64,000 nucleotides of DNA from Nitrospirales bacterium (GTDB taxonomy: Bacteria; Nitrospirota; Nitrospiria; Nitrospirales; UBA8639). The DNA is taken from assembly GCA_029261235.1 (NCBI GenBank), contig JAJDBS010000231.1, forward strand, positions 1-64,000. Direction: 5' to 3'. The notes below the pieces were generated by a model. The model saw only the letters and a list, made by a program, of their open reading frames with translations, ran no database searches and was not told where the DNA came from. Position numbers and translations under genes: made by a program. This document shows positions 1 to 64,000 of this stretch, piece by piece. Numbering within the stretch: the stretch's first letter is position 1; every line of letters starts with the position of its first letter.

Positions 1-74
1 GCGATGAAATCATCCAATCGTTCGGGAAACAACGTCGCTTGGTGGCGATCGTCGCCTTGAATAAATCCGCTCAT
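1..74 (-). CDS. IS1182-like transposase, N-terminal fragment cut by window edge
   Basis: The reverse strand opens with ATG at 74, preceded by a strong GGAGGTG ribosome-binding site. It encodes about 24 residues that begin MSGFIQGDDRHQATLFPE, the typical N-terminus of IS1182-type DDE transposases. The rest lies outside the window, so intactness cannot be judged. The hairpin at 117-156 just upstream probably belongs to the end of this element. Confidence 0.75.
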   Translation of the reverse strand, partial: MSGFIQGDDRHQATLFPERLDDFI

Positions 75-116
75 CACAGACACCTCCGTTCGAAAGGTGC
101 AGTATACTCGCTTCGC

Positions 117-156
117 GAGTTTTCACACAGCCTGGGCCGAGGCTGTGTGAAAACTC
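117..156. repeat. Perfect 17-bp inverted repeat, likely IS end
   Basis: Arms 117-133 and 140-156 are perfectly complementary (GAGTTTTCACACAGCCT and its reverse complement) around a 6-nt loop GGGCCG. It lies just outside the transposase start and shares 22 of 23 bases with 261-283. This suggests a terminal inverted repeat, or two abutting repeats, of an IS1182-like element. A terminator role is possible, but there is no T-run. Confidence 0.6.
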
Positions 157-260
157 CTTATAAAATTTTGATCTAAAAATTTAACCTTCGAGGATCGCCT
201 GTATGCGACGATCTCTGTATAAGCAAGGGATGAGGCACCACCTGAATCCAGAAAATTCAG

Positions 261-283
261 AGTTTTCACACACCCTGGGCCGA
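261..283. repeat. Second copy of the IS-end-like sequence
   Basis: This 23-base stretch repeats 118-140 with one mismatch (G to C at 272), in direct orientation but without the facing arm. It is probably a solo terminal repeat left by an older insertion or deletion. The 284-455 interval beyond it holds no convincing gene. A short minus-strand helix-turn-helix-like peptide (DLGISKNTV) is visible there but is too short to name. Confidence 0.45.
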
Positions 284-569
284 CAACGGACGGTTTCGAA
301 TGTGTAATTCAGGTCACACGAATGTCCGCTATAGAGAAACATGATGTGTTCGATCAAGCAACGTCACGCTTCCTCTTCACATTGTCCATGACCGTGTTCT
401 TGCTGATACCCAGATCACACACTACCCGACAATAGATGGCTGCTCGCAGTCCCAATTGAACCTCTCCGAAAAAGGAGCCCGCAACGACTTGTTTTTACAG
501 GCTCCATTGTTGTCCTATTTAGACTTTAGATCAACTGGAACACTCTCCCATGCCAAGACGCTCAATTCT

Positions 570-677
570 GACGGCGGCTGGGAACACATCAACCTGACCG
601 GTGACTATGTCTGGCAGCAGCATCGTAAGATAAAGCCTGGGCAATCCCGCGATCTCAGGCCATTTCCCGGAGCTTAG
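570..677 (+). pseudogene. Tn3-family transposase, C-terminal remnant
   Basis: The last 36 or so codons of an open frame encode [13 protein letters not shown] followed by a basic tail ending RPFPGA, which is the hallmark C-terminus of Tn3-family TnpA. The upstream part of that frame (456-569) does not look like TnpA, so only the tail survives. It faces the IS6-like remnant at 726-830. It marks past transposition at the left edge of the window. Confidence 0.65.
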
Positions 678-725
678 CGTACGATAATTCCCAAATCCTG
701 CGTCGACCCCAGATACAATTGAACG

Positions 726-830
726 GACTCCGCACCCAGCCAGCAGTTCTTCGACTTCAGGGAAGCTGAGACAAAAGCGATGGCAGAGCCAGACGGCAGG
801 GAGCGCTTTATTACCCAGTATTCGCCGCAT
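726..830 (-). pseudogene. IS6-like transposase fragment
   Basis: The minus frame reads AVWLCHRFCLSFPEVEELLAG, close to the N-terminal segment of IS6/IS240-type DDE transposases (usually AVWLYxRFxLSxRDVEELLAERG). Similarity stops abruptly at about 726, where the frame runs antisense into the Tn3 remnant. No catalytic DDE residues remain, so this is a dead fragment. Confidence 0.55.
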
Positions 831-899
831 TGCGAATGCAGCAGAAACCTTTTAAGCTGATGTCAGCATGGTTTGCTTGAGGAGAAGGCCTAATCGCCA

Positions 900-1463
900 A
901 TGACGACCACACCCACCAAGATCAAATTGACCTATGAGGATTATGTGTGCTTTCCCGACGATGGCAAGCGGCATGAACTCATCGATGGAGAGCATCACGT
1001 AACCCCAGCGCCGTTGACCAAACACCAACGTATTTCCATGAATCTCGGGGCGGCCCTCCACGATCATTGCCAACGAACCAAATCCGGGCGCCTCTTTGCC
1101 GCACCCACCGATGTGTGCTTCACCGACACGAACGTGGTGCAACCCGATCTCTTGTTGATCGGGCATAACCGGGACCACCTGATCACGCGTGAAAATATTC
1201 AAGGGGCACCTGATTTGATTGTCGAGATTCTCTCGGATTCCACACGACGGCGTGACGAGCGCCTCAAGCGAACTCTCTATGAACAACATGGGGTCAAAGA
1301 ATATTGGATCGTGGATCCGGAACTCGACAGTATGAAATGCTACCGCCTCCAAAACAACCACTACGCCACGCCCCACGAACTGTTGCTTGAACAGCCCCAG
1401 GCCATGCTGACCACCCCGCTCCTCCCCGGATTTTCATTCCCCCTTGCCGCTCTGTTTGCGTAA
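900..1463 (+). CDS. Uma2-family (DUF820) putative restriction endonuclease
   Basis: This 187-aa protein has the PD-(D/E)xK-like arrangement of the Uma2/DUF820 family: an N-terminal YEDY segment, RHELIDGE, VQPDLLLI, DLIVEILS and a C-terminal GVKEYWIVDP. Length matches the family (about 180-200 aa). Members are predicted nucleases often found near mobile DNA, with no settled biological role. It sits alone between transposon remnants, so it may have arrived with them. The ATG at 900 follows a loosely spaced GGAGAAGG. Confidence 0.85.
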   Translation: MTTTPTKIKLTYEDYVCFPDDGKRHELIDGEHHVTPAPLTKHQRISMNLGAALHDHCQRTKSGRLFAAPTDVCFTDTNVVQPDLLLIGHNRDHLITRENIQGAPDLIVEILSDSTRRRDERLKRTLYEQHGVKEYWIVDPELDSMKCYRLQNNHYATPHELLLEQPQAMLTTPLLPGFSFPLAALFA

Positions 1464-1684
1464 GGCGGGTCTAACCCAATATTTTCATATTTGTGGAAGC
1501 CTAAGATGAGGCAACTATGCCTTGGTTTTCAATTCGAGGCATCACGACCACTTCAAACCAGTAGTCTTTTAAGTTAGTCATCGCCTTCATAATCTAATGG
1601 AGGCTAGCAGGCAAATACTTGCGAAAATGCACGCTAACAATTAAAAGGCAGTTTGCCTGTTGGCCCTCTATTAGGTCTTGATTA

Positions 1685-2050
1685 GCCCAGCTCTAACACT
1701 GAACACGATGAGTTGCGCCACATTCAGATTCTGCCACGGGGATCGCAGAGCCGTGCACAGCTGCTCGATACCCATGTCTTCAACTCTACGCCAAAATTCC
1801 CTTCCGTAGATTCAATCTCGATCCCGCACGCATACTTCTGAGCCGTGTCATAGGGAAAGGCTTCTACCATCTGGTGCGCTGTCCATTCATCCGTGGGACG
1901 GTCCGTGATGGCGAAATGAAGCACCGAGAGCCGTTCATAAGACAAGACCTAGAAGACATAGCGCACACGAAACGTCGCCGTGGGAGCAGTGAAGAAATCA
2001 ATGGAGACAAGGTCAAGGATGAATTAATAGAAGGGACACCCATGGCCTGA
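1685..2050 (-). pseudogene. Integrase-core (rve) transposase remnant
   Basis: The minus strand encodes pieces of a DDE integrase-core transposase: SIDFFTAPTATFRVRYVF, then an in-frame TAG, then LHFAITDRPTDEWTAHQMVEAFPYDTA. After a frameshift it continues RRVEDMGIEQLCTALRSPWQN. The order matches transposases where the first Asp precedes FFT and later segments follow WTAQQ and SPWQN. One stop and at least one frameshift make it non-functional. The ends are approximate. Confidence 0.65.
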
Positions 2051-2458
2051 TTCTGTCAAATGAATTTGACAATATTATTCCTCTAGACGATTTCACAATC
2101 CGCAACCATTCTTTCTTCCTACCATTACCACCTGATAATGACAGGGCCAGCTTGAGATAACATTGGCTTTGTAAGCTTCATGATGAATTATTTCCAAAAT
2201 TCACAGCCTCGAAGGTACCTACGCTGGGCAATAATCAGCTTTTCTCGTCGGTTGTCCCAACGTGTTGTCGGTGCAGTCATTCGTATGCCGAATGTCAATA
2301 AGCTGTAGGTGGGAACATTTCCTTTCCTCTCTCGGATAACAATGCAGGTTTCAGAAGATATAGCATTTACCGAATCCATTATTCGTCGTCTAATCGTGTA
2401 GCTGCCTCAGCCAACCCAATCGAAAGGGTCTTGGGGCAAGAAGAAAAGATCTCATAGT
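2051..2458. other. Intergenic stretch without a supported gene
   Basis: Only a 63-codon minus frame (2188-2379) with no recognisable family and no clear ribosome-binding site is present. It is AT-rich toward its right end, where the Pho-box array of the next operon begins. Confidence 0.4.
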
Positions 2459-2535
2459 TCTCATGAATTTTCCATTACATTCTCATGAAATTTTAATGTC
2501 ATCCTCGCTCCATTCTCATTTTTGTTCTGTACATT
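2459..2535 (+). promoter_or_regulatory. Pho-box-like array and promoter of the polyphosphate/Pst operon
   Basis: Heptamers like TTCTCAT recur every 11 bp. CAT (or a variant) falls at 2462, 2473, 2484, 2495 (AAT), 2506 (CGC, weak) and 2517. A -10-like TACATT starts at 2530, exactly 11 bp after the last T of the array. PhoB-family regulators bind direct repeats of 7-bp elements at 11-bp spacing that take the place of a -35, so this is read as a Pho-type activated promoter. A transcript would start near 2542 and carry a leader of about 190 nt. Confidence 0.7.
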
Positions 2536-2728
2536 CTAGATTCTATGCAGAAATCAACTCGAAAATCATCATGGCAAATTGGCTATGTGAGTCTGTTCAC
2601 GTTCGACTGTATTTCTTTGTTCATCGTGTTCTCGAGGAGCGCATCGCGCTGCTATGTAAAAAAAGTGAAGGGTCGCGATGGAAACGAAGTGAGACACTTA
2701 ACACCAACACTATCACTGAGAGAACCTA

Positions 2729-3421
2729 ATGCAGAAGGCCTTAGAAGCGTTTAACGTACAAACGGCCGCTGAAAGCGGTGGCCTACTCACACTCGTGTAT
2801 ATCTACCTTCTGTGTTTCGTGCTCTCCACGTTTATTGCCTTTGTGTACCAAAAGACCTTTCGAGGCTTGTCATACTCTCGCAATTACGTACAGGCCATTA
2901 TTCTCATTTCGATTGTGGCCGCGACGGTCATCCAATCAGTGGGAGACAGCCTGTCCCGAGGTATTGGCATCATGGCGGCCATGGCCATCATCCGTTTTCG
3001 TACAAATCTCAAAGATCCAAGGGATCTCTTATTTTTATTCGCAGGGGTGTCATCAGGTGTCGCGTGTGGCGCCTATTCCTTTGGTGTTGCCATTATTGGA
3101 ACGATTGCGTTTACAGCCACCGCACTTATTCTCTATTACTCGCCATTGGGGCCCACCAGTCACTTTGATGGCATGCTGCGTTTTAACATGGCGTGCGATA
3201 CGACGGAGAGCCCGCAACTCGAATCCATTCTTCAGCGTCATTGTCGGTCGTTTTCATTGGTGACCTTGCGTGAAATCTCTCAAGGGCAACGACTGGACTA
3301 TGCCTATCACATCAAAATGCGAAAAGGCATGCCCCATGCCGATTTTCTGAAAGACCTGCAATCATTACAAAGTATTCAGGCGACTAATCTGATGTTGCAA
3401 GAAGCCACAGTAGATTTATGA
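2729..3421 (+). CDS. DUF4956 integral membrane protein
   Basis: A 230-aa protein with an N-terminal membrane half (about four hydrophobic segments within residues 15-135, including the signature-like MAAMAIIRFRTNLKDPRDL) and a soluble C-terminal half of about 95 residues. DUF4956 proteins are commonly encoded next to VTC-type polyphosphate polymerases, as here (6736-7593), but their function is not established. It is the first gene of the Pho-box operon. The soluble tail could contact the polymerase or its product on the cytoplasmic side; that is inference. The Shine-Dalgarno is weak (GAGAG). Confidence 0.85.
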   Translation: MQKALEAFNVQTAAESGGLLTLVYIYLLCFVLSTFIAFVYQKTFRGLSYSRNYVQAIILISIVAATVIQSVGDSLSRGIGIMAAMAIIRFRTNLKDPRDLLFLFAGVSSGVACGAYSFGVAIIGTIAFTATALILYYSPLGPTSHFDGMLRFNMACDTTESPQLESILQRHCRSFSLVTLREISQGQRLDYAYHIKMRKGMPHADFLKDLQSLQSIQATNLMLQEATVDL

Positions 3422-3476
3422 GCGTCTAGCAGCCTGTTTTCATCGTCGTGAGATGCCAGGAAGGATACATATTTTT

Positions 3477-5483
3477 ATGCACAAAAAACTCTTAGTTTCT
3501 ATTTGGGGAATATCGATCGTCGTGATTGGATTGTTGGCCCTCGCCTTTCGTGGTGAATCTGCACATTTCTTTGGGATTACTGATGATCGAGAACAAACCA
3601 TTCTTTTCGAGTCACCAGTCGACATTGTGCAGATACGAGTCGTTGAAGGTGAACAAGTACGCCAAGGGCAATTACTCATGGAAGTACAACGGGACTCGCT
3701 GAGTTCAGGACTGGTGATCCTTGATGAACAGCTCACTGAATTAATGACTCGCGATCGTGAATCGGTTGCCACGGCACGAGCACAACTAGCGAGTCTCCGG
3801 AGCCAGCAAGAGGCTCAACAGGCCAATCTGGATTCAAAAATCCAGAGTCTCCAATCCCGCTATGACCTCAACCAAAGCTTTCTGATCCAATTGGACGGAC
3901 ATGCACCCGACCTCGATTCGAGCAACAGCCCGATACTGGCGGAGATTGAAGGCCTCACCCGAGAACGCCAACATCTGAGAGCATCATTAGAATCAAAGAT
4001 TAGTAATTTAGAAGCTCAACTCAATGCCAAGCTACGTCCCGTTGATGCCCAGGTTGCCGAACTTGAAGAACGAAAATCGGCCTTACAACATCAAGCCACC
4101 AAACTCACGATCCGGGCCGATTTTGATGGCCGGGTCGGCAGTCTATTGTTCAGGACAGGTGAAATTGTTGCTCCCTTCCAGCCCATTCTGACAGTCCACG
4201 GCTCATCCCCAGAGTATGTGAACGGCTATATCCACGAAACGGTCATTAATAGAGTCAAGCTCGGGCAACAAGTCTGGGTACAGTCGACCACATCAGGAGA
4301 AGACACCCCCTTCATTGAAAGCACGGTGGAAAGCCTGGGTACCCGCATTGTCGAATATCCAGCCCGGCTCAAGAAAAACCCTCTGGTTCAAGCCTGGGGA
4401 CGCGAAGTTGTCGTCAGGTTTTCCGGGTCACATCCATTATTGTTAGGCGAAAAAGTGATCGTCCTCCTGGACAAACCTGACTCGACGCTTACCCAAATCG
4501 TGTCTTCGGTCAACGTTCTTGGCAATGTGATGAATGTTTTTGCTGGAACTCCGGTCGAGGGTTCGCCCCCACTCCCTCCTCGGATGGAGCCATCGTTCAT
4601 TTTCTCACACGTGCCCCATATCGATCCGAAACGCATTGAAGCCTCGGGGGTGTTATGGGACCCAGAAAGCTTGAGCTTTCTGTTAATCAGCGACGAATCC
4701 TTGGATGGACAGCCTGCTCTGTATCGTATGGACCAACAGGGAAGAATCACGAATCAAGTCAAGATGCAGGGTGGACCAAAAATCGACGATCTAGAAAGTA
4801 TAAGCACCGATGGCCCATACCTCTATCTACTGGCCTCGCTCTCCATGAATAAAAAGGGAACGTTGAAAAGCAAACGTCGCCAGTTCAGCAGGCTTGAGCG
4901 AGTTGGTCCCAACATCACCTATCGCGACTCCATTGATCTCTTTCATGTCTTGGAACAAGCTGCGACAAACACTCACCATCCACCCACCGCGCAATTCCTT
5001 CAGGACGCCCTGCAATCCAAACGTATTGATATCGAAGGACATATGGTCAGGAATGGTGATCTCTTTTTAGGATTCAAAGCACCTTGGAATGGTCAAGGAC
5101 AGACCGTCATTCTCAAAATTAGGGATCTCAACAACCTCTTTTCAGGGCACATGCCACAAGCGAAAATCTGGGGAACCGTCACCTTGGTGGACTCAAAAAC
5201 CGGAGACCCTGCACGGCTATCGGACATGCTTTGGATTGATAATACCCTGTTGCTGATTGGAGCCCGCAACGATACGCAGACCTCAGTCAGTTATGTGTGG
5301 GCCTACGACCACACAAACAGCGCGTTACATGAACTGGCGGTCATTCCTAACATGAAAGCTGAAGGGATATCCCCCACTCAGCACAAACATGAATTTATGC
5401 TCGTAGCCGATGGTGGAGGAAAAACTGCCTCACGCTATATCACCATGAATTTTGAAAATCTCAGTCCCGTGGGGAGTTTGTAA
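3477..5483 (+). CDS. HlyD-type periplasmic adaptor fused to a DUF3616-like domain
   Basis: About 668 aa. One membrane anchor (residues 5-25) is followed by a lipoyl-like half-motif with VDIVQIRVVEGEQVRQGQLL, a long coiled coil (about 75-215), the returning lipoyl half (IRADFDGRVGSLLFRTGEIV) and a beta-barrel domain to about 350. This is the layout of membrane-fusion proteins that bridge inner-membrane pumps to TolC. Residues of about 385-660 add a second domain with SGVLWDPESLSFLLISDE and DDLESISTDGPYLYLLAS, resembling DUF3616-type beta-propellers. I do not know another adaptor with this tail. ATG 3477 is preferred over 3453 because GGAAGG lies upstream at 3459-3464, although 12 nt away. The stop overlaps the next start (TAATG). 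Confidence 0.75.
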   Translation: MHKKLLVSIWGISIVVIGLLALAFRGESAHFFGITDDREQTILFESPVDIVQIRVVEGEQVRQGQLLMEVQRDSLSSGLVILDEQLTELMTRDRESVATARAQLASLRSQQEAQQANLDSKIQSLQSRYDLNQSFLIQLDGHAPDLDSSNSPILAEIEGLTRERQHLRASLESKISNLEAQLNAKLRPVDAQVAELEERKSALQHQATKLTIRADFDGRVGSLLFRTGEIVAPFQPILTVHGSSPEYVNGYIHETVINRVKLGQQVWVQSTTSGEDTPFIESTVESLGTRIVEYPARLKKNPLVQAWGREVVVRFSGSHPLLLGEKVIVLLDKPDSTLTQIVSSVNVLGNVMNVFAGTPVEGSPPLPPRMEPSFIFSHVPHIDPKRIEASGVLWDPESLSFLLISDESLDGQPALYRMDQQGRITNQVKMQGGPKIDDLESISTDGPYLYLLASLSMNKKGTLKSKRRQFSRLERVGPNITYRDSIDLFHVLEQAATNTHHPPTAQFLQDALQSKRIDIEGHMVRNGDLFLGFKAPWNGQGQTVILKIRDLNNLFSGHMPQAKIWGTVTLVDSKTGDPARLSDMLWIDNTLLLIGARNDTQTSVSYVWAYDHTNSALHELAVIPNMKAEGISPTQHKHEFMLVADGGGKTASRYITMNFENLSPVGSL

Positions 5484-6733
5484 TGCTGCGAATCTTGGGT
5501 GCCGTCGTTCTAATCCTGATGTTCGCTCTGCCCAACCTGAGTCTAGCAGACAGCCTTGATGCGTATCTGCTGACAGCCTTAGACGATACCCCGCATGGGG
5601 TCGCTCAAGAGTCGGAGAAGACCGTCCATCCCGGAGTCAGTCGTTGGATCGAAGAAGCTCAGCTACGATTTCAGGCCGAAGATGATCTCAAGAATACATT
5701 TCGGAACGGCATCAAAAACAGCTACACATTGCGCGTCACCCCCAAGTACAGCACGCAATCTTCTGCCGAGCAATCCATAGACAACCTGAGCACGACACAG
5801 CGCGCTTTGGATCTTGCCCGTCTGGGGACGAAGGCACTGAAAATTCGTTACCGCATGCTGATAGATTTCTCGGAACTTCGCGCCAAGACTCTATTTGAGC
5901 AGCAACATATCAATCTTTTAAAAATTGAGGTCAACCTGAATCGCGCCCTGGCCAATACAGCAGAATTTAAACCTGAAAATTTACAGCAACTTAATTTAGA
6001 GCTCTCTCATTCCAACGCCACATTACATCTCGCGAATAAGCGCTTGCAGGCCATGCAGGAACGCATCCTGGCAGACAGCGAATTGCCGTATTCGCCAAAT
6101 ACATTGTTGAACGATGATTGGCCGCTCAGGCCACGAGCCATTGAAGAAGTATTGAGTCAGCACCAGGCAGTATTAGCTGACACGAGTACCTACCCGCAAA
6201 TCCGACAGGCACGGATCAACCTTGATTTGGCTACGGCCAGTCTGGCTATCGTGAAGACGAAGACCAGTTTGGCACTTGATCTCATCGGCATCGAATATAG
6301 CAACGAACAGCGTGACAACTCGATCGGCGTGTTATTGGGCTTCAATCTGCCAACAGGTGGAGGAGGCTCCAGATTGATTGACCGACGACACGACCGAGCC
6401 AGAGCCAGGACTGGATTCATGTTCACCCGTGATTCCGTAGCAGGTCGTATGACTGAATTACTCAGCAACCTAAAATGGAATTTCTCTGCCTGGAAGACAG
6501 ATGATACAGCTGATCAAAACATTCATACGCTGAGCGCTGAACCGACCAGAGCCCAACAACCTCAATTAGTGATTGGACTGAAGCGGCAACGTCTCGCTTT
6601 GAACCGAAGCATGTCCGCGACTCATATGCAACTCCTTCGCGACTATATTGAGGTCCTCGGTACTGCCGGGATCCTGGGTAAGGGTCCTTTGCGTAATTGG
6701 ATTAAAGTGGGCCAGCCCACACTACAGAAATAA
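5483..6733 (+). CDS. TolC-like outer-membrane factor
   Basis: A 416-aa exported protein (signal peptide through LSLADS, about residues 1-23) rich in long amphipathic helices, with a strand-like GVLLGFNLPTGGG segment. It resembles OEP/TolC-family proteins, though it is weakly conserved and slightly short. Its start overlaps the stop of the adaptor gene, so the two are translationally coupled and likely form an adaptor/outer-membrane pair. No dedicated ABC or RND pump is encoded beside them. The DUF4956 protein or the Pst system would have to provide the inner-membrane part, which is unproven. Confidence 0.65.
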   Translation: MLRILGAVVLILMFALPNLSLADSLDAYLLTALDDTPHGVAQESEKTVHPGVSRWIEEAQLRFQAEDDLKNTFRNGIKNSYTLRVTPKYSTQSSAEQSIDNLSTTQRALDLARLGTKALKIRYRMLIDFSELRAKTLFEQQHINLLKIEVNLNRALANTAEFKPENLQQLNLELSHSNATLHLANKRLQAMQERILADSELPYSPNTLLNDDWPLRPRAIEEVLSQHQAVLADTSTYPQIRQARINLDLATASLAIVKTKTSLALDLIGIEYSNEQRDNSIGVLLGFNLPTGGGGSRLIDRRHDRARARTGFMFTRDSVAGRMTELLSNLKWNFSAWKTDDTADQNIHTLSAEPTRAQQPQLVIGLKRQRLALNRSMSATHMQLLRDYIEVLGTAGILGKGPLRNWIKVGQPTLQK

Positions 6734-6735
6734 CC

Positions 6736-7593
6736 ATGGCAGAAAAAATCACACTGCCCCCTGTCTTAGAACGGTACGAACTCAAGTACCTGATACCCAT
6801 GTCCTACGTGGAACCGATCACGCAGTTTCTTGCTCCCTATTGTCAGCTTGATTATTTTTCAACCCAAGCCAAAGACGAAGACTATTTTTACCGCGTCAAC
6901 AGCTTGTACTTTGATACCCGAAATTATGAATTTCTCAAGCAACGGCTTTGGGGTCGCGATTCCCGCTTTAATATGCGCGTCCGGACCTATGGAGAGGGCA
7001 ATGAGCCACCGTATTTCATGGAGATCAAACACAAGACAGGCACGTTCGTCAAAAAATACCGAGCCACCATCCAGGGAGAAGAATGGCCATCGATTCTCAC
7101 CGATGCCCAATTCAGGCTTGCGGAGACCGAGGTCGGAAGCAATCGCCAGAACAAAGACCTGTTCATGCGCCTGGCGGTCGCCTACGCGATCGAACCCAAA
7201 ATCTACACGCAATATATTCGACGTGCCTTTTTCTCAACGGTAGACGAGTACGCACGAGTGACGATGGACCGTGACATGAAATACCGTCCCCAGGACCTCT
7301 TTCACAGCGCTGGAGATCCTTACAATCTTCTGCCTGATGGCACGTTGATTAATTACGACAACGAAACAGTCTATGCCAAATACACCTGGAGCCAGGGCAG
7401 CGTGATACTCGAGTTGAAATGCTACGTCGGACAGGTCCCCACCTGGATGGTTGACCTGATTACCTTTTTTGAACTGAAACAAGAGAGTTTTTCAAAGTAT
7501 GTGACGAGCAGTTTGGTGGCTCATTATGACAATGACATTGGCTATCTGACCGAAAGCCGCCCGACATGGAGCTACGGTGATGATGAGGATTGA
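6736..7593 (+). CDS. VTC-domain polyphosphate polymerase
   Basis: A 285-aa tunnel-fold protein with the family hallmarks: ERYELKYLIP at residues 11-20, VNSLYFDT, the basic strand MRVRTYGE, YFMEIKHKTGTFVKKYR, and a C-terminal VILELKCY with a lysine/glutamate pair. VTC-domain enzymes polymerise the gamma-phosphate of ATP into polyphosphate with Mn2+. The protein has no membrane segment or signal peptide, so it is cytoplasmic, perhaps docked on the DUF4956 protein. It lies 2 nt after the TolC-like gene and upstream of pstS, under the same Pho-type promoter, tying polyphosphate synthesis to phosphate limitation. Confidence 0.88.
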   Translation: MAEKITLPPVLERYELKYLIPMSYVEPITQFLAPYCQLDYFSTQAKDEDYFYRVNSLYFDTRNYEFLKQRLWGRDSRFNMRVRTYGEGNEPPYFMEIKHKTGTFVKKYRATIQGEEWPSILTDAQFRLAETEVGSNRQNKDLFMRLAVAYAIEPKIYTQYIRRAFFSTVDEYARVTMDRDMKYRPQDLFHSAGDPYNLLPDGTLINYDNETVYAKYTWSQGSVILELKCYVGQVPTWMVDLITFFELKQESFSKYVTSSLVAHYDNDIGYLTESRPTWSYGDDED

Positions 7594-7615
7594 ATTAACT
7601 AGGAGGAACAAGCAA

Positions 7616-8509
7616 ATGAGCAAGAAACTATTTGAAAATAATCTGTCAACCGTGATGGTACTTCTGACCATCTTGACCATGGTAGGCAGCACCCCAGTAT
7701 TCGCTCGAACGGAAATCCAAAATAAGGGGTCCGACACACTGGTGAATGTTGCCCAAGCTTGGGCTGAAGAATACGGAAAGAGACATGCCGATGTGGCCGT
7801 CGCTGTATCAGGTGGTGGGTCAGGCACTGGCATCGCCTCCATGATCAACGGCACAGTCGATATCGCCAATTCGAGTCGCAAGATGAAAAAGAAAGAGATG
7901 AGTCTTGCCAAGAAAAAAGGGCAGGACCCTCTTGAACATATCGTGGGATACGATGCCCTTGCGGTCTATACCCATTCTGACAATCCAACATTATCCATGA
8001 GTATTTCCCAACTCGCCAGCATCTATGGCCGGAACGACACCCTCAAAAGCTGGGGGGACCTTGGACTGAAAATCCCGGGCTGCCAGAGCGATGAGATCGT
8101 TGTCGTGAGTCGCCAAAACAATTCAGGCACCTATGCATATTTCAAAAAAGCGGTACTGGGAAAAGGCAAATACCGCATGGGCACATTGGACATGCATGGC
8201 TCAAAAGACGTCGTGGACCTCGTCGAAAACACTCCCTGTGCGATCGGATACAGCGGATTGGCGTATGCAACCGAGCATGTGAAATTAGTCTGTATCAGGA
8301 ACGGTAACGACGACTCTTGCGTGAATCCATCAGTGAAAACGGCTAGTGACAAAACCTATCCTATTGCTCGCCCCTTGTTCATGTATACGAATGGCCAGCC
8401 AACCGGTCAGATCAAACGATATTTGGACTGGATTCTGAGTGATGAAGGACAATGTATCCTTTCACGTAAAGGTTATGCACCGATCAAAAAAATTTCGTGC
8501 AGTGAATAA
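7616..8509 (+). CDS. pstS: Phosphate-binding periplasmic protein PstS
   Basis: 297 aa with a signal peptide ending near PVFARTE. Phosphate-loop motifs are visible: KGSDTL near the mature N-terminus, SGGGSGTGIASMINGTVDIA and SRQNNSGTYAYF, plus the GYSGLAYA hinge. It delivers phosphate to PstC-PstA. The ATG at 7616 has a perfect AGGAGG 9 nt upstream. The longer frame from 7577 overlaps the polymerase gene and lacks such a site. It is encoded between the polyphosphate polymerase and phoU in the same operon. Confidence 0.9.
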   Translation: MSKKLFENNLSTVMVLLTILTMVGSTPVFARTEIQNKGSDTLVNVAQAWAEEYGKRHADVAVAVSGGGSGTGIASMINGTVDIANSSRKMKKKEMSLAKKKGQDPLEHIVGYDALAVYTHSDNPTLSMSISQLASIYGRNDTLKSWGDLGLKIPGCQSDEIVVVSRQNNSGTYAYFKKAVLGKGKYRMGTLDMHGSKDVVDLVENTPCAIGYSGLAYATEHVKLVCIRNGNDDSCVNPSVKTASDKTYPIARPLFMYTNGQPTGQIKRYLDWILSDEGQCILSRKGYAPIKKISCSE

Positions 8510-8524
8510 CGAGGAGATCTTCAG

Positions 8525-9625
8525 ATGGGCTACTACGAACAACGCCTTGAAAACGACCTGGCAAAAATAAAGAATGCGCTGATTGGCATCGCCGACAAAG
8601 TCGAGACGGCACTCAAACATGCGGTCGATTCGATGTTAAGCGGAAACGACGCATTGGCCTATGACACCGTACTCGGGGATCGTCGGATCAACCGCCTCGT
8701 GATGCAGTTAGATGACATGTGTCTGGGTTTTATTGCCTTACATTTGCCGGCTGCCGGGCACTTACGCTTCATTGCCTCATCCATGCGCTTGGCTATTTTG
8801 TTGGAACGCATAGGCGACTATTCCGCAACGATCTGCCGTGAAGCCGTTCAATTACCTCAACCACCGGAAGGAACAATCGCGCAGGCTGTGGCCTTATTGG
8901 CCAATAATTCACGCCATGCGTTACATCAGGCTATTGCTGCCTTCAGACAAAACAATCTTGCATTGGCACATACCACCATGCAGCTTTCTACTCAGGCCGA
9001 GCGGACGTTCGATCAGGCCATCGAGGCCTTGAACAAAGACTACATACTTGACAGACAGTCACTGTTTTATCTCCTACTTGCCCTGAGTATGTTAGTCCGT
9101 GTGGCCGCCCAAGCTAAAAATATCTGTGAGGAAACCATCTTTATCAACACAGGGAAAAGTAAGCCGGCCAAGCGCTATACCATTTTATTTGTCGATGAGG
9201 ACAACAGCTGCCTCAGCCAAATAGCAGAAGCCATTACACGAAAAAAATTTTCGGGATGCGGAACCTATTCAAGCGCGGGTCGAAACGCTGCAGACCATTT
9301 AGATCTCAACATGGTCAAATTTCTGGAAGGCAAGGGTATACAGATGGCGAAGGCACAACCCAAAAATCTCGATTCCCTCGCCTATCAATCAGGAGAATAC
9401 TATTTAATTATCAGCCTGCAAGGCCCCGTGAAATCATACATGAAACAGGTCCCGTTTCACTCGATTGCCCTGGAATGGAATCTCGGCGTTCCCCAGAAGA
9501 CCTCGAAAGATGACAGTGCCGGGAACCAACATCACATAGAAGATCTGTATCGCACGCTCGGGCTATTGACGACTGACTTAATGGACACACTCTGTGGCGA
9601 AGACATCGTCTGTTACGAAGGGTAA
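8525..9625 (+). CDS. phoU: PhoU fused to an inactive ArsC/LMW-phosphatase-like domain
   Basis: 366 aa. Residues 1-210 are a PhoU repeat protein (GHLRFIASSMRLAILLERIGDYSA carries the conserved ExxGDY-type motif; second repeat near 155-205). Residues 216-345 follow the low-molecular-weight phosphatase/thioredoxin-type ArsC fold: ILFVDEDNSCLSQIAEA, SSAGRNAA, and a WNLGVP near the end. In active enzymes the first motif reads VC(T/V)xNSC/AR. Here the nucleophilic Cys is Asp224 and the Arg is Leu230, so catalysis should be lost. The domain may bind phosphate or a partner for sensing. PhoU itself restrains Pst and the PhoR kinase. It is in the pst operon, 15 nt after pstS. Confidence 0.85.
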   Translation: MGYYEQRLENDLAKIKNALIGIADKVETALKHAVDSMLSGNDALAYDTVLGDRRINRLVMQLDDMCLGFIALHLPAAGHLRFIASSMRLAILLERIGDYSATICREAVQLPQPPEGTIAQAVALLANNSRHALHQAIAAFRQNNLALAHTTMQLSTQAERTFDQAIEALNKDYILDRQSLFYLLLALSMLVRVAAQAKNICEETIFINTGKSKPAKRYTILFVDEDNSCLSQIAEAITRKKFSGCGTYSSAGRNAADHLDLNMVKFLEGKGIQMAKAQPKNLDSLAYQSGEYYLIISLQGPVKSYMKQVPFHSIALEWNLGVPQKTSKDDSAGNQHHIEDLYRTLGLLTTDLMDTLCGEDIVCYEG

Positions 9626-9631
9626 AACATT

Positions 9632-10549
9632 GTGGATGCCGTAGAAGTACACCGTCACAGCTTTCAACGAAATCGGGATTGGTATATTGATCAATTCGTT
9701 CAACACCTGGTCTTTCTCGCAGGGATTTCGGCTATCGTGCTCATCATTGGCATCTTCTTTTTCATTACCAAGGAAGGCATGGCCTTTCTGTTCGGTGATG
9801 TCAGCATGAGTGAGGTGTTTGGATCAATGTTTTGGGAGCCATCGGATGAAGATGCGCCTGACTATGGAATCCTTGCATTAATTGCCGGGACAGCCAGTGT
9901 CAGCGGGTTGGCCATGATTGTGGCCATCCCATTTTCATTAGGCGCAGCTATTTTCATTGCGGAATTCAGTTCCGGAACCACCCGTGAATGGCTGAAGGTG
10001 CTCATCGAGTTGCTGGCTGCCATACCCTCGGTGGTCTGGGGATTTATCGGGCTGTCCATCTTGAATCCGCTCATCATTGATTTGTTCGACGTGCCCGTCG
10101 GGTTGAATGTCCTAAATGCTGGCTTGATCTTAGGGCTGATGGCGGCTCCAATTATGACCTCCATTGCCGAAGACGCGCTCAAGGCAGTTCCTGACCGGTA
10201 TCGAGAGGCCGCCGAAGCCATGGGAGCCACACGGTGGCAGATCACCTTCAGGGTGGTCTTGCCGGCCGCAAAAAACGGACTGCTTGGAGCGGTCCTGTTG
10301 GGAGTCGGGCGTGGGTTTGGTGAAACGATGGCCGTACTCATGGCAACCGGACATTCCGTGAATATACCTGGGAGTGTCTTTGATTCGGTCCGTGCCCTCA
10401 CGGCAACGATTGCCGCAGAGTTGGGTGAGACCGCTCGCGGCTCAGAGCATTATGGTGCATTATTTGCCATCGGAATCTTCTTGTTCGTGATCACCTTCGT
10501 GATCAATCTTTCGGCCGACCTGATCGTACGAGGAGTCAAGGAAAGCTAA
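9632..10549 (+). CDS. pstC: Phosphate ABC transporter permease PstC
   Basis: 305-aa inner-membrane permease with about six membrane segments. The conserved EAA-loop region (DRYREAAEAMGATRWQITF) contacts the ATPase. It begins with GTG at 9632, only 6 nt after phoU, and its stop overlaps the ATG of pstA. With PstA it forms the channel fed by PstS. Confidence 0.9.
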   Translation: MDAVEVHRHSFQRNRDWYIDQFVQHLVFLAGISAIVLIIGIFFFITKEGMAFLFGDVSMSEVFGSMFWEPSDEDAPDYGILALIAGTASVSGLAMIVAIPFSLGAAIFIAEFSSGTTREWLKVLIELLAAIPSVVWGFIGLSILNPLIIDLFDVPVGLNVLNAGLILGLMAAPIMTSIAEDALKAVPDRYREAAEAMGATRWQITFRVVLPAAKNGLLGAVLLGVGRGFGETMAVLMATGHSVNIPGSVFDSVRALTATIAAELGETARGSEHYGALFAIGIFLFVITFVINLSADLIVRGVKES

Positions 10550-11424
10550 TGCACCACTTTGCAACCACTGGGATTAACCAACGAAATTCACGGACTCAGG
10601 AATTGTTCCGGCTGTTATTCATGATGATGACAGTATTACTTGTCCTTCCCGTCCTCATCATCATGGTGACCTTAATCTACAAAGGCGGGGCAATCGTCAC
10701 ACTCGACTTTCTCTTATCCAATCCGCTTGACGGCATGACGGCCGGAGGAATTTTTCCGGCGCTATTCGGCACAATCGGGTTAGTGACCGTCGCCCTCCTG
10801 GTCTCAGTCCCGATAGGCGTCGCGGCGGCCATTTATCTCAGTGAGTATGCATCTGATACCTGGCTGACCCGTTTGATTAATTTGGCCATCATCAACCTGG
10901 CAGGCGTCCCCTCTATCGTCCATGCCCTCTTTGGTGTGGGAGCCTTTGTCATCTTCTTTCGCTTTGGAACGAGTATCTTAGCTGCCAGTTGTACCCTTGC
11001 CGTGATGACCCTACCGGTGGTGATTGTGGCAACACGAGAATCCCTTCAATCGGTCCCGATGGCATTTCGGGAAGCCTGTTGGAACATGGGAGCTACTCGT
11101 TGGCAGACCATAAGACGTATCGTGCTTCCCAATGCCATTTCCGGAATTCTGACAGGTGTGATTTTGGAAGTTTCCCGTACGGCTGGGGAAACCGCACCGA
11201 TCATGTTTACGGGAGCGGTGTTTTTTACCCCCTTTCTCCCTCAAAGTGTCTTCGACCAAACCATGGCTTTGTCCTTACACCTCTTTGTGCTCTCGACTCA
11301 GGTGCCGGGAGTCTCTGAGGCGCTTCCCTACGGCGTGGCTCTGGTCCTGATTTCAATCGTTCTCTTGATGAACAGTGCATCCATCGGTTTTCGTATGTAT
11401 TTGCGAGGTCAGAAAAAATGGTAG
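10549..11424 (+). CDS. pstA: Phosphate ABC transporter permease PstA
   Basis: 291-aa permease with six predicted membrane segments and the EAA loop MAFREACWNMGATRWQTI followed by RRIVLPNA. ATG 10549 overlaps the pstC stop (TAATG), and the 3' end overlaps the following ATPase gene by 7 nt, so the three are translationally coupled. Confidence 0.9.
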   Translation: MHHFATTGINQRNSRTQELFRLLFMMMTVLLVLPVLIIMVTLIYKGGAIVTLDFLLSNPLDGMTAGGIFPALFGTIGLVTVALLVSVPIGVAAAIYLSEYASDTWLTRLINLAIINLAGVPSIVHALFGVGAFVIFFRFGTSILAASCTLAVMTLPVVIVATRESLQSVPMAFREACWNMGATRWQTIRRIVLPNAISGILTGVILEVSRTAGETAPIMFTGAVFFTPFLPQSVFDQTMALSLHLFVLSTQVPGVSEALPYGVALVLISIVLLMNSASIGFRMYLRGQKKW

Positions 11425-12245
11425 TGGCAGACTCAAACGTACGCACACTTTCTGATCCTGAATCCACATGGCATCAACGGTTCCATTCCTCTCCGATGAA
11501 GATTGAGGTGAACGATCTGACCATTCGTTATGGTGACACAACGATTCTCAGTGGAGTCAACCTGAATATTCGGAAGAACGAAATTTTTGGCATTATCGGC
11601 CCGGCGAATTCGGGAAAAACATCATTACTCAAAGCTCTGAATCGGATGGATGAGTTTACTCCCGGCATGAAGGTCACAGGAGACATTCGCGTGAATGGTC
11701 TAGATATTCGGCATGTGAAAAATGTGTACGGGCTTCGCCGCAGTATCGGAGTGGTCTTTCCCCTACCGGTGGGGTTGCCGTTGACGGTGTTCGAAAACGT
11801 CGCATTGGCTCCTAGGCTTGGAGGAATGAATAATCGAGCCGAGCTGAACATAATCGTGGAGCGTTGCCTGAGAAGAGCCGCACTTTGGGATGAAGTCAAG
11901 GATCGACTCAATTCGTTAGGCAGCTTACTCTCCGGTGGGCAGCAACAGCGGCTGACCATTGCTCGTGCCTTATCACAGGAGCCGGATTTGCTCATGTTGG
12001 ATGAGTTTTCCATTGCTGTTGACCCTGTGACCACCATGCGTATCGAGGATATCTTGAAAGAACTCCGGAAGGAGATGACGATCATCCTTGTCACCAATTT
12101 GGTCCAACAAGCCCGGCGATTAGCCGACCGAACAGCGTTTTTCCTCAACGGAGAATGTGTTGAAATCGGGGTCACTGAATGTCTGTTTACCGGACAGGTA
12201 CAGGATCAACGAACACAGGACTATCTGAGCGGAAGGTTTGGGTGA
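11418..12245 (+). CDS. pstB: PstB-like ATPase 1, intact signature but altered Q- and H-loops
   Basis: 275-aa ABC ATPase. Walker A is GPANSGKTS (61-69), the signature LSGGQQQR (171-178) is canonical, and Walker B LLMLDE ends in Glu196. Two catalytic positions differ from PstB: the Q-loop reads VFPLP with Pro115 in place of Gln, and the H-switch reads VTNLVQQ with Asn227 in place of His. The D-loop is SIAVDP instead of SALDP. Such a subunit can bind ATP and lend its signature to a partner but is unlikely to hydrolyse at its own site. It carries an extra N-terminal 26 residues. Next to it is a second PstB with the opposite defect. Confidence 0.87.
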   Translation: MVVADSNVRTLSDPESTWHQRFHSSPMKIEVNDLTIRYGDTTILSGVNLNIRKNEIFGIIGPANSGKTSLLKALNRMDEFTPGMKVTGDIRVNGLDIRHVKNVYGLRRSIGVVFPLPVGLPLTVFENVALAPRLGGMNNRAELNIIVERCLRRAALWDEVKDRLNSLGSLLSGGQQQRLTIARALSQEPDLLMLDEFSIAVDPVTTMRIEDILKELRKEMTIILVTNLVQQARRLADRTAFFLNGECVEIGVTECLFTGQVQDQRTQDYLSGRFG

Positions 12246-12246
12246 C

Positions 12247-13014
12247 GTGAGTTCTGATTTCGCTATTGCGGCAACCAACGTCAATTTTTGGTACGGAAGT
12301 TTTCAAGCGCTGTTCGATGTGAACTTGAAAATCCGACGAGGGAAAGTCACATCAATGATCGGTCCATCAGGATGCGGGAAATCCACGTTCCTGAGAAGTG
12401 TGAACCGAATTAATGAACGGATCGACAACATTCGCATTCAGGGATCGATTCACGTCCTGGACAAGAATATCCTTGACCCCGATGTGGAGTTGGTACAAGT
12501 CCGCAAACACATCGGTATGGTGTTTCAACGTCCGAATCCTCTACCCATTTCGATTCGGGAAAACATCCTCTTTGGATATAAGATCCACATGAGTACTCGT
12601 GCATCGAAACGTCAGCAAGATGACATCGTTGAACAGGCATTGCAGCAGGTACTGCTCTGGGATCAAGTGAAAGACCGTCTTCACCATAAGGCCACCGGCC
12701 TCTCCCTTGAGGAACAACAAAAACTCTGTATCGCCAGGCTCCTTCCCATCAAGCCTAGCGTCTTACTCATGGACGAACCCTGTTCAGCCCTTGACCCCAA
12801 AGGCACCGAGGCGGTTGAGGAACTGATTTGGGAGCTGCACAATACGTTTACAATCTTGATTGTCACGCACAATATGGCCCAAGCTCGTCGGGCAAGTGAA
12901 GAATGTATCTTCATGCTCATGGGAAAGGTGATGGAGCACACGCCAACACAGGAGATGTTCGTGACCCCGAAGAAACAAGAAACGGCCGACTATATTGAAG
13001 GCAAATATGGGTAA
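12247..13014 (+). CDS. pstB: PstB-like ATPase 2, intact catalytic residues but degenerate signature
   Basis: 255 aa from GTG 12247, chosen because GGAAGG (12231-12236) is well spaced and it directly follows the upstream stop; TTG 12238 is the alternative. Walker A GPSGCGKST, Q-loop VFQRPNP, Walker B LLMDEP and H-switch VTHNMAQA are all canonical PstB. The signature, normally LSGGQQQR, reads LSLEEQQK (about residues 152-159). Paired with ATPase 1 it would give one canonical composite site (its own Walker A/B/His plus the partner's LSGGQ) and one degenerate site. It is the last gene of the operon. Confidence 0.87.
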   Translation: MSSDFAIAATNVNFWYGSFQALFDVNLKIRRGKVTSMIGPSGCGKSTFLRSVNRINERIDNIRIQGSIHVLDKNILDPDVELVQVRKHIGMVFQRPNPLPISIRENILFGYKIHMSTRASKRQQDDIVEQALQQVLLWDQVKDRLHHKATGLSLEEQQKLCIARLLPIKPSVLLMDEPCSALDPKGTEAVEELIWELHNTFTILIVTHNMAQARRASEECIFMLMGKVMEHTPTQEMFVTPKKQETADYIEGKYG

Positions 13015-13486
13015 GAAAACGTCTATAGAAAATCCCCGCAGCAAGGCTAGGCTACGAGGAGTAGCAAATTGACACCTTAGAAGACTACTTTTACCATTGC
13101 CAGCTTTCGCATACTTTCATCAGAGGAAAATTACCCTGATGATGCTTCATTCTAAACAAGGGAAATGACAACATGTCTAGAGCCATTCGATTTTTTTCAT
13201 AAACCATATCACGTTCAAGAGTGAGCCGAAGCCATCCACTGTGCCCTCTCAAGCAACTGAAAATCAAAGAAAAGGCCTCTGTCAAGAATACCTCGTCTAT
13301 ATCTCCACCTAGAACGTCTAACGAATTGTGGCCAACTGGAGGCTCCTTGGCATCATTCAAATAATAGGGGTATCCCATACCTACTCTTAATACGATTTAT
13401 TCCATAACCAATAAATCTCATTTCCATTTTGCGGCCTGATAGGGCCATGTGGTACAAACCGCAAGCTACCAAAGGAGATATGTGAG
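13015..13486. other. Intergenic region after the pst operon
   Basis: There is a 95-codon minus-strand frame (13091-13378) without recognisable domain or convincing start signal, which I do not call a gene. The right end carries the AAAGGAG ribosome-binding site (13471-13477) of the next gene. No terminator hairpin with a T-run is evident. Confidence 0.4.
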
Positions 13487-14416
13487 ATGCGCCTTAGAAT
13501 CAAAGTTACAATTTCCCCAATGCGTCAGGCAGGACTCGCTGGTCTTATGAGCCTAGCAATGCTGGCTTTATTAACACTTCCGGCCTTCGCCGAAGAATCC
13601 CAACCAAATTGGCAAATCTCAGCCAACCCGTCCTATAGCCGCGGTGATTACGGAGGCGATACCACAACCTCTGTGCTCTATTTGCCCTTCTCGGTGAAAC
13701 GCTTATTTAGTTTTGGCGAGCTTTCTGTCACCGTACCTTTCGTCACCATTTCCAGCAACGACTTGATAACCTTTGTGGGTGGAGATCGGAGTGGAGGTGG
13801 TGGGAGCAACAGCGGTTCGGGGAGCAGCAATAGCGGATCTGGCAGTAGTGGACAAGCCGATGATGATGAGGACGATGATGATATTGATGACGACGACGAC
13901 GAGTTCACAACAAAAAGAACGAAAAAGACAGAGAGTGGGTTGGGAGATGTTACCTTATCAGCCCGCTATTATCTCCTTGATGAGCAGGAATGGCTTCCCT
14001 CCATTAATGTAACTGGCCGAATCAAATTCCCTACAGCGAACGAGAAGAAGGGGTTGGGGTCAGGTGAATTCGATGAGGGCTTGGGAGTAGAATTGGCCAA
14101 GTCTCTCACGAGAGATCTGATTCTATACTTGGATGGTGGCTACACCTTTCTAGGCGATCCTAAAGGCAGGAACTTTCGGAACCAATGGAATTACGATGTG
14201 GGACTTGGGTATTACCTCACCGACAATTTACGGACCAGCGTGTTTTATGAGGAATTTCGGGCGGTGGTAAAGGGAATACCAAATCCCAGGGATGTTTACG
14301 GTGATCTGAATTATCGAATCACCAAGACCATTCGCGTCAATGTTGGTGGGTTCGTCGGACTCTCAGAAAGTGCTGCAGACTTTGGACTTTCGGGGGGACT
14401 GCGCTTCAGGTTTTAA
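13487..14416 (+). CDS. Outer-membrane beta-barrel protein with Gly/Ser and Asp-rich insert
   Basis: 309 aa with a signal peptide ending LPAFAEE. It has alternating amphipathic strands ending in a C-terminal aromatic (GLRFRF), the pattern of the 'MetA-pathway of phenol degradation' type barrels, a family name only. Residues of about 97-145 form an insertion: a Gly/Ser linker followed by a run of Asp/Glu and a basic patch (TTKRTKKT). It probably lies in a surface loop, where it could bind Ca2+ or other cations. ATG 13487 has AAAGGAG 9 nt upstream. It converges with the minus-strand gene at 14420. Confidence 0.65.
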   Translation: MRLRIKVTISPMRQAGLAGLMSLAMLALLTLPAFAEESQPNWQISANPSYSRGDYGGDTTTSVLYLPFSVKRLFSFGELSVTVPFVTISSNDLITFVGGDRSGGGGSNSGSGSSNSGSGSSGQADDDEDDDDIDDDDDEFTTKRTKKTESGLGDVTLSARYYLLDEQEWLPSINVTGRIKFPTANEKKGLGSGEFDEGLGVELAKSLTRDLILYLDGGYTFLGDPKGRNFRNQWNYDVGLGYYLTDNLRTSVFYEEFRAVVKGIPNPRDVYGDLNYRITKTIRVNVGGFVGLSESAADFGLSGGLRFRF

Positions 14417-14419
14417 ACG

Positions 14420-15379
14420 TCAATCATCGCGTCCACCTCGTCCTCGACCACTGGAATCCCCTCCCCTGTCTCCGCGATCCCGTTGAAAATCAGAATTCCC
14501 TCCAGATTCACGGCCACGCTCAGTTCGTTCCCTGGGCTCATTACGATCTCGATCTCTAATTTTTCCGGAGCGATCATCTCTTTCCCTTCGGTCACGATCG
14601 TCTTTTTTCGAAGATTCGCGATCTTCTTTCCGTGACTCTCGGTCACCACCGCCCCCTCTTGAACCGGATCCGCGGTCACGGTCAAAAATCTTGTCAGGGC
14701 GTTCCCCTCGTTCGATCGCTTTTTTAATATCCCGAATCCGATTACGGTCAGCTCGAAATTCCTTGCCACGCTTTTTGATTTCTCTTCCGAGATCGAGCAA
14801 TTCATTCGATCGAAACCCTTGTCGTAGAGCCTCACCTACCACTGGAATGGCTTCTTTGCCTGATATGCCCCCTTCTTTGGTCAATGCCAATCCCTTAGCT
14901 CCAAAGGCTAATTCTTCTTGATTGACTCGACTTTTTCCTTTAGAACGTCCTAGAGATCGAACTTCATCGACAGTCACGCCTCGACCCAGTGCTTCAGCCA
15001 TGACTTCGGTCGCTCGAGAATTACCACCCCGTCCTTTACCCGAGCCACTTGAAGTTGTATCCCGTAACACCTCGCGAGCGTCACGAAGATTTTCCACCAT
15101 ATCCCGGACAACCGGTTGAATCCGTTCAGGTGAGGCACCTTTTGCCAGACCTTCTTTAATTTTATTCATGATAGGCCTTTCCGGAAGACCTTGGTCTACG
15201 GCCTGTTGAGCATGTTCCAAAAGCCTATTAATCGATTCAGGCGCATGACCTCTGGCTTGCCCCAACTGGTTGATGTCCTGAACATCATTGGTCGGTAAGG
15301 ATGCGGCATGGATCACTTGTGGAACCATGGCCATCACCAGGCCAACCAACAAAATCTGCCACCTTTTCATGATACGCAT
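14420..15379 (-). CDS. Secreted protein with Arg/Asp/Gly-rich tail, unknown function
   Basis: 319 aa with a signal peptide (through VIHAAS). The middle part is helical and repetitive (ARGHAPESINRLLEHAQQA, KGASPERIQPVV, ALGRGVTVDEV). From about residue 215 the tail is almost only R, D, G, E, S and K with many DRD/RGG-like repeats and is expected to be disordered. I know no family. ATG 15379 is supported by AAGGA a few bases upstream. It lies downstream of the CBM48 lipoprotein and sigma/anti-sigma genes on the same strand and may belong to their regulon. Confidence 0.6.
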   Translation of the reverse strand: MRIMKRWQILLVGLVMAMVPQVIHAASLPTNDVQDINQLGQARGHAPESINRLLEHAQQAVDQGLPERPIMNKIKEGLAKGASPERIQPVVRDMVENLRDAREVLRDTTSSGSGKGRGGNSRATEVMAEALGRGVTVDEVRSLGRSKGKSRVNQEELAFGAKGLALTKEGGISGKEAIPVVGEALRQGFRSNELLDLGREIKKRGKEFRADRNRIRDIKKAIERGERPDKIFDRDRGSGSRGGGGDRESRKEDRESSKKDDRDRRERDDRSGKIRDRDRNEPRERTERGRESGGNSDFQRDRGDRGGDSSGRGRGGRDD

Positions 15380-15421
15380 AATTCCTTCATTAGGGATGCG
15401 TTATGCCAAAATGTCCCAACC

Positions 15422-15802
15422 CTACCGCACCACCAGCACACCATTTTTATGTCCAAAGCCATCGTCAACGTAATCATCAGCCACAGGAGGAACAACCCAT
15501 TGCTTGCCATTCACAACAAACATAAACACATGCTCTCCCGCAGATAACAGCACGACCCCTGACCACCGACCCCCATCCTCCCGCACCAACATATGTGCTG
15601 TATGTGACCAATCATTAAAATCTCCCACGACTGCCACGGATTGAACCTTGGGAAGCAGTATAGAAAATTCTACTCCTCCCTCTATTTGACGAGGAACCGC
15701 CGGCGCTGGTGGAGAGGACGCACAGGCACTCAAGAGGCATATGGCCACTCCAACTATCACCAGAAAAGAAAATGAAGTCAGAAATCTCTTCGAAAACATC
15801 AT
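15422..15802 (-). CDS. Lipoprotein with a CBM48/AMPK-beta-like glycogen-binding domain
   Basis: 126 aa. The signal has a lipobox LLSAC, so the protein is lipid-anchored. The rest is a single early-set/CBM48-like domain with VAVVGDFNDWS, a GGRWSGVVLLSAG strand and HVFMFVVNGKQWVVPP. Such domains bind alpha-glucans in branching enzymes and AMPK. The same domain forms the C-terminus of the anti-sigma factor encoded just upstream, suggesting a shared ligand outside the cytoplasm. Confidence 0.75.
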   Translation of the reverse strand: MMFSKRFLTSFSFLVIVGVAICLLSACASSPPAPAVPRQIEGGVEFSILLPKVQSVAVVGDFNDWSHTAHMLVREDGGRWSGVVLLSAGEHVFMFVVNGKQWVVPPVADDYVDDGFGHKNGVLVVR

Positions 15803-15852
15803 GTCTCGTAGAGATTAGCCAACTGATGACCATCCAGCAAGCCTGCAAACTC

Positions 15853-16587
15853 TTAGAGCGCATGAGAGACATCCAAGACAGCATTGTTGGCTCCAAATCC
15901 ATCCGAACTATACTCACCAGCAAATGGATCCGTAATCCATTCTTGCCCATCGACCACAAACATATAATGATAGCGCCCCGGTTTAACTTGGATCGTCACC
16001 GTCCATGCCCCATCTTCCGTACGTTCTAAGGGCGTTTCCTGAGGCTGCCACCCATTAAAATCTCCAGCCACCGACACCGATTGAGCCTGCGGCTCCAGCA
16101 TGACCAACCTAACCATCACTGGCTTTTCCACCTCTTCTGGCAAACCGGCCTTCATCACCGAAATGCTGGGCACCACGTTTGGCCCACTGGGAATAGTTGG
16201 TTCTTTGACAAGCCACACCATACTCAAAAGAAGGCAAGTGGCAGCCATGGCCATCGCCGGATTCCACTGCAAAACCCGTGGAGCAAATAGGACTGTCCAG
16301 ACCGGTTCCCACCATTTTTTATTCGCGGGAGGAGGATCCAGTTGTTTTAAAATTTCAGCTTTAAATCCAGGCGGAACCGCCATTCGAGGCAATTGGTCCG
16401 AATGGAGAAGCATCTGCTCGGTCGCCAGAACTTGCTGGCGCAAAGTCGGATCTCGGTCCATCTCCTTGAGAAAATCTATCCGTTCTTGTGGAGACAAATC
16501 ATGGTCAACAAATCGTTGGACCAGCCAATCTCGGTCATCGACATCATCCATCTCATCATCTGAGTGGGGGAATGGTGAGGTCGTCAT
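15853..16587 (-). CDS. Anti-sigma factor with periplasmic CBM48-like domain
   Basis: 244 aa. The N-terminal cytoplasmic part (about 1-100; DLSPQERIDFLKEMDRDPTL) resembles anti-sigma/zinc-finger-less regulators. One membrane helix lies near 108-126, followed by a linker. Residues of about 155-244 form a CBM48-like domain (SVSVAGDFNGWQPQ, YHYMFVVDGQEWITDP). ATG 16587 overlaps the sigma factor stop (ATGA) and follows a perfect AGGAGGA, so it is preferred over the longer frame from 16605. Coupling to the ECF sigma gene supports the anti-sigma role. A glucan or sugar sensor on the outer side is inference. Confidence 0.75.
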   Translation of the reverse strand: MTTSPFPHSDDEMDDVDDRDWLVQRFVDHDLSPQERIDFLKEMDRDPTLRQQVLATEQMLLHSDQLPRMAVPPGFKAEILKQLDPPPANKKWWEPVWTVLFAPRVLQWNPAMAMAATCLLLSMVWLVKEPTIPSGPNVVPSISVMKAGLPEEVEKPVMVRLVMLEPQAQSVSVAGDFNGWQPQETPLERTEDGAWTVTIQVKPGRYHYMFVVDGQEWITDPFAGEYSSDGFGANNAVLDVSHAL

Positions 16588-17174
16588 ACGTCCTCCTTGA
16601 GCCAATCAAGCTCTTGTGAAAGTTTGATTCTGGCCTTGTAGACTCGCATTTTTAGAACATCTTTTCCGGCACCAAGAATTTCAGTCATCTCCTCATAGTC
16701 CATACCTTCCACATGCTTCAGAACAAATGCCTCTCGATACAACGGGGACAACTTTTGAATCGCTTGTTCCAGGTAAAAGGCGGTTTGCTTGTTAGACGCC
16801 CCATGTTCTGGGGTTCGCTCATCAGCAATTTCCATGATGGGATCTTTCCCATCGTCTTCTTTTGGCTTGAAGATTTCTCGTTCTTGCCGCCGTCCCTGTG
16901 ATCTCAAATAATCCTTCGCCTTGTTCACCGCAATTCGGTGGAGCCATGTTGAGAATCGGCTATCCACCCGAAAATTGGTGATCGCCTTAAACGCCGCAAC
17001 GAAGGCCTCTTGTGCAACATCTTGTGCATCCGTTTGATTGCCGATCATCCGAGCAATCACATTCAACATGGTTCCGGCATATCGATCAATCAGTTCTCCA
17101 AAGGCCTCATGATCCTGTTGTTGACATCGGATAATAAGAGTCGACTCATCGTCGTGCTCCGGAGTTTCAACCAT
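16584..17174 (-). CDS. ECF (RpoE-like) RNA polymerase sigma factor
   Basis: 196 aa. Sigma-70 region 2 is visible as FGELIDRYAGTMLNVIARM, DAQDVAQEAFVAAF and STWLHRIAVNKAKDYLR; region 4 as LSPLYREAFVLKHVEGMDYEEM followed by GAGKDVLKMRVYKARIKL. ATG 17174, with GGAGAG upstream, is preferred over TTG 17219. It is followed by its coupled anti-sigma gene. Targets are unknown; the secreted R/D-rich proteins and CBM48 lipoprotein nearby are candidates. Confidence 0.9.
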   Translation of the reverse strand: MVETPEHDDESTLIIRCQQQDHEAFGELIDRYAGTMLNVIARMIGNQTDAQDVAQEAFVAAFKAITNFRVDSRFSTWLHRIAVNKAKDYLRSQGRRQEREIFKPKEDDGKDPIMEIADERTPEHGASNKQTAFYLEQAIQKLSPLYREAFVLKHVEGMDYEEMTEILGAGKDVLKMRVYKARIKLSQELDWLKEDV

Positions 17175-17567
17175 TCGAGAACTCTCCAGGGATCTCAAGT
17201 AAACGTGAAAATCCGGCAATGCCCCATTGTTGATTTAGACGTGCCATGAACCCCAAAAGTAAACGAGACAACTAGGTAATGGAAATTAAGAACAATTAAA
17301 AGTTCCTAAGAAAAAACAATAAGTTAGAAGAACGCTTCCTTGCAAGCCCCAGTGAGCATGTTCTTGATGACTCAACATTCTGCGCTTTTCATGCGCTGAA
17401 AGTTTACGTTGGCCCATTTCATTCGTCCAACCAACAATACGACAGCATCGAGGATTTGGCTAGCATGCATTTTTATCGAACTAGCGGTCCATAGCCAAGC
17501 AAAAATGGGAACCAAGACCGATATTTATAAATCCATCACAATCTCATTTTCTGAAAAAGGAGGCTTT
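17175..17567. other. Divergent intergenic region
   Basis: It separates the sigma factor gene (minus) from the R/D-rich secreted protein (plus). A plus frame running from 17409 is only a 5' extension of the next gene. AAAGGAGG at 17556-17563 marks the true start at 17568. No sharp promoter element was recognised. Confidence 0.4.
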
Positions 17568-17939
17568 ATGAAACTCACAATGATCAATCTGACCCTCACG
17601 TCCCTCTTGCTCATCGGAACAGCAAGTTTCGCCCACGACGGTAACTCAGGCCCGGGTTCTCTGAATTCTGGAAAAGGTTCAATAAATTCAGGACGAGGCT
17701 CCATCCATTCTGGTTCTTCTGAGTCATCTCACTGGAATGAAGTCAGAGGGATGCGACAAGGAGATCAACGGGGTAACCGACAGATGGTTCGGCAGGAAAA
17801 TCGACACGAAGACCGGAGAATGGACCGCAGAGAAGATCGACAGAACGATCGGCAACTCGATCGTCGGGAAGACCGGCGGGAAGATCGGCAAATGGATCGT
17901 AGAGAAGATCGACGGCAGGACAGACGCCAAGATCGATGA
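17568..17939 (+). CDS. Small secreted Arg/Asp-repeat protein
   Basis: 123 aa. The signal peptide ends near TASFAHD. Then come Ser/Gly repeats (NSGKGS, NSGRGS, HSGSSE), and from about residue 65 a run of DRREDR-type repeats (12-bp DNA units around 17800-17936). The highly charged alternating tail is unlikely to fold alone and could bind polyanions or form a charged coat. ATG 17568 has a perfect AAAGGAGG. No family recognised. Confidence 0.6.
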   Translation: MKLTMINLTLTSLLLIGTASFAHDGNSGPGSLNSGKGSINSGRGSIHSGSSESSHWNEVRGMRQGDQRGNRQMVRQENRHEDRRMDRREDRQNDRQLDRREDRREDRQMDRREDRRQDRRQDR

Positions 17940-17981
17940 GCTGATTGATAATACTCGAATTGGGATTGTGAACCCTCAGAG

Positions 17982-18004
17982 GCAATCACTTATTTGGTGA
18001 TTGC
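17982..18004 (+). terminator. Stem-loop after the R/D-repeat gene, possible terminator
   Basis: GCAATCAC (17982-17989) and GTGATTGC (17997-18004) form an 8-bp perfect stem with a 7-nt loop, 42 nt after the stop codon. The following TTCT is a poor T-run, so intrinsic termination would be weak. Confidence 0.4.
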
Positions 18005-18072
18005 TTCTACAGGATGGTCTCATGGCGAAAACCCTCTCCCTCAAGAAAAAGAGTCGAAGTTTTTTAGGTAAT

Positions 18073-18116
18073 TCTCATCTCTCTTTCATGGATTTCTCAT
18101 TTTTCCTCATTAAGGT
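18073..18116 (+). promoter_or_regulatory. Pho-box-like array and promoter 2
   Basis: TCTCAT/TTTCAT/TCTCAT units have CAT at 18076, 18087 and 18098, at exact 11-bp steps. A further CAT at 18108 is one base off phase. A TAAGGT -10-like hexamer starts at 18111, 11 bp after the last in-phase T, the same geometry as at 2530. It would drive 18254 and probably the run of plus-strand genes through the sensor kinase ending at 24383. Confidence 0.6.
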
Positions 18117-18253
18117 GATGGAACAAAAGTATGAATGATTTCCTGAAAGGACCGCAGATGGAGGGGATACCTAGTGAATACAAAAGCATTTTTTCATCCC
18201 AATTCACTGGGAACCGTTCATTTCAATCAAACCACTATCAAAAGGGGGAACCG

Positions 18254-18649
18254 ATGGCTCTCAATTCCAGACTGGCAATTACTTCTGTATTAACTTTATG
18301 TCTCTTCAATCTCTTAGCAGGTTGTACCACTACTCTTTTAAAAGACAAAACCACGCCCCCCATGGAGTCGCGAGTTCACTGCTCCGGAGAAAAATGGGTG
18401 GATGATTCATCAATCGCTGTTCTCCCCATACCGGTCGTGGCATTCTTTGTTCCCCATGTAGACCTACATGAATTCCAGGGAGCATCCGTTCTGAATCAAT
18501 GCGGTGAATCAACTCAGGTGATAAATCGTCAAGTCTCGATATCCCGCACGGCTTGCATTCCTGCTGGATTATCAAAAATTGTGACGCTGGGAATTTGGCA
18601 ATGGTGCCCAGCCCATGTGGAATGGGAAGCCGACGTGATTGTTCGATAG
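18254..18649 (+). CDS. Small lipoprotein, possibly Bor-like
   Basis: 131 aa with lipobox LLAGC (Cys near residue 21). The C-terminal KIVTLGIWQWCPAHVEWEADV resembles the TLGIYTP-type end of Bor/Iss lipoproteins, and a mid-protein NQCGE matches their conserved Cys-Gly. The link is weak. ATG 18254 has GGGGGA upstream; the longer frame from 18131 lacks such a site. It is the first gene after Pho-type promoter 2. Confidence 0.6.
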   Translation: MALNSRLAITSVLTLCLFNLLAGCTTTLLKDKTTPPMESRVHCSGEKWVDDSSIAVLPIPVVAFFVPHVDLHEFQGASVLNQCGESTQVINRQVSISRTACIPAGLSKIVTLGIWQWCPAHVEWEADVIVR

Positions 18650-18678
18650 AAACCCCTACTCAAGAAAGGATTGCTGAA

Positions 18679-19104
18679 ATGACTCGATCTAATTCAATGA
18701 AAATTGTCATCATCTTTCTCACCTTTGGACTCACAGGATGTATCATGCACCCGAGACCTAATGTTGCGGTGTATCCGAATGAGAATCAAACGGCAACACA
18801 AGTCGCCAAGGACAAATCAGATTGTCGCGCCTGGGCCGATGAAGAGTCCGGATACGCAGATGCGTCCGATAATTTGGCGGATGTCGGAGGGGGGGCCGCG
18901 GTCGGAGCATTAGGAGGAGCGGCAGCTGGAGCCATCATTGGAGCGGTCGCAGGGAATCCCGGTACAGGAGCTGCCATTGGCGCGGCTGTAGGTGGAGTCA
19001 GCGGAGCAGGCATCGCCGGTGGTCATGGGTATATGACGGATTACGGTGTCTACAACCGAGCCTATGCGCTCTGCATGAACGCACGGCAGTATGCAGTGAA
19101 TTAA
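18679..19104 (+). CDS. Glycine-zipper lipoprotein
   Basis: 141 aa, lipobox LTGC near residue 18. A DKSDCRAWADEESG segment precedes a glycine-zipper stretch (GGGAAVGALGGAAAGAIIGA and GTGAAIGAAVGG) that could insert in a membrane as a helical hairpin. The C-terminus YNRAYALCMNARQY is typical of small envelope proteins of this kind, which have no assigned activity. ATG 18679 has AAAGGA. It lies 29 nt after the preceding lipoprotein gene. Confidence 0.7.
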   Translation: MTRSNSMKIVIIFLTFGLTGCIMHPRPNVAVYPNENQTATQVAKDKSDCRAWADEESGYADASDNLADVGGGAAVGALGGAAAGAIIGAVAGNPGTGAAIGAAVGGVSGAGIAGGHGYMTDYGVYNRAYALCMNARQYAVN

Positions 19105-19190
19105 TACATCTTGATTCTGTCTAACACGTACTTCTATACAGAGGCTTTTGTGATTATTATTCTCAATTTCAGGAAATAGGGAGAGTCGTG

Positions 19191-19574
19191 ATGAACCGAT
19201 TACAAGTTTTCATTGTAGTGAGCTTCATGACACTTGCCGCATGTTCATCAGCACCTACTCATAATGAAGATACATCTGTTTCAGAGCGTCAGTCTCCAAC
19301 CATGTATCATGAGCAAAAAGCAGAACAAAGCCTATTTGGCAGTACAATTCAATTTTGGTTACAGGACCATGGGCTCGTAGAGGATCATCAAGACAAAAGA
19401 GTAATTCAGGGCGAGAATCAGCCAGTTGACCGAGTTGTGGGTTCTGGAACAGATCAGCAACTAGGTCATCCGACTCTTCAAAAGCCAAATCGACAAGTCG
19501 GCGAGTCACGAAGTCAACAACCAGTTCAACGACTCAATCGTCCTATCAATCGCCGGTTTGACCGAAAGAACTGA
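19191..19574 (+). CDS. Small Gln/Arg-rich lipoprotein, unknown
   Basis: 127 aa with lipobox LAAC. The mature part is polar and low in complexity, with a basic Asn/Arg/Gln-rich end (RLNRPINRRFDRKN). No family recognised. GGGAGAG sits 6 nt before ATG 19191 (GTG 19188 in frame is an alternative). It is co-directional with the Pho-type promoter 2 genes. Confidence 0.5.
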   Translation: MNRLQVFIVVSFMTLAACSSAPTHNEDTSVSERQSPTMYHEQKAEQSLFGSTIQFWLQDHGLVEDHQDKRVIQGENQPVDRVVGSGTDQQLGHPTLQKPNRQVGESRSQQPVQRLNRPINRRFDRKN

Positions 19575-19778
19575 GGTATCCATGCTGGTCATTCTGACAA
19601 AGATGCCCACACTGCAATGAAAATCCTGCTCAATAGCTCTGCTGGAGCATTTCTTTTTCTAGGACAACACATATGAAGGACTATCGGTATCGAGGCCACA
19701 GGCAACAGCCTCAAAGATTGCAATACTACTTTCACCTCATTAGCATAGACGTGTTTGGTCGTAATGAGGTATCTCTGG

Positions 19779-20366
19779 ATGGTCACCCAGTTGAAAAACG
19801 TTTTCTGGATAATTGTACTTTGTGCACTCGTCGTGTCTTGCACCTCCCCACCCCATATGACCATCTACCAAACTGAAACCGAATGGGTTGATCTCCGTGA
19901 GTGGCCAAGCGGATACCCGACACTTACTAACCTGTCCCACCCGACGGATCTTGAACCAGGTCAACTCCGAGAACTTTTAGAACATATTCAGTACAAGCAA
20001 AGCGAGTTGTTTTCCTCTCACATGGGTAAACGACATCCCGTCTTTTCTGAGTCTCAATTAACTCTTTTGACACCAGAACTGACTAAAGCCTTCGGGCAGG
20101 CTCTTCCGGAAGAAGTAATTGACTTCAGAGTGAGAAAGGAACAGACCGGCCATCGCTACACCAAGGGGTTCTGTTTTATCTATCAGGATGAGTTTCACCT
20201 CATTATTCAAGAGCTTCAACAACCAACCTTTGATAGTTCGGCATATCTCGCACGACCGCTGACTATTCACTGGAAATTTTCCCCTCAACGAAACCAGAGA
20301 ATGTTTACCCCCTCCTCTCGCTCAACACATGATTTTCCACATTGGATCATCACTCCTATTCTTTAG
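19779..20366 (+). CDS. Hypothetical lipoprotein
   Basis: 195 aa, lipobox-like ALVVSC near residue 21. The mature domain of about 170 residues has mixed strands and helices (LREWPSGYPTLTNL, YTKGFCFIYQDEFHLIIQEL). No family recognised. The start at 19779 is supported by GAGGT 9 nt upstream; 19764 and 19755 are alternatives. It ends 10 nt before the porin gene, suggesting co-transcription and perhaps an accessory role for that porin. Confidence 0.55.
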   Translation: MVTQLKNVFWIIVLCALVVSCTSPPHMTIYQTETEWVDLREWPSGYPTLTNLSHPTDLEPGQLRELLEHIQYKQSELFSSHMGKRHPVFSESQLTLLTPELTKAFGQALPEEVIDFRVRKEQTGHRYTKGFCFIYQDEFHLIIQELQQPTFDSSAYLARPLTIHWKFSPQRNQRMFTPSSRSTHDFPHWIITPIL

Positions 20367-20376
20367 AGGTCTCCCT

Positions 20377-21660
20377 ATGAAATGTTCGCATTCTTTACTC
20401 GACCATCAATATTCTGTGCCAAATTCATCACAAACATCCTGGGGCAACCGACACCCATGCCTTCTGATGTTCTTGACCATCTTCATGGGAATGATCATCA
20501 TCCCCTCATGGGGATTCGGAGCCCAAGCACAGATCTCCAACAAAGCAGAGCCTAAGATCGAAAAAAACGAAGACCTTCATGCGCAGGAGATTCAAGAACT
20601 GAAGATGCGGGTAGAGATTCTGGAAACTCAACAAAACTCAATTTTGGACGATATTTCCCAAAGTGTCATCCTCGGAGGATACGGAGTTGTCGAGTTTGAA
20701 GCTTTTGGTGGGTCGAAAACGTCCTTTGAAGGCAAACTGGAAGTGCTCATTGCTGGGCAAATACATGATCGCATTCGTTTTTATAATGAAATTGATCTCG
20801 GCATTCCTGAGGGGGAAGCAAAGGCAGAACAAGCGTACGTTGATCTGCTCATCGCCAAATGGATTAATTTACGAGGAGGAGTCGTCTTAGTCCCATTTGG
20901 AAAATGGAATTTAGACCACTTTGATCCCAGACGAGACCTTACCGATCGACCCTTGGTCGCTCAGCAAATCGTCCCCACAACCTGGGGCGATTTGGGTGCC
21001 AGCATCTTCGGTCTTATCCCTTGGACTCCAAACGTGATTAGCACCTATGAAGTGGCCGTGATCAATGGACTCACTGATAATATTTCTCCCACCAACGGGG
21101 GGTTTGAAGATGCCAAGTCACCGTTAAGAAGAGATAACAATGGCCAAAAAGCAGTCGTCGGGCGAGCCACCGTCAAGCTAGCTGATCAATACGAAATTGG
21201 TTTCAGTGGATACCGTGGAGCCTCCAGCCCCAATAACGGAAAGACCATCACCGGGTTCGATGTGGATTTGGAATTTAAACCACGAGGAGTCGTATTCTGG
21301 GAAGATTTTGAACTCAAGGGAGAATTAGCGCATTTTGACATCCACGGATCCCGCACCCCTTCCCGGCTCTATGGGTATTACATTCAAGTCAATTACCACT
21401 TTTGGCCCAGCTTTTTGAACCAGACGTTTTTAGCAGGACCCTATACCAACCCGACTTTTACTTTAATCGGCCAATATGACCATGCCCGCATTTCCACAAA
21501 AGCGGGAACCGGCAATCTAACACAGGACAGATTTACCGTTGGACTGAATTACCGGCCCATTGAAAATTACGTGATCAAAACTGAATACCAAATTAATAAC
21601 GGGGGCATTGCGCGGAAAAGCTGGAACGGCTTCATTGCTTCAATAGCCTGGCTCTTTTAA
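20377..21660 (+). CDS. OprO/OprP-like outer-membrane porin
   Basis: 427 aa. It has a long N-terminus with a hydrophobic export segment (LMFLTIFMGMIIIPSWGFGAQA), a short coiled coil (DLHAQEIQELKMRVEILETQ) as in trimeric porins, then beta-barrel strands ending SIAWLF. GVVLVPFGKWNLDHFDP and LTDRPLVAQQIVPTTWGDLG match the phosphate-selective porin O/P family. Phosphate channel function fits its place between a Pho-type promoter and a PstS-like gene. ATG 20377 follows AGAGGT. Confidence 0.78.
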   Translation: MKCSHSLLDHQYSVPNSSQTSWGNRHPCLLMFLTIFMGMIIIPSWGFGAQAQISNKAEPKIEKNEDLHAQEIQELKMRVEILETQQNSILDDISQSVILGGYGVVEFEAFGGSKTSFEGKLEVLIAGQIHDRIRFYNEIDLGIPEGEAKAEQAYVDLLIAKWINLRGGVVLVPFGKWNLDHFDPRRDLTDRPLVAQQIVPTTWGDLGASIFGLIPWTPNVISTYEVAVINGLTDNISPTNGGFEDAKSPLRRDNNGQKAVVGRATVKLADQYEIGFSGYRGASSPNNGKTITGFDVDLEFKPRGVVFWEDFELKGELAHFDIHGSRTPSRLYGYYIQVNYHFWPSFLNQTFLAGPYTNPTFTLIGQYDHARISTKAGTGNLTQDRFTVGLNYRPIENYVIKTEYQINNGGIARKSWNGFIASIAWLF

Positions 21661-21678
21661 GCATCTATTCAGTTACAC

Positions 21679-22122
21679 ATGTCTTTCACCTACCTTCTCA
21701 GACTACTCAGTCTGATCATAACGACCAGCCTGTGGGTCGGCTCACCCCTCGCCTGGGCTGAACCTTTAGCCATCATTGTCAATAACACCAATCCAGTCAC
21801 GTCCCTGACAAAACCCGACATCGCCGCTATGTACCGAGGGGAAGAACTTCATTGGCCTAATGGGGGTCGAATCAAGTTGGTCAATCGGGAGATCGCCTCG
21901 CCCGTTCGAGAGCTATTTTATGAAAAAGTGCTCAACGCCAAATCCAACCAACAATTTTTCAGACCGGGAACTCCGATTGCCGTACAAAGTCTCATCCAAC
22001 GATCAGAGGAAGCCGTCATCCGTTTTGTCACGGCCATCGAAGGTGCCATCGGGTACGTGAATCTGTCCAAGGTTACTGAAAGCGTTCAAGTGGTTTTCAT
22101 TCTCCAAAAGGAGGATGACTAA
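21679..22122 (+). CDS. Small PstS-like periplasmic protein
   Basis: 147 aa with a signal peptide ending AWAEP. It resembles one lobe of PstS-type binding proteins: IIVNNTNPVTSLTKPDIAAMYRGEELHWPNG, an NREIASPVRELFYEKVL segment and a GAIGYVNLS ending. It is too short for a full two-lobed binding protein. Similar short proteins often sit beside porins or sensor kinases. It is 18 nt after the porin and 5 nt before the kinase, so it may present ligand to the kinase rather than to a transporter. Confidence 0.75.
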   Translation: MSFTYLLRLLSLIITTSLWVGSPLAWAEPLAIIVNNTNPVTSLTKPDIAAMYRGEELHWPNGGRIKLVNREIASPVRELFYEKVLNAKSNQQFFRPGTPIAVQSLIQRSEEAVIRFVTAIEGAIGYVNLSKVTESVQVVFILQKEDD

Positions 22123-22127
22123 ACCCC

Positions 22128-24383
22128 ATGCGCTTTCACTTATGGCAAAAACTATTGGCTATTGCGCTGATCATCTTAACTGGTGCCATAGGCGTTTTGA
22201 CCTATTTTACGTATCAGGCCACACGAGAAGCCATGTTGCAGGAATTCCACATCCGAGGCAGGGAATTAGCCAAAGCGATTGCCTCTGAATCTAAGAATTA
22301 TTATCATACCCAAGACGTCGAAGGATTCACCTCTCTCCTACAATCCCTCGGAGAGGCAGAAGGTGTGTTAGCTATTCTCGGGTACGACGCTACCCAATCT
22401 CTCTGGATTGAATCCTCCATTGTGGAATTGACTCAATCAGAGATTGCCTTACCCAGTATTACCCCAATATTTCAACAAGACTCCACACTCCGCGAAGGTG
22501 CATCAGTATCCCAATTCATCAACGTCGTAATTCAAACAACCCCTGATACTCATCCCGATATTCTTGGCCCACAAGACTCCAAATCGTTTATTGGATGGAT
22601 ACGTATTCTCCTCGATCGCTATCCACTCGAAAAACGGCTCACGACTCTTCTCCAACACACCCTGCTGATCAATGGCCTCACAACATTATTTGGTGGAGGT
22701 ATTTTGATTGTTCTTCTTCGCCAATCTCTCAAAATTATTAAACCCTTGACATCCGCCACCCAGGAGGTGGCCAAAGGCAACCTCACCATCTCGGTTCCTG
22801 TCACCAGCCATGATGAACTCGGACAACTCGCAACCTGTTTCAACCAGATGACTCAGCGTCTACATGACACCACTGTTTCAAAGCTCTATGTGGACAATAT
22901 TTTGAAATCGATGATTGATTCTCTTATTGTCATTGACCCCGGCGAGAAAATTCACTCGGCAAATCAGGCCGCCTTGACGCTGTTGGGATATCAAGAGTCA
23001 GAAATAATCGGCCAAGAGTCAGACATCCTTTTCCCTCAAAAGGAGAACCCATTTCGAGATCGGGAATTTCATCAATTGCTCCTGAAGGGAACTCTTGGTC
23101 ATATCGAAACGCATTACCTGACAAAAGAGGGACTATCCATTCCTGTGCTCTTCTCGGCTGCTATCATGAAAGAGTACGACGGAAACCTCCAAGGCATTGC
23201 TTGCGTCGCACAAAACATTACCAATCGCAAGCAAGCAGAAAAAGCACTTCGGGAAAGCGTTGAGCGTTTTGATATGGCTGTCAAAGGATCACAAGATGGA
23301 ATTTGGGATGCATGGGCAATATCAAGTGACTGGTTTAACCCTCGAAACCCCGTGTATTTCTCTCCCCGTTTTAAGGCCCTTCTTGGGTTTCAAGACCACG
23401 AATTCGACAATGTCCTCGAAAGTTGGGCATCTCAGTTGCATCCAGAAGACCGAGAGAAAGCCTTCAGGGATTTAGAGACTCACCTGCGCCAAAGTATTCC
23501 CTATGATAGCGAATATCGCATGATCACCAAGGATGGAGAATGTCGTTGGTACGCAGGGCGAGGGGAAGCGGTTCGAGATGATGCCGGGCAACCAGTACGA
23601 ATTTCTGGTTCCTTCACTGACATTACCGAACGCAAACAAGCCCAGGGCGAACTGGAAAAAGCCAATGACCGATTAAAAGAATTAGACCAATTACGATCAC
23701 AGTTTTTTGCCGATATCAGTCATGAACTCCGCACTCCACTCACCGTCATTCGAGGAGAAGCCGAAGTCACCTTGAGGGGAAAAGATAAACCCATACGCGA
23801 ATATAAAACCTCCTTAGAACACATCGTTCAATTAACTGAAGAGGTGAATAAACTGGTGAATGATCTCCTCTTTCTTGCCCGTTCAGAAACCGGGACCATT
23901 CAAATCACGAAAACGCACATGGCCCTTGAAAAACTTTCACAAGACGTACTCCAAGAAGCGTTGATCCTGGCTCTGAAAAAACACATTGAAATCACGTTGA
24001 TTGATCCTCCAGCCTCAATCCCTATCTATGGTGACCCTCAACGCGTGAAACAGCTGTTGCTCATTCTCATTGATAACGCCATCAAATATTCTGCTCCAAA
24101 CAGCAAAATTCATATTTCTTTGGGAGCCGATTCCACCATGGCACAAGTGGTCATCACCGATAATGGAAGAGGGATACCTCAAGAGGACCTCCAACACGTT
24201 TTTAAACGATTCTATCGAGTCAGACACTCAAGCTCAGAATCCACAAGTGGGGCGGGGCTTGGCTTGGCCATTGCCAAATGGATTACCGAAGCCCATCAGG
24301 GTAAGATCACAATGACCAGTACTTCAGAATCAGGCACGACCGTCACGATTCTTCTTCCGCTATTTTCATCTGCCAATGCCTGA
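22128..24383 (+). CDS. Membrane sensor histidine kinase, HAMP-PAS-PAS
   Basis: 751 aa. Membrane helices at about 8-28 and 180-198 flank a periplasmic domain of about 150 residues. HAMP 199-250, PAS 255-368, second PAS (PAS_3-like, WFNPRNPVYFSPRFKALLG) 375-503, HisKA with phospho-acceptor His532 in SHELRTP, HATPase (NAIKYS, DNGRGIP, GAGLGLAI). Partner regulator is not adjacent. The kinase core is nearly the same as that of 32506-34350, which sits with two PhoB-like regulators, so cross-talk or shared output is likely. Position after a PstS-like protein and porin suggests phosphate sensing. Confidence 0.9.
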   Translation: MRFHLWQKLLAIALIILTGAIGVLTYFTYQATREAMLQEFHIRGRELAKAIASESKNYYHTQDVEGFTSLLQSLGEAEGVLAILGYDATQSLWIESSIVELTQSEIALPSITPIFQQDSTLREGASVSQFINVVIQTTPDTHPDILGPQDSKSFIGWIRILLDRYPLEKRLTTLLQHTLLINGLTTLFGGGILIVLLRQSLKIIKPLTSATQEVAKGNLTISVPVTSHDELGQLATCFNQMTQRLHDTTVSKLYVDNILKSMIDSLIVIDPGEKIHSANQAALTLLGYQESEIIGQESDILFPQKENPFRDREFHQLLLKGTLGHIETHYLTKEGLSIPVLFSAAIMKEYDGNLQGIACVAQNITNRKQAEKALRESVERFDMAVKGSQDGIWDAWAISSDWFNPRNPVYFSPRFKALLGFQDHEFDNVLESWASQLHPEDREKAFRDLETHLRQSIPYDSEYRMITKDGECRWYAGRGEAVRDDAGQPVRISGSFTDITERKQAQGELEKANDRLKELDQLRSQFFADISHELRTPLTVIRGEAEVTLRGKDKPIREYKTSLEHIVQLTEEVNKLVNDLLFLARSETGTIQITKTHMALEKLSQDVLQEALILALKKHIEITLIDPPASIPIYGDPQRVKQLLLILIDNAIKYSAPNSKIHISLGADSTMAQVVITDNGRGIPQEDLQHVFKRFYRVRHSSSESTSGAGLGLAIAKWITEAHQGKITMTSTSESGTTVTILLPLFSSANA

Positions 24384-24390
24384 AAAATAA

Positions 24391-24514
24391 GAAGTGAAAA
24401 GGTAGAAAGCAAAAGTGAGGAGAGAACAGCGAGGAGTGCAGTCTGAGCAAGAAAAAGAGACGTGCCCTTTCTTCTCTCCAGCTTCTCACTCCTTACTTTT
24501 TACTTCTCACTTCG
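24391..24514. repeat. Imperfect long inverted repeat, purine-rich arm and pyrimidine-rich arm
   Basis: 24391-24424 (GAAGTGAAAAGGTAGAAAG...) is similar to the reverse complement of 24471-24514 (GAAGTGAGAAGTAAAAAGTA...), with a spacer of about 45 nt. It lies between the convergent ends of the kinase gene and the decayed cupredoxin-like gene and could fold into a long hairpin. It may be a small dispersed repeat or a bidirectional termination region. Confidence 0.45.
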
Positions 24515-25226
24515 TTTTGCTGGATATTCCACGTTGACTGAGACCTCGCCCTATTCTGGTACCGTCACTTCTGTTTGTACCGTGCCAAGTATTTCATGCC
24601 AGATAGTGACATTCCACCGTCCCGAGGGCATGGCTGCAATACGGAACGCTCCCGTTTCATCAGTGATAGCAAAAAACGGGTGGTCAAAAGCCACCACGTA
24701 GCCTTGCATAAACTTATGTCTAGCACAGTTTATGGACATGAAACCTTGGTCACTGACACGTCGAATAATATCTCTTCCACCTACCACCTGAGCAACATTT
24801 AATAAAGTTCGTTTTTTTTCGGATATGCGTATTGTGAAGTACAAGATCATCGTTTCGGAGATCGAGCATCTGTCCAACGGTGACCGCTTGAATTCGAGGT
24901 TTGAAGGCACAATCTTTATTTGTAACGATCACCATCTTATCAACAGTTCTTAACCCAGGCTCCTTAATACCTTCAATACTAACGACCGCATCCCGTAGAC
25001 CATCAGTAGATTGGTGGACGATGAGAGGTTGGACCGTCACAGTCTTTCCACAGACCTCGGAATCTTGGTTGACTTTGTGCTGGAGTGGAGGAGGAATCGC
25101 TCCATGAAACGTAATCCGCCCAACAAGAGTGGCATTCCCAAATTCTGCGAAGCAAAGCTCCGCTCCCACAACAAGGATCGAAACAGCAATGAGAACAACT
25201 ATTGAGAGTAATCGCATCTGAGCCAT
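24500..25226 (-). pseudogene. Cupredoxin-like protein paralogue, frameshifted and nonsense-interrupted
   Basis: The product would parallel 26016-26741 along its whole length, but two lesions break it. An A8 run (plus-strand T8 at 24812-24819) shifts the frame: with one A fewer the sequence continues as KRTLLNVAQVV, like the intact copy. Near the end, TAG (24551-24553) replaces the Arg codon of the PERGEVSVNVEYP motif, after which the frame continues with EVSVNVEYP to 24500. The signal peptide and the copper-ligand region (NCARHKFM) are preserved. Two independent lesions argue for real decay, although the homopolymer alone could be a sequencing error. Confidence 0.75.
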
Positions 25227-26015
25227 GGTCGGTCTAACTCGTGGAGATGCCAGATGGTTTCACTCGATAACTTTTTCTTGATTTATTGAACTGAAGACTT
25301 ACCGACGGGAAAGAGTCGATCAGGTCACCTAACCTTGTCCAGCAAGCACCATTACGAGGGGCTAACGTAACAATTGTCACTTTCTGGTTTGGTGAGTGTT
25401 TCACGTGTTTCAAAACAACCCTTAGAGCTGCAAAACTAGAGGAAAACTGTCCACCTTAAGTCCGGCCTGTTTCCCCGTTGCAAAAATAGGGAAACTTCTA
25501 CCCTTCACCAGACGGAACGGACCCGTTTGGATCGGTTATATGTGGACTAAATTAAAACGCTCTCCATCACTTCCTCCAAAGAAGAAGGCAAGAATACCAG
25601 ATCAACTATTAAAGGAAGATTAAATTCCTGAAAGCAGCGGGGTAGGGAAATCTTAGAGATATGAAGGAAGAAAGAATCGCAAGAGAAGAAGTTTTGGTGA
25701 TGAGCGTCTCGCAATACATATGAGTACGCATGATCTGATCCTTCTACCAGTACGGATAAGTTTGACCCGATCGGGCTTCTCAATCTTATTGACTGAGGTA
25801 GTCAATGTAGACATTAAGCACATTGCTATTAGACTCAAAAACATTGTGATAAAGATGCTCCATTAACCTGACATTCAAGGTCAGATATTCCCAAAGATAA
25901 AATCCTTCGACCGTTAAGAGGATAACTTTGCCAGCACACAGTTGTAACAAATTTCCGTCTCAGATCTGTTTGCAGAAAAGAGGCACCTAGTTGTCAATGG
26001 CCTAAGCGGAGGATT
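25227..26015. other. 789-bp intergenic region without a supported gene
   Basis: It contains only short overlapping minus-strand frames (25547-25783, 25653-25844) without recognisable motifs or good start sites. It separates the decayed and intact cupredoxin-like paralogues and may hold remnants of the duplication. No tRNA, repeat or clear promoter seen. Confidence 0.35.
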
Positions 26016-26741
26016 TCACGGCGTTGGATATTCCACATTAACCGAAACTTCTCCACGCTCTGGAACCGTCACTTCTGTTTGTATCGTACCGAGGATTTCA
26101 TGCCAGATAGAGGCTTTCCACCGGCCTGGAGGTAAACCTTCAATGCGGAATTGCCCAGTTGCATCAGTGATGGCAAAAAACGGATGGTCAAAAGCAATCA
26201 AGTAGCCTTGCATAAACCTGTGCTTATCGCAGTTAACGGACATGAAACCCGGCTCAGTGACAAGTCTAGGAATCAATCTTCCATCTACCACCTGGGCAAC
26301 ATTGACAAACGTTCGTTTACCCATTCGAATATGAGTATTATGGAGCATAGGGTCCTCATTTCGGAGGTTGAGAATCTGGCCAACTCTGACCACACCTATT
26401 CGAGGGATGAAGGCACACCCTTTATTTGTGAGATCCTCAACACCACTGTCTCTCTCTACGGTAGGACTCTCGATTCCCTCGACGTTGATAACGACATCAC
26501 GAACTCCATGGGTGGATTCATCAACAATGAGAGGTTGAACCGTTACAGTTAACCCACAGATGTCGTGATCCTTATTGACGTTGAGTTGCTGAGCGGGCGG
26601 GATCGATCCATGAAAGGTCACGCGTCCCACAATAGTGGAACCTACTGAGTCCCCGAAACTTGGGCTCACCCAGAAAGCCATAATGGAACTAACAATAATG
26701 ACAGCAGTTGAGAGTAATCGCATGGGAGGAAACTTTTGCAT
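26016..26741 (-). CDS. Secreted cupredoxin-like protein with regulatory-domain tail
   Basis: About 241 aa with a signal peptide through SPSFGDS. Residues of about 30-165 look like a cupredoxin: a first His in PMLHNTHIR and a Cys-x2-His-x2-Met cluster in NCDKHRFMQGY, the usual ligand set of type I copper. The last 70 residues (FFAITDATGQFRIEGLPPGRWKASIWHE) form a carboxypeptidase-regulatory-like beta sandwich. Proteins of this shape are annotated as plastocyanin-like or methylamine-utilisation-like, and an electron carrier in the periplasm is plausible. ATG 26741 is preferred; TTG 26762 and ATG 26723 are possible. It lies downstream of the cytochrome and two-component genes on the same strand. 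Confidence 0.7.
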   Translation of the reverse strand: MQKFPPMRLLSTAVIIVSSIMAFWVSPSFGDSVGSTIVGRVTFHGSIPPAQQLNVNKDHDICGLTVTVQPLIVDESTHGVRDVVINVEGIESPTVERDSGVEDLTNKGCAFIPRIGVVRVGQILNLRNEDPMLHNTHIRMGKRTFVNVAQVVDGRLIPRLVTEPGFMSVNCDKHRFMQGYLIAFDHPFFAITDATGQFRIEGLPPGRWKASIWHEILGTIQTEVTVPERGEVSVNVEYPTP

Positions 26742-26838
26742 AGAGGCTTTCTTTTCTCCCAAGAAGAAGATGTTTCACCAGTCGTAATAGATATGAATAT
26801 GCACTCTTTACTAGACTGAGCCTGCAATCGGATGAATA

Positions 26839-27237
26839 TTACGATGGGTCTGTGGCACCAGAGGGGCTGCGCTCATTTTTTCCCCTCCGGATAATGCTTA
26901 AAAGCCGTGCAAGAAACTCATCATAATCAAAGGGCTTGGAGAGATAGTCGTCTGCCCCCAATTCAAGGCCTCGTACCCGATCTTCTACTGTTTCCCTGAC
27001 TGTCAGAAGTAGGACTGGAGTTCTGATATCCTGCTCCCTCAGATTCTTGAGGACCGTAAATCCATCAATAGTGGGAAGCAAGACATCAAGGACAATGGCA
27101 TCATAAGAATATTGCTTGGCCCATGAAAGGCCTTCTTCTCCTGTTGAGCTCACCTCCACTGTAAAATCATGTTTTTGTAAAAACTTGCATAAAATTTCAC
27201 AGAGAAGTCTATCATCTTCAACAACAAGGATCTTCAT
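26839..27237 (-). CDS. Response regulator, receiver domain only
   Basis: 132 aa. A CheY-like receiver with the acidic pair ED at 7-8, phospho-acceptor Asp51 (IVLDVLLP), Thr in LLTVRE and Lys in LSKPFDY. OmpR-type regulators continue with a winged-helix domain, but here the protein ends after a short polar tail (KNERSPSGATDPS), so it has no DNA-binding output. It starts 11 nt after the hybrid kinase on the same strand and is its likely phosphotransfer partner. Confidence 0.85.
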   Translation of the reverse strand: MKILVVEDDRLLCEILCKFLQKHDFTVEVSSTGEEGLSWAKQYSYDAIVLDVLLPTIDGFTVLKNLREQDIRTPVLLLTVRETVEDRVRGLELGADDYLSKPFDYDEFLARLLSIIRRGKNERSPSGATDPS

Positions 27238-27248
27238 AAGAATTTTTT

Positions 27249-29822
27249 CTATACCTCCCGGTTCCGTTCTAACTCTAATATTTGACAGACACGGTTGTAC
27301 TCAGCTTCGAGGTCACCCACACAATTCCCCAGGCCCTCCATGAGCTGGCCTCGGCCCTGCGCCTCCAGTTTGGCACAGAGTTCAGCCAGCACCATAGCCC
27401 CAATGTGTCCACAGGGACCCCCGAGCTTGTGTGCCTCCTGTTCCACCGCCTTCGCATCTCCACTCTCCACTGCCTGCCATAAAGCGGCAAGCCGCGTGGG
27501 CGATTCTCTCATAAATCGGTCGATGAGCCTACCGAGGAAGTCTGGATCGTCCTCACCGCCGATCGTGCGCAATGTTTCCAGAACCATTGAATCCACAGAA
27601 CTATCACTAGTCGAATGAGCATATAACTCTCCTTGAAGAGAACCCTCCGACCTCTGACTTTCCAGAAACGACGCAGTTTCCCGAGGAATCCACCGCCGCA
27701 GGACATCTTCTAACACCTGTAGCGTCACCGGTTTAGAAATATAATCGTCCATTCCTACCTGTAAGCATTTTTCACGTTCACCTGCTAGGGCATTGCACGT
27801 GAGAGCAACAATAGGAATACGATTGACCTCTTGCCTTTTTCCCTCTTCCTTGTCTTCACTCTGCCTCTCCAGTTCATGCTTTCGAATCTCCCTCGTCACT
27901 ACAAACCCATCAATTTCTGGCATCTGACAATCCATTAAGACAAGATCATAGGGTATGCCACTGAGTACCTTCATGGCTTCTGAGCCATTGTCGACAACAT
28001 CCGCATGATACCCCAATGTTTTCAACATCGCCGCGGCAACCTCTTGGTTCACCGCATCGTCCTCGACTACCAAGACGCGAGGCCACAGTTCTAACTCGCG
28101 ATGTTTCAGAGACGATTTCTTTTGGGAAAATGGAGACTCAACCTTCAGGGGCTGAGAAAGAGGCGTCAGTGACTTGACGAATAGCCGCATGGTAAACCAA
28201 AAGAGACTGCCCTTACCAAGCTCGCTCTCCACCTCAATTTGACCACCCATGAGCTCCACAAGCTGTTTGGAAATAGCGAGTCCAAGTCCCGTTCCCATAT
28301 ACTTCCGTGTGCTTGAACTATCTACCTGACTAAAGGGTTGAAAGAGGCGTTGTTGTTGATCAGGAGAGATCCCAATGCCCGTATCTCGTACGGAGATCCG
28401 CAATAATACCTCAGCAGAGGAATCAGGTGCAGACGGCGAAGGAGAAACATTGTTTTCGTCAATAGTAGCTGTGCTCTCTTCATCGATAGCTATCACCACT
28501 TGTCCTTCATCTGTGAACTTGATCGCATTCACCACCAAGTTGAATAAAATCTGGCGTAAACGGTTAGAGTCCCCCTTCACTTCCTTGGGAACGAATGGGT
28601 TGATCGCACAGACCAGCCCAATTCCCTTGCTTTGCGCTTGAGGAGTGAGCAACGTCACCACATCGTCCACAATAGTTTGCACATTAAAGTCACGCACCTC
28701 TATTTGAAGCTTGCCGGATTCCAACTTTGAGAATTGCAGGACGTCGTCAAGGACTGTAAGGAGTGCATGTGCAGAGCGATTGATGGTCTCGGCCTGCTTT
28801 CTTTGTTCAGATGTCAGCTGAGTTCTCAGTAGAATCTCGTTCATTCCCACGATCCCATTCATTGGGCTTCGAATTTCATGGCTCATCATCGCAAGAAACT
28901 CCGACTTAGCCCTGGTGCCCTCTAGAGCCTGGTCCCGTGCGATGGTCAATTCAACTGTTCTCTCTCGCACTTTCTGCTCCAATGAATTCAACAGTTCCTG
29001 TAAAGCATGTGATTGATTGTCCAGAAAGTCAGTGGCTTCGGAAATAAGGCCTGTGACCTGTTCGAATTCACCTTGGTGGGGATGAGCGCGGACATATCCA
29101 TCCTCCTTGCGAACCGTTCCAATCTCAAAAGGCTCAATTTTTTTTGATCCTCTATTCGTGCTCAGTGTTCCCTGGAGTTGCTCAAGAAAACCCCTCAACA
29201 AGGCAGAGACCTTTTTGAACGACAACTGTACCGCAAGAATGACCGCAATCATGAGAATTGTCGCGACCAATGACAGACGCAACATTACCAACAGAAGCTC
29301 CTGTTCGACACGGACCAAAGAAAATACAATACGAGTCCATGCGAGGATATCCTGTTCCTCCATCAGCGGTTCTACAATGACCAAGATCGGTGTGCTGTTA
29401 CCGTCCTGGCTGTATGTCACCACTTCTGCCTGCTGAGCTCTGGCTTCTAACCAGGAAGACTCGTTGAGCACAAGACCTATCCGATCCGTGTTTTTCGAGG
29501 CGATAATCATGTTTGTTGAATCAATGACATCAACCTGTAGGACATCAGGATCATCTAAATATTTGTTCATCGCTTCTTGAATGAGAAAGAGATTTTCTAG
29601 AACAGCAGGAGCACCAATCATGGCGAACACGCGGCTAAACGCAAGACCGCGCGCCTTAGCAGCCTCCCGAACCATCTCCCCCTGCGTATACACCATGAAA
29701 GCTGACCCAAGACCCATGATGAGTAAAATGACTGCGGCCAACTTTACTGTAAGCCGCAGGCTAAAACTGCCCTTCCACTTTGCGTGTAGCAACGAGAAAA
29801 ATGGTTTTTTGGTTGCCTGCAT
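27249..29822 (-). CDS. Hybrid sensor histidine kinase with receiver and Hpt domains
   Basis: 857 aa, BarA-like layout: membrane helices at about 26-45 and 183-202 around a small periplasmic sensor, coiled coil 265-300, HisKA with His315 ([12 protein letters not shown]), HATPase (420-545; NAIKFTD, DTGIGI, GTGLGL), receiver 582-712 with Asp631 ([14 protein letters not shown]), and a C-terminal Hpt with His798 (EQEAHKLGG). It can run an internal His-Asp-His phosphorelay and pass phosphate to the receiver-only protein downstream. It lies between redox genes (cytochromes upstream, cupredoxin downstream), hinting that it controls electron-transfer functions. Confidence 0.9.
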
Positions 29823-29993
29823 AGCACTTTTTTCTAGTAAAAAAATATCGTACGGCCCGATCCAATCAACAATGACATCCGGATTTTCCCAGAACAGTCG
29901 GCGTTCATTATTCCTATAGGAAATCCACCCATTATGAAACCCTTGAGATTAGCAAGTCTAGGAGGGTTTGCCGTATATGTCGGCCGATCAGAA

Positions 29994-30782
29994 TCACGGT
30001 CCTGACCCTTGAGACAGTGACAAAATGTAATGAACCAGGTGCCAGGCATCGTCTTCGTGTTGGGCAAAGGCATCAGCATAGGAAGGCATCGGCGTCCCGA
30101 TCAAACCCGTCATAAGGGTTCCAAAGATGTCGTGAGCGGCAGCACCATTTTTAAAGGAATAGGGATTTGTCAGGTCCAGATCTGTTGGCCTAATTGGCAT
30201 GCCAAGGTTATCTTTTAAATCCTGAGCCTCAAAGTCAGGAACATCCCCTCGCGCATTGTGTCCATGACAGGCATCGCACTCAAACTTGAAATAAACCTGC
30301 CGCCCTTGTTCAATGCTCTCTACAGTCAGCGGAACATTCTGGGTTCCTATTTGAAAGGTCTCAAGGGGTTTTTCATTGTGCCTCGAGTTAGTTGAATGCA
30401 ATGTCTTCACATAGGACACCACATGCCAACGGTCTTCCTCAGGCCATCCCACAAAGGGTGGCATATAGCCAGGCACACCATTGGTAATGATGCGAAATAG
30501 ATCCTCATCCGTATGAGATTTTCCTGAGGCAGTACTACGAAATTTGTACTGTCCGACTGTGAAATCACTCGCTCTTGGAGCCCAGTAGGAGGCTCCGAAA
30601 AAAGCGGCAGGTCCATCACCCTTTCCTTGCACACCATGACAAAAGATACAGCTACGATCATAAAGGATCTTGCCTCTGGCGATGATCTCCGGAGTGGGTT
30701 CGGTCTGAATCGCATGCACATTGCTCACGAGCAAACCACCTATAACAAGGATCACAGTCAAGAAATGAAATCGAAGTAGCAT
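29994..30782 (-). CDS. Diheme cytochrome c, periplasmic
   Basis: 262 aa with a signal peptide (through NVHAIQ). Two heme-binding motifs are CIFCH (Cys45, Cys48, His49) and CDACH (Cys169, Cys172, His173). Likely Met ligands are in VPGYMPPF (Met107) and GTPMPSYAD. ATG 30782 is preferred over TTG 30800 and lies 15 nt after the stop of the cytochrome-porin gene, so the pair is co-transcribed. It would accept electrons in the periplasm from the outer-membrane cytochrome and hand them to the respiratory chain; this is inferred from Cyc2-type systems. Confidence 0.85.
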   Translation of the reverse strand: MLLRFHFLTVILVIGGLLVSNVHAIQTEPTPEIIARGKILYDRSCIFCHGVQGKGDGPAAFFGASYWAPRASDFTVGQYKFRSTASGKSHTDEDLFRIITNGVPGYMPPFVGWPEEDRWHVVSYVKTLHSTNSRHNEKPLETFQIGTQNVPLTVESIEQGRQVYFKFECDACHGHNARGDVPDFEAQDLKDNLGMPIRPTDLDLTNPYSFKNGAAAHDIFGTLMTGLIGTPMPSYADAFAQHEDDAWHLVHYILSLSQGSGP

Positions 30783-30796
30783 CAGTTCTTCTTCTC

Positions 30797-32155
30797 TCAA
30801 AAGATCAGGTCTGCTCCTACCAGAAACGCATTTCGGAAATTTCGAGCGGGACTGACACCCCCCTCGGCTTTCCTCAAGTTGAAATCGTCCCGAATAAAGA
30901 GCGCGATGTTCGTGCGGAGATAGTATTTCGCTTGGAGAGCTAGCAGCGAATTACTTTTTCGCTGAGCAAGAAATCCTCCGGCGTCAAGATGGTCATATCG
31001 GATAGATAGGAGCAAGCGATCGGTTGCGAGTACGTCTGCTTCAACCGTGACTCCACTAGCCGTTGTATCAAAACCAGAGGCCAGGGCTTGAGGAAGGTCC
31101 GTTACCCGGTCAATGACATAGGCTCCATAGAGATCCACCATCTTGTATCTGACCGTTGCGGACACGCCATATTGACTCCAGCTCACATCTGAATTATTGA
31201 GTGCCACTTTGGCATTGTTGTTCCCAAAATAGGCAAACCCTGAGATATTGGCAGAAAAGAGGTCTGACTCGGCTTGGTCCAGCCGCACCATCACATACCA
31301 ATCTTTAGGATTATTGGAGTCGCCAAATGTCTCATTGGCGCCGTTGAGAATTCCAACTTGATACAAAAACCAATCTCCAAACGGGCGACCATGGACATCA
31401 ATCCCAACTTCATTGGGCGAATGAAAGAGGGAAGCCCGAAAAGGCGCAATCGGCGTCCCATCTCGTTCAAAGAGCCCAAAGAACTTGGCCGCAAACGCGT
31501 TAGAGGCCAGAGGAATCCGGTCCAGGACTCCAGAATTGACATCTGGACGAACAAAGTCCAACTGCTGCCGGAGAAGGGGGAATGACGAGTAAGCAGAAGG
31601 GTCGAACTTCCCGATTCGTAAGTGAGCCAGATTATGGAAACCTAGGTTATTGAGAGAGAAGTACCCACGTGCGATGTCTGTGTTTCCCGCAGGAAGATCA
31701 TGTGTCACGTCAACAAAGAACCCAACATTTGTGGTGAGCGTACCTCCAGTAAACAGTTGGAACGTCTCGGGCCATCCAAAATCAGTGCGATCTTCTGGAT
31801 TCCCTGGCACATCTGGCCCTGGACTCTTTCGCGCGAAGTTAAAATTCCGAAGGAAATTCCCACGGAGGCGGAAGGCCAGGTAATTTGTCACATCATCTAG
31901 CGTGAGATCTCCTAGCTGCTTCTTTCCGACTATGCCTCCGTCCTCGGTGCCAGGCATCTGGTACCCATTTTCGAGGAATCGTTCACCAAAGGTATTAAGA
32001 CGAGGAGGCCGAGTGTGACAGACCGTGCAATTTACCTTGTATTTACGGGCATAGGCAGGAATGGCTTGTGCTTCGGGTGGGGAGGGAAAAGAAGACACTG
32101 CTATGGCAAACACGGTTACTAAGCTGCCCAAGACTAACGGCCTAAACTGGTCCAT
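30797..32155 (-). CDS. Cyc2-like outer-membrane cytochrome-porin fusion
   Basis: 452 aa. After the signal peptide comes AIPAYARKYKVNCTVCHT with one CxxCH (Cys43, Cys46, His47), then PRLNTFGERFLENGY, then a beta-barrel of about 370 residues ending in FLVGADLIF. Size, single N-terminal heme and the PAYAR...CH...LNxFGxxF...GY pattern are those of Cyc2-type fused cytochrome-porins, which oxidise Fe(II) at the cell surface. Relatives with unknown donors also exist. ATG 32155 has AAGGGA upstream; TTG 32167 is the longer option. Confidence 0.72.
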   Translation of the reverse strand: MDQFRPLVLGSLVTVFAIAVSSFPSPPEAQAIPAYARKYKVNCTVCHTRPPRLNTFGERFLENGYQMPGTEDGGIVGKKQLGDLTLDDVTNYLAFRLRGNFLRNFNFARKSPGPDVPGNPEDRTDFGWPETFQLFTGGTLTTNVGFFVDVTHDLPAGNTDIARGYFSLNNLGFHNLAHLRIGKFDPSAYSSFPLLRQQLDFVRPDVNSGVLDRIPLASNAFAAKFFGLFERDGTPIAPFRASLFHSPNEVGIDVHGRPFGDWFLYQVGILNGANETFGDSNNPKDWYVMVRLDQAESDLFSANISGFAYFGNNNAKVALNNSDVSWSQYGVSATVRYKMVDLYGAYVIDRVTDLPQALASGFDTTASGVTVEADVLATDRLLLSIRYDHLDAGGFLAQRKSNSLLALQAKYYLRTNIALFIRDDFNLRKAEGGVSPARNFRNAFLVGADLIF

Positions 32156-32505
32156 GATTCCCTTCAAGCTGAATATAAAATTAATCGGAATATGCCTCCA
32201 GAGCGCGATATTATGACCAACTAGACAGCTCCTATCAAATCTTGCCGTTCGTCATTGGGAACTTTCGAGTCATCCCCCCTACCATTATTGAAGATCTAGG
32301 TGAATGCTGGTTTCACTTTTTGGATATATTGGAAACGGGGGTTTGGATCTAAAGTTCTCGAGCTGTTCTGATTCCAATTCCTAGAAACTAGAAATGTGTA
32401 GAGGATCGATGTATCCTTGTTCATATTGTCTTGCATAATCTACTCATAGGATGCATAAAATGAAAGAAATTTTTCCCATGCTAGAAACCTCTCCATAATA
32501 GTTCA
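32156..32505. other. Divergent intergenic region between cytochrome-porin and sensor kinase
   Basis: It must hold promoters for both directions. I see no 11-bp Pho-type repeats here and no clear consensus promoter, only AT-rich sequence, so control of both genes remains open. Confidence 0.35.
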
Positions 32506-34350
32506 ATGGGGTCATCATCGAAAACGAATCCCAAGTGGTATCTCGCATACTTCTTTCTAGCGGCGTTTGATATTCTGACCGTCTCGATAGGTCTGTACCT
32601 CAATCATACGATCATGAGCCTCTACACAAGGTCTGTGGAAGTTAACCGAGAATGGGCAGGTCGCCTTGGTCAATTGGCTGAACTTCGTGAGCTTGCCGGT
32701 GCCGTCAACGCTCCAGGCAACAATGTCTTTGATACACTCAATGTGGCCTCTGAATCAGCGAAAATGTCTGAAAAGTTTCGGCGATTTAAAGAAGACCTCG
32801 TATCTTTTCGTGATGGCCTGCATAAGGATCTCAGTGAACCAGAGGCAGAGCCACTTCTCAAGAACCTGAGCGCTATTGAATCGGCAATTAATGAGATGAC
32901 AGAAGAAGCCTCCCTGATCTTTTCCTACTTTACTCAAGATCAACCAGACGAGGCTGGGAAACACATGGCCACGATGGATCGCAAGTACGCTAAAGTCAAT
33001 GCCGCATTCGCTCAACTCAATGCAGCAATTCGGACTATACAGCAAGTACGCTTCGACCAGCAGAGGGAACGAGCAGTTTCCTTACAAAATTTTGAATACC
33101 TCATTGCGACCTTAATCGTGTTGATGGTATTTGGGGCGAGCGTGTATGGCCATCGAATCTACCGTCAGATGGGATCTGCCGCGCGGGAAAAAGAACAGTT
33201 TCTTCAGGAGCTTCAAGAAAAAGAAAACCGCTATCGCCTGCTTGTAGATGGTGTGAAGGACCACGCAAACATCATGCTGAATCCCAATGGATTCGTTGCC
33301 AGCTGGAATACCGGGGCCGAACGTTTGTATGGGTATCAGAGCAATGACATTTTGGGGCAGCCTTGCTCACGCCTCTACCCAAGCACAGATAGAGAGCAAC
33401 AGGGGAGGGTCGAGCGCCTGCTTCATGAAGTCGAGATCGCGGGTATCGCCGAAGAGGAGGGCTGGCACCTGCACATTGATGGATCGCGGTTTTGGGGGGA
33501 GGAAGTCATTACTGCCTTACGCCATGAATCTGGGGAACTTCAGGGTTTTTCCAAAGTGACACGCGATACCACCGAGCGCAAACGAGCACAGGAAGAACTC
33601 CAAGCAGCCAACGCAATGCTCCTGGAACTGGATCAAATGAAACAACAATTTTTTACAGACATCAGTCATGAGCTCAGAACACCCATCACCGTGATTCGTG
33701 GAGAGGCTGAAGTCACGCTTCGGGACAAAACCACGTCAATGGTCGAATACAAGACCACATTGGAACGGATTGTCATCTTGACCAATCACCTGAACAAGCT
33801 GGTTACCGATCTCTTTTTTCTGGCTCGATCGGAGTCAGGCATTATTCAAATGAACACACAAGACCTCTATCTCCATGAACTTCTCACCGAGGCCACCTCC
33901 GATGCTATCCACCTCGCTCAGAAAAATGGCATTACTATCAATTTCGACTCCCAAGTCTTCACCATGATGATACAGGCAGATCCCCAACGTTTACGCCAAA
34001 TGTTCATGATCATTTTCGATAATGCGGTCACGTATACAAAAGAGGGTGGGTCCATCGAAGTCTGCTCGGAACAGAATGGAAAACGCGCGACTGTGACCAT
34101 TTCGGATACGGGTATTGGGATTCCACCAATGAGTCTGAAGCACGTTTTTGAACGCTTATATCGAACTCCAGAATCAAGAGGCATGGCACCAAGTGGCACG
34201 GGGTTAGGACTTTCGATTGCCAAGTGGATCATCGAGGCCCATCAAGGAACCATCGCCATCTCGAGCACCCAGGGAACGGGGACTACCGTAAAAATCCTTC
34301 TTCCTCTCTTGCCACCCACGAGGACCTACGATGCGAATCCTCCTCATTGA
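32506..34350 (+). CDS. Membrane sensor histidine kinase with PAS domain
   Basis: 614 aa. Membrane helices at about 13-33 and 197-217 frame a mostly helical periplasmic domain (four-helix-bundle sensor type). PAS 240-358, HisKA with His388 (DISHELRTPITVIRGEAEVT), HATPase to about 600 (DTGIGIP, GTGLGLSIAKW). The last 20 nt overlap the start of the PhoB-like regulator, so these are a coupled pair. The kinase core is nearly identical in motif order and wording to 22128-24383. Together with the Pho-type arrays nearby, a PhoR-like role is likely. Confidence 0.9.
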   Translation: MGSSSKTNPKWYLAYFFLAAFDILTVSIGLYLNHTIMSLYTRSVEVNREWAGRLGQLAELRELAGAVNAPGNNVFDTLNVASESAKMSEKFRRFKEDLVSFRDGLHKDLSEPEAEPLLKNLSAIESAINEMTEEASLIFSYFTQDQPDEAGKHMATMDRKYAKVNAAFAQLNAAIRTIQQVRFDQQRERAVSLQNFEYLIATLIVLMVFGASVYGHRIYRQMGSAAREKEQFLQELQEKENRYRLLVDGVKDHANIMLNPNGFVASWNTGAERLYGYQSNDILGQPCSRLYPSTDREQQGRVERLLHEVEIAGIAEEEGWHLHIDGSRFWGEEVITALRHESGELQGFSKVTRDTTERKRAQEELQAANAMLLELDQMKQQFFTDISHELRTPITVIRGEAEVTLRDKTTSMVEYKTTLERIVILTNHLNKLVTDLFFLARSESGIIQMNTQDLYLHELLTEATSDAIHLAQKNGITINFDSQVFTMMIQADPQRLRQMFMIIFDNAVTYTKEGGSIEVCSEQNGKRATVTISDTGIGIPPMSLKHVFERLYRTPESRGMAPSGTGLGLSIAKWIIEAHQGTIAISSTQGTGTTVKILLPLLPPTRTYDANPPH

Positions 34351-34999
34351 AGACGAAGAACAAATTCGGAGATTCATCAAACGAGGTCTCGAAGCTGAGG
34401 GCTTTCAAATTGATGTCGCCCTTAATGGAGAAGAAGGTCTTGCCTTGGGACGAGAGAACTATAGCCTTATTCTCCTCGACCTCATGCTCCCTCTGAAAAG
34501 CGGAATTGAAGTCTGTCAGATTTTGCGAGACGATAAGATCACGACTCCCATACTCATGTTGACCGCTAAGGATGCCATTCAAGACAAAGTCGAAGGATTA
34601 CGGACTGGAGCCGATGATTACCTCACCAAACCCTTTGCATTTGAAGAGCTTCTCGCAAGGATCAAGGCTTTGCTTCGAAGATCCCCTTATCAAGAGACCA
34701 CATCCGAATTGCGAATAGCAGATTTATCGATGAATCTCGAAACACGGGAAGTGCGGCGGGGAGACAAACTGCTAAATTTAACGTCAAAGGAATTTGCGCT
34801 ACTGGAATACCTTATGTCTCGTCCTAACCGCCCCTTGAGCCGAACCATGATCCTTGAACAGGTCTGGGGTCAAAACCATGATCCACTCACCAATGTGGTC
34901 GATGTGTATATCCGCTATCTACGCAATAAAATAGACAAGGGGTGTCCACAGAAACTTATCCAGACGGTTCGCGATATCGGGTATAAGATTTCCGACTAA
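34331..34999 (+). CDS. OmpR/PhoB-family response regulator 1
   Basis: 222 aa. Receiver 1-118 with phospho-acceptor Asp50 (LILLDLMLP), LTAKD and LTKPFAF. Winged-helix DNA-binding domain 128-221 with LTSKEFALLEYLMSRP, RTMILEQVWG and VDVYIRYLRNKID. Its start lies inside the kinase gene, so it is co-translated with it. It is a close paralogue of 35214-35894, and either could bind the 11-bp TTCTCAT repeats. Confidence 0.92.
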   Translation: MRILLIEDEEQIRRFIKRGLEAEGFQIDVALNGEEGLALGRENYSLILLDLMLPLKSGIEVCQILRDDKITTPILMLTAKDAIQDKVEGLRTGADDYLTKPFAFEELLARIKALLRRSPYQETTSELRIADLSMNLETREVRRGDKLLNLTSKEFALLEYLMSRPNRPLSRTMILEQVWGQNHDPLTNVVDVYIRYLRNKIDKGCPQKLIQTVRDIGYKISD

Positions 35000-35015
35000 C
35001 CCTTTCCTCCCTTCC

Positions 35016-35045
35016 TTCTCCTCTCTTCTCTTCTCTTCTCTTCTC
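35016..35045. repeat. Pentanucleotide TTCTC simple repeat
   Basis: Five of six consecutive 5-nt units are TTCTC, the second (35021-35025) being CTCTC; the last four are perfect. It lies between the two regulator genes. Repeat-length change could alter spacing of a leader, but nothing shows function. Confidence 0.6.
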
Positions 35046-35213
35046 TTATCTACTCCGTCGTGTTTGACACGAAACTATCGAAATTTCAAAGATTTTTTCA
35101 TAGTTCCAGTACATTTCTTAATGATCTGGGGAAAAATCCATTTACTTTTTCCCAATTCCCACGTCTAACTCCTTAGTGGAAACACGAAATCCGAATGTAG
35201 GAAAAGTCCGCTT

Positions 35214-35894
35214 ATGAATATTCTCCTGATAGATGACGATCAACGCATTGTTAATTTTGTCAAACGAGGTTTGGAAGCCGAGGGTTATCATGTCGATGTC
35301 GCACTCAATGGGGAAGAAGGCCTCGAGTATGGAAGGAACCAGTACACCCTGATCATTCTTGACTTGCTCCTTCCCGGGATGAATGGCACGGAAGTCTGCC
35401 GGGCTTTGCGAAAAGACAAGATTCAGACTCCCATTTTAATGCTGACGGCACGGGATGGTCTCCAGGATAAAGTGGAAGGCTTGCAAACTGGAGCAGACGA
35501 TTATTTGACCAAACCGTTTGCCTTTGAAGAGTTACTTGCCCGTGTCCATGCACTCCACCGCAGAAACGCCTACCAAGACGTTCCCACGACACTCCATATA
35601 CAAGACCTTTGCCTCAACAAAGGCACACGCGAAGTCACACGGTCTGGCCAGCCCATTACTCTAACTGCCAAAGAGTATTGCCTATTGGAATATCTTATGT
35701 CCCACCCAGATCGCCCCCTAAGTCGAACCATGATTTTGGAACAGGTATGGGGTTACCACCACGATACGCTCACTAATGTTGTGGATGTCTATATTCGCTA
35801 TCTGCGGAATAAAGTCGACAAGGGGTTTCCACATAAACTCATTCATACGGTTCGTGATGTTGGGTACAAAATTTGTGGATTAGGCCTAGCGTAG
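35214..35894 (+). CDS. OmpR/PhoB-family response regulator 2
   Basis: 226 aa. Receiver with Asp50 (LIILDLLLPGMNG) and Lys in LTKPFAF; winged helix with LTAKEYCLLEYLMSHP, RTMILEQVWGYHHD and VDVYIRYLRNKVD. It is a tandem duplicate of regulator 1, separated by 214 nt with its own leader. No kinase follows it, so it may share the upstream kinase or serve the orphan kinase ending at 24383. Confidence 0.92.
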   Translation: MNILLIDDDQRIVNFVKRGLEAEGYHVDVALNGEEGLEYGRNQYTLIILDLLLPGMNGTEVCRALRKDKIQTPILMLTARDGLQDKVEGLQTGADDYLTKPFAFEELLARVHALHRRNAYQDVPTTLHIQDLCLNKGTREVTRSGQPITLTAKEYCLLEYLMSHPDRPLSRTMILEQVWGYHHDTLTNVVDVYIRYLRNKVDKGFPHKLIHTVRDVGYKICGLGLA

Positions 35895-35903
35895 AGGCCC
35901 TTT

Positions 35904-35957
35904 CTCATGAAATTTTAATGTTTTTCTCATTATTTTCTCATTTTTTTCTGTTAACCA
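35904..35957 (+). promoter_or_regulatory. Pho-box-like array 3, before a receiver-only regulator
   Basis: Units at exact 11-bp steps: CAT at 35906, AAT at 35917, CAT at 35928 and 35939. The TCTCATGAAATTTTAATG block is identical to one in the array at 2481-2498. At the expected -10 position (35952) the sequence is TAACCA, a weak match. It precedes 36103 by about 150 nt. Confidence 0.6.
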
Positions 35958-36102
35958 CCTGGAACCTCCTCTTTTTTTCTCTCTGGGTTAAGGGGTTCCC
36001 TCAATCGGGCTTTCTACAAAAAATATTTCCAGACTAGGCTCGCTCGTTCTTATTTTCATCGCAATGGTTCCATCACATTCGTTTCAGTATTGGTAATATG
36101 TA

Positions 36103-36471
36103 ATGAATCGAATTCTTCTTGTAGATGATCATGCCCCTTCTCGGCATGTCATCCAGTCCGTGCTTGAATATCATGAATATCATTGCCAAGTAGTTGAGCA
36201 TGGCATGGCAGCTCTCAATTGGCTCGACCACAATCAGGTAGATCTTGTCATAACCGATAACAAGATGCCTGTCATAGGGGGTCTTGAACTCCTCAAGCGT
36301 CTCAGGGAAGCAACAAAGCATCACGCCTTGCCCGTCATCATGCTGAGCGGGAATCTTACCGAGTCAGAAAAGGAAAAGGCCTATAGCCACGGAGTCTTTG
36401 CTGTTTTAGACAAACCCTGTGACTTTAGTGAACTTCTGCCAACAATAGCTCGTGTTCTTAAGAATGGCTAA
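36103..36471 (+). CDS. Response regulator, receiver domain only
   Basis: 122-aa CheY-like protein: VDDH near the N-terminus, phospho-acceptor Asp52 (VITDNKMPVIGG), Ser in MLSGNL and Lys in LDKPCDF. No output domain. It may act by protein contact or as a phosphate sink. The Pho-box-like array upstream suggests that phosphate limitation induces it. Confidence 0.87.
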   Translation: MNRILLVDDHAPSRHVIQSVLEYHEYHCQVVEHGMAALNWLDHNQVDLVITDNKMPVIGGLELLKRLREATKHHALPVIMLSGNLTESEKEKAYSHGVFAVLDKPCDFSELLPTIARVLKNG

Positions 36472-36720
36472 GGCTTTAATATCCTGAAGGAAGCTCTGCC
36501 CTGTTCCTCCCTGAAAAAAATGCCTGTGTGAGAGACGGTTGAGTTCACTGTTGGTCATCTAAAATCCTGCGCCTCTTTTTTCACTCACCAATTCCTGCTG
36601 ATCCAAACTTACACAACGACGACTACCAACCTGCTTGCCACACACCACATCGGTCGTATTCCACCGAAAAATCTCCAGACCCCACACTCAGAACACGACC
36701 CGAATTTGTTAATCACAATT

Positions 36721-36775
36721 TCTCATCAACTTTTCATGTCATGTTCACGGCATTCTCATTTTCATCCACTATCAT
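36721..36775 (+). promoter_or_regulatory. Pho-box-like array 4 and promoter of UDP-glucose dehydrogenase
   Basis: Units at exact 11-bp steps: CAT at 36724 and 36735, CAC at 36746, CAT at 36757. TATCAT at 36770-36775 is a good -10, again starting 11 bp after the last T of the array. The 36472-36720 stretch before it shows nothing else that I can support. Confidence 0.7.
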
Positions 36776-36884
36776 TACGTCTAACTGATTGAATAATAAT
36801 TTTCCTTTTGGAAACCCATTACGCATTTTGGCGTCTAACAAGACACACACTTTCACTCACTCAATTTTGAAAAAGGAGGATGGC

Positions 36885-38255
36885 ATGAACATCAGTATTA
36901 TTGGGACCGGATATGTGGGACTCGTCACCGGAGCCTGTTTCGCCAAATTCGGAGTGACGGTCACCTGTATGGACACCAATCCCCATCGCATTCAACAGCT
37001 CCAGTCAGGGGAATTGCCGTTTTTTGAACCTGGCCTCTTGGAGTTGGTCAAGAAAAATGTTCAGGCCAATCGACTTCATTTTACCTCGGATCTCCAACAG
37101 GCCGTGGACAATGCTTTGGTAATTGTCATCGCCGTCGGCACCCCATCCTGCGACGATGGGTCTGCTGACCTCTCCATGGTGGATCATGTTGCCAAGTCTA
37201 TTGGAGAACGTATGAATGGCTATAAAGTGGTCGTGACAAAATCAACCGTTCCCGTTGGGACGGCAGATCGCATTCGTGAAATGATTCGACTGCACCAACC
37301 ATTTCCCTGCAGATTCGACGTGGTTTCTAATCCCGAATTTCTTCGTGAGGGTTCGGCCATTGAAGACTGCCTGCATCCCAATCGGGTGGTCATCGGCACT
37401 GATAGTCCTCAAGCTATTGCCATCATGAAAGATTTGTATCGTCCACTTTATCTCATTGAAACACCGATTGTGATTACCTCCACGCAAACCTCCGAATTGA
37501 TTAAATATGCTGCCAATGCCTTTTTGGCTACCAAGATCTCCTTTATCAATGAAATCGCCAACCTCTGCGAACGAGTTCAGGCGGACGTCCAGGTCGTGGC
37601 CAAAGGCATGGGACTGGATAACCGGATCGGAAGCAAGTTTCTACATGCAGGTCCTGGATTCGGCGGATCCTGCTTCGGAAAAGATACCGCGGCACTCATT
37701 CATCTCGGAGAGAGCGTTGGCTCTCCCATGCACATCACTCGTGCCACCAAACACGTCAATGATCTCCAAAGGCAGGACATGGTGGCTAAAATCCAAACAG
37801 CTCTTGGCGACCTTACCGGCAAAACCATTGGGTTTCTGGGCCTGTCTTTTAAACCCAATACGGATGACATCCGGGATTCTCCCGCTCTTGCCATCGCCTC
37901 TGCCCTCTTGGATCACGGAGCCACCGTTCAAGCCTATGACCCGGAGGCTCTTGAGGAAGCCTGTCTATCTCTCCCTGAATTACGTCCCTGCCAGGATTCC
38001 TACGAAGCGATGGAACAAGCCGATGCCCTCGTGTTGGCGACTGAATGGAATCAATTCAGAAATTTGGATTTGAAACGAATCAAATCTTTATTACGCCAAC
38101 CTATCATGGTGGACCTTCGAAATGTTTACGATCCACCTACATTGAAAGACATGGGCTTCACCTACATTTCCGTTGGTCGAGCACCAGTTGGCTCCATAGC
38201 CTCCAGTGAAGTGACAGAACTCTCTGCAGGAAGATTTGTGGGAGTTCTTTCCTAA
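36885..38255 (+). CDS. UDP-glucose 6-dehydrogenase
   Basis: 456 aa, full length for the family. Rossmann motif GTGYVGL near the start, STVPVGTA, SNPEFLREGSAI, catalytic Cys263 in GPGFGGSCFGKD, and the C-terminal NAD/UDP-binding part with FKPNTDDIRDSP. It oxidises UDP-glucose to UDP-glucuronate, a precursor for acidic polysaccharides. ATG 36885 has a perfect AAAGGAGG; the frame open from 36789 has no such site. A hairpin follows at 38276. Confidence 0.92.
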   Translation: MNISIIGTGYVGLVTGACFAKFGVTVTCMDTNPHRIQQLQSGELPFFEPGLLELVKKNVQANRLHFTSDLQQAVDNALVIVIAVGTPSCDDGSADLSMVDHVAKSIGERMNGYKVVVTKSTVPVGTADRIREMIRLHQPFPCRFDVVSNPEFLREGSAIEDCLHPNRVVIGTDSPQAIAIMKDLYRPLYLIETPIVITSTQTSELIKYAANAFLATKISFINEIANLCERVQADVQVVAKGMGLDNRIGSKFLHAGPGFGGSCFGKDTAALIHLGESVGSPMHITRATKHVNDLQRQDMVAKIQTALGDLTGKTIGFLGLSFKPNTDDIRDSPALAIASALLDHGATVQAYDPEALEEACLSLPELRPCQDSYEAMEQADALVLATEWNQFRNLDLKRIKSLLRQPIMVDLRNVYDPPTLKDMGFTYISVGRAPVGSIASSEVTELSAGRFVGVLS

Positions 38256-38275
38256 TGGTTAGTCAATTTTCTACT

Positions 38276-38294
38276 GAGGGAATGGCCTTCCCTC
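38276..38294 (+). terminator. Likely intrinsic terminator after UDP-glucose dehydrogenase
   Basis: GAGGGAA and TTCCCTC form a 7-bp perfect stem around TGGCC, followed by CTTTCT. It stands just before the next Pho-box array, so it would separate two Pho-type transcription units. Confidence 0.55.
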
Positions 38295-38298
38295 CTTT

Positions 38299-38374
38299 CT
38301 CATCAAATTCTCATGTATTTCTCATCAGCCTTTCATCTCATCCTCACGGCATCCTCATATGCCCTTGGTACAGT
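38299..38374 (+). promoter_or_regulatory. Pho-box-like array 5, six repeats
   Basis: The longest array: CAT at 38301, 38312, 38323, 38334, CAC at 38345 and CAT at 38356, every 11 bp without a miss. TACAGT starts at 38369, 11 bp after the last T. It would drive 38411 and the long exopolysaccharide operon that follows without an obvious terminator. Confidence 0.75.
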
Positions 38375-38410
38375 GTGTACCATTACCAATTCGTATAGGG
38401 AATAAAGCCC

Positions 38411-38863
38411 ATGAACATTCTACTGCTAGACGATGACTTGAGGATTTTACGATTTTTAAAGCGAGGTCTCGAGGCGGAATCCCATACCGTGTCTACGGCC
38501 ACTTCCCACATCCAGGGATGGGAATTATTACAAATCTGCAAGTTTGACCTGGCCATCCTGGATGTGTTCCTGGGGACAGAAAATGGATTGGACTTTTGCC
38601 GACAACTTCGACAACAACAGCACACCGTCCCAGTCTTGATGCTGACCGCCAAAGATTCCACGGAGATGTCCCTCGAATGCCAAGAAGCCGGCGCGAATGG
38701 CTATCTGCCTAAACCCTTTGCCTTTGATGACCTGATAGCCAATGTTGAAAAATTGACCAGTACGCCGCCGCAATCCTCCTCTTTCTTTTCAGAAGTGCCC
38801 GGTTTGGCCATGACAGCAAATAATTTCGGAATCGGTTTACTATTCCTCAATTGGATCGTCTAA
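38411..38863 (+). CDS. Truncated PhoB-like regulator, receiver only
   Basis: 150 aa. The N-terminus (NILLLDDDLRILRFLKRGLEAE) is clearly derived from the regulators at 34331 and 35214. Asp51 (LAILDVFLG), LTAKD and LPKPFAFDD are kept. The winged helix is replaced by about 35 unrelated residues ending LLFLNWIV. It can be phosphorylated but not bind DNA in the usual way, so it might compete for the kinases' phosphoryl groups. Confidence 0.82.
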   Translation: MNILLLDDDLRILRFLKRGLEAESHTVSTATSHIQGWELLQICKFDLAILDVFLGTENGLDFCRQLRQQQHTVPVLMLTAKDSTEMSLECQEAGANGYLPKPFAFDDLIANVEKLTSTPPQSSSFFSEVPGLAMTANNFGIGLLFLNWIV

Positions 38864-38887
38864 CCGAAAGAGAGCAGGTCAAAAACC

Positions 38888-40210
38888 ATGAAAATCCATC
38901 CACTCAACGAAATTTGCCATCAGAACACTAAACGGCTGATCTTTTATTCCCATGATACCTTTGGGTTAGGAAATATTCGGCGAACTCTCTCCATTTGCCA
39001 ATTCCTCAAGGAATCGATTCCCGACCTTTCCATTCTGATTATTTCTGGATCGCCCATGATTCATAGTTTTCGAATTCCCGAAGGGATTGACTACATTAAA
39101 CTTCCCTGTCTCACTCGAACGGAGAACAATGGCTATTCTGCGAAATTTCTTGCCGAAGACCCTCAGAACCTATTCAAGCTGCGGGCTGATCTCATCCTCT
39201 GTGCAACGGCAAACTTTAAACCTGATGTCGTGATGGTGGACAAGAAGCCATATGGTGTTCACAACGAGTTAGCCCCGACCTTGCGCTATATGAAAGAACA
39301 TCTCTCGGCAACAAAACTAACCCTTGTCCTTCGCGATATCTTGGATACTCCTGAGGTGACCCAAGAAATCTGGGAAAAGAATGGTTTCTATGATGCGATT
39401 GAAACGTACTATGACGACGTCGCCATTCTGGGAACTCCGGAAGTGTTTGATGCACGAGAGGAATATGCATTTTCGCCAGCGATGTGTGAAAAAACTCGGT
39501 ATGTTGGGTACCTCAGAAGAGAACCAGGCCTGACAGATCGTACAGCAATCAGAGCTGAATTGGGGTTAACCGACCAGGATCGGTTTGTACTCGTCACTGC
39601 AGGTGGTGGAGAGGATGGTGCGCAAGTATTTGAAGAATACCTGAAAGGTATGAATCTTCTACCTCAACCAGAACGTCCCAAAAGTCTTCTGATCTTTGGT
39701 CCAGAAATGCAACAAGAGGAACAAGAACGGCTCAAGCACTGGGCCAACCGCTATAGCAAAGTTCAAACCCTGTCCTTCACGAGCGATCTCATGAGCTATA
39801 TGAATGCGGCCGACCTCGTTGTGTCCATGGGCGGATATGGAACCATATGTGAAATCCTCTCACTGAACAAGCAAGCTGTTATCATTCCGCGAGTCAAACC
39901 TGTTGAAGAGCAATGGATTCGGGCAAGTCGTATGGCAGAGCTCAACCTGATTCATACCATCCACCCAGACGATTTGACGCCGGAACATCTGATGGCGACA
40001 GTGCAAGCGGTATTGGGACCAAACACCAATAACCTCAAGAAATCTTTTCAACTCAGTTTAGACGCTCTCCCCAACTTAGCCATGTCCGTTCTTAATCATT
40101 TAATGAAAGGCAGCTGGCAAGAAAGTGTTGTTCCTCGAGAAGATCCTCAGGTTCTCCCAGCAGTGGCGTCAACATATTGTGGTCTTTCCGATCGGCAACT
40201 AGCATTCTAA
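38888..40210 (+). CDS. GT-B glycosyltransferase, MurG/GT28-like
   Basis: 440 aa. The N-terminal lobe starts with RLIFYSHDTFGLGNIRRTLS, carrying the glycine-rich donor loop of GT28-type enzymes. The C-terminal lobe shows VTAGGGEDGAQVFEEYL and VVSMGGYGTICEILSLNKQAVIIP, which bind the nucleotide sugar. It is related to the N-terminal half of the fusion protein at 49019. The acceptor is unknown. First enzyme gene of the exopolysaccharide operon. Confidence 0.8.
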   Translation: MKIHPLNEICHQNTKRLIFYSHDTFGLGNIRRTLSICQFLKESIPDLSILIISGSPMIHSFRIPEGIDYIKLPCLTRTENNGYSAKFLAEDPQNLFKLRADLILCATANFKPDVVMVDKKPYGVHNELAPTLRYMKEHLSATKLTLVLRDILDTPEVTQEIWEKNGFYDAIETYYDDVAILGTPEVFDAREEYAFSPAMCEKTRYVGYLRREPGLTDRTAIRAELGLTDQDRFVLVTAGGGEDGAQVFEEYLKGMNLLPQPERPKSLLIFGPEMQQEEQERLKHWANRYSKVQTLSFTSDLMSYMNAADLVVSMGGYGTICEILSLNKQAVIIPRVKPVEEQWIRASRMAELNLIHTIHPDDLTPEHLMATVQAVLGPNTNNLKKSFQLSLDALPNLAMSVLNHLMKGSWQESVVPREDPQVLPAVASTYCGLSDRQLAF

Positions 40211-40218
40211 GAGAGTTC

Positions 40219-41412
40219 ATGATGATGACTGATCGCTCAAAAAAAATTGCCTATATCGTCAAAATTTTTCCGAAACTTTCGGAGACGTTTATTCTTCAAG
40301 AAATATTAGAGCTGGAACGCCTCGGCCTTAATCTGGTGATTTTGTCTTTACGCCCTCCCACCGACGTAGATACGCACCCACATGTTCAACAACTCAAGGC
40401 TCCAGTGTTGTATGCGCCTGTTGTATTAAACGAGGGCAAGGGGAATGGCATTCAACAATCCTTGTGGACCGAATGGGTCACTGAGAAAGTCCATGAATAT
40501 GGCATCACACATCTTCATGCCCATTATGTCACCGAACCTACCGATATTGCCTTTCAAGTACAGGAAAAAACTGGAGTTTCCTATAGCTTTACCACTCATG
40601 CCAAAGATCTTTTTCTTTCATCCAAGGAAGATTTATCACGGAAAGTGAGTGGAGCACAGTTTGCTCTGACCTGTACCGAATACAACAAAGACTATCTGGA
40701 ACAGTGCGTTCAATCCGCTACACCTGTTTACCGGGTCTATCATGGGGTGGATCTGGATGTGTTCCAATCCAACCGTCACCAAATTTCTCATGAAGATGGA
40801 AAGCGTCCGTTAATTCTGAGTATCGGACGGTTCCGCCCTAAAAAGGGTTTCCCCACATTAATTCAAGCCTGCGCCACATTAAAAAATACTGGGCATGATT
40901 TTCAGTGCGTGCTGGTAGGCTATGGTCCACTTGAAAAAGACCTGAAACAGATGATCCACCAATTGAACGTGAATGATTGTGTCCGCCTCACCGGAAAGGT
41001 TCCACAGGATGGCATCCTTGACTGGTACCGGAAGGCCTCTGTCTTCGTGTTGCCCTGTCAAATTGCCGAAGATGGTGACCGCGATGGAATTCCGAATGTC
41101 CTTGTTGAAGCCATGGCCATGGGGCTCCCCGTGGTGTCCACTGCTATCGCCAGCATCCCTGAGCTTATCCATGATGGTCACAACGGAATATTAGCTGCTC
41201 CTCATCATTATGACTCCTTGGCTAAAGCGTTAAGTTGGCTACTTCAAGACCCAGACCGTGGCAGGCCCTTGGGCATCGCGGCCAGAAAAACTGTGGAAAA
41301 GGATTTCTGTGTATCCAGAAACATTCGCGTAATTTACGATCTTTTGAAACCTCTGACATCACATGCCCACATGAAGTCTTTGAAGACTCTACTCCAGCAG
41401 GTCCCATTATGA
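40219..41412 (+). CDS. Family-4-like glycosyltransferase
   Basis: 397 aa GT-B enzyme. N-lobe IAYIVKIFPKLSETFILQEI and HLHAHYVTEPTDIA; C-lobe YHGVDLDVF, SIGRFRPKKGFPTLIQA and the GT4 E-x7-E motif region DGDRDGIPNVLVEAMAMGLP. ATG 40219 is the first of three in-frame ATGs just after the preceding stop. Its stop overlaps the next start (ATGA). Confidence 0.87.
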   Translation: MMMTDRSKKIAYIVKIFPKLSETFILQEILELERLGLNLVILSLRPPTDVDTHPHVQQLKAPVLYAPVVLNEGKGNGIQQSLWTEWVTEKVHEYGITHLHAHYVTEPTDIAFQVQEKTGVSYSFTTHAKDLFLSSKEDLSRKVSGAQFALTCTEYNKDYLEQCVQSATPVYRVYHGVDLDVFQSNRHQISHEDGKRPLILSIGRFRPKKGFPTLIQACATLKNTGHDFQCVLVGYGPLEKDLKQMIHQLNVNDCVRLTGKVPQDGILDWYRKASVFVLPCQIAEDGDRDGIPNVLVEAMAMGLPVVSTAIASIPELIHDGHNGILAAPHHYDSLAKALSWLLQDPDRGRPLGIAARKTVEKDFCVSRNIRVIYDLLKPLTSHAHMKSLKTLLQQVPL

Positions 41413-42863
41413 TACGTCATCCCACTATTGCCTATATTCTCAAAGGATTCCCTCGGAACTCTGAGGCCTTTATTACGAATGAAATTCATGGACTTGAAGC
41501 CTTAGGATTTCGGTTCAAAATTTTTTCGGCATTTTCGGGCGAGACGACGACATCCCTTATTGCCAATAATATCCAAAGTCCCGTCATGTATTTACCGGAA
41601 GATCCTTCGACCATTGATTCGTCTTTTTGGCCCTGGCTCAAGGCCAACGTGCCTCGATACTCCTTTGCTCACTTTCATCTATTTCTTCAGCGACCGGTAC
41701 GGTATGTGAAAGTCTTGATTGAAGCCATCTGGCTCAGCTTCTCCCTCCGCCTAACCTGGGGGATTGAACCCAAAAAGGCCATGTATAAAGAATTTCTGCG
41801 AGCTGGATTTATTGCGGATCAGGTCCTGAAAACAAAGTCGATTCGTCATCTACACGCACATTTTTGTCATGGCGCAACGACGATGGCCATGTTTGCGAGT
41901 TCCCTCACTGGCATTCCCTTTAGCTTTACCGCTCACGCCAAAGATATCTATTTGCCTAAATTAAATCCTGGGAATTTGTTGTCGATCAAGTTGCGACGAA
42001 CAACATTTGTCGCCACCTGCACAGAGTTCAACCAAGAACACCTCCAAAGGTTATACCCTCATGATTCAGCCAAAGTGCATCGTGTGTATCACGGCGTGGA
42101 TACGGAACGATTCCTTCCTGCATCTGGTCATCATTCCGACATTCCCTTGATCTTGTCAGTTGGACGTCATGTGAAGAAGAAAGGATTTTCTTTTTTAATC
42201 CAAGCCTGCGGAATGCTGCGAGATCGTGGACGAACATTCCACTGTGTCATTTTAGGTGAGCCAGATGAAGATACTTCCAACATTTACCACTTGATTCGGG
42301 ATCTGAATCTCGGAGAAAGCATCACTCTAGAACCTGGGGTCAGCCAAGATGATTTGCGTCAAATTTACCACCGTGCCACCATTTTTACTTTGGCCTGTCA
42401 CGTTGTAGATTCTGGTGATCGAGATGGGATCCCCAACGTCCTCGCTGAAGCCATGGCGGCGGAAATTCCAGTCGTCTCAACCTCTATTTCTGGAATCCCT
42501 GAACTCATTACACACAGACACAACGGGCTTTTGGTTCCTCAGAAAAATCCTGCTGCCTTGGCTGATGCTTTGGAAGAGCTCCTGATGAATCCAACACTCC
42601 GTACCGAATTGACAAAGGCCGGGAGGGAACGGATTCTTCAAATATTTGATTCCCGATCCAACATCAAATCCTTAGCACATCTCTTTCAATGTGCTCAGTC
42701 TGATACATTCGATTCGACACCCATCGCCTCAGTAAACTCATTCGCATCCCCTACTCGTCCATTGCCCCCTTCTACTGGAACGATTCAATCCATTCGTAGC
42801 GTGGATAAATCAGATTCATCCCACCATCCCTCTAGACACAAAAAATTGACCGTACAGCCTTGA
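41409..42863 (+). CDS. Family-4-like glycosyltransferase
   Basis: 484 aa, paralogue of the upstream enzyme: IAYILKGFPRNSEAFITNEI, HLHAHFCHGATTMA, YHGVDTERF, SVGRHVKKKGFSFLIQA, DGIPNVLAEAMAAEIPVVS. It has a longer insertion in the N-lobe (about residues 70-130) and a Ser/Pro-rich tail of about 50 residues. ATG 41409 (ATGA overlap) is chosen over the open frame from 41235 because homology starts there. Confidence 0.87.
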   Translation: MIRHPTIAYILKGFPRNSEAFITNEIHGLEALGFRFKIFSAFSGETTTSLIANNIQSPVMYLPEDPSTIDSSFWPWLKANVPRYSFAHFHLFLQRPVRYVKVLIEAIWLSFSLRLTWGIEPKKAMYKEFLRAGFIADQVLKTKSIRHLHAHFCHGATTMAMFASSLTGIPFSFTAHAKDIYLPKLNPGNLLSIKLRRTTFVATCTEFNQEHLQRLYPHDSAKVHRVYHGVDTERFLPASGHHSDIPLILSVGRHVKKKGFSFLIQACGMLRDRGRTFHCVILGEPDEDTSNIYHLIRDLNLGESITLEPGVSQDDLRQIYHRATIFTLACHVVDSGDRDGIPNVLAEAMAAEIPVVSTSISGIPELITHRHNGLLVPQKNPAALADALEELLMNPTLRTELTKAGRERILQIFDSRSNIKSLAHLFQCAQSDTFDSTPIASVNSFASPTRPLPPSTGTIQSIRSVDKSDSSHHPSRHKKLTVQP

Positions 42864-42876
42864 TAGGGAAGTCACA

Positions 42877-44880
42877 ATGTTAAGCGTCCAAATCCAATCT
42901 ACCCACAACCATTTGTCTCATCGTGCACAAAGTCTTTTCCGTGAACCCTATTGTCACTTGACCGCTACGGAAATTGTACGCCATTTCAATGAGCGCAATT
43001 CGATTGCCTATTTCCCAGTGATCGACCCAGTGGAAACCCAAAGAAAAAAAATCGAAAATATCATACGTGATGAATTTGAATTTAACGGTGAATCTCATTG
43101 CAACCTTTCACCAATCCGCTGGACCCACAACCCAAGCCAAGATCAGGAATGGCTCATTTTGCTCCACAAGTTTTATTATGCGGTCGGGCTGGGCATGCTC
43201 TTTGTCGACACCCAAAATCGGCGATATCTCGAAAAATGGGTTGAGCTTACAAATTCTTGGATTAATCTGGTCCCACTCAACTTTTTCCCGAGCGATGTGG
43301 CTGGCAGACGGATTCAGAATTGGATTTTTTCCCATTATTTCTTCGTGACTCAGGGGAAAGCTGAAGGCCTTGACCCAGAGTTCTACATGAAGTTTTTATC
43401 CTCGCTCTCTCAACAGGTCAATTATCTCTGTCGGAATCTAACACCAGCCCGCAACCATCGAACATTGGAACTCTGCTCCATCTTTCTTGCCGGAGTCGTC
43501 TTTCCCGAACTACGCGAGGCTTCCGCCTGGCTGGAGCTTGCCAAAACGGAACTCGTGAAGAATATCGAGTCAGATTTACTCCCTGATGGCGTTCATTGTG
43601 AACTGTCTACGGATTATCATCACTTGGTCCTCAAAAATTTTCTTTGGATTCGCAAGCTGGCCATGCTCAATCATGTCCAGTTTCCTTCCGTGGTGGACGA
43701 ACAAATCCAGAAAGCCTTGGAATTTGCCCTCTATGCTCATAAGCCTGATGGTTTGATCCCATCGCTCAGCGACGGAGACAGCCGAAGCTTCTTAGATTTA
43801 CTTGAACAAGGCTATCAACTATACGGCGATGAGGCGTTGCGCTATGTGTCCTTACGGGGAATGGGGGGAACACCTCCAAGGGATCGGTCAAAAGGATTCC
43901 AAGATAGTGGGTACTATATTCTCCGCAGTGGCTGGGGGAATGGGTCGGAACCCTACGAAGATGAGCGCTATTTGATCTTCGATTGTGGTCCCCTTGGGGC
44001 CGGCAACCATGGCCATTTTGATCTACTGAGTTTTGAAATGGCCGCTTATGGAAAATCCTTAATCGTTGATCCAGGACGTTACACCTATGACGAATCAAGC
44101 CAAATCAATTGGCGCGTTCGATTTCGAGAGACTGCCGCACACAACACCGTGCTGGTCGACGGAAAAAATCAAACACGCTATGTCTTTGATAAAACGCGAT
44201 TTAAAATCAAAGGGCCCCAGCCAGACTACACGTTACAAACCTTTGTAACCCAACCAGAATTTGACTTCCTACATGGGGTCGCATCTAGCCATGAATACCC
44301 AGTTGTTCATGAACGCAAAATATTTTTTGTGTCGCCGGACTATTGGATAATTTCTGATCTGTTACTGGCTGAAGAAGCTCACACATATGACCTTCTTTTT
44401 CATCTTTCCGATGAAGCATGGGGGAAAACTTCCATTGTCACCACAGAAAAATCTCTCCTTATTCATGCTCCACATCTGATCATGGCGCAACCACGCGATC
44501 CTCACATTCACGCCACCATCGAGGATGGGGCTATTTCTAGAACCTATGGCACTAAATATGTGGCCCCAATTGTGAAATATTCCAGCAAGATGACCAGTAT
44601 TTGTTATCACACCGTAGTTTTTCCCTTTAAACATGATCGCCCAGATATACTCGTCGAACATGTACCAGTTTCTTTCCAGAATAAACCTTGTCCATCCGAT
44701 CAGGCCTCTGCCTTGTGCGTCACCATTTCTCAACATGACCAGATCTTTTATGATTATTACTTTGTAAGACATACTCCGCTCCCTGGAAGATATACCGCGG
44801 GGACATTTACCCATGAGGAAACTGTGCGTTTTGTCCGAATGGATGAAACGGGAAAAATTCTCTTTCAACATTTAATCTAA
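42877..44880 (+). CDS. Heparinase II/III-like polysaccharide lyase
   Basis: 667 aa. An alpha/alpha-toroid N-terminal part (about 90-380; LDPEFYMKFLSSLSQQVNYL, SDLLPDGVHCELSTDYHHLVL) is followed by the heparinase II/III beta-sandwich (GAGNHGHFDLLSFEMAAYGK, VDPGRYTY, RETAAHNTVLVDGKNQ). These lyases cleave uronic-acid polysaccharides, matching the UDP-glucuronate supply upstream. No signal peptide is seen, so a cytoplasmic editing role is possible. Such proteins are common in capsule and exopolysaccharide loci. Confidence 0.85.
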   Translation: MLSVQIQSTHNHLSHRAQSLFREPYCHLTATEIVRHFNERNSIAYFPVIDPVETQRKKIENIIRDEFEFNGESHCNLSPIRWTHNPSQDQEWLILLHKFYYAVGLGMLFVDTQNRRYLEKWVELTNSWINLVPLNFFPSDVAGRRIQNWIFSHYFFVTQGKAEGLDPEFYMKFLSSLSQQVNYLCRNLTPARNHRTLELCSIFLAGVVFPELREASAWLELAKTELVKNIESDLLPDGVHCELSTDYHHLVLKNFLWIRKLAMLNHVQFPSVVDEQIQKALEFALYAHKPDGLIPSLSDGDSRSFLDLLEQGYQLYGDEALRYVSLRGMGGTPPRDRSKGFQDSGYYILRSGWGNGSEPYEDERYLIFDCGPLGAGNHGHFDLLSFEMAAYGKSLIVDPGRYTYDESSQINWRVRFRETAAHNTVLVDGKNQTRYVFDKTRFKIKGPQPDYTLQTFVTQPEFDFLHGVASSHEYPVVHERKIFFVSPDYWIISDLLLAEEAHTYDLLFHLSDEAWGKTSIVTTEKSLLIHAPHLIMAQPRDPHIHATIEDGAISRTYGTKYVAPIVKYSSKMTSICYHTVVFPFKHDRPDILVEHVPVSFQNKPCPSDQASALCVTISQHDQIFYDYYFVRHTPLPGRYTAGTFTHEETVRFVRMDETGKILFQHLI

Positions 44881-44943
44881 TGCCCAACGCGCTTTACAAT
44901 AAAAATTGTTTGACCAACGCCATAGGATAGAACGACACCGATC

Positions 44944-46407
44944 ATGATAGGCATTCGAGATATTCCATATGATGAAACCCTTCCTCAGCTATCAAAGGCC
45001 TTGGATGTCTCCTTGATGCTGGAGAAATTTCAAGCCACGATGTTCGAGTCCGAACAATTCAGTCACCGATTTAGGGTGACGGATTGTGAAGTCGTCTACG
45101 TCAAATACAAACCGCAGAAACCTTGTACGGTCTGCTATCAAGTGGTCATTCGAGATATCTCCACCAACCAAGTCCATACTCAGCTCCATTCTGCAAGGAT
45201 TTTCGAGTCAGGAGGCTCAACTCCTCGATACACCAACGCACAACATTTACCGCTCATTCCCCCTTATTGCGGTAAAGCGTTGATCCATATACCAGAATTT
45301 GAAATGGTCATATGGAGTTTCCCTAATGATCGAAAGCTTAGAGCCCTCCCACAACTGACTAACCCAGTACTCTTAGAAGAGCAGCTCCTCCCCGAATTGA
45401 TTGTTCAATTATTTGGTCAAGGTTGGACCATCATCCGTGCGACAACGGAGGTGATGAACTATGTACCCAGGTATAGCTGTACAGTCAAAGTCATGTTCCA
45501 AATGCGAAGTCAGGAGTTAGCTGAAAAGAAATCTTTGATTGTGTACGGAAAGACCTATGTCGATCAGAAAAGCGGTGAGAACGCCTATGCCGTCATGCAT
45601 GAATTATGGGAAACCGACGCGAGGAAATCTGGTGAGTTTCGCATGGCTCAACCAGCTTGGTATGACCTCACTCACAATATTTTTTGGCAATTTGCTGTTT
45701 CTGGGACTACTTTGCTCCAGTACGATATGAAAAATCCGCACTTCACCACTCTTTTGGAAAAAGCGGGGGCAAGCATCGCAATCCTCCATACATTGCCTGT
45801 CACCAAAGCTCACCCCATTCGGGTTGAAGACCTTATTGCCCGTTTACAACAGACCAATATCGCTCTCTCGTACCTGAAACCACATGTGATCCAAAGGCTA
45901 CAAGCCATCGTCACGCTCCTCATGGCCCAAACTGACGAAATAGGTGACCAGCCGGAAACCACGTTGCATGGGGACCTTCATTTAAAAAATTTCATCGTGG
46001 ATGGCACATCCGTCACAATGATTGACCTTGATGAAGTCGGAAGGGGATCTCCTTTCCATGATGTGGGAAGTTGCATTGCCTTCATATTGTACCAAGGATT
46101 GGAGATCGGTCTTCCTGAACCTTGGATCGAAGAATTGGTGGGAGGCTTTCTTCAAGGTTATCGAAGAAAGATCACCTGGAATGTGCCAGAACCGGTCTTA
46201 CGATGGCATGTGGTTGCGGCTCTCATTGATGAACGAGTCACTCGCTGTCTTAAAAAAGCCAAACCCGGCACCGTGCAGCAAGTCGAACGATTACTAGAGT
46301 TAGCGTTCCGGCTCGCATCTGGCGACCAGAAGATCCCAATCGAAAATTCTCTTTCTTGCGTCAAGAAACACCCGTCACCCAACACCACTCTTCGGAGCAG
46401 GGCATGA
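44944..46407 (+). CDS. APH-fold kinase 1
   Basis: 487 aa. The C-terminal half is an aminoglycoside-phosphotransferase-type kinase: catalytic HGDLHLKN (His342, Asp344) and metal-binding IDLDEVG (Asp361), with SPFHDVGSCIAF after it. The N-terminal 200 residues (VVYVKYKPQKPCTVCYQV, a later VPRYSCTVKVMF) form an extra lobe shared with kinase 3. Substrate unknown; a sugar, lipid-linked glycan or glycan-modifying role fits the operon better than antibiotic resistance. Confidence 0.82.
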   Translation: MIGIRDIPYDETLPQLSKALDVSLMLEKFQATMFESEQFSHRFRVTDCEVVYVKYKPQKPCTVCYQVVIRDISTNQVHTQLHSARIFESGGSTPRYTNAQHLPLIPPYCGKALIHIPEFEMVIWSFPNDRKLRALPQLTNPVLLEEQLLPELIVQLFGQGWTIIRATTEVMNYVPRYSCTVKVMFQMRSQELAEKKSLIVYGKTYVDQKSGENAYAVMHELWETDARKSGEFRMAQPAWYDLTHNIFWQFAVSGTTLLQYDMKNPHFTTLLEKAGASIAILHTLPVTKAHPIRVEDLIARLQQTNIALSYLKPHVIQRLQAIVTLLMAQTDEIGDQPETTLHGDLHLKNFIVDGTSVTMIDLDEVGRGSPFHDVGSCIAFILYQGLEIGLPEPWIEELVGGFLQGYRRKITWNVPEPVLRWHVVAALIDERVTRCLKKAKPGTVQQVERLLELAFRLASGDQKIPIENSLSCVKKHPSPNTTLRSRA

Positions 46408-46408
46408 G

Positions 46409-47611
46409 ATGATTGAATCCCTCTGTGATCCCTATCATGACCAATTGCAACGTCTGTCAAACGATCAATTTCTTGTCCCTCTTCTTCATGAAATCGGGGA
46501 GCAACGCTCATGGTGGCATCCCGATCGAACCTGGATACGGATGTCAGGGAAATTCGACCCACGGCAAGAGACCTATGCAACACTTGTCTTCCGCACACAA
46601 GATCTTCCACAGGACATTTGCCTCATTGAAGTCTCGAAAATCTCCAGAGAAAGGCATACCCCTGAAGAAACGAGTTTGTGCGTCGATAGTGTGGGATGGC
46701 TTCGTTTCACCAAATTTCCTCACGACCTGTCTCTCCCTCTGCTCAGCAACGTTCTGAACGAAGGAATATCTGCGAGAGTGATTCAATACCTTCCTCACCA
46801 TCGATGCACCATTCAATTCACGCAAATGGAAAACGGTTCCCCTGGCTTTGCAAAAGTATTTGATTCCGATGTCGGCAGAAGAATTCATGACGATGGTATG
46901 GCTCTTTGGAAGGTGGCCTCCCTAGGAGAACTCGGCTTTTCGATTCCCCGTCCGGGAAAATGGGATGAACCAACGCGCACGCTCTGGCAAGGAACGGTAG
47001 AGGGAACTCCCGTCAAGATCTCCCGACTCTTCGATTCTCAAGGTCCAGACCTGGCCTATAAGATGGGACGTGCGATTGGGACGTTGCACACCTCACGCAT
47101 GACGCCGCGCATCATGTTTGACAAAGAAGCCGTATTGAAACAAGCCCAAAGGCATGGTGCCACACTTCTACACAAAGAACCGCAACTCCATGATACCGTA
47201 GAACCGTTACTCCACAAATTAGAAGAGATCCACGCAAAAGCAAAAGACAAAAAGCCTATGCCGTTACACACAGATCTCCACCCAGAACAATGGCTGGAAC
47301 ACGAAACAGGCCTGGGGTTAGTCGACTTTGACCGGATCGCATTCGGCGACCCGGAATATGACGCCGCCGGGTTCATGACCGAACTTGAATTTAAGGATAA
47401 GGGGCGTGGAGAAATTGCTACGGTCACCGAGGCATTTACTCATGGCTATGAATCCATCGCACCACCACTGGATCAGCAACGTCTTCATACATACCGGTCC
47501 CATAAGTGGTTAGCCAAGGCTCTCCGGGCTGTCGGAAAAATTAAAATTGACGGCGCTTCCCGGGCTCAAAAATGCTTAGTGAATGCCAAAAAATGTCTTT
47601 CCGTTGAATAA
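46409..47611 (+). CDS. APH-fold kinase 2
   Basis: 400 aa, 1 nt after kinase 1. The catalytic loop reads LHTDLHPEQW (His287, Asp289), keeping the catalytic Asp but replacing the usual Asn by Gln. The metal motif is VDFDRIAFGDPEYDAA. Shorter N-terminal lobe than its neighbours, with RVIQYLPHHRCTIQF echoing the YKP...C motif of kinase 1. Second of three tandem kinases. Confidence 0.8.
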   Translation: MIESLCDPYHDQLQRLSNDQFLVPLLHEIGEQRSWWHPDRTWIRMSGKFDPRQETYATLVFRTQDLPQDICLIEVSKISRERHTPEETSLCVDSVGWLRFTKFPHDLSLPLLSNVLNEGISARVIQYLPHHRCTIQFTQMENGSPGFAKVFDSDVGRRIHDDGMALWKVASLGELGFSIPRPGKWDEPTRTLWQGTVEGTPVKISRLFDSQGPDLAYKMGRAIGTLHTSRMTPRIMFDKEAVLKQAQRHGATLLHKEPQLHDTVEPLLHKLEEIHAKAKDKKPMPLHTDLHPEQWLEHETGLGLVDFDRIAFGDPEYDAAGFMTELEFKDKGRGEIATVTEAFTHGYESIAPPLDQQRLHTYRSHKWLAKALRAVGKIKIDGASRAQKCLVNAKKCLSVE

Positions 47612-47628
47612 AGTGGTGATGGATAACG

Positions 47629-49005
47629 ATGAAAAGTTTTGAATCATTTCAAGACCCCGATAAGATGAAAAGACTGCTCCAGGGCCATCTCCCGGGTTTT
47701 TCTAACGGGAGTCTGGCGATCTCATCCTGCAAGATTGACTATCTCCTCTTGAAACGTTCATTTAAAGAGGGCTTCCAACAGAAAGCCTCTCTTGGCGTCG
47801 GTTACCTCTTGAATGTCACCAATCGATTGACTCAACAGCACGGGGAACTCAAACTCTATGGCAAGGCCTATCTCGGAGGTCGAAGCAAAAGAATCTTCAA
47901 CAATCTTCCATCCTACCCTCTTTCTCCTCCATCATTCGGAGAACCGCTCATCCACCTCCCAGACCTAGGCATGATCATCTGGGCCTTTCCCAATGATCCT
48001 CAATTACGCCATTTACCGGAACTCATGGACCTGAAAAATGCACAAAAACATATTCCGGTTCAAGCCTGTCTAGGACAGGGTAGTTGTTCATCCGGGAACA
48101 TACAGGTTGTGAGTGCCACCGTAGTCCGGTACAAACCGGAATTACGGTGTACCATTCGGTATGATCTTGAATGGGAGACCAACAACACCGTCAAAACCTT
48201 CTCTGTGTTTGCCAAGACATTTGCTGATGATCAGAGCGACACTATTTATCAACGAACGGAATATTTTTGGGAACAATCCCTCAATGACTCAGGCGAGTTC
48301 ACGGTAGCCAGACCTCTGAGCCTGAATAAAACGATACACACCATTTGGCAAACTGCCGTCTCAGGACGTCCCCTGATTGAGATCATAAACCGAACGAATT
48401 TCCAGGATATCCTCAATTCAGTGGCCAAAGGTCTTGCCCGCTTTCACAACAGCACAATGGACATCAAGACGAACAGTGGTCATGAAGACAACCTCGAAGA
48501 GGTCCGAAAGAGGTTGGGGAAAATTTATCAGACTGTTCCTGAATACCAGAATGTGCTTCAGTCACTTCTTGCGACATTAGAAGACACAGCCACCCAATTT
48601 CCGACATTCCAGGAAACATTGATCCATGGCGATTTCCATATGGAACAATTGCTCCTGTCCGATGGAAAAATCGTGCTGTTTGATTTTGACGATTTAGCGT
48701 TAGGTGACCCACTGCAAGATGTTGCAGATTTCATGGCCCAATTACATTTTTATACATTCGATCCTGACTTTGTGATACGCATGTCACGATCCTTTTGGCA
48801 ATCGTATCGAGACTCCGTTGAGTGGGGCGTTCCAACAGAAAGACTGGACTGGCATATGCGAATCCACTTTATTAGAAAAGCTTGCAGAGAATTCCTTCAA
48901 CAGCAACCCAACACCGCTAGTCGGATGGAACATTTTCTTACATTAGCCCGGAAAGGGGTACTCATGGAGACCCCATGTTCCCATACATTATCGTACACAA
49001 CGTGA
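47629..49005 (+). CDS. APH-fold kinase 3
   Basis: 458 aa. Catalytic LIHGDFHMEQ (His333, Asp335; Gln in place of Asn) and FDFDDLALGDPLQDVADF. The N-terminal part repeats features of kinase 1 (PLIHLPDLGMIIWAFPNDPQLRHLPEL; VVRYKPELRCTIRYDLE), so the two arose by duplication. Tightly spaced in the operon. Confidence 0.82.
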   Translation: MKSFESFQDPDKMKRLLQGHLPGFSNGSLAISSCKIDYLLLKRSFKEGFQQKASLGVGYLLNVTNRLTQQHGELKLYGKAYLGGRSKRIFNNLPSYPLSPPSFGEPLIHLPDLGMIIWAFPNDPQLRHLPELMDLKNAQKHIPVQACLGQGSCSSGNIQVVSATVVRYKPELRCTIRYDLEWETNNTVKTFSVFAKTFADDQSDTIYQRTEYFWEQSLNDSGEFTVARPLSLNKTIHTIWQTAVSGRPLIEIINRTNFQDILNSVAKGLARFHNSTMDIKTNSGHEDNLEEVRKRLGKIYQTVPEYQNVLQSLLATLEDTATQFPTFQETLIHGDFHMEQLLLSDGKIVLFDFDDLALGDPLQDVADFMAQLHFYTFDPDFVIRMSRSFWQSYRDSVEWGVPTERLDWHMRIHFIRKACREFLQQQPNTASRMEHFLTLARKGVLMETPCSHTLSYTT

Positions 49006-49018
49006 TCTTGAAGCCAAG

Positions 49019-51034
49019 ATGAAAAAAGTCATGTTTTATTGTCAACATGTTTTGGGTATGGGACACCTGGTCCGGAGTCTCGAAATTGTGCGGGCATTGA
49101 ATGCGTATGAGGTCTACTTTCTGAATGGAGGCGAATTAATACCAGAGGTTCAAGTCCCGCCCGCAATCCACGTGATCAATCTCCCTCCCATTAAATCTGA
49201 TTCTGAGTTTGAGGGTCTCCAAAGTGTGGATACCACGCACACCCTAGAAGAAATTAAAAAGGCCAGATTGAACCGTATCCTTGCAGAATTTGATCGTATT
49301 CAGCCCGAGATGGTCATTCTTGAACTTTTTCCATTTGGCAGAAAACGCTTTGCCTGTGAATTAGTCCCCCTTTTATCAAGAATTCGGATTTTGGGAGGAA
49401 CCACCAAGGTCGTGTGCAGCCTGAGGGATATCCTGGTAAGCAAGTCAGACCAGGCCAGGCATGAAGAGTGGGTAGTGGCATTGATGAATAGGTATTTTGA
49501 TCTGTTGCTTATTCACTCAGATCAGACCTTTCAATCTTTAGAAGAGACTTTTTCCCAGACAGCGGCTCTTACCTGTGACGTTCAATACACCGGATTTGTT
49601 GCGCAGGTGACTCCTCCCGCACAGACAGAACTGTTAGAACACATCCCCACAGATCCAGCAGGAACGCCTCTAATTGTCGTCAGTATCGGAGGTGGAAGGG
49701 TCGGCTACGAACTGGTGGAATGCGCGATACAGGCGGGTGAGGTGCTGGAATCTTCTCTGCCACATCGCATGGTCATTTTTACAGGACCGTATATGTCTGA
49801 AGAAGAATATGCCAAGCTGGAACAGCTCGTCAGGGGAATGTCACATCTCACGCTCCAACGCTATACCAATCAATTCCTCTCTTATCTAGAGCAGGCCGAC
49901 CTTTCAATCAGCATGGCTGGATACAACACATGCATGAATATTGTCTCCACTGGGGTTCGAGCACTTATGCTCCCCTTTATGGGTCGGGGGAATGAAGAAC
50001 AGCTCATCAGAACCAGAAAACTTGAGAAACAGGGAAGAGTGATCGGGCTGGACGCAGAGAAACTCCAAGTCGACTATCTCGAAAAAAAGATCAAGGACAT
50101 TCTCCATACTGCGCCGCGCCTCACAGGATCTCCCATCGATATTCACGGGGCGGAGAACACTGCGCGTTCCTTAACAACACTCTTTGAACGCCAAAAGTCT
50201 CCAGCTCCATTTTCCAAAAGTTTTTTCGGGGAACAGGCATCGACTGTGAACACCTTCCCTGCATGGGAAAAAATCTTGCGGGAAGGCCTTGAACGCTTAG
50301 GACACACCAAAAAGACCATTCCCATATTTTTACGCGATGATGACATCGATGAAGATGAAGAGACGCTTCGACATTTATTGGATATTACGCTATCCCGACA
50401 TGCACCAATGAACCTGCAGATTATCCCTGAAAAATTGACCGGGGCTGGCATCCGCCTTCTGAAGGATTTCAATCGGGTGAACCCAGACTTGGTGAGCCTC
50501 AATCAACATGGATACACACACCAAAACCATGAGACTGAGGGAAGAAAATGCGAGTTTGGACCCAGCCGAAATTTCCAGGAACAGTTGGAAGATATCTCCA
50601 GAGGAAAGGCTATCCTTGAAGCAACCTTTCCGATGAGATTTTACCCTGTGTTTACTCCACCCTGGAACCGTTGCACTCCAGATACCTTTAAGGTGCTTGA
50701 GATATTGGGGTTTCCTATTCTTTCGAAAGATCTCGGGAAACAGCCAATCACAGGCTATCCCTTTACGGAAATTTCTACCACACTTGACCTCTACACATGG
50801 AAGGATGGAGCGAGGATGAAAGCGCCGGAGGATATCGTCACGCTGCTCCTTCGCCAAATGGAGGAATTACCCCTCATCGGCCTTCTCCTGCATCATAAGG
50901 TCATGGATACCGAAGCTTTTTCATTCTTAGATCAGCTCTTAAATGAATTGACACGATGCCCAAGCATCGAATTCCATACATTTCAAACGCTCATGCAGAC
51001 AGAGACAGACCTCTGCTCCCTCCAGAAATCCTAA
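49019..51034 (+). CDS. GT28-like glycosyltransferase fused to a polysaccharide-deacetylase-like domain
   Basis: 671 aa. Residues 1-390 are a MurG-like GT-B enzyme (VLGMGHLVRSLEI; VVSIGGGRVGYELV; SISMAGYNTCMNIVSTG). Residues of about 420-660 resemble NodB-type deacetylases: FLRDDDIDED (Asp440-442), NQHGYTHQNHE with His-x3-His, and FTPPWNR. This would allow sugar transfer and N-deacetylation by one chain. No signal or membrane helix, so both act in the cytoplasm. The metal-binding residues appear present. Confidence 0.78.
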   Translation: MKKVMFYCQHVLGMGHLVRSLEIVRALNAYEVYFLNGGELIPEVQVPPAIHVINLPPIKSDSEFEGLQSVDTTHTLEEIKKARLNRILAEFDRIQPEMVILELFPFGRKRFACELVPLLSRIRILGGTTKVVCSLRDILVSKSDQARHEEWVVALMNRYFDLLLIHSDQTFQSLEETFSQTAALTCDVQYTGFVAQVTPPAQTELLEHIPTDPAGTPLIVVSIGGGRVGYELVECAIQAGEVLESSLPHRMVIFTGPYMSEEEYAKLEQLVRGMSHLTLQRYTNQFLSYLEQADLSISMAGYNTCMNIVSTGVRALMLPFMGRGNEEQLIRTRKLEKQGRVIGLDAEKLQVDYLEKKIKDILHTAPRLTGSPIDIHGAENTARSLTTLFERQKSPAPFSKSFFGEQASTVNTFPAWEKILREGLERLGHTKKTIPIFLRDDDIDEDEETLRHLLDITLSRHAPMNLQIIPEKLTGAGIRLLKDFNRVNPDLVSLNQHGYTHQNHETEGRKCEFGPSRNFQEQLEDISRGKAILEATFPMRFYPVFTPPWNRCTPDTFKVLEILGFPILSKDLGKQPITGYPFTEISTTLDLYTWKDGARMKAPEDIVTLLLRQMEELPLIGLLLHHKVMDTEAFSFLDQLLNELTRCPSIEFHTFQTLMQTETDLCSLQKS

Positions 51035-51042
51035 TATTTCCA

Positions 51043-52854
51043 ATGGACAATTCTCATAAGCTCAAACAGATTATTCGTGGCCATCTCCTGGGAGTAAAAG
51101 GGAAGCTCTGCCTCGCAGCCTTTTGCCTGATCGGCGTGACCGCCACTCAACTGCTAGCGCCCTGGCCATTAAAAATTATTCTCGATTACATTCTTCTAGA
51201 ACACACGTTGCCGCCGTCACTCACATTCCTGACAAGCTTCTTTCAAAGTGGAACCGTACTGCCACTTCTTGTGGTCTCCAGCTTCATTGCCCTTCTCGCG
51301 ATCCTCGGGGGTGGTTTATCCTATTTCCAAATCTATACCACCACAAAAATCGGACATGAATTAGTCTATGTGCTGCGGAGAGAATTATTCGCCCATCTCC
51401 AACGTCTTTCCTTATCCTTTCACAACCAAACGCAGTCAGGGGAAATCCTGACAAAGTTTTCCGGGGATACCACCACCTTAAAAGACGCCTTTACGGATTG
51501 GTCGTTAAAGGCGTTTTCCCACATTCTGATGTTTTTCGGAATGTTCATCATTATGCTCACGCTGAGCTGGGAGCTCACCCTCATCGTACTCATCACGTTG
51601 CCGTTGTTAGGAGTCGTTCTTTTTTCCTTAAACCGAAGAATCATGGTTTCCGTAAAAGACCAACGCAGACAGGAGGGAAAGATTACCTCTCGAATCAACG
51701 AGGTCTTGTCATCGATCTCCTTAGTCCAAGCGTTCGGACGGGAAGGCTATGAAGAAGGACGGCTAGAAACGGAAAGTGCACAGAACCTGAAAGCCGGGAT
51801 CCGGACAGCGAGAACGACAGCGGCGGTCACGACAGTAGTAGCATTGGTAAGCGCCGTAGGAACAGCAGGAACCGTTTTCTTCGGAGCCTGGCAGGTAAGT
51901 AAAGGAAGAATGTATCCAGGTGATCTGTTGATCTTTGTTGCGTATGTGAGGAGCTTTTTTAAACCTATTCGCGATCTGGGAAAACTCTCTGCGAGATATG
52001 TAAAAGCCTCGGTGAGCGCCAAGAGAGTAGCCGAGATGTTGGAAATCGAGCCTGAAATCCAAGAGGCTCCCGGGGCACAGGTTGCCAGAAACTTACGAGG
52101 TGATATCGTATTTGACAATGTGTCATTTGGATACCAGGAGAATCGGAAGATCTTAAAGCACGTGTCCTTTCATATTCACGCGGGGCAACGAGTGGCTCTT
52201 GTCGGGGCATCGGGTGCGGGGAAATCAACAATTGTAAGCTTGCTTCTTCGCCTATACGACCCACACCAAGGATCTATTGGGATCGACAAGGTTGATATCA
52301 CCCACTATCAGCGCGAGTCATTAAGACACCAGATCGGCATCGTACTCCAAGATACAGTCTTATTTGGCGCGAGTATTGAAGAAAACATCTCATATGGGAA
52401 ACCCGATGCGACAGGAGAGGAAGTGGAGGCTGCTGCCCGGCAAGCACAAGCCCATGACTTTATCATGACACTCCCCGATGGATATGAAACGATTGTTGGA
52501 GAAAAAGGCAGTACGCTTTCAGGTGGGCAACGACAACGAATTTGCTTGGCCAGAGCCTTTATTAAACGTCCATCTCTGTTAATTCTCGATGAACCGACAT
52601 CAGCGATTGATCCTATATCCGCCTCTTTGATTCGTGAGGCCATTACAACAGTCCAACATGGCAAAACGACACTGTTCATTGCCCACCAGTTCTTTTCCAT
52701 GAATCAGTTCGATCAAATTCTGGTTCTCCACAATGGTCAGATCGTCGAACATGGGTCACATAAAGAGCTCCTCGATCAAAAAGGATATTACTCGGACCTC
52801 TACTATCGACAAACCGGGCTGGAGAATCCTTTTATGGCTCAACCCACGGCATAA
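51043..52854 (+). CDS. ABC exporter, fused membrane and ATPase domains
   Basis: 603 aa, MsbA-like half-transporter. Six membrane helices (about 20-310), then an ATPase with Walker A GASGAGKST (388-396), Q-loop IVLQDTVLFGAS, signature LSGGQRQR, Walker B LLILDEPTSAID and His in IAHQF. All catalytic motifs are canonical, so it can work as a homodimer. In this operon it probably flips a lipid-linked glycan or exports a polymer. ATG 51043 is preferred over 50956, which lies inside the upstream gene; the ribosome-binding site is weak. Confidence 0.9.
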   Translation: MDNSHKLKQIIRGHLLGVKGKLCLAAFCLIGVTATQLLAPWPLKIILDYILLEHTLPPSLTFLTSFFQSGTVLPLLVVSSFIALLAILGGGLSYFQIYTTTKIGHELVYVLRRELFAHLQRLSLSFHNQTQSGEILTKFSGDTTTLKDAFTDWSLKAFSHILMFFGMFIIMLTLSWELTLIVLITLPLLGVVLFSLNRRIMVSVKDQRRQEGKITSRINEVLSSISLVQAFGREGYEEGRLETESAQNLKAGIRTARTTAAVTTVVALVSAVGTAGTVFFGAWQVSKGRMYPGDLLIFVAYVRSFFKPIRDLGKLSARYVKASVSAKRVAEMLEIEPEIQEAPGAQVARNLRGDIVFDNVSFGYQENRKILKHVSFHIHAGQRVALVGASGAGKSTIVSLLLRLYDPHQGSIGIDKVDITHYQRESLRHQIGIVLQDTVLFGASIEENISYGKPDATGEEVEAAARQAQAHDFIMTLPDGYETIVGEKGSTLSGGQRQRICLARAFIKRPSLLILDEPTSAIDPISASLIREAITTVQHGKTTLFIAHQFFSMNQFDQILVLHNGQIVEHGSHKELLDQKGYYSDLYYRQTGLENPFMAQPTA

Positions 52855-53015
52855 GAAACAAAGGGCCAGACATTTCCCAGAAACACGGCAATTCTTCGAA
52901 AGCCTATCTATATGGGCAACAGAAACTTTCCCGATTCCCTCACCCACCTAGACCTTTCGGAAAGGTTGAGGGCATGGTGGAATTCATTACGGAACAGTTG
53001 GAAACGGATTCATAA

Positions 53016-54479
53016 ATGGGCTTCAACCGCCATATTGTCATACTTATCAGTCTTGTCCTTATATTTTTACCTGGGCTCTCCGTCTCACAAGCTGCATCCA
53101 GCGCTCCTTCACCCACAGTAGAAACAGCCCCTATCACAGAAATAAACGAGCTGGTAGAAGAGACCAGCGCGATTGCCGTTCGTGGAGATGACGAACGGCT
53201 TCGTCCTGATTCACAAATGCAAACGACCATTGGCAATACACACGTGATCTTTACCGGTTCCTTGGACATGGACTTCACCGGGCAAGATAATCTGAACTTG
53301 AATAAACTCAGGGAACAGGATCGATTTCGATGGACTCCTGAACTGAACTTGGATTTTATCTTTACCTTCCCAAATGGGTTTTATCTCTTCACCGAATTTA
53401 GCATTCAAGATGAGCTCAGGTTTCAGGAACATGTCAAACCCATCAACCAATTGGATGTGCAAGTCAAAGAATTTTTTCTTCAAGCCCCGCTACCGCTTTC
53501 CCACCCATCTACCATTCGATTGGGACGGCAACAGTTTTTCGAACCTCGTCGGTGGTATCTTAATGATCAGTTAGATGGTATCCGCTTCTTTTTTGACCCT
53601 GCTCCCTGGCATTTTGGTACTTCAATTTCCACTCCCATCCTGGATCAGGAAAATCGATACCGATACTTTGATAACATTTTTCAAAATCACCAACAACTCG
53701 ATCTGTTGTTTGAAACGACCTATGCCCTGGGGCCCCGCAAACAAAAATCTTTCCTTGGGGGATATGTCTTACTCAGGAGAGACAGTTCTCCTGTTGATTA
53801 TAATCCCATTTGGTTTGGCATTCGTTCTTACGGACGGCCAAAATTCAAGTTCAAAGTTGCCGAGTCAGAATTCTTGAAAGCGTTATTTAAGCCTCGATTA
53901 AATTACTGGATTGATGTTGCCTTGGTGAGAGGGACTCAAAAGAATCAATCGATAAGCGGGCATGCGCTTGATGTTGGCACTGCGTATATCGCGAGAAAAA
54001 TTTTATTTCAACCGTATTTCACCTTTGGGTTTGCCTATGGTTCAGGGGATTCTTTCCCTAAAGATGGAAGTGATAGAAATTTTCGCCAAACCGGCTTTCA
54101 AAGCAATACGGGAAAGTTTGGGGGCGTGGTCAATTTTGACTACTACGGAGTCTTATTCGACCCGGAATTAAGCAATATACATATTTATACGGTTGGGATT
54201 GGCTTTCGCCCACTCCCAAGAACATCTGTCGATTTTGTCTATCACCAATATAGACAAAATCGGCGTTCGGACGAACTCCGGGATATTGATGTCAGAGGAG
54301 ACCTCACCGGGCTCAACAAAGACCTTGGAAAAGAGTTTGATGTGATTGTTGGATTTCTGGCTATTCAAAATATGCGTTTTCGTTTTCGTACAGGTTATTT
54401 CATCCCAGGAAAGGCTTTTGATAAGGATGAGAATGATCCAGCCTTCGAAGGCCGTCTCGATATGCAATTTTCCTTTTAG
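53016..54479 (+). CDS. AlgE-like polysaccharide export porin
   Basis: 487 aa. Signal peptide through LSVSQAAS. A barrel with strands rich in Arg and aromatics (RWTPELNLDFIFTFPNGFYL, IRLGRQQFFEPRRWYLND, DGIRFFFDP), ending LDMQFSF. The RxGRQ-x-FxxxRRWYxNDxLDG pattern is that of the alginate export family. It would form the outer-membrane exit for the acidic polysaccharide. It starts 161 nt after the exporter, in the same direction. Confidence 0.8.
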   Translation: MGFNRHIVILISLVLIFLPGLSVSQAASSAPSPTVETAPITEINELVEETSAIAVRGDDERLRPDSQMQTTIGNTHVIFTGSLDMDFTGQDNLNLNKLREQDRFRWTPELNLDFIFTFPNGFYLFTEFSIQDELRFQEHVKPINQLDVQVKEFFLQAPLPLSHPSTIRLGRQQFFEPRRWYLNDQLDGIRFFFDPAPWHFGTSISTPILDQENRYRYFDNIFQNHQQLDLLFETTYALGPRKQKSFLGGYVLLRRDSSPVDYNPIWFGIRSYGRPKFKFKVAESEFLKALFKPRLNYWIDVALVRGTQKNQSISGHALDVGTAYIARKILFQPYFTFGFAYGSGDSFPKDGSDRNFRQTGFQSNTGKFGGVVNFDYYGVLFDPELSNIHIYTVGIGFRPLPRTSVDFVYHQYRQNRRSDELRDIDVRGDLTGLNKDLGKEFDVIVGFLAIQNMRFRFRTGYFIPGKAFDKDENDPAFEGRLDMQFSF

Positions 54480-54519
54480 CCTTTTATTTTATTGTCTACA
54501 AAAACTTTACCCAAAACCG

Positions 54520-56142
54520 ATGCTGGATCAAGGACATAGTCCAACCAAAGGACGTTGCATCGCTCTGTACCCAGGCGCTTTTCGCCCCCCCCACGCCGCG
54601 CATTTTTTTGCTGTACGTTATCTTCTTACCCAACCCCACATTGACGAAGTGGTCGTAATTATTTCGAATCGCTGTCGGCCCATTGCTGGGACAACTCTAG
54701 CTCTGGACGCCACTATTGCCCAGCAGATTTGGTCCCTTTACCTACGAGGCATCAAGAAGGTTCGAGTTGAAGTCGCTCCACTTACGGCCGTCGGGCATGC
54801 ATTTGAATACTTTGAATGTGCTGCAGTTGGGGATACATTATTGTTTTGTCTTGGGGAGACCGATATCGATCAAGGCGACGATCGCTTCAGAAATCTCACA
54901 AACCTTTCCAAGCAATCAGGAATCAAGGCTGGCCTTATTCAAGCGCCTACCAGATCGCTTCCAATCCGATCAACATCTTTACGCGCCGCTCTTATTCGAG
55001 GTGACGAGGGACGAAAAGATTTTTTTTCGGCACTTCCTATTCATTTAACAGACGAGCAGCGTGACGAGGTCTGGGGGATCTGCCAAAAAGGCATCCGAGA
55101 AATGAGTGACGTGAGCAAAGATAAGGTTCATGCCTTTATCGTGGGAACCGGTCTTGGAGAAATTGAGGATCTTCAGAGTGCAGGCCAAAGGAAATTGGAT
55201 CAAGTGTTCCGTGTCAGACTCAAAGGTGGTCGCTGTCTTTTTATAAAATGTGCAGGAGATGCCCTTGGCACTGAAGAATTATGGAATGGACAGAGCCTTA
55301 AACCACGCCAACGGCTTTCTGTAGAAAGGAAAGCCATCAAATGGCTGCGAGCTCATATGCCAAGTGATGCGGAGCTCCCTGAGGTTGTCGCGTTTGATAA
55401 AAAAACATGGACACTGGTCTTGTCTGAAGTATGTCCAAACGGAAATTCGCTACAGAACGATCTTCAAAAAGGGAGTTTCAATCCGACCATTGCCAGCAAG
55501 GTTAGCGAATATCTAGCGGAATGCCATGTTACTCTTAACCAGATTCCTCCATTGTGGGGATCTGCTGAAGCAGATCGGCAACATTGGAAGAAGATGCTCA
55601 CTCTGAAAACTACCGAGCCCACATCAGTAGAATTCTCTCAAGACCTGCGAAGCAATCTGGTAACCCTCAGACTTGCCAGTGAAAAGGCAGCAGAAGCACG
55701 ATTTATGAATCTTAATTTCCAACCTAAGAATATCTTTGTAGCTGAAGACAAAATTGGTGTCATCGACTTTGAATTAAGCTCAAGTATTGGAGACCCCGCT
55801 TATGATTTTGGCTCTTTGTTAGGGCATTATATTTACTGGGGTTTAGTAACTTCTTCGAAGAATTCAAGCCAAGATGCCCTTCAAATAATGCTGAAAAAAT
55901 ATGAAGAACGCGTTGGAGAAATATGGAAAACTAGACAGGATCGAGTCGTAAGATTTGCTGGCGCTACCCTATTTTCTATTTTACTCGAGAAGAGCCCAAC
56001 TCCCCAGCAATCTTTTAGAAAACTATTGATGTGTACATCCAATGCCCTCCTTGCATGGAAGTCGATACCCTCGAATAATGCTAACCAAGTTCTCTTAAAA
56101 GCCATTGGGGGACATTTCGACTCATCTGCAATTCCTTTTTAA
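54520..56142 (+). CDS. Nucleotidyltransferase fused to an APH/MtnK-like pseudokinase
   Basis: 540 aa. Residues 12-165 form a nucleotidyltransferase with ALYPGAFRPPHAAHF (His25, His28 of the HxxH-type site) and a C-terminal RSTSLRAALIRG like the ISSTxxR motif. Residues of about 200-530 are an APH/methylthioribose-kinase-type fold, but the catalytic HGDxHPxN reads NLNFQPKN (397-404), with Asn in place of the catalytic Asp, while the metal-binding IDFE (Asp416) is kept. The kinase half is thus probably inactive or a binding domain. ATG 54520 is chosen because homology starts there; no clear Shine-Dalgarno is seen. Last gene of the polysaccharide region. Confidence 0.72.
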   Translation: MLDQGHSPTKGRCIALYPGAFRPPHAAHFFAVRYLLTQPHIDEVVVIISNRCRPIAGTTLALDATIAQQIWSLYLRGIKKVRVEVAPLTAVGHAFEYFECAAVGDTLLFCLGETDIDQGDDRFRNLTNLSKQSGIKAGLIQAPTRSLPIRSTSLRAALIRGDEGRKDFFSALPIHLTDEQRDEVWGICQKGIREMSDVSKDKVHAFIVGTGLGEIEDLQSAGQRKLDQVFRVRLKGGRCLFIKCAGDALGTEELWNGQSLKPRQRLSVERKAIKWLRAHMPSDAELPEVVAFDKKTWTLVLSEVCPNGNSLQNDLQKGSFNPTIASKVSEYLAECHVTLNQIPPLWGSAEADRQHWKKMLTLKTTEPTSVEFSQDLRSNLVTLRLASEKAAEARFMNLNFQPKNIFVAEDKIGVIDFELSSSIGDPAYDFGSLLGHYIYWGLVTSSKNSSQDALQIMLKKYEERVGEIWKTRQDRVVRFAGATLFSILLEKSPTPQQSFRKLLMCTSNALLAWKSIPSNNANQVLLKAIGGHFDSSAIPF

Positions 56143-56435
56143 AGAAAAGCATATGAACCAAAAGTTACACCTAAGAACTTCCGAACGACTATTGCCTCCC
56201 CTACAAGCCCAAAATTTCTATACGCTCTAACGGGGGGAAATATTTTATAGTAGCTTAAGACAAACAGTCTTCAATGGTATGCCCGATCCCAGTAAACCCT
56301 TCGAGATTAGGTGAATTGAAACACAAGAAAACCGGACGTCTGTGGCTTCAATGACTCAGGCAAACGGTAAGATCCTGTTCCTTGCATCCGTCGAAGACCG
56401 ATACTGTCAACAGGGGCTTCATGGCCGACAGCCGA

Positions 56436-56645
56436 TTACTGGGCCTTCTCCCTCGGTAGTGCCGCCACCACTCTCTCAACCGGGCTTTCAAAGAAATGGC
56501 CAGCCGGTTGAAGGAGCGTGTGCACATGGGTCAACAGCTCCATCCAAGAAACCCTCATTGCCATCAAGGGCCCCATGAAGAACATGACGGCAACAATATG
56601 GATGCCCACGTGAGTGAGAAACCGTTTAAAAAATGACCACTTCAT
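56436..56645 (-). CDS. Small membrane protein of the conjugative element
   Basis: 69 aa with one hydrophobic helix (VGIHIVAVMFFMGPLMAM). ATG 56645 follows CGGAGGAC at good distance and overlaps the upstream stop (ATGA), which supports a real gene. No family recognised. It is last in a four-gene minus-strand operon headed by the RadC-like gene. The 56143-56435 stretch beyond it holds no supported feature. Confidence 0.5.
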   Translation of the reverse strand: MKWSFFKRFLTHVGIHIVAVMFFMGPLMAMRVSWMELLTHVHTLLQPAGHFFESPVERVVAALPREKAQ

Positions 56646-56896
56646 CTTTGTCCTCCGAATATCTTGCATGAAACACCATGGGCTGATCTCTTACGAAGAA
56701 GCCGAGACGTCTGTAAAAATATCGCTCGGCATGAGGGACAATAGACGGTGCCTAAGGCCGACACAAAGGTTGCCCACAGAAGGGGAATGGCCATCTGGCA
56801 CATGGAACAGGTCACTTGTTGGGGCATCCTGGTATTGGGTCGGGCGCGTAATCCCAACCCCATCACTCTCTTGAGTCGTTGCGAAAAAAAGTTCAT
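56642..56896 (-). CDS. Small protein with two CxxC motifs
   Basis: 84 aa. CSMC and CPSC, spaced 24 residues apart, could form one zinc ribbon, with a hydrophobic stretch between them and basic ends. ATG 56896 has AGGAGGTG upstream and overlaps the preceding stop. Unknown function; part of the RadC-like operon. Confidence 0.55.
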   Translation of the reverse strand: MNFFSQRLKRVMGLGLRARPNTRMPQQVTCSMCQMAIPLLWATFVSALGTVYCPSCRAIFLQTSRLLRKRSAHGVSCKIFGGQR

Positions 56897-57147
56897 GTGG
56901 CCGCACCTCCTCTCACGGCTACCGCCACAAGGTCATCCATGACCACGGCATAGCCGTGCTCAATGCCTGATTGTCCCAAGAGACAATCCTGTTCCCCTTG
57001 GAGAATGACATACACCTCGATGGGCTGGGCTTCCCACAAATCCTCATGAAAGGCTTGGATCAAGGCCTCTCGTGAAGTGATGGCCTCAATCCATTGCACG
57101 GAAATATCGCCATTGTCCGTTTTGCCAATGCCCGTAAAGGTGTTCAT
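56893..57147 (-). CDS. Small hypothetical protein
   Basis: 84 aa, acidic and soluble, no recognised domain (DNGDISVQWIEAITSREALIQ). AAGGAG lies 7 nt before ATG 57147, and both ends overlap neighbours by ATGA, strong evidence of translation. Genes like this travel with RadC-like genes on mobile elements. Confidence 0.55.
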   Translation of the reverse strand: MNTFTGIGKTDNGDISVQWIEAITSREALIQAFHEDLWEAQPIEVYVILQGEQDCLLGQSGIEHGYAVVMDDLVAVAVRGGAAT

Positions 57148-57599
57148 GACATCGCTCCTTTCATCACGCCATGATCCGCAAAACTAAAGAATGCGCCCTC
57201 ATCCCCAAGAACCAAATGGTCAAGAAGCGGAATACCTAAACATTCCCCCGCCTTAACAAGGCGGTGTGTGAGCGCGTGGTCTTCTGGGCTGGGCTCGACG
57301 CTCCCGCTCGGGTGGTTGTGGGCAATGACCAACGCGGCGGCGTTCATCAGAATGGCGGGTTTAAAGACTTCCCGAGGATGCACAACGGAGGCGCTGAGCG
57401 ATCCGACCGAGACCACATTGCTTCCAATCACCTTGTGTTTGGCATCCAACGCCAACATGACGCATTGCTCACGGTCCAACCCCGCAAACATGGGCGCAAC
57501 AATATCCCGTGCTGTGGCACTCCCACGAATAACATGATCTTCAACAGACACGGAACGCTCACGAACTAACGAAATGGTGTAACGCGGAATCTCATACAT
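57144..57599 (-). CDS. RadC-like JAB-domain protein
   Basis: 151 aa, the JAB/MPN domain of RadC without the N-terminal helix-hairpin-helix part. Metal ligands are in IAHNHPSGSVEPSPEDHALT (HxH and downstream Asp), with ERSVSV and VSVGSLSASVVHPREVF as in the family. Short RadC-like proteins are typical cargo of integrative and conjugative elements; their role is not settled. ATG 57599 has AGGAGGG. First gene of the four-gene operon. Confidence 0.87.
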   Translation of the reverse strand: MYEIPRYTISLVRERSVSVEDHVIRGSATARDIVAPMFAGLDREQCVMLALDAKHKVIGSNVVSVGSLSASVVHPREVFKPAILMNAAALVIAHNHPSGSVEPSPEDHALTHRLVKAGECLGIPLLDHLVLGDEGAFFSFADHGVMKGAMS

Positions 57600-57639
57600 A
57601 CGACCCTCCTAGGTTGGTTGTGTAAAAAAAAACATGTTT

Positions 57640-57670
57640 GCTGAACCTCTCAAAAAGACCGAGGTTCAGC
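57640..57670. repeat. Perfect 10-bp inverted repeat upstream of the RadC-like operon
   Basis: GCTGAACCTC (57640-57649) and GAGGTTCAGC (57661-57670) flank an 11-nt spacer, 41 nt before the RadC-like start on the minus strand. Position suits an operator or an mRNA leader hairpin. Confidence 0.5.
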
Positions 57671-57870
57671 CCTAGGAGTTCGACCACCGGCCCCCTTGAA
57701 TCCCACGGCCCTTGCAGCCCGTGTGACCGAACGCGGTATCAGGGCATAGGGGTGTCTGTGCCGTCGCTACCCACCGGTGGTCTCCGAGATGGCCCAGCTA
57801 AAAGCGCCCACCGACGTTGAGAGGAACCGCACAATCCCGACCAGAAAGGGAGAAAGGAAAGGATGAGGAC

Positions 57871-57905
57871 AAAAAAAAGCCCCCGACCCGTGAAGGCCGA
57901 GGGCT
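57871..57905 (-). terminator. Intrinsic terminator for the small minus-strand gene at 57918
   Basis: On the minus strand the RNA folds with AGCCCUCGGCC pairing to GGUCGGGGGCU around UUCACG, followed by seven U. Two positions pair only as G-U on this strand and would be C-A mismatches on the other, so the terminator acts on the minus strand. It follows the stop codon at 57918 closely. Confidence 0.75.
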
Positions 57906-57917
57906 AGGACGAGGAGG

Positions 57918-58163
57918 CTACTCGTCCGACTGATTCATGATCCAGATCTGTGCCTTTTTCACGACCATCTGCACTTTGAGTAAGTCGTGAGTGCCGAAGG
58001 AATTGGAATCCTTGGGCTGCTCATCGTCTCCGATAAAAAACCGTGAGAGCGTGACGTTGTAGAACTCGCCCTTCTCAGAATGATTGAGCCAGATCGTGGC
58101 TTTGACATCCGCTTCGCGAATGGTATGAGCCGGTTTGGTTTTGGGTGATGTGGTGGTGTCCAT
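57918..58163 (-). CDS. Small conserved mobile-element protein, unknown function
   Basis: 81 aa. HTIREADVKATIWLNHS...FYNVTLSRFF...DSNSFGTHDLLKVQMV..KAQIWI is a pattern I know from small uncharacterised proteins on plasmids and conjugative elements. AGGAGG precedes ATG 58163, and an intrinsic terminator follows, so it is a single-gene unit. Confidence 0.65.
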   Translation of the reverse strand: MDTTTSPKTKPAHTIREADVKATIWLNHSEKGEFYNVTLSRFFIGDDEQPKDSNSFGTHDLLKVQMVVKKAQIWIMNQSDE

Positions 58164-58558
58164 CTAAGCCTCCTAAGTAAATGTGGTGTAACCCTCTGTC
58201 ACAAAGGCTACAGAGGGAGACGACCACCATCGAGGAGGTGGCAGCGGGAAGGGTGAGGCCGACCCAAGCCCCCAAGACGGCATCCAGCATGCCTGAAGCA
58301 TGAAGGCGTGAACGATGTGGGGACGACAGGAAGAAGGCCTGCCCGACCGTGTGACAGGGCACCACCACACACCAGCCTCACGGCCACCACGCGCGAAGGC
58401 CCTCACAGCCTCCACTCATCAAGAAGCAAGACGAGGGACGATCAAGACGGAGGAGACACAGACAGAAGGGAAATGATCTGCCCCAATGCCTTCAAGGCAC
58501 GAGAGACAGGGACTGACGAGAGGACAAGGCGAGAGAGAGAGATACGGTTGGTGTCGGC
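58164..58558. other. Non-coding region with an inverted repeat
   Basis: No supported gene. CCCTCTGT (58192-58199) and ACAGAGGG (58210-58217) form a perfect 8-bp inverted repeat with a 10-nt spacer just upstream of the 58163 gene, a possible operator or leader hairpin. The remainder is GC-rich without clear structure. Confidence 0.4.
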
Positions 58559-59029
58559 TTAATTCTTCGGGGCCTGTTGGCGAAGGTCGTGGACCTTCTT
58601 CATGTAATTGGTCAGGGTTGTGAAGGACTCACGTGGATCACGTTGCGCTTGTTGTTCTGCTGAGAGCTGTGCCCACTCCTGTTGCAGCTGGAGATAGACC
58701 TGATACCACGAGTCTTTGACATGCACCATCAGATAGTTGGTGATCTGCTCCCCACACGTATGGGCATAGGTGGCAATCCAGCACGGAGAGTCAGGGTCCT
58801 CATTGATGGCCCGGACCTGGGCCTCATCCAACGTTCGCAGGTCTTGGTCTAACCATTGCCCGGCCAGGGTCGTATATTGTTCGAGCGCATACCGTTCCTG
58901 CTCCGGCGGGTGCGTGCCCAACCCGCCCGATTGCAACGCCTCATAGAGGTTCACGATATAGGAGAAATCTTGTGGCATAACAAAGGGAACATACAGCAAA
59001 TGGCAAATCAGCACAATCCGGCCAATCAC
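58559..59029 (-). CDS. Hypothetical exported protein of the conjugation module
   Basis: 156 aa from GTG 59029 (ATG 58978 is an alternative). The N-terminus is hydrophobic, and the rest is helical and Gln-rich (YLQLQQEWAQLSAEQQAQRD), with PCWIATYAHTCGEQ carrying two Cys. No family recognised. It is the last gene of a co-directional conjugation gene set. Confidence 0.5.
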   Translation of the reverse strand: MIGRIVLICHLLYVPFVMPQDFSYIVNLYEALQSGGLGTHPPEQERYALEQYTTLAGQWLDQDLRTLDEAQVRAINEDPDSPCWIATYAHTCGEQITNYLMVHVKDSWYQVYLQLQQEWAQLSAEQQAQRDPRESFTTLTNYMKKVHDLRQQAPKN

Positions 59030-59107
59030 TGATGGGGAAGGGGTCGGTAACGGGCCATGCCCACAGTCGGCTGACCGTGGACATGACGCCAGGAGGCGGT
59101 CTGCGGC

Positions 59108-59920
59108 TTAAAACAAGTTGGCGAGGGAGCGCGTGAGGCCACTGGCTAAGAGGCCTTTGGCCTGTGCATAGTCAAGATTGGCTTGATTGGCGGTACTGAC
59201 CACGCGGGTGCGGTATTTTTTCCGATCGCCGACTTCTTGATATTGTTGTGAGAGGGAACCCGTTTGGCCTTGGGCTAATTGCTGTTGACTCTGGGAATGA
59301 ATCTCGACCCCCTCTTTGGCTTTTTCCACGACCTGCACATCCGTGACCGCCGCAAACAAGACATCATCAACCATCGCATCCCCAATCTTTTCGCCCACCC
59401 AGCCCACACCGGCCCCCACTAACGCGGCCAGCGCCATCTTTTCTTTTTTCGCCCCTTGGGTCTTGGCCACCACCGCGCCTACGACCGCGCCCCCCAACGG
59501 CCCGCCATACCCGTTCAACAAGGATTGCTTCGCCTCTTTCGCCGTCGTTTCTTCTACCATCAACACATTGGCTTGCAGCCAATAATGCGCCGTGTCGGGG
59601 TTGTTGACCACGCGATAGCCACCCTGCTCGATGCTGGAGACAATGGCCGCTTCAATATTAAAATTGTCACGATCTGAAGTATTCCGGACCTCCACAAACA
59701 CCGTGCGGCGCTCCGGTGCCACGGGATCAAGAAAGATGGTTTCACTCATCTTGGTGCGGACATCCAGATCACGCTTTTCGATGGAAGTGGAGACCGCCCC
59801 ACACCCTGCGACCATCAGCCCCGCCACCAGACACAGCAACAGGTGGCTCACGCGTCCCCGTCCTCGACAACCCCGAGTCACGGTCGTTGCGTTCAGTGAG
59901 CGCAGGCCAGCCCGCCTCAT
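59108..59920 (-). CDS. traT: TraT-like surface-exclusion lipoprotein
   Basis: 270 aa. Lipobox VAGC, then GAVSTSIEKRDLDVRTKMSE, TVFVEVRNTSD, YWLQANVL, a glycine-rich membrane segment, MVDDVLFAAVTDVQVVEKAK and the ending SLANLF. This is the order of F-plasmid TraT, which sits in the outer membrane and blocks mating with like donors. A longer basic N-terminus precedes the signal core. The ATG overlaps the preceding stop. Confidence 0.88.
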   Translation of the reverse strand: MRRAGLRSLNATTVTRGCRGRGRVSHLLLCLVAGLMVAGCGAVSTSIEKRDLDVRTKMSETIFLDPVAPERRTVFVEVRNTSDRDNFNIEAAIVSSIEQGGYRVVNNPDTAHYWLQANVLMVEETTAKEAKQSLLNGYGGPLGGAVVGAVVAKTQGAKKEKMALAALVGAGVGWVGEKIGDAMVDDVLFAAVTDVQVVEKAKEGVEIHSQSQQQLAQGQTGSLSQQYQEVGDRKKYRTRVVSTANQANLDYAQAKGLLASGLTRSLANLF

Positions 59921-60930
59921 GGCTTACCCTTGGTGCGTTTAGCAGTTTTCGCACTTTTGGCGCGGGAGTCCTCCGGAGGGGTGGCTTCTGATTCAGCCAG
60001 AGGTTTGATCACCTTCTCAAGGGTTGGCACCAGACGCGGAAGGCGTTTGCTGACCTGAGGTGCCGCCGACGCGCCCGTCTTGGACTGGGTCAAGATCGCC
60101 GCGCTGGGTTCACCGGCGAACATCCCCTCCCCGTTCGAGGCACTCACCTGCCAGGTCACCACGGCCTGCTGAAGATCTTTTTTGACCTCGTTGATATATC
60201 GATGGAGTTGCGTGCTCCGCTTCTGAAGGTGATCGAGTGCGCCGATCTTCGTAGTGAGTTGTCCCAACGTGACGTCATGACTCTTGAGACTCTTCCCCAC
60301 GTTCCCCTCAACGGCTGTGGCTCGAAATTCTTCATCAAGCACCATCGTTTCAAGCTTTTGCATCAAGGTATGGAACTCCACCAGCGCCGCCCGATAATTC
60401 GTGAGATTATTCCGAAGAATGGTCCGATCTTGATGGGTTTCTTCCACGACGGCGACCATCGCCTCCTTCACCTGGGCCATCTCGCCCGCTTGCGCCTCGA
60501 CCATGGCTTGAATGGGTGCCCATTGATCATCCACCTCTTGTCGCGTCTCCCTGGCCCGACCCTCAACAAAGCCCATGCGAATACGCAGCGCCTCCGTTTC
60601 TTCATGCAGTTCCGTCAGGTCGCCTTCACGAATCGTCCGAATTTGCTCCTCTAACTCGGCCCGCATCTCAAAGAGATCCCGGATCTTTTCATCTTGTTGT
60701 TGCAAAAAGTCTTGCGCATCGGCCACGGCCTCGCGAATCCCCTCGGCTTGGGACAGATCGGTCTCCTCCGGGAGATAGGGAGGATGCACACTGGACGTGG
60801 ACGAGGCCTGAGTTCCGCCCTCTGGAGCAATAAAGTTCGAGTTCCACTCCTGCAAGGAGGCACAGCCCGTGAGCAACAAACAACTTCCGAGAAGCAACCG
60901 CGAAAGCGTCGGGACAATGGGAGACATCAT
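59917..60930 (-). CDS. Coiled-coil lipoprotein of the conjugation module
   Basis: 337 aa. Lipobox LLTGC near residue 23. Long coiled coil from about 70 to 240, then a polar region and a basic Lys-rich end. It could span periplasmic space. No family recognised. Overlaps both neighbours by ATGA, so it is co-translated with the OmpA-like lipoprotein and TraT. Confidence 0.6.
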   Translation of the reverse strand: MMSPIVPTLSRLLLGSCLLLTGCASLQEWNSNFIAPEGGTQASSTSSVHPPYLPEETDLSQAEGIREAVADAQDFLQQQDEKIRDLFEMRAELEEQIRTIREGDLTELHEETEALRIRMGFVEGRARETRQEVDDQWAPIQAMVEAQAGEMAQVKEAMVAVVEETHQDRTILRNNLTNYRAALVEFHTLMQKLETMVLDEEFRATAVEGNVGKSLKSHDVTLGQLTTKIGALDHLQKRSTQLHRYINEVKKDLQQAVVTWQVSASNGEGMFAGEPSAAILTQSKTGASAAPQVSKRLPRLVPTLEKVIKPLAESEATPPEDSRAKSAKTAKRTKGKP

Positions 60931-61685
60931 GGGTGGAATTCCTTTGCAACGAGAGGTGAGGAACTTGGGCGTGAAGGGGAGGCCTGCCCGTGTTCCGAAA
61001 AGTTGGTGAGCGCCGACACCACCGGATGCCCATGGCGTTGCGCGACAAAGACCGTGGAGCGGCGATTCATGGCATCACAATAGGCTGTCGCCTGTCGGCA
61101 CACCGGGGCCTCCTTCCCAAAACTCGTGGGGACCAACGAGTCCTCACTGACGCCAAGACTGACCAAATAGCGCCGCACGGACTCGGCACGGCGCAGCCCG
61201 AGGGCATGATTGTAGGAGGCCGTGCCCTTGGGATCGGTATGCCCCTCGACACTGAGTTCCCCATGATTGTAGGTCCGTAACCACGCCCCCGCCTCATTCA
61301 GAATGGTCTTGGCGTGGGATGTGAGGACCCAACTATCAAAGGGAAAGAGGACTAAGGGGAGGTGCCGTCCGTCCGGTTCCGGCACGACCGGCTCCCCTCC
61401 CCCGATGTTCGCGCTCGCGAACAGCTCATCGGGCAGAGCCAACAGGGGGTCCTCCTCCACATATTCCGCCGCCACGCGGGTGACGGGACCCTCCCCGTCG
61501 CGCCCCTCAGGCACGAGTAACGGGTCAACCTCTGGCGATGCCTCCATCCCAGTCATCGTCGAAAGAAAGGACCCACATCCTGGCAGGAGGAACAGGCAGA
61601 GACCGAGGACGAGTCCAATGCCACGCGTCGTCCCTCCCCCGGTATGATGACGGTCGGCCATATCAATATGCGTCACACTCACCAT
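60927..61685 (-). CDS. OmpA/Pal-like lipoprotein
   Basis: 252 aa. Lipobox LLPGC. The C-terminal OmpA-like domain (about 110-215) has VEGHTDPKGTASYNHALGLRRAESV and the following DSLVPTSFGKEAP, which bind peptidoglycan. GAGGAGGT precedes ATG 61685. Likely anchors the mating apparatus or the envelope around it. Confidence 0.83.
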   Translation of the reverse strand: MVSVTHIDMADRHHTGGGTTRGIGLVLGLCLFLLPGCGSFLSTMTGMEASPEVDPLLVPEGRDGEGPVTRVAAEYVEEDPLLALPDELFASANIGGGEPVVPEPDGRHLPLVLFPFDSWVLTSHAKTILNEAGAWLRTYNHGELSVEGHTDPKGTASYNHALGLRRAESVRRYLVSLGVSEDSLVPTSFGKEAPVCRQATAYCDAMNRRSTVFVAQRHGHPVVSALTNFSEHGQASPSRPSSSPLVAKEFHP

Positions 61686-61694
61686 AAGACCTCC

Positions 61695-62426
61695 TCAATA
61701 AATAAGCTCTGACCGATTCTCAATGAGCTGCGCATCGACACGAGTGACTTCCTGGGCTAATAAACCATTGAGCTCTGCCTCAGGAGCCGGTCGTGAAGGA
61801 TCATGCCAGCGAGACACGCAAATCGGTTGTTGATACGACTCCCTCTGTAAACGGGAATTTTGGTCATAGGCATTGACCTCGGCAGCATTGAAAAGGGGAG
61901 CCTCATCGGAATACCCATCGTAGGCCGCCCAATCAACTATCGGCCTCGGCCTGCTCCCCAGGTCACTCAAGTGCGCCGTATGGCACAGTTCGGACCGAAT
62001 GGGTAGCTCAACACCCGCCGTGTATTCATGACTGGCAAATGTCTGACAATACTCTGGAATCGAATGGGTGTAGGGCGGCTCGTTCGTATTCAGTTGGGCC
62101 ACGAGCGACGGGATGTCACAGTTCCCCGCGCCCTCGGCCAACGCGTTGAGATGCTCGTCTTTGCCCTCATAGTCACCAGAGGGGCATTTTTTGAGAAATC
62201 GTTTGCGCTTCTTGAGCGTCTTCCATGGCTTCTTCCCTTTGATCTTAAAATACTTTTTGAGGCTCTCATCACATTCATCCGGCCTCTGGCCACTCGACAA
62301 ACACAGGACAACTTCACACGCGACTTCTTGTTCTTTCGACAGCTTGCCTCCGGCAAGCACGGGGCTTGCTGAGAAGAGAAAGGTTGCCACGACCACCCAG
62401 ACCGCCGCCCGTCGAACGGAGGTCAT
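61695..62426 (-). CDS. trbM: TrbM/KikA-family conjugation protein
   Basis: 243 aa. Signal peptide through SPVLAGG, then the TrbM signature ACEVVLCLSSGQRPDECDESL followed by KYF. Further conserved Cys at KKCPSG, NCDIPS and PEYC. TrbM proteins are periplasmic parts of conjugation systems, and their exact role is unclear. It overlaps the upstream gene's stop (ATGA) with AGGAAG. Confidence 0.82.
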   Translation of the reverse strand: MTSVRRAAVWVVVATFLFSASPVLAGGKLSKEQEVACEVVLCLSSGQRPDECDESLKKYFKIKGKKPWKTLKKRKRFLKKCPSGDYEGKDEHLNALAEGAGNCDIPSLVAQLNTNEPPYTHSIPEYCQTFASHEYTAGVELPIRSELCHTAHLSDLGSRPRPIVDWAAYDGYSDEAPLFNAAEVNAYDQNSRLQRESYQQPICVSRWHDPSRPAPEAELNGLLAQEVTRVDAQLIENRSELIY

Positions 62427-62656
62427 GAGGCTTCCTTGAGCGCCGCTTTCGTCCGAATGGACTGCTGAAACTTTTTATCCTTCGCAAAATGCCGTGAGAG
62501 GATGGTCTCGACAATGAGGTCCTTCGTCACTTTGGCATTGAGATGTTTCCCCCCCTCGGTATAGCGGTCTAAGAGGGTGGCGGTCTGTACCGAGAGCGAC
62601 ACCCGAATTTTGGTCTGTTTGGGCTCCTCGGGGAGGTCGAGTTCAATTTCGATCAT
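62423..62656 (-). CDS. Small ribbon-helix-helix-like protein
   Basis: 77 aa. KIRVSLSVQTATLLDRYTE is a typical ribbon plus first helix, and VTKDLIVETILSRHF a second helix. Likely DNA-binding or regulatory. Overlaps trbM by 4 nt, so may control the operon. Family assignment is by pattern only. Confidence 0.55.
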   Translation of the reverse strand: MIEIELDLPEEPKQTKIRVSLSVQTATLLDRYTEGGKHLNAKVTKDLIVETILSRHFAKDKKFQQSIRTKAALKEAS

Positions 62657-62659
62657 GGG

Positions 62660-63298
62660 TCAGGTCCTTTCCTTGAGTGAGGGGTGAGCCACCACACGCT
62701 GGATCACACTCGGCGCGTCCGACTCAGCCGTGACGAGATAAATATGCACCCCGCGAGCGGCGTGCGGTGACGTGTCCTGCTGCGTCCACGACGCCAACGT
62801 CCGCACATGCGTGCGTGGCACCTGCGCGTCATAGAGCAGCCCGGCGATATATTCAGCGCGGCGCAGCGCCAAGAGTGGGCCGTCCTCTTCCTGCGAGTCC
62901 GCGAGACCCACCACGACATAATGGAAGGCCGGATCCAGACGGTCACGCACCGCCTGCCAGCCCGCAAAATCCGGGGCCACATGAAATTGCCCTTCACTAA
63001 ACGGTACAAACCATGGCGGGCTCGGCAGCGCGGTCACCACGGACGGCGGGCGCACCAACGGGTCCGTCTTTGACGGCGCGGGAGGCCCAAGCATGGGCTC
63101 CGTCGACGAGGGCGACGGACACACCACAGCCGGGGCCATCGGATTCACCAGTGCCGCCGTCACAGGCACGAGCGACTGATAGACAATCCGAGGATGGTCC
63201 GTGATCGACTGAATCGGATCAGCAAAGAGTGGGGTCTGGGCGCAGCCGCCCAATGGGGCGAGGCACACAAGCAGGAACCAGAATCGAGCCTGTGCCAT
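62660..63298 (-). CDS. Lipoprotein with degenerate OmpA-like C-terminus
   Basis: 212 aa. Lipobox LGGC. A Pro-rich linker (about 50-95) is followed by VVVGLADSQEEDGPLLALRRAEYIAGLLYDAQV, which matches the helix of OmpA-like domains, though the GHTD motif is replaced by GLADSQ. In ICE clusters such proteins accompany type IV secretion genes. Short spacings suggest one operon. Confidence 0.6.
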   Translation of the reverse strand: MAQARFWFLLVCLAPLGGCAQTPLFADPIQSITDHPRIVYQSLVPVTAALVNPMAPAVVCPSPSSTEPMLGPPAPSKTDPLVRPPSVVTALPSPPWFVPFSEGQFHVAPDFAGWQAVRDRLDPAFHYVVVGLADSQEEDGPLLALRRAEYIAGLLYDAQVPRTHVRTLASWTQQDTSPHAARGVHIYLVTAESDAPSVIQRVVAHPSLKERT

Positions 63299-63301
63299 AT
63301 G

Positions 63302-63670
63302 TTAGTCCTCTCCCTCTGGCCGCTTTGCGGGGGTTAACGAAATCAACTGGTGCTCCTGATCAATGACCACGCTCCACGCCGCAGGTGTCACCGCCAACAG
63401 GGCTTTCTTAATCGTCAACACCTCTTGCACGGGTAAGGGAAAGGGCAGGGCCGTCCGAAAGCCCCGACTCGCCTGCGGCGAGGCCGGAGGCAAGGTGGTG
63501 AGGTGATACGCCGACGGGGCCAGAAAATAGGTATAGGCTTGGCCCACCGTGCTGACGGAATCGGGAAGGGCAAACCGCACTTGGGCATTGAGCGGGTCCG
63601 TGATGGCCCATGCCGATCCCGACCCCACGCCACACACCGTCAATCCGATCAGTATCCACACAGCGCGCAT
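63302..63670 (-). CDS. Small exported protein, TcpQ/PilL-like
   Basis: 122 aa. Signal peptide (VCGVGSGSAWAIT). Mature domain with QAYTYFLAPSAYHL, VQEVLTIKKALLAVTP and a terminal strand set, similar to the small TcpQ/PilL-type secretin-associated domains of ICEs. ATG 63670 with AGGAGGGA is chosen; the upstream in-frame extension overlaps the neighbour. Confidence 0.5.
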   Translation of the reverse strand: MRAVWILIGLTVCGVGSGSAWAITDPLNAQVRFALPDSVSTVGQAYTYFLAPSAYHLTTLPPASPQASRGFRTALPFPLPVQEVLTIKKALLAVTPAAWSVVIDQEHQLISLTPAKRPEGED

Positions 63671-63689
63671 GCAATTCCCTCCTCTGTCG

Positions 63690-64000
63690 TTATGACGTTC
63701 CGGCCACAAACCGATGGCCCACCGCTTTCCACGGCGTGACCCACATTTCTTCTTGCAAAAAGATGCGCAAGGGCGTCCCTGGCTCCAAGGTAATGGTGGG
63801 CACCAGCGACAAGTAGCGGGCAATAATGGGATTGAGTTGTTGGCGAGCACTCGCCCCCAACTCCCCCTGAAATTGATTATCATTGGCAATCCCCGAGCCT
63901 TGTCGGCTGGTACCCGCTGACAGGACGGCAAACGCCGCCACCCCCAAAAACTGTTCAATCAAATGATAATCTGTGCTCCCGGCGACGGCGGCAATCCCCT
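63690..64000 (-). CDS. TrbI/VirB10-like type IV secretion protein, C-terminal part
   Basis: The minus frame is open to the window edge; about 102 codons are seen. GIAAVAGSTDYHLIEQFLGV, a Gln/Asn-rich segment with LNPIIARYLSLVP, TITLEPGTPLRIFLQEEMWV match the end of TrbI/VirB10 barrels (VPTxTIPxGTxxxIFV). The start lies outside. It places a conjugative type IV secretion operon beyond the right edge. Confidence 0.7.
   Translation of the reverse strand, partial: GIAAVAGSTDYHLIEQFLGVAAFAVLSAGTSRQGSGIANDNQFQGELGASARQQLNPIIARYLSLVPTITLEPGTPLRIFLQEEMWVTPWKAVGHRFVAGTS

Follow-up and report, generated by a model that had tools for sequence, protein, structure and literature searches.

How polyphosphate leaves Gram-negative cells is unexplained even where its export is well documented, and the locus described here offers candidates for that route. 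In Neisseria gonorrhoeae, polyphosphate forms a pseudo-capsule outside the outer membrane that depends on PPK1/PPK2 and has no known outer-membrane translocator, and it was suggested that other gene products may carry the polymer across the outer membrane (PMC10237660). Within the 64,000-nucleotide stretch of Nitrospirales DNA analysed here (the window), a polyphosphate polymerase gene lies together with genes for an inner-membrane partner, a periplasmic adaptor and an outer-membrane channel protein, that is, a full candidate set for polyphosphate export. This raises the question of whether these genes place polyphosphate beyond the outer membrane, the outcome predicted for them and the one described in the gonococcus. 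The reading favoured here is a polyphosphate exporter that is coupled to its synthase and reaches across the Gram-negative envelope. This reading is given a probability of about 0.5; it competes mainly with two others, in which the periplasm stores phosphate or the genes assist another surface polymer.

The four genes run head to tail on the forward strand of the window. They encode a DUF4956 membrane protein (2729–3421; PF16316, E 2.6e-11), a HlyD/EmrA-type periplasmic adaptor with a C-terminal beta-propeller (3453–5483; HlyD_D23, PF16576, E 2.9e-8), a TolC-fold outer-membrane channel protein with a signal peptide (5483–6733; fold match, and profile match to the OEP family) and a VTC-type polyphosphate polymerase (6736–7593; PF09359, E 1.4e-41). 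The gap between DUF4956 and the adaptor is 31 nt, or 55 nt if the second ATG of the adaptor (3477), which is conserved in the related genome G031, is the start. The adaptor and TolC-like genes overlap in a TAATG junction at 5483, and 2 nt separate the TolC-like gene from VTC. After a further 22 nt follows pstS, which opens a pstS-phoU-pstC-pstA-pstB-pstB series on the same strand: a PstS phosphate-binding protein (7616–8509; PF12849, 4.2e-41; TIGR02136, 1.8e-67), a two-domain PhoU fused to a low-molecular-weight-phosphatase-like domain (8525–9625; PF01895, 1.1e-19; PF01451, 3.4e-6), and PstC, PstA and two PstB genes (9632–13014; PF00528, PF00005), whose overlapping or near-touching reading frames probably belong to the same operon. 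No ABC, MFS or RND inner-membrane pump is found among the four genes, and the downstream Pst ABC genes are importers. The sequence-only reading of this DNA had described the same contiguous genes, junctions and identities and had noted the missing pump, all of which agrees with the present analysis; it overlooked the propeller, the pst operon and an 11-bp repeat array upstream. No CotH kinase match lies near the four-gene block in the window, and no PPK1 or PPX match was found in the ~250 kb examined of the source, a draft genome that is 82.8% complete in 264 contigs.

The polymerase has 285 residues and scores 143.1 bits against PF09359 (curated cut-off 23); VTC is its sole Pfam domain, and by Pfam and hydropathy it has neither an SPX domain nor a hydrophobic or transmembrane segment. 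The profile of the bacterial VTC family matches yeast Vtc4 (E 1.6e-20), and the positions corresponding to Vtc4 K200, R264, R266, K281, K294, R361, R373, E426, K428 and K458, among them residues of its basic tunnel and catalytic site, are conserved among 16 bacterial members. In the window protein, R81 and R83 correspond to Vtc4 R264 and R266, and E226 to E426; Vtc4 was inactivated by changing R264, R266 and E426 in cryo-EM work (PMC9911596). Judged by these catalytic residues, the protein is a predicted synthase that would make polyphosphate from ATP. Residues of the synthase type argue against an inward system in which the channel serves to scavenge polyphosphate or phosphate from outside the cell, a reading that the linked phosphate importers would otherwise favour. 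All HlyD–TolC assemblies known to us work outward, and inward transport is considered very improbable.

In the yeast VTC complex, synthesis is coupled to translocation through a transmembrane channel lined with basic residues (PMC9911596). The locus resembles the eukaryotic complex (Vtc1/Vtc3/Vtc4) in its polymerase domain with conserved catalytic residues, in the adjoining membrane partner and in the proposed coupling of synthesis to translocation; it differs in that the polymerase is free of SPX and transmembrane parts, DUF4956 stands in place of the Vtc transmembrane domain, and an adaptor and outer-membrane channel are added. By hydropathy, the DUF4956 protein comprises four hydrophobic segments and a C-terminal portion that is soluble, and G80, R89-F90-R91, G110 and G114 are invariant in 17 family members. 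VTC and DUF4956 genes are same-strand neighbours at 38/40 verrucomicrobial and 36/42 planctomycete loci, fractions drawn from the better-scoring VTC matches and thus not unbiased. Because VTC lacks a transmembrane segment, and its near-constant neighbour combines four hydrophobic segments with an invariant R-F-R motif, DUF4956 is proposed as the inner-membrane conduit, a role for which its association with VTC and the conserved arginines speak. Sequence comparison with solved structures found no relative of DUF4956, and a match to MgtC of the MgtC/SapB family (hhalign probability 39%, E 3e-4, 118 columns) is weak, if suggestive, and was obtained with small profiles.

The adaptor contains one N-terminal transmembrane segment and a long hairpin formed by two helices of ~68 and ~55 residues, and its best foldseek matches are EmrA and MacA. 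Its C-terminal ~290 residues (~390–676; about 4620–5480 in the window) form a beta-propeller that is nearest to the C-terminal domain of YjiK (Z 19.9, 224 residues, rmsd 3.2), with glutaminyl cyclases and human apyrase (Z 17.4) as other fold neighbours. The fold is shared with the SdiA-regulated, phytase-like and DUF3616 propellers, to which YjiK belongs; in the window, by contrast, the domain is fused to an adaptor and falls below the Pfam cut-offs (18.1 vs 27.6 bits for PF13449; 19.5 vs 20.6 bits for DUF3616). Its function does not follow from fold alone. In a Thiotrichaceae locus (L036), the adaptor has no propeller and a gene that follows encodes a separate phytase-like protein that begins like a lipoprotein (PF13449, 3.5e-41), and in genome G332 (locus L038) an SdiA-regulated propeller gene follows VTC; propellers thus recur as accessories of these loci, fused to the adaptor here and separately encoded there.

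The TolC-like protein has no Pfam match, and its family found none among solved structures by sequence, though the fold matches. Its AlphaFold model (eight homologues; mean pLDDT 81) follows the order of TolC, namely two strands, long helices, two strands and long helices, and its best structural matches in foldseek are TolC, ST50, CusC and OprM, with E down to 6.4e-11 (TolC). In addition, a 367-column alignment (E 1.3e-15) relates the family profile to an OEP family from verrucomicrobial loci, 6/7 members of which match PF02321. Co-encoding of an EmrA/MacA-like adaptor with a TolC-fold protein is shared with the tripartite HlyD/TolC exporters (EmrAB-TolC, MacAB-TolC, type I secretion); unlike these, the window set has a polymerase and DUF4956 instead of an ABC, MFS or RND pump, and its adaptor bears a propeller.

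The same four-gene block occurs in G031 (JAJDBM010000049), a Nitrospirales MAG of the same family, with identities to the window of 92% for VTC, 93% for DUF4956, 68% for the adaptor and 55% for the TolC-like protein. There the block is preceded by a two-component system and no pst genes follow it, so the four genes constitute the unit and the pst linkage is local. Among Gammaproteobacteria, loci L037 and L039 carry DUF4956, adaptor, TolC, PiT and VTC in this order, PiT comes after VTC in L036, and L176 and L179 hold the block without PiT; in G332 it is split over two contigs, as DUF4956-adaptor-TolC-DUF47 and PiT-VTC. In Verrucomicrobiota and Planctomycetota the order is VTC-DUF4956-adaptor, often with TolC next. 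Overall, the adaptor is adjacent in 45/88 VTC-DUF4956 loci, and 85/89 junctions among VTC, DUF4956 and adaptor are under 50 nt.

The EmrA-like adaptor also invites a conventional explanation, in which adaptor and channel form an ordinary efflux or type I system that has its pump elsewhere and merely neighbours the polymerase; unlinked pumps or TolC proteins are, after all, common. The distribution of the adaptor makes this unlikely. Across about 110 sampled loci, all 57 adaptor matches are at most three genes away from VTC or DUF4956, as found with a profile grown from the adaptor's own family that may miss ordinary HlyD proteins. Likewise, the subfamily occurs in 3/369 gammaproteobacterial genomes, each time beside DUF4956/VTC, so that adaptor and TolC-like genes parted from the polymerase, which would have counted against the sequence-only reading, were not seen in these genomes. 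Among 80 genes flanking adaptor loci, PHO4/PiT is the commonest (4) and ABC_tran appears once; no pump or cargo gene recurs.

Inheritance points the same way. In the VTC tree, 50 adaptor-linked loci from four phyla fall into one clade of 53 rows (support 99/96), and the adaptor label changes 5 times, compared with 33.7 in shuffles that treat related loci as independent; the labels derive from the same neighbourhood calls, that of L038 from its genome's other contig. The adaptor-linked VTCs are thus essentially one clade. Such co-inheritance across four phyla, together with the near absence of pump genes, leaves the conventional efflux reading with very little probability. A chance neighbourhood was ruled out by recurrence in other phyla and by the single adaptor-linked clade. 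Since VTC is rare in the phylum Nitrospirota (2/198), and the window and G031 are nested within a gammaproteobacterial branch (100/99), the block likely reached Nitrospirota by transfer from Gammaproteobacteria, as far as the tree indicates. A search of viral contigs with the VTC alignment gave no match, and plasmid searches gave no more than distant matches with VTC and nothing but ordinary HlyD proteins with the adaptor.

Polymer export is the most economical reading because the adaptor subfamily is tied to VTC/DUF4956, its polymerases form one clade and pump genes do not recur. To this extent the earlier suggestion that a polymer crosses the envelope is supported, whereas polyphosphate as the cargo and the outward direction are predicted. 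In the proposed mechanism, the cytoplasmic VTC domain would build a chain by polymerising the gamma-phosphate of ATP, and this chain DUF4956 would take through the inner membrane while still nascent, as the transmembrane helices of the yeast complex do. The adaptor would link DUF4956 to a TolC-fold trimer, and the chain would then traverse the periplasm and the outer membrane, ending on the cell surface or in the medium and pushed through both membranes by its own synthesis with no pump. To our knowledge, passage of a long polyanion through a TolC channel is without precedent. Co-encoded phosphate transporters (Pst here, PiT in several Gammaproteobacteria) would replace or recover phosphate, and the periplasmic propeller, whether adaptor-fused or encoded nearby, would probably bind, gate or trim the polymer.

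The same transporters also fit a different scheme, in which polyphosphate is moved to the periplasm only, as a phosphate store emptied via Pst or PiT in the manner of the yeast vacuole or acidocalcisome, and adaptor and channel serve to release breakdown products or in envelope anchoring. Phosphate-related genes do recur (Pst here; PHO4/PiT in L036–L039; a DUF47, or PhoU_div, gene in L182), and the apyrase-like fold of the fused propeller and the phytase-like lipoprotein of L036 would suit such a store. Furthermore, a TolC-like gene is directly beside the adaptor in 25/53 adaptor loci, a count that includes many MAGs and several loci stopping at contig ends; in the other half or so, the polymer could stay periplasmic or use a TolC encoded elsewhere. 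Against this, a TolC-fold protein lies directly 3' of the adaptor in 8/8 Nitrospirota and gammaproteobacterial loci of the subfamily and in many Verrucomicrobiota, and an outward conduit would be needless for a store. A purely periplasmic destination is accordingly rated as rather unlikely.

A second class of VTC-DUF4956 loci carries a CotH kinase in the adaptor's place. CotH was called, from phmmer seeds, in 26/88 loci, 24 without an adaptor and 2 with both, and the two partners are nearly exclusive (Fisher p 7e-8 over the 88 loci, with related loci treated as independent). The VTC-DUF4956 core is therefore not dedicated to outer-membrane crossing. A comparable CotH, polyphosphate polymerase and DUF4956 set accompanies pel exopolysaccharide operons in Gram-positive bacteria (PMC7112168, 2020); it shares the polymerase-DUF4956 core with the window, where the two genes lie two genes apart in one operon, and differs in having CotH and DUF4832, no adaptor or channel, and hosts without an outer membrane. 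These kinase-linked sets favour a helper role, whereby polyphosphate or a phosphate signal from VTC-DUF4956 energises or modifies a different product that leaves via adaptor and channel, for example an exopolysaccharide or a surface protein. The near exclusion of CotH and adaptor, however, and the lack of a recurring cargo gene beside the adaptor class weigh against it, and this role is regarded as distinctly unlikely.

If the export reading is correct, the bacterial VTC family gains a role beyond storage, the partnership with DUF4956 is explained, and the way in which some bacteria coat themselves with polyphosphate could be accounted for. A wider generalisation, namely an old mode of synthase-dependent polyphosphate secretion in at least four phyla, with a polymerase and small membrane protein replacing the pump of HlyD–TolC systems, is put forward tentatively, at slightly under even odds. 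A literature search found three papers that mention DUF4956 and none that brings together a polyphosphate polymerase and HlyD, nor this four-gene arrangement; the conserved linkage between a VTC polymerase and an adaptor and channel that span the envelope is undescribed in the literature searched.

Regulation of the locus was approached through the 11-bp direct repeats, TTCTCAT-N4, which lie 210–270 bp upstream of the DUF4956-VTC operon (2458–2519, forward strand; units at 2458, 2469, 2480, 2491 and 2513). No such array precedes the operon in G031 or occurs in the gammaproteobacterial loci, so this regulation is not common to relatives, and none was found in 186 kb of the same genome's other contigs. 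In the window, the three-unit pattern has 10 matches at 5 places (2458, 18072, 35902, 36720 and 38297), compared with 0.03 expected; these arrays stand before, in turn, the polyphosphate operon, a gene for a 172-aa unknown protein, one for a response regulator, one for a UDP-glucose dehydrogenase and a further response-regulator gene at the head of glycosyltransferase genes. An array common to the polyphosphate operon and exopolysaccharide genes adds to the case for a helper role, but the exopolysaccharide genes of the window come with an ABC protein and an AlgE-like porin of their own. The 11-bp spacing matches that of OmpR/PhoB-type sites, and the array at 2458 is probably a binding site for a response regulator of this type. 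Two OmpR-type regulators are encoded in the window (34331 and 35214), and the polyphosphate operon may be activated together with exopolysaccharide production or under phosphate limitation.

The direct repeat TTCTCAT-N4, with a unit of 11 bp, forms five arrays within the window (2458-2519, 18072-18100, 35902-35952, 36720-36759 and 38297-38347), every one on the + strand and upstream of genes. Their number greatly exceeds chance expectation, and no such array was found in 186 kb of this genome's other contigs. The arrays may link the polyphosphate/pst operon and the exopolysaccharide genes in a local regulon. The exopolysaccharide-type cluster (36789-54479) encodes UDP-glucose dehydrogenase, glycosyltransferases, a heparinase-like protein and an ABC exporter, together with an outer-membrane protein that resembles AlgE (Alginate_exp). 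It also carries several consecutive APH-like kinase genes, with the APH match checked for 44944-46407 alone, and a nucleotidyltransferase-kinase-like fusion gene; regions 44944-49005 and 54346-56142 cover these genes.

Within the pst operon, a single fusion gene (8525-9625) encodes a PhoU protein combining two PhoU domains with a low-molecular-weight phosphotyrosine-phosphatase-like domain. The first PstB retains an intact LSGGQ signature, whereas the ABC signature of the second (12238-13014), as read from its sequence, is degenerate (LSLEE); the two proteins possibly form an asymmetric ATPase pair.

A second class of VTC-DUF4956 loci was observed in Gram-negatives, with a large CotH kinase and beta-helix proteins (L128, L089, L173, L174, L178 and other sampled loci) and, in some cases, a TPR protein. 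This CotH class and the class with an adjoining HlyD-type adaptor gene are almost mutually exclusive. In CotH-class loci, exported polyphosphate could serve as phosphate donor to an extracytoplasmic kinase. In one verrucomicrobial genome, a phosphate-selective porin O/P family gene (L101:5539-6927) immediately follows VTC-DUF4956.
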